From IMG/VR virus record IMGVR_UViG_3300006919_000478, positions 1 to 23,188 of that record: a DNA stretch of 23,188 nt; one strand, given 5' to 3'. A model generated the notes under the pieces. That model made no database searches. It saw only the letters and a program-made list of their open reading frames with translations, and had not been told where the DNA came from. Source of the stretch: a virus. Below are positions 1-23,188 of this stretch, in pieces (position 1 is the first letter of the stretch; the number at the start of each line of letters is the position of its first letter). The position numbers and the translations under genes were made by a program.

Positions 1-787
1 ATAGTTGTCTACCATTGAACTCAATACCACCAGGAAGTTTAACACCCTGGAACTTAATTAAGTTTTGTCCCCACTGTCTCTTGATCAGTGCTGTTAGATA
101 TGGTTTGATAAATGAATCATTGTAGATTCTTGCATAATCATTGGGATCATTCATTGCCCAACAATCAAGAATTAAAAACTCACCAGCAGTTAGATCACTC
201 CAGTCAACATCAATATACAATCGATCAGTTCTTTGATTAAAACGAATCTGTTTATGTGTGTTTAGAATAAAGTTAATTGTCTCAAGGTATGACATTGTCA
301 TTGAGTATGACAACAAATCAAAACCACCAGCACCCCAACCATTCAATCCGATAAAATCATTCAACATATACTGGTATCTTACATTGAATATACCCGTACC
401 CATTCCATCAGGATATTGGTAGATCTTATTGACACCAATGATTGATGGAGGAATCTGAATGTAATTGCTGTTCTGATAATAAGTGAAATTAGTTGTAGTA
501 CCAGCAACATTAGCAGATGCTGTTATTGAAGTGATACCAGTTGTTCCATTTTCATCCTGAGGTGCACCAGGTGGTCTTGCTCTACCTCTTTTAATATCTT
601 CCTCAGTAATTTCATACTTCAAATAAACCTGGGTGACACCATCAAAGTGTCTCTCCTGGAAATACTGAATGGCATCATCTACAAGGTCTTCAATCTGTTC
701 ATCTGCAACATTGATCTCCAAGACTGGAGCACCCAATTGTCTTAAACAATAATCAATCAGTTCTTGTCTAGTACTAGGCTGTGCCAT
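1..787 (-). CDS. 13: T4 gp13-like neck protein (3' end cut by window edge)
   Basis: This is the phage neck protein of the gp13 family, which in T4 works with gp14 at the head-tail junction after DNA packaging. The frame opens with ATG at 787-785 and stays open to base 2, giving 262 residues. T4 gp13 has about 309, so a short C-terminal piece lies outside the window. Two blocks match T4 gp13 as I remember it. Near the N-terminus, LRQLGAPVLEINVADEQIED followed by HFDGV parallels [20 protein letters not shown] followed by HFDGL. At the visible end, FQGVKLPGGIEFNGRQL parallels HQGMMLPGGVTIDGQRL. The gene follows a small coiled-coil gene after a 24-base gap that abuts a late-promoter-like octamer. 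No strong ribosome binding site is visible, only an AGG about 11 bases before the ATG. The family call is firm. It rests on remembered sequence, not a search. Confidence 0.9.
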   Translation of the reverse strand, partial: MAQPSTRQELIDYCLRQLGAPVLEINVADEQIEDLVDDAIQYFQERHFDGVTQVYLKYEITEEDIKRGRARPPGAPQDENGTTGITSITASANVAGTTTNFTYYQNSNYIQIPPSIIGVNKIYQYPDGMGTGIFNVRYQYMLNDFIGLNGWGAGGFDLLSYSMTMSYLETINFILNTHKQIRFNQRTDRLYIDVDWSDLTAGEFLILDCWAMNDPNDYARIYNDSFIKPYLTALIKRQWGQNLIKFQGVKLPGGIEFNGRQL

Positions 788-811
788 CTATAATGAGACC
801 TACTTATATGT

Positions 812-1045
812 CTATTTATTTAATAAATCAGTGATAGAATTAAGCATATTCTTAATATCTGTCACGTCACTTTTTAAATTAATTACCTCAGACTGAAGAG
901 AATCAAATTTTTTTTTATCCTCACTCAATTTCTGTCGGTTCCTCACATATGTTTCATAATCAATGTTATTTGTATTTACAATGGCACCAGAATGGATGTC
1001 TCTATAGTAGCCATCCATTCCATCAACAGGAATCATATTGTCCAT
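812..1045 (-). CDS. 77-residue protein with C-terminal coiled coil, wac position
   Basis: This is a small conserved-looking phage protein of unknown function. The N-terminal half holds MIPVDGMDGYYRDIHSGAIV and looks globular. The C-terminal half is a textbook coiled coil: hydrophobic residues F47, L50, V54, L57, V61, I64, L68, I71 and L75 keep strict 3-4 spacing over four heptads. The start is uncertain: ATG at 1045-1043 gives MDNMIPV, and ATG at 1036-1034 gives MIPV. Neither has a clear ribosome binding site. I favour the second as the conserved core, but report the longer form. It begins one base after the stop of the giant upstream gene, so coupled translation is likely. It sits just before gp13, where T4 carries wac (fibritin, also a coiled coil). 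That parallel is positional only, since fibritin is far longer. Similar short genes seem to recur before gp13 in cyanophages, from memory. Role in neck or collar assembly is inference. Confidence 0.75.
   Translation of the reverse strand: MDNMIPVDGMDGYYRDIHSGAIVNTNNIDYETYVRNRQKLSEDKKKFDSLQSEVINLKSDVTDIKNMLNSITDLLNK
813..820 (-). promoter_or_regulatory. T4-like late promoter octamer before gp13
   Basis: On the minus strand this reads AATAAATA, one base from the T4 late promoter TATAAATA. It overlaps the last codons and stop of the small upstream gene and lies about 25 bases before the gp13 ATG. T4-type late promoters are a single -10-like element read by a phage sigma factor, so no -35 box is expected. 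The AT-rich background makes chance matches fairly easy. The case rests on its position, repeated at the other two intergenic gaps. Confidence 0.5.
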
Positions 1046-1046
1046 A

Positions 1047-4000
1047 TTATGCGAATGAAAGTACTCTCAGGTTTCTGATCATTGGTACATTAGACTGATC
1101 TGTCGAAGTACCGATAATCTTAATTCTAAATGACTTGAATGGTTTTACTTCATCAATAGTAAATTTGTACTCTTTATATTGATCTTGAGTTGGTTCTGGG
1201 ACATAAGCGTCAACCTTAGGAACTTTCTTATCGGGAGTACCATTATTTGATGAAATATCAAGAATAGAACCGTTGATATCAATGTTTTTGTAACCAGGGA
1301 AAGGAACAAAGATTGTATCCTCTAGTGGTACATCTTGATCAACTGCATAGAACACTCTAAGGTCACAGAAGTTTGATACATAACCATCAAGGAGAACTTG
1401 TAATGATGTTGCTGGATTCTCAAGAGTTACATTCTTAGATACATAGGTGAATCTGTTAGGATCATCTTCAGTTCCATTAACTCTAAAGTCAGCCACATAA
1501 TCTGTGACGGGACGATTAACTCTGTTCATTGTATAAACAACAGATGCATTATCCAGGTCAATGACAGGACTAATTCTAGAGTTTCCTGTCAATAAAGTAA
1601 ATTGCATCTCAAATGACTTATTACCAGCAAAAGTGTCACCATTCAACTGGAGACCTTCGTTTTGAGCTGAAGCAATCATTCTTTGACCATCAAAATAGTT
1701 CTTATCAAAGATTGTAACTTGTTTATATCCCTTGTCGAGATATGAGGGCTGATTGCCAGATACACTTGAAGCAGAAATTGTTCTTGCTTGTGCAATAAGA
1801 TTTGTACCTTGTGGTGTTATAGTAGTAATCTTAGGTGTAATCAAATTATATGGTAAGTTGTAAGTACCCTTGACCAATGGTCCACCTGCAAGTTTGTTTT
1901 CATTGAAGTAAAGTGGTGGGAATCCTTCAGCATTTGATGGTGCTCTATTTGTACCATTTGTATTCATCTGAACCTTGACATAATAGTAGTCAAGTCCAAT
2001 AGGTGCTTCATCCAATTCAGTAGAATCCACATTTGCAAGTAGATGTGAAGTGTTGATTCTTCTGAGAGACACACCATTCAACTCATACTTGTAGACAAGT
2101 TCACCAGAAGAGTGTGTTGAGATGGTTGTATTATCAATACCTCTTGTAACACCAGTCAGAGTTCTTCCATTGACACCAGTATAAGAAATAATCTCATCAC
2201 CAATCTTCACATAACCTGGGTTAGTACCACCTACACCAAGATTTTCAAAAGTCTCAAAGTTTGTTGCCAATCCTTCAATGGTAATGAAGGTTGTGGTGTC
2301 AAAACCATATTGTTGTGAAAGAGTATTAGGAGTCACATCACTTCTAACATCAGAGATTGTTACTCTGTTTACGTTAGAGTAGAGACCATGATTTCTCTGG
2401 AATACTCTGATATAGTTACCCTGTTCTGTGACGGTGATAGGTGATACAGGAATAACGTTTCCACCAACACCATTGAGTTCTGTTGTAAATCCAACACTGT
2501 TTTCATAATACAGTGGGTATGCAGAATTGGTTGTAAAGTTACCCTGTACGTTATCAAGTACAAGTGTATTATTACCAAGAAGTTGATTAACAGATAGTTG
2601 AATACCAGAACCAAGATTGACACTTCCAACTTGTACTGGTGTCAATACATCACCAACAACATAACCAGAACCACCTGCTCTAACTGTTGCACCAACTGCA
2701 ACTCCGCCTTGAATTGTGATATCAGCAGTTGCATTTATACCTCTACCAGTTATAGACGTTAGAGCAACTCCAGTGTAAGTAAATCCACCAGATGATGGTG
2801 TATAACCGACACCGGCATTTGTAATAGTAAAGTCAGAAGTTATAGATCCTGCAAATGCAACCAGAGTACCTTGTGCTCCAATACTTAACTGTTTGACAGT
2901 TCTACCAACAACAAGACCACTATCATTTACAGTTGTTCCAAGACCAACTCTGATTTCTCTTGAGTTGACTGTCAAACCATTAGGATCAATCTGTGAGAGA
3001 TCTGATGGAAGTTCTGGGTTGAAGAATGAAACAGAACCCTGTGCCTTGAAGTTTGCAACATAAAGATTGAATTTAAGATCTTCATACTGAGAAGGTGTCC
3101 ATACTGAAGCGTTTTGAGACTTGAAAAGAGAACCAAGAAGTGGTTGCTCAGTAACCAGAATCTGGCCTGCTTCTTGACCTAATGTTGTTACATCAGCCTC
3201 ACCAAGTCTACTGATCCAAACTCTATACTCTGTAGAATGTGAAAGAAGAACCAACGCATATTCTTTTTCGGGGTTCAGATAAACTGGAGCATCAAGTGTA
3301 ATAGTTGTTGCTACAGTGCCATCCTGACTGAGTTTTACATCTTTAGGATCTACACTCTTGAATGAGAAAGGAAGAACCTTGTCGTTTGGAGTACCGAGAG
3401 TGGTCTCTCTTATTTCAAAGAGAACAGGAACATTTTCATCCTTAGTTACAAAGAATAAATCAACTTTAGTGATGAATACACCCGTTGGATCATCAACTAA
3501 GAACGTTTGAGCAAGTGGGTCAACTCTTCTGTCTGATGTTGTTTGGAACTCTGTTATATCTTCTTCGGGTGTCTGTGTGATTGTAATTTGATTCGAAGTT
3601 GATGCATCACCTATAGTCCTTCTCTGACTTACATCAGCTCTTCTTACTGTTGCATTTCTAACAGAGAGAGTTGTTTCTTGAGTTGTATCAACATCACCTT
3701 GTGAATAGAAAATTGATTCACCAGCAGTTGAAGTAAGACCTTCAACTGAACTGTTAGTTTTACTACTTGTGAGTCTGAAACTTGATCTGCCAGTCTCAAA
3801 GGTTGGGTTTGCAGGATTGTTGGGACTTGGGACAAAGTACGATGCCTGGAGTGTACCAACTCTATCAGTGATAAGTCTTACATTAGAAACCCTAGCCTGT
3901 GCACCACTAGATGTTCCAGTCAGGATCATTGATCTAGAAATCCATCCACTGAACTGTGGGAAATCTTGTGACTGAAGACTAAATGTATCAATGTTCAGAA

Positions 4001-7000
4001 TCGTTGATGATGCAGAGTAGGTAGATGGAATTGAAATATCTCTGTTGTATGGATTACTATCATATACATCCGTTGGACTATTGAATCGTCCATACTTGTG
4101 GTTGGTTGTGGCAACTCTAAAGTCAATTGTAGGAATTGTAGAACCATTGCTGATCTGAGAACCACCATCATCCATTCTACCTCTTACTGTCTCACCAACA
4201 ACAAATGTTCCATGAAGCATTTCAATCTCAATGAGTTTCGGTGTTACATAGTTGTTTACATCAACGTCATCAAAGAATGAATAGACTCTTGTAAATGGTT
4301 TGAATGAAGTTCCTGTGACACTAATATTACGAGATCTCATAAAGTTGATGATCTCTCTTCTTACAACTCTACTACCAAGAGATTCTGTATCAATTCTTTC
4401 GTTTACAAAGAACTGTCTTCCAGTTCTATTCTGAGAAAGATTGGTAGAGGTTGTTGCCCTAATATTGTTATTAGTAACACTAGTAGTAGTAGTTTCAAAG
4501 GTTCTAGTAGTCCTTTCAATTCCTACAGAGATTCTCTCACGTTCACTATCGGTTTGTCTTGTTGTAGAAGTTGTACGAGATGATTGATTGTTCGACAATG
4601 AAGTGTTTACATCTACACCAACAGTCTGCCAAGAATTCCAAACAACAGGAGAAACACCAGCTCTTGAGCCGTCTCTTCTTGTTCTAATATCTGCACCTAG
4701 GGCCTCAGCAACACCTCTAAATGACCCCTCCATCATTACATTATTAACTTCAAGTTCGTTTACATCAATCCAAACGTCAACCTCAGGTGTGAGTTCAATA
4801 TTGCCTTGCCAGAACTGAACCAGAAATGGAGTTACATTTTCAGCTCTTGTTGCAAATGGTTGTTGTAACCAAGTTTCATCAGTATAATCGAGAGTCAAAA
4901 TTCGACTACTCTTCTTGACATTTGCACCAACAACCTCTGCAAAGTTTGAATCTTGATTTGCATCAGATATAGTGCCAATACCATTTACTGCAGTTGTTCC
5001 CAATTGAAGATTAAGAGCAGTAGTATAATGAGATGGTCTAAGAATTCCTTTCTCAGTGTCAATACTGTTTCTGATACCAATACTTGTATCTTGAGGTTCA
5101 AGAGTTGTGAAGTTGTCTACAAAAACACCAGACTTAAATCTATTATTACCATTAGCATCTTCAACGAACAGATTAAGTGTATTCGTTTCAAGTTGATTAA
5201 GTGAAGTATAATACTCAAGATTTTTAATTCTTTGTTCAAGTTTAGAGATATCACTCATTTGATATCTCTTATGTTCAATGAACTTAATTTCTGCGTCTGC
5301 AGTGTTATAAAGATATGCTGGGAGGAATACACTAGCAATATTCATCACACCACTCAGACTATCTGGAAGCTTAGGTTCATCGTCTGGTGCACCTTGAAGA
5401 ACACTAAGAACACCTTCTTTATCAATGAAGATTCTATCTGCTCTTGGTAAGTAATAATCATATGTCACCGTTAGTGACTCATCAGAAGCAATGATATGGC
5501 TTGATGATTGAAGATTGCCATTCTGACCATCAACAAAATTTCTACCATCAAATTCAAATGGTGACCTTGCATCCTCAGCAACTACATAATCGGTGAGTCG
5601 TGGTCTTACATCAATAATATCAGATACTCTTACGTCTTGTACTTCTCCAATTTCTGCTCCGTAGTTATAACCAACATAAGAGTTAATAGTTGTGATATCA
5701 CCCTCGTCTGCATCATCATAAGAGGATGATGCAAAATATACACGAAGTTTTCTGGTAGGAGTCTGTGCCTCTCCTCTTCTCTCAATTCTAGAATAATCGT
5801 AGAATGTTCCTCTTTGACCATTAAAGAACTTAAAGTCATTAGTAACTTCTTTAGAACCCAGTTTTACGTTTGACGAAACACCATTGACGGTTGAAGACTC
5901 AAAACTAATTACTTCTGCATTTTGGAATGTTGTATCATTCAAATACGTAAAGTAAATTGCAGTATCATCAAGTTTCTGGAGATAAACTCCTTTTGCACCA
6001 CTTGTTTGACCTGTGAGAATTTCTCCCACAATCAGGTCATTTGTGGTAGCAGTAATACCATCAAGTTGTGATAATGTCATATTAGGACATACTGGATCAT
6101 CGTTGTCATCTGACTCGAAGATACCATAGATCTTATAGACATCAACTGTATTCAGTGAGATAACCTCATCCTGAACTCTTGTACCATATGGATAGTTACC
6201 ATATGTTAATCCGTCATCTAATGTAGTAGAACCAATGCCAGATGCGGCTTTACTTGACTTATTGATGATCAAATCTTGAGATACGTTCTTCAGTTTTGTT
6301 TTTGAAGTAACGTCAGTCTTTCTAATTGTTGTAATAAGTTTGGTATTAGTGTCATTAGCACCAAGACCATTGATTTGAAGTGACGTTGAACCATTCGTAA
6401 ATTCAAATCTATCTTCTGTCAGAACCTCAGTAGAACCATCAGATCTGATAAGAGTATATCTTTCCTCGTCAAATGGTAAGAATACCTCCTTTTCTTCGGT
6501 ATTGATGACAGGAGTAGAATTATTAGTGATGGAAGTTGTATATTGTCTTCTAATTACTAACTCAGAACCAATAAGATTTACTGATGAAATATTGGTCTTA
6601 GGAAATGCACTGTAAAGAGTTGTATTATTTGCCAAATTACCTGAACCAGGACCACCAACCCCTTTGGTGGAGAGAAGTTCAAAGTTCTGAACGGTCTCTA
6701 CACTGGTTGGAAGAGCGCCATTACAAATACCAGAAACAGTAGGAACAGCTTGAACAGTAATGTTAGTCTGACCTACACCTGTAACTCTTGCAAAACTTGC
6801 TACATCTAAAGTTGGTCTAGAATATCTTACAATGTTACCGACAGTAACGATACCAATGAACGAGAAGCCAGGATCTGCAGGAATTGAAATCAGTGATGAA
6901 CTACCAAATTCGGCAGAAATATTTGCTGAACCAAAATTACGAACTAATGACTGAACTGTGTCCCCAGTAAAGGTTGCTGCAGTTCCAACCACACCATGTA

Positions 7001-8648
7001 CTGATTTAACATCAGACAATGAGTAGTTCCTACTAATTGTAACAAATCTAGCATCATCTAATACTCCATTGAAAATAAGTCTCTCAGCCTTTTGAAATTC
7101 ACCTTCAACATTGTAAACTGTAAGGTCAGTATCTGCAGTAACATTACTCCTTAGGAAACCCTTTGCACCACTTGACTCACCTTTGATGAGGGTTGACGTG
7201 GAGAGTGTAATTGGCTCATTTAGTGTGATCTCAGCATATGTCTGAACATCAAACAATGATAAATCCCATGTATTCAGGTTGGGGAATGCAGTGTCATATG
7301 AACCACCTTCTAAAACAAAGTCATATATTCTTGCAATTCCAATTTCTTTACCTGAAGAGGCCAATGAATTGACACCAACTCTCTGGTCTCTCAAACTTAG
7401 AGTTAAAGAAGTATTGATACCAATTGTGGCAGATCCACTAACTCTGTTTAAGTTCAGAGTTGGTCCAAAACCGAAATTAACAGCCTGATCTTCAATGGTT
7501 CTTGTAGTTCTTGGCTTTTCGAAGTCAATTAAAGTAGGAGCAATGGTTTCTACCTCATAACCTTTTACATATGCCTTACCAGGGGAGATTTTGTAGATAC
7601 CAAGGTCGTCACTAGGAATGTTACCAGATTGGGTGACTTGAGTGGAATTATAGATACCTCTATTTCCTTCGTTGTTGTTAAGACTGTTCTTAACCGAAGT
7701 TACAAACTCTTTTACGTAATAATCACCAGATTCATCAAAAGTTCTACGTGCAAGTTCATCACCTAAGAAGTTATAATCGGTATTTTTGTTAATAAGACGT
7801 AAAACACCGTCTTTTACTTCTGATAATTGAACAAAATTCGACTCATCAAAACTACCAAGTGGTTTTTTCGACAAAGTTGTGGAAATTTTCAGTCTATCTG
7901 CACCAGGAGCCGTAAAATTGTTGAATCCTTGGGCATTATCATTGAGTGAAGAGTCAACATCGGAGGAAACAATCTCTTCAACAACGTCTAAACCGACTCT
8001 ATAAGAAGGAGTATTGGAATATTGATCAAGAATCAGTGTTTGGGCATTAACATTGACAAAATACCCTCTCAGGAAGTAAACACCCTGAGATAAATTGAAT
8101 GATGAGCCAATAATTGCTGCATTTTGTGGAATTGTAGTTGCAAAACCCTCACCTTCAGAAATGAAAGTAGATGCATAAGTAATATTTGTGCTTGTGGTGA
8201 GAATTTCACTATCTAAAAATGTGTTTACTTCTTCATCAGAAGTGGAAGAATTCTCATAATTCAGATAAAGAGTATAAACTCCCCTCTCAGACTCACTATC
8301 TGTAATATATGTTACAACTTTTGCAGTGACTCCCGAAGTTGCACCAGTAATTGTTGTTCCAATTAGTTGGTCAAGATAAATTCCTACAGGAATACCCAGA
8401 AATTCAGACTCAATTTGAATTCCATAGAAATTCTGAATATAGGTCAAGTCCCCAGGAATGACTTTAGCACCTTCTTTGAAGAAATGGTTACCCATTTCCT
8501 CAACTTGGTTTTGCAGAATAGACTGTAGACCAGTCAGTTCTCTTGCTTGAACAGGAAAACCAGGTTTAAATAGAACCTTATAATAATTCGACTGGGGATC
8601 AAAGTCGTCAAAATATGGAGCGACATTGAGATTAGTTTCCTGTGGCAT
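1047..8648 (-). CDS. giant DUF4815-type baseplate/tail structural protein, 2533 residues
   Basis: This is a virion protein of the DUF4815 type found in marine T4-like phages. The diagnostic N-terminus (residues about 9-65) has YFDDFDP, then FKPGFPVQARELT, LQSILQNQVE and KEGAKVIPG. Further on are: three or four TSGA-type units (near residues 100, 490, 880 and 1580); a GDITTINSYVGYNYG segment (about 980); a short heptad stretch KLEQRIKNLEYYTSL (about 1130-1155); an Arg/Thr/Ser-rich low-complexity stretch (about 1353-1403); KPFTRVYSFFDDVDV (about 1450); a DPLAQTFLVDD block (about 1709-1818) seen widely in phage virion proteins; GxGY beads (about 1940-2000); an RG..T..H..G unit (about 2161-2183); and a C-terminal domain ending FRIKIIGTSTDQ...RNLRVLSFA. 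It has only three cysteines that I can see. The gene starts 5 bases after the gp8 stop with no well-spaced ribosome binding site (AAGAGA nearly touches the ATG), so coupling is likely. It occupies the T4 gene 9-12 position, but I see no similarity to gp9-12. The exact role is inferred. Confidence 0.85.
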   Translation of the reverse strand: MPQETNLNVAPYFDDFDPQSNYYKVLFKPGFPVQARELTGLQSILQNQVEEMGNHFFKEGAKVIPGDLTYIQNFYGIQIESEFLGIPVGIYLDQLIGTTITGATSGVTAKVVTYITDSESERGVYTLYLNYENSSTSDEEVNTFLDSEILTTSTNITYASTFISEGEGFATTIPQNAAIIGSSFNLSQGVYFLRGYFVNVNAQTLILDQYSNTPSYRVGLDVVEEIVSSDVDSSLNDNAQGFNNFTAPGADRLKISTTLSKKPLGSFDESNFVQLSEVKDGVLRLINKNTDYNFLGDELARRTFDESGDYYVKEFVTSVKNSLNNNEGNRGIYNSTQVTQSGNIPSDDLGIYKISPGKAYVKGYEVETIAPTLIDFEKPRTTRTIEDQAVNFGFGPTLNLNRVSGSATIGINTSLTLSLRDQRVGVNSLASSGKEIGIARIYDFVLEGGSYDTAFPNLNTWDLSLFDVQTYAEITLNEPITLSTSTLIKGESSGAKGFLRSNVTADTDLTVYNVEGEFQKAERLIFNGVLDDARFVTISRNYSLSDVKSVHGVVGTAATFTGDTVQSLVRNFGSANISAEFGSSSLISIPADPGFSFIGIVTVGNIVRYSRPTLDVASFARVTGVGQTNITVQAVPTVSGICNGALPTSVETVQNFELLSTKGVGGPGSGNLANNTTLYSAFPKTNISSVNLIGSELVIRRQYTTSITNNSTPVINTEEKEVFLPFDEERYTLIRSDGSTEVLTEDRFEFTNGSTSLQINGLGANDTNTKLITTIRKTDVTSKTKLKNVSQDLIINKSSKAASGIGSTTLDDGLTYGNYPYGTRVQDEVISLNTVDVYKIYGIFESDDNDDPVCPNMTLSQLDGITATTNDLIVGEILTGQTSGAKGVYLQKLDDTAIYFTYLNDTTFQNAEVISFESSTVNGVSSNVKLGSKEVTNDFKFFNGQRGTFYDYSRIERRGEAQTPTRKLRVYFASSSYDDADEGDITTINSYVGYNYGAEIGEVQDVRVSDIIDVRPRLTDYVVAEDARSPFEFDGRNFVDGQNGNLQSSSHIIASDESLTVTYDYYLPRADRIFIDKEGVLSVLQGAPDDEPKLPDSLSGVMNIASVFLPAYLYNTADAEIKFIEHKRYQMSDISKLEQRIKNLEYYTSLNQLETNTLNLFVEDANGNNRFKSGVFVDNFTTLEPQDTSIGIRNSIDTEKGILRPSHYTTALNLQLGTTAVNGIGTISDANQDSNFAEVVGANVKKSSRILTLDYTDETWLQQPFATRAENVTPFLVQFWQGNIELTPEVDVWIDVNELEVNNVMMEGSFRGVAEALGADIRTRRDGSRAGVSPVVWNSWQTVGVDVNTSLSNNQSSRTTSTTRQTDSERERISVGIERTTRTFETTTTSVTNNNIRATTSTNLSQNRTGRQFFVNERIDTESLGSRVVRREIINFMRSRNISVTGTSFKPFTRVYSFFDDVDVNNYVTPKLIEIEMLHGTFVVGETVRGRMDDGGSQISNGSTIPTIDFRVATTNHKYGRFNSPTDVYDSNPYNRDISIPSTYSASSTILNIDTFSLQSQDFPQFSGWISRSMILTGTSSGAQARVSNVRLITDRVGTLQASYFVPSPNNPANPTFETGRSSFRLTSSKTNSSVEGLTSTAGESIFYSQGDVDTTQETTLSVRNATVRRADVSQRRTIGDASTSNQITITQTPEEDITEFQTTSDRRVDPLAQTFLVDDPTGVFITKVDLFFVTKDENVPVLFEIRETTLGTPNDKVLPFSFKSVDPKDVKLSQDGTVATTITLDAPVYLNPEKEYALVLLSHSTEYRVWISRLGEADVTTLGQEAGQILVTEQPLLGSLFKSQNASVWTPSQYEDLKFNLYVANFKAQGSVSFFNPELPSDLSQIDPNGLTVNSREIRVGLGTTVNDSGLVVGRTVKQLSIGAQGTLVAFAGSITSDFTITNAGVGYTPSSGGFTYTGVALTSITGRGINATADITIQGGVAVGATVRAGGSGYVVGDVLTPVQVGSVNLGSGIQLSVNQLLGNNTLVLDNVQGNFTTNSAYPLYYENSVGFTTELNGVGGNVIPVSPITVTEQGNYIRVFQRNHGLYSNVNRVTISDVRSDVTPNTLSQQYGFDTTTFITIEGLATNFETFENLGVGGTNPGYVKIGDEIISYTGVNGRTLTGVTRGIDNTTISTHSSGELVYKYELNGVSLRRINTSHLLANVDSTELDEAPIGLDYYYVKVQMNTNGTNRAPSNAEGFPPLYFNENKLAGGPLVKGTYNLPYNLITPKITTITPQGTNLIAQARTISASSVSGNQPSYLDKGYKQVTIFDKNYFDGQRMIASAQNEGLQLNGDTFAGNKSFEMQFTLLTGNSRISPVIDLDNASVVYTMNRVNRPVTDYVADFRVNGTEDDPNRFTYVSKNVTLENPATSLQVLLDGYVSNFCDLRVFYAVDQDVPLEDTIFVPFPGYKNIDINGSILDISSNNGTPDKKVPKVDAYVPEPTQDQYKEYKFTIDEVKPFKSFRIKIIGTSTDQSNVPMIRNLRVLSFA

Positions 8649-8653
8649 ATCTC

Positions 8654-10213
8654 TTAGAATTGCAAGATAACTTTAACGTCTTCTTTCTGTGAAGATGATC
8701 TGGTGACTGATGGCCTATTATCGACATAAATGATGTCACCAGAGTATTTTTGAGACTCTGGATTTGAAATTCCACTAATGAATTCTTGACCCAGATAGTA
8801 GGTACGACTATTTATTGTCGTAGATACACCTGTAAAGTTTTGGTCGATATTTAGTGTATTACCTGAATTAGGTGAGATTTGGATACTACCACCACTTGTA
8901 GGTGATGATGTAAATTTCAATTGTTCAAAACCATACACAGGAACAGTGTTCTGAGTACCATCAGTATTGAAACCAGCAGTTCTTCTATCCTGCCAATACT
9001 TCAAAATACCAGTTTGTTGGTCGTAAGATACAACTCTACCGATTGCTGTTGAACCCAAACCAACAGTTTGTGTAACAAAACTGTCAGCTGTAAAGACTGC
9101 TTCACTGTAACCAGTACCAACAAGTTTCAGTGCATAAACTGCACTGGCCTTATCTTTGGTCAAATTGGTTGTTGAGTTGTAATTTGTGGGATTTTTGACA
9201 ATTCCTACCTGTGCAAACTGATTTCCAGTGATAAAATCTGGATTTTGAGTGTCATTTTCAAATCTAGCATAAGAAAGTACGTTATAAGCACCTAATTCAC
9301 GGTAAATATCTGCTCCGTGACCACCTGGAGGGGGAATAATTACGTTAAAAACGGGTGCTACACTACCATTTGGGACACCACCATTCTCTAAATCAAGAGT
9401 TCCGAAGGAATATCCACTTCCTCCCCTTGAAATTGTCACAGATTCGACTTTTGAGTCGTTATTGATGACAACTGTGGCCTCCGCACCACGTCCATCACCC
9501 AAAATTGGCACTCTTGTATAGGTTACATTGGCAGTTCCGATACCAACTCCACGATTTCTAATGGTAACAATCTTTAATTGGCCACTTGTACCTGCATTTT
9601 CTCTTACAGAAGAGTAAGAACTGTTGGTTTCCCAGTCAGTTGGGACTGCAATATAGTTCGTTGAGTCAAATTTAATGATTTGATTCGGCTTAATCGTGTA
9701 AAGATACTTCCAAATATAACCATCACCACTGCTTCCAGCCTCTCTTGGCTCCAAATCTGTGAAATTTGGCTCGTCAAGAGAAGGACCACCTCTAAAACTA
9801 TTCTCTGGGTTTGCGTTATTAAACAGGCAGATATAAACTTTATACTCACTATTCATTACATAATAGTTGGAGTCATAGATATCATATGCTCCAGATGGTT
9901 GTGAAGGATTATCTCTATCAATATCATTTCTCCACATATCATATGTGGTACCCGATTGCCAGGTAATTTTTCTTATAACCTGACTTACATCACCCGAATT
10001 AATCTTTTTAAGGGCCAACATGGTGTCCCAGTAATAGTTGGAATCATCCAAACTATCTTTAGGTGCTGGAGGATTAGAATTCCAGTCACTCTGAAACTCA
10101 GGAGCATCTGGTAAACCAATCCAAGCATAATAAGAATTAGAAGAATCTTGTACGGAATCAACAAAATTCTTCGCGTTCAAAATACGAAGTTGATCAGTAA
10201 TTATCGCAGCCAT
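8654..10213 (-). CDS. 8: T4 gp8-like baseplate wedge subunit, enlarged
   Basis: This is the baseplate wedge protein gp8, part of the wedge with gp6, gp7, gp10, gp11 and gp53 in T4. Its C-terminus, SGDIIYVDNRPSV...EDVKVILQF, closely parallels the T4 end SGEMIYMENRPPI...EEINILFTF. The middle segment DGYIWKYLYTIKP...NYIAVP parallels DGYVWEYLFEIPP...EYIVVP. QVGIVKNP parallels QISIITNP. T4 gp8 has 334 residues and this one 519. The extra length is mostly in two places. The first (about residues 210-300) contains two GxGY-type bead motifs (RNRGVGIG and RGGSGYSFG). The second (about 345-485) is inserted before the conserved C-terminal strand. The ATG at 10213 follows a 34-base gap holding a late-promoter-like octamer. 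No strong Shine-Dalgarno is visible. The call rests on remembered T4 sequence, supported by gene order with gp13. Confidence 0.92.
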   Translation of the reverse strand: MAAIITDQLRILNAKNFVDSVQDSSNSYYAWIGLPDAPEFQSDWNSNPPAPKDSLDDSNYYWDTMLALKKINSGDVSQVIRKITWQSGTTYDMWRNDIDRDNPSQPSGAYDIYDSNYYVMNSEYKVYICLFNNANPENSFRGGPSLDEPNFTDLEPREAGSSGDGYIWKYLYTIKPNQIIKFDSTNYIAVPTDWETNSSYSSVRENAGTSGQLKIVTIRNRGVGIGTANVTYTRVPILGDGRGAEATVVINNDSKVESVTISRGGSGYSFGTLDLENGGVPNGSVAPVFNVIIPPPGGHGADIYRELGAYNVLSYARFENDTQNPDFITGNQFAQVGIVKNPTNYNSTTNLTKDKASAVYALKLVGTGYSEAVFTADSFVTQTVGLGSTAIGRVVSYDQQTGILKYWQDRRTAGFNTDGTQNTVPVYGFEQLKFTSSPTSGGSIQISPNSGNTLNIDQNFTGVSTTINSRTYYLGQEFISGISNPESQKYSGDIIYVDNRPSVTRSSSQKEDVKVILQF

Positions 10214-10232
10214 GTTTAGAGGACTTTTTTCT

Positions 10233-10240
10233 TATTTAGA
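10233..10240 (-). promoter_or_regulatory. late-promoter-like octamer before gp8
   Basis: The minus strand reads TCTAAATA, one mismatch from the T4 late consensus TATAAATA. It lies in the 34-base gap about 20 bases before the gp8 ATG. The gap is AT-rich with an A-tract after the octamer. It is the third, slightly divergent member of a set of octamers found at every gap of more than 5 bases in this window. Confidence 0.45.
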
Positions 10241-10247
10241 CGTGAAT

Positions 10248-10568
10248 TTAGACAGTGAACAAGTTAGGATATACAACCATAGTTCCACCCATACCAGAGT
10301 GATTAGTGCATTGATAATATAATTGGTTGGGTGCATTAAATGGAACTTCAAATCTTATCGTACCGTTTGTCGATCCATTACCAACTACACCGTTATTGTA
10401 TGCAGCACCTCCATTAGAAACTCTGCTTTCGAATGGATGACCCCCTCCACTATTATTAACAAACTCATATACACTGCCTCTAGCAACATAAACAACAGGA
10501 TCACTAGTAGTTTGAGTAAACCCTATACCAGTGAAAGTGTAGTGACTTGTACCACCAGCACCTAAAGT
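10248..10568 (-). other. cupredoxin-like domain with putative type 1 copper ligands
   Basis: This is the C-terminal domain of the fibre-like protein (residues about 449-555). It has a beta-rich pattern with a His in HPFE at 10437-10439, then 43 residues later C-x2-H-x2-M in CTNHSGM. Plastocyanins and pseudoazurins place a His at the start of the ligand set, then C-x2-H-x4-M; pseudoazurin reads CTPHYAMGM. The Met here is at the first of those two positions, so the axial ligand may be altered or supplied by Met542 or Met546. The domain may only be a structural beta-sandwich. The fold call comes from motifs alone. Confidence 0.6.
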
Positions 10569-11915
10569 CCACTTACCTGATGTAACATAAGATGAATCAC
10601 CATAATATGTTGCACCTGTAACTACACCTAAGGTAGAAACACCAGTAACAACCAAAGTATTTGTGCTTACATTTTCTGTAGAACCACTTCCAGCAGAAGA
10701 TGAAATTGTGGTGATTCCTGCATTCGTTGTTACTGTAATATTACTACCAGCCGAGATCAATGTGGTGATACCAGTCAGACCAGAACCGTCAGCACCAGTT
10801 AATGTAAGGTTTGCACCACTGCCATAATATGTTGCACCAGTAATGACACCAAGTGTCGATACCCCAGAAACAACTAAAGTATCAGCACTTATGTTAGAAG
10901 TATTTGCAGCTCCAATATATGAGATGGTTGATATACCAGAATTTGTTGTAACACTGATGTTAGCTCCTGCCTGGATAAGAGTTGTAATACCTGTAACACC
11001 AGAAGCGTCAGCACCAGTGAGTGTTAGGTTTGATCCATCGCCATAGTATGTAGCGCCAGTTACAATACCAAGAGTAGAAATACCAGATACTTTGAAGTAA
11101 CCTAATACATTAGCACCACCATGTTTTGTTTCAAATCTCTTATTGTTATTGTAATACAGTTCAACACCATAATTTCCGTCAACGTTGGTTGACATTACCT
11201 GTGTTGTTCCAGCACCACTAGTGAAGTTTTGGGTATCTGCCTTAATATTTAAATCACCTACATTTACTCTAATGACATTTCCATCAGAGTCATTATGGAA
11301 GAAAGTAAATTCTGATTGTTCTCCTAAGATAAATTGTTTGTCATCAGTCATCAATAGAGATGAACCAAGACTTACATTTCCAGTAAGTGTAGAAACACCA
11401 GATACATTCAGTGTTCCTGCAGAATGACCTGCACCAACAAATAACTGTCCAATTGTACCAACACCAGTAATATTGATGTTTCTACCAGTTACTTCATCAT
11501 ATACAATATCATCCAATACATAGAGATCACCACCTACATACAAGTCACCACCAGTTGTAGTGATACCACCCTGACTTGCCAGAGTTGAAATGCCAGAGGA
11601 TAAGAATGATGTAACTGTGGTAACACCCAAGGTTGTGATACCTGCAGCTTTTAGATTTCTAGAGATGTCAACATCAGTTGTTGCAATAGAAACAGGTGTT
11701 GGTGCAGAAATTTCAACATAACCAGTTGTTGTATTCACTGCAACATTTGTTCCTGCAGAGATGACAGTAACAACACCTACAGCCAAAGTAGAACCATCAC
11801 CAATGAGGTTATAAACCTCTTGGAAATTACTATTAATTTTTACACCACCATCAACTAGGGTATCACCTGTTCCATCATTAGGCGTAGTGCCAGTGCTAAT
11901 ACCTTGGTATGCCAT
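10248..11915 (-). CDS. fibre-like structural protein with C-terminal cupredoxin-like domain
   Basis: This is a 555-residue protein, probably a tail fibre, tip or baseplate appendage. It begins MAYQGISTGTTPNDGTGDTL, followed by KINSNFQEVYNLIGDG, a start motif shared by many phage fibre and structural proteins. The centre is Gly/Ser/Thr/Val-rich and low in charge. It holds short GISTLG-type repeats, then two full and one partial tandem unit of 73-74 residues carrying STLG.VTGATYYG (residues about 275-445). The last 100 residues change character and look like a cupredoxin fold. His493 lies in GGGHPFE, and Cys536, His539 and Met542 lie in YYQCTNHSGMGGTM, the spacing of type 1 copper ligands. It lies directly upstream of gp8 and downstream of a giant virion protein. 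AAGGA at 11931-11927 ends 11 bases before the ATG, somewhat long for a ribosome binding site. There is no signal peptide. Fibre assignment is moderate; copper binding is untested. Confidence 0.75.
   Translation of the reverse strand: MAYQGISTGTTPNDGTGDTLVDGGVKINSNFQEVYNLIGDGSTLAVGVVTVISAGTNVAVNTTTGYVEISAPTPVSIATTDVDISRNLKAAGITTLGVTTVTSFLSSGISTLASQGGITTTGGDLYVGGDLYVLDDIVYDEVTGRNINITGVGTIGQLFVGAGHSAGTLNVSGVSTLTGNVSLGSSLLMTDDKQFILGEQSEFTFFHNDSDGNVIRVNVGDLNIKADTQNFTSGAGTTQVMSTNVDGNYGVELYYNNNKRFETKHGGANVLGYFKVSGISTLGIVTGATYYGDGSNLTLTGADASGVTGITTLIQAGANISVTTNSGISTISYIGAANTSNISADTLVVSGVSTLGVITGATYYGSGANLTLTGADGSGLTGITTLISAGSNITVTTNAGITTISSSAGSGSTENVSTNTLVVTGVSTLGVVTGATYYGDSSYVTSGKWTLGAGGTSHYTFTGIGFTQTTSDPVVYVARGSVYEFVNNSGGGHPFESRVSNGGAAYNNGVVGNGSTNGTIRFEVPFNAPNQLYYQCTNHSGMGGTMVVYPNLFTV
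10592..11085 (-). repeat. tandem repeats of about 220 bp in the fibre-like gene
   Basis: Two full copies and one partial copy of a unit encoding STLG(V/I)(V/I)TGATYYG then NLTLTGAD.SG(V/L)TGITTLI.AG. On the plus strand the anchor CATA(A/G)TATGT starts at 10601, 10823 and 11042, giving periods of 222 and 219 bases (74 and 73 residues). The third copy in reading order breaks off after the YYGDSS segment and runs into the cupredoxin-like domain. The copies are diverged at DNA level, so this is protein-level repetition, not a recent duplication. Confidence 0.85.
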
Positions 11916-11926
11916 CTACTGTAGGA

Positions 11927-11931
11927 TCCTT
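11927..11931 (-). promoter_or_regulatory. ribosome binding site for the fibre-like gene
   Basis: The minus strand reads AAGGA, 11 bases before the ATG at 11915. It is the clearest Shine-Dalgarno-like site at any start in the window and supports that ATG as the true start. Confidence 0.5.
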
Positions 11932-11941
11932 TTCTATGTTT

Positions 11942-11949
11942 TATTTATT
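11942..11949 (-). promoter_or_regulatory. T4-like late promoter octamer before the fibre-like gene
   Basis: The minus strand reads AATAAATA, identical to the octamer before gp13. It begins directly after the stop codon of the giant upstream gene, 26 bases before the ATG of the fibre-like gene. One base differs from the T4 late consensus TATAAATA. Placement in a 34-base gap makes it a plausible internal late promoter. Confidence 0.5.
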
Positions 11950-14900
11950 TTAAGTTTGATAGTTATTAAACTTCAAAGGTCTGAATCTCTGAACCAACGG
12001 TGATGTAGTAATACCTGTGTATGAATTAGGTGTAAATTCAAGTGCATCTACGGTTGCTCTATTCAAGAATTGAATCTTACCCCATGTGTATTCACCGAGA
12101 TTTCTACCTCGTGTGAATCCAGCTACCGTGGTACCAAATCCAACATTTGCAACCTCAACTCTTCTAATTGCAGTTGTTCCAAGACCAACTGAAGTCAAAT
12201 CAACTGTGGAGTTATAAGCAGCAGATACTTGATAGATATTGTCACTTGTGCTTGTAGACAGACCAAAGTTTGAAAGGTTGACCACGAAGTAGTCACCAGT
12301 ATTGAGTTGACTGATGGTAACTGCGGTACCTACAATAGTAGGATCTCTCATGTAAGAATCCTCTGGGATATACAATTCAAGTGTTCCAAGAGCACCTGTA
12401 GATTGTGCATATCCAACAATCTGCCCAAGATCACCAAAGTAAGAACTGACACCAATCTGTTCTCTTCTTGCATTAGGAACTTCAATCAAGATTGATGGTG
12501 GTTGTGTATAACCAGCACCAGCATTAGTGATTGTAATCGAAGTGACTGCAGTACCAGTAACACTTGCAGTGGCAGTTGCTCTGGTTCCACCTACAATATC
12601 ATCTGGTTCAGAGATTGAAACTGATGGTGTCATACCATCATAACCCTGACCACCTGTGGAAATTGTAAATCCAGTGACCGTACCTGCAACACTGACGGTT
12701 ACAGTTGCAATTGCAGATGCAATTGGTGATTGATCAATGATAACAATTCTATCTTGATAATCCAATAGTGAAGTCTCATTTGTAGAATTGAAGAATGGTC
12801 TTACAGTGTCTGTATATGCAACAGCACTTGAGGTTCCAACATAAGATGTCAGATATGCTGCAGGATAGATTGATGGTTCATACTCAACTCTGTCCTTAGT
12901 TACAAAGTCACCATTGATAGTGATATCGTCAGTTTGCTTACACCATGTAAGTGGTCTTACAAGTGCTTGGTTTGTAGTAATACCAGGACCGTCGTAAGCG
13001 AATGTTCTAACAGTGTCAAGAGTTGTAATACCAACTACAGTTCTTGGTTCTTGATATAAACCAAATCCTTGACCCTTGGAAGAATCATTCTTAAGTTGTA
13101 AAGTGTCACCTACCTTGACAGTTTCAAGAATATCAACAAACACAACATCGACATCAGGTGTTCCTTTGTAGAAGATGATTTTTGATGTATCTCCTTCCTT
13201 AGGAGCCTCAGTAAATTCAATGATAGAACCACCATTAAACTTATAGGCCTGATTTGGTACCTGAAGAATGTCATTGATGGTAACAATCAGACACTGTGCA
13301 ATGTCGATATCAGAACCATCTGCAGTTTCAATGGCAAATCCAGCACCAGCGATAGTGAGTGGGAATCTCTTCTCCACACCATCGAACAAGGTATCGAGTT
13401 TATCAAATACATCAAGTTCACCAACTGTAAATCCATTGAATGTATCACGATAGGTATCTGAAACTGTGAGTTGGAATTCGTCATATGTGTAACTTGTATC
13501 AGTCTGAATACCAGTTGTACCACCAATAGAGAGTCTTAATACCTCACCATCACCATAACCAAATCCACCACTCACAATATTAAAATTAATAACACTCGAA
13601 CCCTGACCAACTGTGATATCTACACGAGCACCTGTACCAACTCCACTTTGACCGTCTGCATAGACCAGAGGGATGTTTGAATAAGGAAGAGGTGCATCAA
13701 TTATGATGAGAGGAGGGTTATTCTGATCAAGATTTGCTCCAAAGTAACTGGTTGTAATAGCAACAACTTGTCCATTCTGAATGGTTGCTGTACCGATGTT
13801 CACAACTGTTGTAATACCCGTTGAAGAAACGGCATAACCAACATTAACGGTCTGAATACCAACTCTATATCCAGATCCAGGATTGCCAATTTCAACAGAT
13901 GTAATTGTACCACCGCCAGATACGAAACATGATGCACCAGCAGATACCAATGGCTGATATCCAAGACCTGGAGTAGATGCCACAGAGATAATTGTTCCAC
14001 CTCTTGGAATCGTTGCCATGTTAGGATCAGATTCTGAAGATACACTATCACCAAGATAGGTGATACTTGTAATACCCGCAGTTTCTAGGAGTGTAAAGTC
14101 ACCAGTGGTGTTCTGTGCACCTTGTGGTTCTTGTAAAATGTTAGAGTTAAGAACAATTGCCTGGTTAGTTGCAAAACCAGTTACATTGTTACCATTTTGT
14201 ACAAGTGAGAAGAACTTACTTTGACCATTGAACTGACTTTGAATGTTATCAAAGGTGTAATTGGTACTGTAAGTATCAGCAGAATCATCAGTGATACCAC
14301 TTCTCATAAATGTTCTACCTTGGAAAGTAGAATAAGTTGTGATACCAGACCAGTCAATATTATCAGGACCTTGTGTAGTAGTACTGAGTGGTGTTGCACC
14401 AAATGGAGCTTCAACAAAGTGAAGTGTGTTATCAACAATGTTGTAATTACCACCGAGAAGTTCCACAGATGTTCCGATGTTGTGTGTGGCAACACCAGTA
14501 CCCATTTGACCTCTCAGAACTCTGAAATTGTTGGTTGCTCCAACACCAATATCCTGGAGTAACATAATTTCATTATCAATCTTAATGATATCATTTGCCT
14601 TGAATGATTGAATACCAACAACATCAAAGTCAACATCAAATATTACATTTTGATCCAGTCTTGTAGATACGTTGACTTCAGTTACAGGAGCCTGAATCAT
14701 GTTGTCAATAGCAACAAGAGCTCTTGCATTCTGGTTAGTTGCAGTCAACTTATGGAATGTACCAACACCAACAGAAGTCAGATCAAATACAATTGGTGAT
14801 CCAGCAAGTGCATCAGTTGCACTCTTAGCAAATCCAACAGACTTATTACTGTATTTGACAATGTAGAGTTCAGAAGGTAACTTATCTGTTGACACACCCG

Positions 14901-17900
14901 AAACAGTTGTTGTTGCAATACCAATTGCATTTGCTGTAGATAAATCCGAGTTCTCATAACTATAGCTTACCTTCTCACCAGTGACAAAGAAGTGATCTGG
15001 AATTGTTACCTGATTTGTTGACAGATTTACAATTGAAGAATCGTTTCCAAGGAATGCTCTCTGGAAGATTGGGAGAGTATTGTGTTTGAGATTGAATGCT
15101 CTCTTCTTGTCAAACTCAGTGCCAGTATATGTACCGTAATCAGAGAACAAAATGTTATTTTGTAGGGCACTGATTGATGCAATACCAACAATATTATTAT
15201 AGTTCTTCAGACCAATACCAAAGGTTCTGACATCTACATCAATACTTGCATTAGGTGTAAATACCAGACTTACAGAGGTGCCTGATGTAACAGCACCAAC
15301 TGTTCCTAAACCAGAGTTAGTACCAATACGTCCATACTTAACAATGTTTTGGTTATTTGAGTCAAGAACATGACACTCAAACATCTCATATTCATTGTTG
15401 GTAGTGTCATGGACAGTTACCATGAAGTATTCACCAGCAAATGGATCTTCATATGCTGCAATCTCATTTGCAACTGGAGAACCAGATGCAGAGATTGACT
15501 TGTAGTATGAAGAAAGGTTTGTAACACTCATCGGAGTTGTATTAACTCCTGTTGCTGTTGCATTAGTCTCTACAGAGATAATATTGGCAGTAACAGCAGT
15601 TCCTACTGTTGGTACAATATTAACGTCAATATTGGATCCACTAATATTTGCTGTATATGTACCAAACCCAGATGAAATACCTTCAGTAGAATCAACATCT
15701 CCATAATGAAGAAGTTGTACATTTGTACCATCATGTAATACATTCAGTTCTGTGTAGAAGTAGTTGTCTTCAGCATCTTCCATTTGAACATGAAGTTTTG
15801 CCGATCTACTTGTGGTTGGAATCTGCACCAAAGTGGTGGTTGTCGAAACTGGTACCGATACTGATGACGATGCAATTGAAACAACATCACCGACTTGAGT
15901 TGACCCAACACTAGTCAAACTTTCAACACCACTAAATGTGAAATATGAGATATCGTAGTTATTATATTCAAACAGGTTGGGGAAGAATGTAAGACCCCAC
16001 TCACTGGTACCAGCACCGATGTAATCAAACGAACCCAGTGGTTTACCCGTGTCGATAGTGCCGTATTGGTTCACATAACCTGTAGTACCATCCTGAAGAA
16101 CAGTAACTACACCGAACTGCTTTCTACTTCTCAGTTCACTATCTTGAATTAAAGTAAAGAACTTGTTCCATGCATATTTGTTATCAAAGAAATCAACGAT
16201 AGAATACTTTGTTTCTCTTGGGTTACTATTAAACTCACCACTAAAGTCATCAATCTTAAGAACTCTGTTACCTCTTGACTCAAAGTAATCTACAAGAATC
16301 TTATTCTCAAATACAATCTCATTAGAAATAATTCTACCACCATTAATATCAAGAGTTACCTCAGTAGCACCATCAAAGTCAGGGAAACAATTAAGCATTC
16401 CCTCCCCAATCAGATCAACAACGGTTTCAATCTGGAAGTCAACTGCTGAAGCAATACCAGCAGCATTATTGTCAATTACAAGATCTGCAAACTTCTCAAA
16501 ACCAGCTGTGTGGTTCAGTGAACTGACTGCATCATCCCATGTCTCATATGCAACCCTTGACTTGAGTGAATATGAGAAGTTCTGATAATATTCGTTGTTT
16601 GGAATGACTTGAAGATTATCATTCAAGAATCCAGAATTGGTCTGCCATCCGTCTATGAATGTTGCACCGACACCAAGTCTGATTGTTGAATCAAAATCAA
16701 TATTACTGACGATGTTTGCCTTGTTACCAGATGATTGGGACTCTATAATTGTACCAACTTCAAAATCATCCTCAGAAGAAACAAACAGATAACCACTTGT
16801 GGCATCAAATCTCTCAACCGTACCAACATAGTCACCATTAGTAACTTTTTCCCCCTCGAAGAAGTTTGTTGTGGTAAGTTTTGGATCAAATATTGGGAAG
16901 AACGTCTCAGGGGTTACAGAACCAGAGATAGAACTTGTTACTTGACCAGGGAACTCACCTTGTGCAAGATGATCGGTTAGATCGTATTCAATGTAAGCAT
17001 TTGCACCACCAAGTTGACTATCAAGTGCGGTTACCTCAAACAATGAATAGTTGTAATCTTCAGAATTGTAACCTCTACCAGTGGTATTGAAACCGATTGC
17101 AACGTTTTCAACAATTACCTTTTCACCAACCTTAAATGGCCATTCTTTTTCTTCACTAAACTGTTTAGAGAAGGTAAGTCTGACAATTTTGTTAGTCGAG
17201 TTATAAGATACGGAACTAATACTGAAACCATTTGTGTTTTGAGTGGGAATAAATGATGGTGGAACATTATTCAGTGATTTAGTATTTTCAATAATATTGA
17301 CTTCATTGTCATCGAGTTCGTAATCAAGTTTGACATCAGTGATAACTTGATTTGTGAATCCATCAATAACAATAAGATCAGGTGCCTGACTGTAATTGAC
17401 ACCACCAGAGGAAATACCAATGGATTCAAAAGAACCAAGTGGGTCTATTCTTAATACCTGTGGAAGATTACCTACTACGTTTAGAGTTTTATCAGATGGA
17501 TAACCAAAACCAATGTAGTTGATTTTAGTTCCCAGAATTGTACCGATAGTGGTCGAATATGGTTGAATTAGTGCACCTGTACCATTCTTACTCGTAACTG
17601 AAGAGAATCCTGGGAGAGACTTATACCCTACACCTTTATTGAGTGCATTGATCTTGTTGATTGGTCCATTTGCAGTCAATGATGAAGTATCATACTTCAT
17701 AGTTGCATTGGTGGTACCATATGAGACTACAGTGTCGTAGTCAAAAGGAATATTATATTCAAAAGTATCTGATGTAACACCAACTACATTATAAATTCCA
17801 TCAAATTTGTTTTTAGTAAGATTGATACTATTGTTATTGATAACAGTATCATCTTTAAACAATCTCAACTTGACTGGAGGAATAATATCCAAATTATCAG

Positions 17901-20900
17901 GACTGAATCCGTAGTAGAGATTATTTGGAATGTTATCACTCATAAACAGAGTGAGATTTGCAGTAGTATCTACACCAACCACACCAGACTTTGTGACCTC
18001 AAAGTTTCTATCAGTTCGTGTTGTCCAGAACTCATTAACTTCTTGGGAGTCACTATAGATGAACATGTCAAATGCAGAATAAGTAATACCCTTATCAACA
18101 AATGAAAGTGATGAATCAGATAAATCAAACTTGATGTATTGATTCTTTTGTCCTTTTACTTCTGGATTGATTTTGGAAAGTGTTCCAGTAGTGGCAGAAC
18201 CAACATTTACAAAATTAGGATTCTCACTCGAAAGTTCTGACAGATATTCAACCAATTTAATCACATTATTCTTATAAGAATAAACATAATACATTCCAGA
18301 GGCAGTCAAATTTTCTGATGGATCACCAGAAGTATAGATGACTTTATCACCAGTAAAATACTTATTTTGAGGAACAATAAATGTATTATTGCTTGTATTA
18401 ATACCAGTTGGTTCAATAGTGTCAGGATCAAAAACAATTCTTCTATTAAAATCATCATACTTGACTTTAATATTGGTTGTGGTTGTTGGATTGACATCAA
18501 CAGTAACGATGTCACCTCTCCTCATATCATGAGTTTGTGCGGTAGATACAGTGACAACGTTTTTTGAGACTCTACCTTTGATTACAGATGCAATATTTGT
18601 ATTGAAACTATGATAACTTCCAAGACCTACAGTGGATTCGAAGTATAATAATCCACCCTTCTCAGAGTTAATACCAACATATGTGCCAACAGAATTTACA
18701 CCAACTCTTTGAGTTGCAATACCAATAATATCTTTGGATAATGGAACCGCAAAGATATTTCTAGTTTCATCAAGATTAAATATAGGCGTACTTGTTATAC
18801 CACTCCAACATGCAATAGATGTTCCACCATTGGTGTAATAGATCATCGGAGTGTTCAATGACAACTTATGATCTGGGAGATAGATCTGTTGTTGATCAAC
18901 TCTGACCTGTGTTAAACCAACACCTGGATTTGAGAATGTAATTGTAGTTGCAGTACCTACAGTTGATGTACCTACACCAACTGCCTCGTTTGGAGTAAAG
19001 TATAACTGTTTATTAATTGTAAGATTTCTCTGAGTATTGATACCTGTTGAAAGGAATCTGAGTTTTCTTGGATCATCTCTAACAACAGTACCTGCAGAGT
19101 GGGCAACTGCAAGTGTTCCATCGATACCTCTAAGAACTCTGACTCTACTAGATTTTTCATCAATATTGAGAACTTTTAATTTTTCTCTTTCAATTCTGAG
19201 AATATCATTTGGTCTAATTGAATTCTCACCTAAAGGACCATTCATATAAACGTAGGTCACAATACCAGTGACAGTATCAGTTCCTATTCCTAGTGATACA
19301 TACCATCTTTCACTTGATACACCGACCGAATATGACCCAGTGAATCCTTTGTAGTATGAAGATAAACCATCAATGAAAATTGTATCTAATGGTAAGAAGT
19401 TGTGTGGGGCCGAAGTAATACCAACAAACCCATTAGCACTTCCTGTACTTGTAAACTCCACATTTTCATAAGATGTAGTGGCAAGACTTACACTGTTTAC
19501 ATTCTTACCCTTAAGTTGAGATACTCTAAAGTTTGCATTTCTACCACCAGTATTAGTTGAATTGAGTTCAACCTTATCACCAATCTTGTATCCATCACCT
19601 GGATCCAAAATAGTCATACCGTCAACACTACCTGATGATGTGTTAGTAATGTCTAAAGACTGATTTCTAAGTTTGTCTGAATTGTAAATGTAATCATATT
19701 GACTATTTCCGCCATTTGTGAAATAGTTCTTAGTATTTCTAAACCAATTATCCTCTACAATATCGTAATCAGTTTGATTGGATGATGACCTGAAATTGAA
19801 TGGAATTGGTAATGAATTATAATCGTCTCCAATTACATATGGGAACAATGGTCTTCTGTAGTTATTAAATGGACCAGAGGAATCGACAGTATCGGAGATA
19901 GTACAGAAGTATGCATATACACCGTTTGGATAATCTGGTGTTACACAGAAGCGACCATTGTGTTCATCAAGATCGCCGTCACCAGCATAGATATAGTCAT
20001 CTACAAAGAATCCGTTAGGGAATGCATTGTATGAAGGTCTATTGACAGGTGTATTCTTGAGTTTGTAACTTGTAACCATTCTACGAATGTTACCAGTTCC
20101 ATCAATATTATCGAAACCGTATGGACCATAGATTGGATTGCCATCGTAGGCCCAACCTACGATTGGTGAGTGGTACAAACTATCAATCTCTTCACCACCA
20201 GTGCTTAATGTTAAGTCAAAAATACCATATTGAATGTTATCTTCCCCGAAACCATTTAATGAGTTTAGTGACTCTCTTAATGGTCTAGGTGCATAAACTG
20301 CTGCATACTGAAGTGACTTGTTTGAAATGTTCTCCTCAATAATGCAGTCATCATCTTTAAAGTTGGAGAAGTTTCTTTCAAATAGATTGATATTCCATCC
20401 TCTAATATTTGCCTGTGTTCTTGCTCCAGATCCAGCAGATATTACATCAATTGTAGTTTTACCTGAGATATAACCCACACCACCTTTTTGAACATAGACA
20501 CTTTCTATCTCACCATTATTGATGATTGGTACTAAGATTGCAAAATTACCAGTCTCACTTACGATGTTGAGATCAGGTGGTGCATTGTAACCTTCACCAC
20601 CCGAATTTACAATGACCTCAACAATCTGCCCATTGTTGATGATTGGAGTAAGTTTTGCATTTGAGCCAGACTCAAAAGTGATTTCAGGTTGTCTTCTAAA
20701 ATCAACGATAGTTGATGCACCATAACCAACCCCGCCATTGGTTAAGTCAATACTTAAGATCTCTCCTCTAAAGACAGGTTGTAGTTTTGCTTCATAAAGA
20801 AGGATATTACCAATGAATGGATCATCACTAATCAACCAGTTTGCATCGGCACTTACCAACACATAGTATGGATTTGTGATCTCTGCTTCAGTATCAGTCC

Positions 20901-23188
20901 ATGCAAGTACTGATACAGGAGTGATAATATTCTCTTCAATAGGAGATTCAATAACATAGAGTTCTTGGAAATCTTCAACAAAGGTTTTATCAAATGACGC
21001 TGCAGCACCCTCTACTTCAACAGTGATTGGTGGATAGTTGAATGAACCACTACCCTGTTTTGTGAAGTTTATGATAATTCCCCTATCATAATAATAATCT
21101 CTTTCGACAGTTCCAGTACCAACTTCTGTTAATTGAAATGCATCGTCATTAATCTTCTTAACAAAATAATCTTTATCTTCACTCAGACCCTCAACTCTTG
21201 GCGTCCCTCTTGTATATCTTACAACTTCTTTTGATTTATAACCATGATTTAAAATTTCAACTCTGTCTGATACGGTATTGATACCAGCTGTTGGAATAGT
21301 CCTCTTTTTGTTTTCGTAACCTGTGCCAGGATTAGTAATTACAACACTAGATACAACCTGTTTAAGTTCTGTTGCCACAAGGTATTGAACACCATCACCA
21401 TAACCTGTAAATTCAACAGTGTTAATACCAGCGAATACGTCACCTCTTGTCGTGTGAAGTTTAATAGACTTCTGACCAGTCACAAATACAAAATACTCAC
21501 CATCAGTATTCAGTCCAACAACACTAGACGTATTTCTTGGTTCATAAATTACACTTTCACCATCTAAGAATTTGTGATCCTCTTCAAATATAATCTCATT
21601 AGTTGTTAGATTTACGTTACTTGGGAAATTAGCAATGAAAGAATTTTCATGTTTAATTGAAATCATTCTAGGTTCTGCCTCTGCACCAGAACCATTACCA
21701 CCCTTGATTGTAATTGTTGGTGGTGCATAATAACCCATACCAGGGTCAGTAACATCTAGTCTTACAAGTTGACCTATAACATTAGAAACACCTGTTGCTC
21801 CAGTTCCCACCTCATCGACAATCTTTACTACTGGTGGGTTGATAATATCATATCCAACTCCACCACTTGTCATAGTGAAGTCAAGGATATCACCATAGTA
21901 AACACTATTAGATGACTTATAGTTTAACAACTCAAGACCATTAACAAAAATGCCCGTGTATCCTGAAGTTGTTTTCTCTTTTTTCTTTCTATTAGTAGGA
22001 CTCAGAATCTTTCTGTAGATACCCTGTGGTTGAATCGTTTTACCATAAAAATCAAGGTAACTTAAAGAAGCATTTACTACTGACCCGTTAAATGTAATAT
22101 ATGATTCTCTTGTAAGGTCTGCCTTACTTCTTGCAAGTTTGATTTCACTCTCATTAACTCTGTATACAAAGTAGGAACCATCGGTAACACCCTCGAAACC
22201 ATTACCACCAGATTGGAAATATACTGAGTTACCTGTGTAGAAACCATGATCAGGTAATGATGTTGGGTTAGTTGGTAATGGTAAAATATCAGTACTCGTC
22301 AATGATGCTGAGAAAGTTACACTCTTATCATAAACATTTGTCTCAATATCATAATATTTTGGTATTGAGTTAGATGATAAGAGAACATCACCATTAAACT
22401 TTGCATACGTATTCTGTACGTTGGCAACAAAGTTCTTGATATATGAATGACTTGTAGACGAACCCTTGAGTAGTTGATTCTCAAGATAGAATGTGCCTAA
22501 AAGATTGATCTGTTGTCCGAAAGTTACGTTGATCTCCTTCTCTGATATAATTCTAGTGACTGTTCCGAGAACTGATACAGTACCATCTTCGTTTTCATAT
22601 CTTAATTTATATCCTTCTTGGAAGAAATGATCATCATAAACTTTAAAGTTATATACGAATGCATTAGCATCAATTACAGAACTTTCAGCAATTTTAAATT
22701 TTGTTTGGACATTGAGAACATAATTATTTGCTTTCTTACCAGGCGCCTCATATCCAAATGATTTGATCTCAATAGTGTCATTCTTTTTGAAATAATATGT
22801 TGGATCGTTTTGTACAAAATCTTTCAGAGTAGATGTAAATCTAACCTTGATTTCTTGTGAGGTATCAATACCAACATAGGCATATGAGAAAGAATCTAAC
22901 TTAACGTCAGACTTCTTGTTCAATGAATTGGTCAGACCAGATACGTTAAAGAACTGGTTTGTGGTCTTACCACTATATGCAATACCAATCTCATTGCCAT
23001 CAACATCGTCAACGACCAACTTACCATATTCAGGAAAGTCAACGGTTGAATCAACATCGAGAACTGTTGAACCAAGACTTACAGAGGTAAGGAGTTTTGT
23101 AAGGGGGTTTGGTTCAAACTCACCAAAAATAGAACCTGTTACGTCAGTATCTCTCTGGAATCCAGAATCAATACTGATCTGATAGAAT
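11950..23188 (-). CDS. giant modular virion structural protein, at least 3745 residues (5' end outside window)
   Basis: This is a very large phage virion protein, probably tail or baseplate. The frame is open from the window edge (first full codon 23187-23185) to TAA at 11952-11950, so the start lies upstream. The TTG at 23019 that opens a nominal reading frame is an internal Leu codon: SVSLGSTVLDVDSTVDFPEY continues in frame before it. Visible modules include at least 13 GxGY beads spread end to end (for example near 21850, 21740, 20740, 20590, 20470, 19600, 17620, 17390, 13960, 13870, 13560, 12640 and 12510). There are five or six 'DH.F.TGE.V.Y ... YFV ... IKLA' units, a YHYH-like domain (19840-20190), two RG..GT..H..G units (19085-19150 and 14455-14531), a tandem pair of about 80-residue modules (15195-15810), and a C-terminal LGEYTWGKI motif. 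It lies just upstream of gp8's neighbourhood, where T4 has gene 7 (1032 residues), but I see no clear gp7 similarity. Structural role is likely; host-binding or wedge function is inference. Confidence 0.82.
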   Translation of the reverse strand, partial: FYQISIDSGFQRDTDVTGSIFGEFEPNPLTKLLTSVSLGSTVLDVDSTVDFPEYGKLVVDDVDGNEIGIAYSGKTTNQFFNVSGLTNSLNKKSDVKLDSFSYAYVGIDTSQEIKVRFTSTLKDFVQNDPTYYFKKNDTIEIKSFGYEAPGKKANNYVLNVQTKFKIAESSVIDANAFVYNFKVYDDHFFQEGYKLRYENEDGTVSVLGTVTRIISEKEINVTFGQQINLLGTFYLENQLLKGSSTSHSYIKNFVANVQNTYAKFNGDVLLSSNSIPKYYDIETNVYDKSVTFSASLTSTDILPLPTNPTSLPDHGFYTGNSVYFQSGGNGFEGVTDGSYFVYRVNESEIKLARSKADLTRESYITFNGSVVNASLSYLDFYGKTIQPQGIYRKILSPTNRKKKEKTTSGYTGIFVNGLELLNYKSSNSVYYGDILDFTMTSGGVGYDIINPPVVKIVDEVGTGATGVSNVIGQLVRLDVTDPGMGYYAPPTITIKGGNGSGAEAEPRMISIKHENSFIANFPSNVNLTTNEIIFEEDHKFLDGESVIYEPRNTSSVVGLNTDGEYFVFVTGQKSIKLHTTRGDVFAGINTVEFTGYGDGVQYLVATELKQVVSSVVITNPGTGYENKKRTIPTAGINTVSDRVEILNHGYKSKEVVRYTRGTPRVEGLSEDKDYFVKKINDDAFQLTEVGTGTVERDYYYDRGIIINFTKQGSGSFNYPPITVEVEGAAASFDKTFVEDFQELYVIESPIEENIITPVSVLAWTDTEAEITNPYYVLVSADANWLISDDPFIGNILLYEAKLQPVFRGEILSIDLTNGGVGYGASTIVDFRRQPEITFESGSNAKLTPIINNGQIVEVIVNSGGEGYNAPPDLNIVSETGNFAILVPIINNGEIESVYVQKGGVGYISGKTTIDVISAGSGARTQANIRGWNINLFERNFSNFKDDDCIIEENISNKSLQYAAVYAPRPLRESLNSLNGFGEDNIQYGIFDLTLSTGGEEIDSLYHSPIVGWAYDGNPIYGPYGFDNIDGTGNIRRMVTSYKLKNTPVNRPSYNAFPNGFFVDDYIYAGDGDLDEHNGRFCVTPDYPNGVYAYFCTISDTVDSSGPFNNYRRPLFPYVIGDDYNSLPIPFNFRSSSNQTDYDIVEDNWFRNTKNYFTNGGNSQYDYIYNSDKLRNQSLDITNTSSGSVDGMTILDPGDGYKIGDKVELNSTNTGGRNANFRVSQLKGKNVNSVSLATTSYENVEFTSTGSANGFVGITSAPHNFLPLDTIFIDGLSSYYKGFTGSYSVGVSSERWYVSLGIGTDTVTGIVTYVYMNGPLGENSIRPNDILRIEREKLKVLNIDEKSSRVRVLRGIDGTLAVAHSAGTVVRDDPRKLRFLSTGINTQRNLTINKQLYFTPNEAVGVGTSTVGTATTITFSNPGVGLTQVRVDQQQIYLPDHKLSLNTPMIYYTNGGTSIACWSGITSTPIFNLDETRNIFAVPLSKDIIGIATQRVGVNSVGTYVGINSEKGGLLYFESTVGLGSYHSFNTNIASVIKGRVSKNVVTVSTAQTHDMRRGDIVTVDVNPTTTTNIKVKYDDFNRRIVFDPDTIEPTGINTSNNTFIVPQNKYFTGDKVIYTSGDPSENLTASGMYYVYSYKNNVIKLVEYLSELSSENPNFVNVGSATTGTLSKINPEVKGQKNQYIKFDLSDSSLSFVDKGITYSAFDMFIYSDSQEVNEFWTTRTDRNFEVTKSGVVGVDTTANLTLFMSDNIPNNLYYGFSPDNLDIIPPVKLRLFKDDTVINNNSINLTKNKFDGIYNVVGVTSDTFEYNIPFDYDTVVSYGTTNATMKYDTSSLTANGPINKINALNKGVGYKSLPGFSSVTSKNGTGALIQPYSTTIGTILGTKINYIGFGYPSDKTLNVVGNLPQVLRIDPLGSFESIGISSGGVNYSQAPDLIVIDGFTNQVITDVKLDYELDDNEVNIIENTKSLNNVPPSFIPTQNTNGFSISSVSYNSTNKIVRLTFSKQFSEEKEWPFKVGEKVIVENVAIGFNTTGRGYNSEDYNYSLFEVTALDSQLGGANAYIEYDLTDHLAQGEFPGQVTSSISGSVTPETFFPIFDPKLTTTNFFEGEKVTNGDYVGTVERFDATSGYLFVSSEDDFEVGTIIESQSSGNKANIVSNIDFDSTIRLGVGATFIDGWQTNSGFLNDNLQVIPNNEYYQNFSYSLKSRVAYETWDDAVSSLNHTAGFEKFADLVIDNNAAGIASAVDFQIETVVDLIGEGMLNCFPDFDGATEVTLDINGGRIISNEIVFENKILVDYFESRGNRVLKIDDFSGEFNSNPRETKYSIVDFFDNKYAWNKFFTLIQDSELRSRKQFGVVTVLQDGTTGYVNQYGTIDTGKPLGSFDYIGAGTSEWGLTFFPNLFEYNNYDISYFTFSGVESLTSVGSTQVGDVVSIASSSVSVPVSTTTTLVQIPTTSRSAKLHVQMEDAEDNYFYTELNVLHDGTNVQLLHYGDVDSTEGISSGFGTYTANISGSNIDVNIVPTVGTAVTANIISVETNATATGVNTTPMSVTNLSSYYKSISASGSPVANEIAAYEDPFAGEYFMVTVHDTTNNEYEMFECHVLDSNNQNIVKYGRIGTNSGLGTVGAVTSGTSVSLVFTPNASIDVDVRTFGIGLKNYNNIVGIASISALQNNILFSDYGTYTGTEFDKKRAFNLKHNTLPIFQRAFLGNDSSIVNLSTNQVTIPDHFFVTGEKVSYSYENSDLSTANAIGIATTTVSGVSTDKLPSELYIVKYSNKSVGFAKSATDALAGSPIVFDLTSVGVGTFHKLTATNQNARALVAIDNMIQAPVTEVNVSTRLDQNVIFDVDFDVVGIQSFKANDIIKIDNEIMLLQDIGVGATNNFRVLRGQMGTGVATHNIGTSVELLGGNYNIVDNTLHFVEAPFGATPLSTTTQGPDNIDWSGITTYSTFQGRTFMRSGITDDSADTYSTNYTFDNIQSQFNGQSKFFSLVQNGNNVTGFATNQAIVLNSNILQEPQGAQNTTGDFTLLETAGITSITYLGDSVSSESDPNMATIPRGGTIISVASTPGLGYQPLVSAGASCFVSGGGTITSVEIGNPGSGYRVGIQTVNVGYAVSSTGITTVVNIGTATIQNGQVVAITTSYFGANLDQNNPPLIIIDAPLPYSNIPLVYADGQSGVGTGARVDITVGQGSSVINFNIVSGGFGYGDGEVLRLSIGGTTGIQTDTSYTYDEFQLTVSDTYRDTFNGFTVGELDVFDKLDTLFDGVEKRFPLTIAGAGFAIETADGSDIDIAQCLIVTINDILQVPNQAYKFNGGSIIEFTEAPKEGDTSKIIFYKGTPDVDVVFVDILETVKVGDTLQLKNDSSKGQGFGLYQEPRTVVGITTLDTVRTFAYDGPGITTNQALVRPLTWCKQTDDITINGDFVTKDRVEYEPSIYPAAYLTSYVGTSSAVAYTDTVRPFFNSTNETSLLDYQDRIVIIDQSPIASAIATVTVSVAGTVTGFTISTGGQGYDGMTPSVSISEPDDIVGGTRATATASVTGTAVTSITITNAGAGYTQPPSILIEVPNARREQIGVSSYFGDLGQIVGYAQSTGALGTLELYIPEDSYMRDPTIVGTAVTISQLNTGDYFVVNLSNFGLSTSTSDNIYQVSAAYNSTVDLTSVGLGTTAIRRVEVANVGFGTTVAGFTRGRNLGEYTWGKIQFLNRATVDALEFTPNSYTGITTSPLVQRFRPLKFNNYQT
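15195..15810 (-). repeat. tandem pair of about 80-residue modules in the giant protein
   Basis: Two diverged copies of one module. The copy at about 15555-15810 holds AKLHVQMEDAEDNYFYTELN, VLHDGTNVQLLHYGDV, FGTYTANISG and IDVNIVPT. The copy at about 15195-15445 holds EYFMVTVHDTTNNEYEMFEC, HVLDSNNQNIVKYGRI, LGTVGAVTSG and VSLVFTPN. Strand order and spacing match. The same kind of module recurs in phage fibre proteins, from memory. Function is unknown. Confidence 0.65.
19840..20190 (-). other. YHYH-like domain inside the giant protein
   Basis: The segment (visible residues about 1000-1115) reads HSPIVGWAYDGNPIYGPYGF, later DGDLDEHNGRF then TPDYPNGVYAYFCT. This matches the layout of YHYH domain proteins as I remember them: HSPIIGYAYDGFPIYGP, then LDECNGR, then PEGTYHYH. 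The signature YHYH is replaced by YAYF, and the Cys of DEC is a His here. Two Cys residues (in RFCVTP and YFCTI) flank the end. The YHYH family is poorly characterised; here it is probably a structural or binding module. Confidence 0.7.

Follow-up and report, generated by a model that had tools for sequence, protein, structure and literature searches.

A predicted cupredoxin domain with a putative type 1 copper ligand set at the C-terminus of a cyanophage gp9/gp10-like baseplate wedge protein

A gp9/gp10-like baseplate wedge protein that is widespread in cyanophages was found to end in a predicted cupredoxin domain with the four residues of a putative type 1 copper site. The protein, of 555 residues, is encoded in a window of 23,188 nucleotides, the whole stretch of DNA analysed here, which is a fragment of the baseplate region of a T4-like cyanophage, a virus of marine cyanobacteria, from a virus record. 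It is well supported that this virion protein carries a C-terminal module of the cupredoxin fold with a complete, selected ligand set of the type 1 kind. The reading as a whole, in which the module would bind copper and act at the virion surface, is in our judgement somewhat better than an even proposition, and its parts differ in strength.

The gene order of the window (Table 1) is also found in Synechococcus phage RB11-B, and it is kept in syn9 with one extra gene inserted. The name of the giant ORF at the window edge was transferred from the syntenic gene of RB11-B. This ORF also contains a YHYH domain (PF14240, E 5e-27) at positions 19894-20187 of the window, on the minus strand.

Table 1. 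Features of the window and of the related ligand-less copy. Positions are those of the window unless another sequence is named.
Feature	Position	Strand	Remarks
Giant 'baseplate wedge initiator' ORF	11950..23187	-	Open at the window edge; upstream neighbour of the 555-aa gene
gp9/gp10-like baseplate wedge/tail-fibre connector, 555 aa	10248..11915	-	ATG start; PF07880, phrog_677, phmmer
Repeat-built middle part, residues 79-448	10572..11681	-	Repeats of the type 'VSTLGVVTGATYYG' just ahead of the tip
C-terminal predicted cupredoxin domain, residues 449-555 and stop	10248..10571	-	AlphaFold2, Foldseek, VIA
His493, putative N-terminal copper ligand	10437..10439	-	H-P-F motif; aligned to the amicyanin His; invariant
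Cys536, putative copper thiolate ligand	10308..10310	-	Amicyanin alignment; invariant
His539, putative copper ligand	10299..10301	-	Amicyanin alignment; invariant
Met542, putative axial copper ligand	10290..10292	-	Amicyanin alignment; invariant
gp8 baseplate wedge subunit, 519 aa	8654..10213	-	PF09215; phrog_438, E 1e-154; synteny marker
2533-aa protein with DUF4815	1047-8648	-	
77-aa virion protein, then one further ORF		-	Beyond the 2533-aa protein in minus-strand order
Ligand-less copy, second tail fibre protein	L276 641-2983 (RB11-B 202140-204482)		Clade also in L229-L274

The preliminary description had spoken of a repeat-built, fibre-like protein beside gp8. The repeats and the neighbour were borne out; the protein itself, however, is a gp9/gp10-like baseplate wedge protein. 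Its residues 4-77 belong to the T4 gp9/gp10 N-terminal family PF07880 (43.1 bits against a cut-off of 25, E 6e-11), the N-terminal part matched the PDB chains of T4 gp10 and gp9 in phmmer (E 4e-6), and the protein matched phrog_677, 'baseplate wedge tail fiber protein connector', with an E-value of 1.7e-49. The likeness to the T4 wedge proteins is confined to the N-terminal domain: the alignment covers only the first ~80 residues, and the C-terminal domain found no match in T4. The middle part has much in common with that of RN05-S, a phage without the tip domain. The annotation of S-B43 (L218, 1201-2690) splits the gp9/gp10-like gene into two ORFs that overlap, with an apparent frameshift in the repeat region, which could be real or a sequencing error.

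Structure prediction of residues 449-555, which had been proposed as a check, gave an all-beta model of high confidence (AlphaFold2; pLDDT 96.2, pTM 0.86), made from a shallow alignment of 39 sequences with Neff about 2. The leading rows of the Foldseek search against the PDB were cupredoxin-domain nitrite reductases, plastocyanins, rusticyanin, pseudoazurin, amicyanin and multicopper oxidases (best E 5e-4). In VIA-align the best structural match was the N-terminal cupredoxin domain of the three-domain nitrite reductase of Hyphomicrobium (2dv6, 6tfd; Z 10.4, 22% identity over 94 residues), and rusticyanin followed with Z 8.5-9.4 and 2.0 A over 88 residues. The Hyphomicrobium domain belongs to an enzyme, whereas the baseplate protein has no reductase domains. 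On these models the C-terminal domain is predicted to fold as a cupredoxin. BFVD also contains similar predicted folds from other phages and from 'beta-sandwich proteins' of giant viruses, among them A0A481Z6J5 and A0A481YWX9 of relatives of Pithovirus and Marseillevirus.

At the level of sequence the matches are weaker. The window domain scored 17.8 bits with the Pfam family Copper-bind (PF00127), below the cut-off of 21.2, while 28 of 39 relatives matched this family at E up to 1 (best 4e-5). Sequence-profile matches in the PDB had E-values of 0.03-0.13, and phmmer was likewise borderline. The best profile match, 2vmj, is named a copper nitrite reductase; the matched stretch contains CTPHPFM, the loop of amicyanin, which we suspect to be engineered there. 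Searching the PDB with a single sequence gave no significant match, as would be expected if the residue pattern had arisen by chance in an unrelated beta-sandwich. The fold matches above and the conservation described below contradict this explanation, and we regard its probability as negligible. The domain is not a misread petE gene either, for in many phages it is continuous in frame with a baseplate protein.

The ligand set named in the preliminary description (His493, Cys536, His539 and Met542, codons counted directly on the ORF) falls at the canonical places of a type 1 site. In the predicted secondary structure His493 lies between two strands, Cys536 closes the next-to-last strand, and His539 and Met542 are in the loop preceding the last strand. 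Alignment by hhalign with amicyanin, the sequence of which matches PDB 1aac, placed all four ligands in register (E 4e-4), and in a profile search the His, Cys and His of plastocyanin lined up with those of the domain. The spacing of the Met had been a ground for doubt, as C-x2-H-x2-M differs from the C-x2-H-x4-M of plastocyanin. The difference is real, and it is the spacing of the amicyanin loop (CTPHPFM). The four residues would make up a complete type 1 site with the short loop known from amicyanin. Cys536 is the sole Cys of the 555-residue protein, which rules out an intrachain disulfide.

It is worth noting where the likeness to known carriers ends. Amicyanin has the same fold, the same loop and the first His in register, but it is a free protein with Asn after this His, as in plastocyanin, whereas the virus domain is fused to a baseplate protein and has Pro there. 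Amicyanin is exported and carries electrons for methylamine dehydrogenase; the neighbours of the domain-bearing gene are baseplate genes. Plastocyanin (PetE) is alike in fold and in the kinds of ligand, with the different loop spacing given above, and some cyanophages encode it as a separate, host-derived gene for a photosynthetic electron carrier (PMC3037559).

The four residues, His, Cys, His and Met (HCHM), were then considered across homologues. They were present in 19 of 19 diverse copies from GenBank cyanophages, with identity down to about 30%; these copies were gathered by tblastn without use of the ligand motif. Among the loci gathered at that stage, 130 of 132 distinct copies had HCHM, one had HCHQ and one FAVM, some copies outside the GenBank set having been found through peptides containing C-x2-H, which biases some of the counts. 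A set of 29 divergent copies, with a median pairwise identity of 45%, had only 7 invariant columns out of 98, and four of these seven are the named residues, for which the chance of all four pre-named columns being invariant is about 1e-5; some members of this set were found through a C-x2-H peptide, and the 19 GenBank copies are free of that bias. Of 102 domains, 99 had exactly one Cys. When copies were paired with the window, dN/dS came to about 0.1-0.3 in almost every pair, the synonymous sites being close to saturated. The ligands were also intact in copies with altered loop lengths, C-x2-H-x4-M in L228 and C-x4-H-x2-M in L170, and such variation occurs among real type 1 sites. One divergent copy (L179, 2682-3014) reads C-x2-H-x2-Q, with Gln at the place of the axial ligand, as in the copper protein stellacyanin.

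Free loss of the Cys and His residues, which would have spoken against a metal site, was not seen; one clade has lost His, Cys and His together, in a different protein. A second fibre protein of RB11-B carries a copy of the domain in which Phe, Ala and Val replace the three residues (FAVM). Among 27 scorable distinct relatives of this copy, 26 are without the three ligands and one (L273) has HCHM. The ligand-less copies have Phe at the first position, Ala or Ser at the second and Thr, Val or Ile at the third, and the Met is kept. In a tree built without the ligand columns they cluster and two changes are needed, few forks of this tree being well supported. An 88-residue construct of the clade gave pLDDT 86.5 and a mixture of immunoglobulin-like and cupredoxin matches, none with E under 0.001, but the construct lacks the first strands and is not fairly comparable with the 107-residue domain. 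The models thus confirm a cupredoxin fold for this clade only broadly.

There is another possible interpretation of the conserved residues, in which the domain is a metal-free adhesion or structural domain of the cupredoxin fold and owes its four conserved residues to packing or folding. Copper-free proteins of this fold are known in general. The ligand-less clade retains the family sequence with Phe, Ala and Thr or Val at the ligand positions, which shows that the domain can persist in a virus without metal, and two divergent second copies (L157 and L178) are without Cys. The three residues were lost as a set and not singly, however, as a shared metal site predicts; the ligands outlast loop insertions, and all four are invariant in the 19 copies gathered without the motif. 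We therefore consider a metal-free domain doubtful as an explanation of the window copy. The domain probably binds copper, which it could take up inside the host cell or, once the cell has lysed, from seawater.

The metal in the virion might be a different one, most likely zinc, serving as a structural clamp. Inspection of the sequence showed no evident export signal in the 555-residue protein; folding would therefore take place in the cytoplasm, which holds little free copper, and type 1 sites folded there can acquire Zn(II). The fibre tips of T4 hold iron through HxH motifs, and such iron-binding motifs are described for gp37 of T4 and for fibres of Alteromonas phage R22Y (PMC11705849). In these fibres a metal is held, or proposed to be held, on the tail fibre, as we propose for the baseplate domain, but the iron there is octahedral and bound by paired His residues, whereas the baseplate domain has a putative mononuclear site of two His, Cys and Met. 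A cupredoxin fold with His, Cys, His and Met together is the copper signature, and the Gln at the axial place of the L179 copy also argues against zinc. Occupation by a metal other than copper seems to us quite unlikely.

An orthologue in S-SZBM1 (S-SZBM1_206, 498 aa), 59% identical to the P-TIM40 protein, has the terminal domain with all four ligands, and LC-MS of particles purified on CsCl detected it at 24.9% coverage (PMC9146016). The domain is a C-terminal module that the baseplate wedge protein may have or lack and that can be swapped. RB11-B and RN05-S, both with Synechococcus MW02 as the host on record, share 98.7% identity across 1690 nt leading into the gene, part of it included, and 99.6% across 1637 nt just past it. 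The gene of RB11-B ends in the cupredoxin domain and that of RN05-S in an unrelated short tail. S-B05 carries the RN05-S ending without the domain, and in a further sequence (L048) the RN05-S tail comes after the domain. These endings show that the domain is optional and that it is swapped as one piece. If the host fields of the records are followed, its absence from RN05-S also implies that the domain is dispensable for the infection of MW02.

The same comparison bears on whether the domain could be a fixed socket for the long tail fibre on the baseplate, like gp9 in T4. The N-terminal gp9/gp10 domain and the connector annotation would fit a socket, as would S-SCSM1, where a protein annotated as the proximal subunit of the long tail fibre has the domain close to its N-terminus. 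Since the protein lacks the domain in RN05-S and S-B05, whose neighbouring genes are nearly identical and whose host strain is the same, and since L048 has the domain and the RN05-S tail in succession, such a socket appears improbable. The optional and exchanged position points instead to a role in attachment or at the surface. That the domain is exposed on the virion as an exchangeable module for attachment or surface interaction, with copper stabilising it or shaping its surface, is a proposal for and against which we see about equal weight.

The domain was present in 324 GenBank phage records at E up to 1e-3, nearly all of them of Synechococcus and Prochlorococcus phages. P-SSM2 has four copies, and P-GSP1, a 45-kb cyanophage of the Autographiviridae, also carries the domain. 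Outside these records it was found in a few marine genome bins, which may hold viral contigs, and in one Bacteroidetes bin. A copy with the four ligands is part of a 1056-aa cellular protein with cadherin-like stretches in Prochlorococcus sp. AG-347-K20 (L106, L224).

Electron shuttling by the domain is very unlikely in our estimation; no pointer to an electron-transfer partner was seen in the present data. The wider proposal that the baseplates of marine cyanophages carry redox-active type 1 copper centres and that copper takes part in infection is also unlikely as it stands. In that case copper might serve, for example, in recognition by metal-uptake proteins of the host surface or in redox sensing at the cell surface.

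A literature search, with most subscription papers outside its scope and thus weak as evidence, returned no paper linking cupredoxins with phage tail fibers and none on type 1 copper on a bacteriophage virion, and the combination of cupredoxin and cyanophage yielded only a Borg paper. Both cupredoxins and metal on phage fibres have been described before; a type 1 copper site on a phage baseplate protein did not turn up in the papers searched. The natural pairs found here, RB11-B with the domain and RN05-S without it, and the clades with and without the ligands, allow the question to be put to a direct test. Should copper be bound, a virus appendage would have taken over a fold known above all from electron transfer, and the particles of a group of viruses abundant in the ocean would bear a trace metal, as has been proposed for iron.
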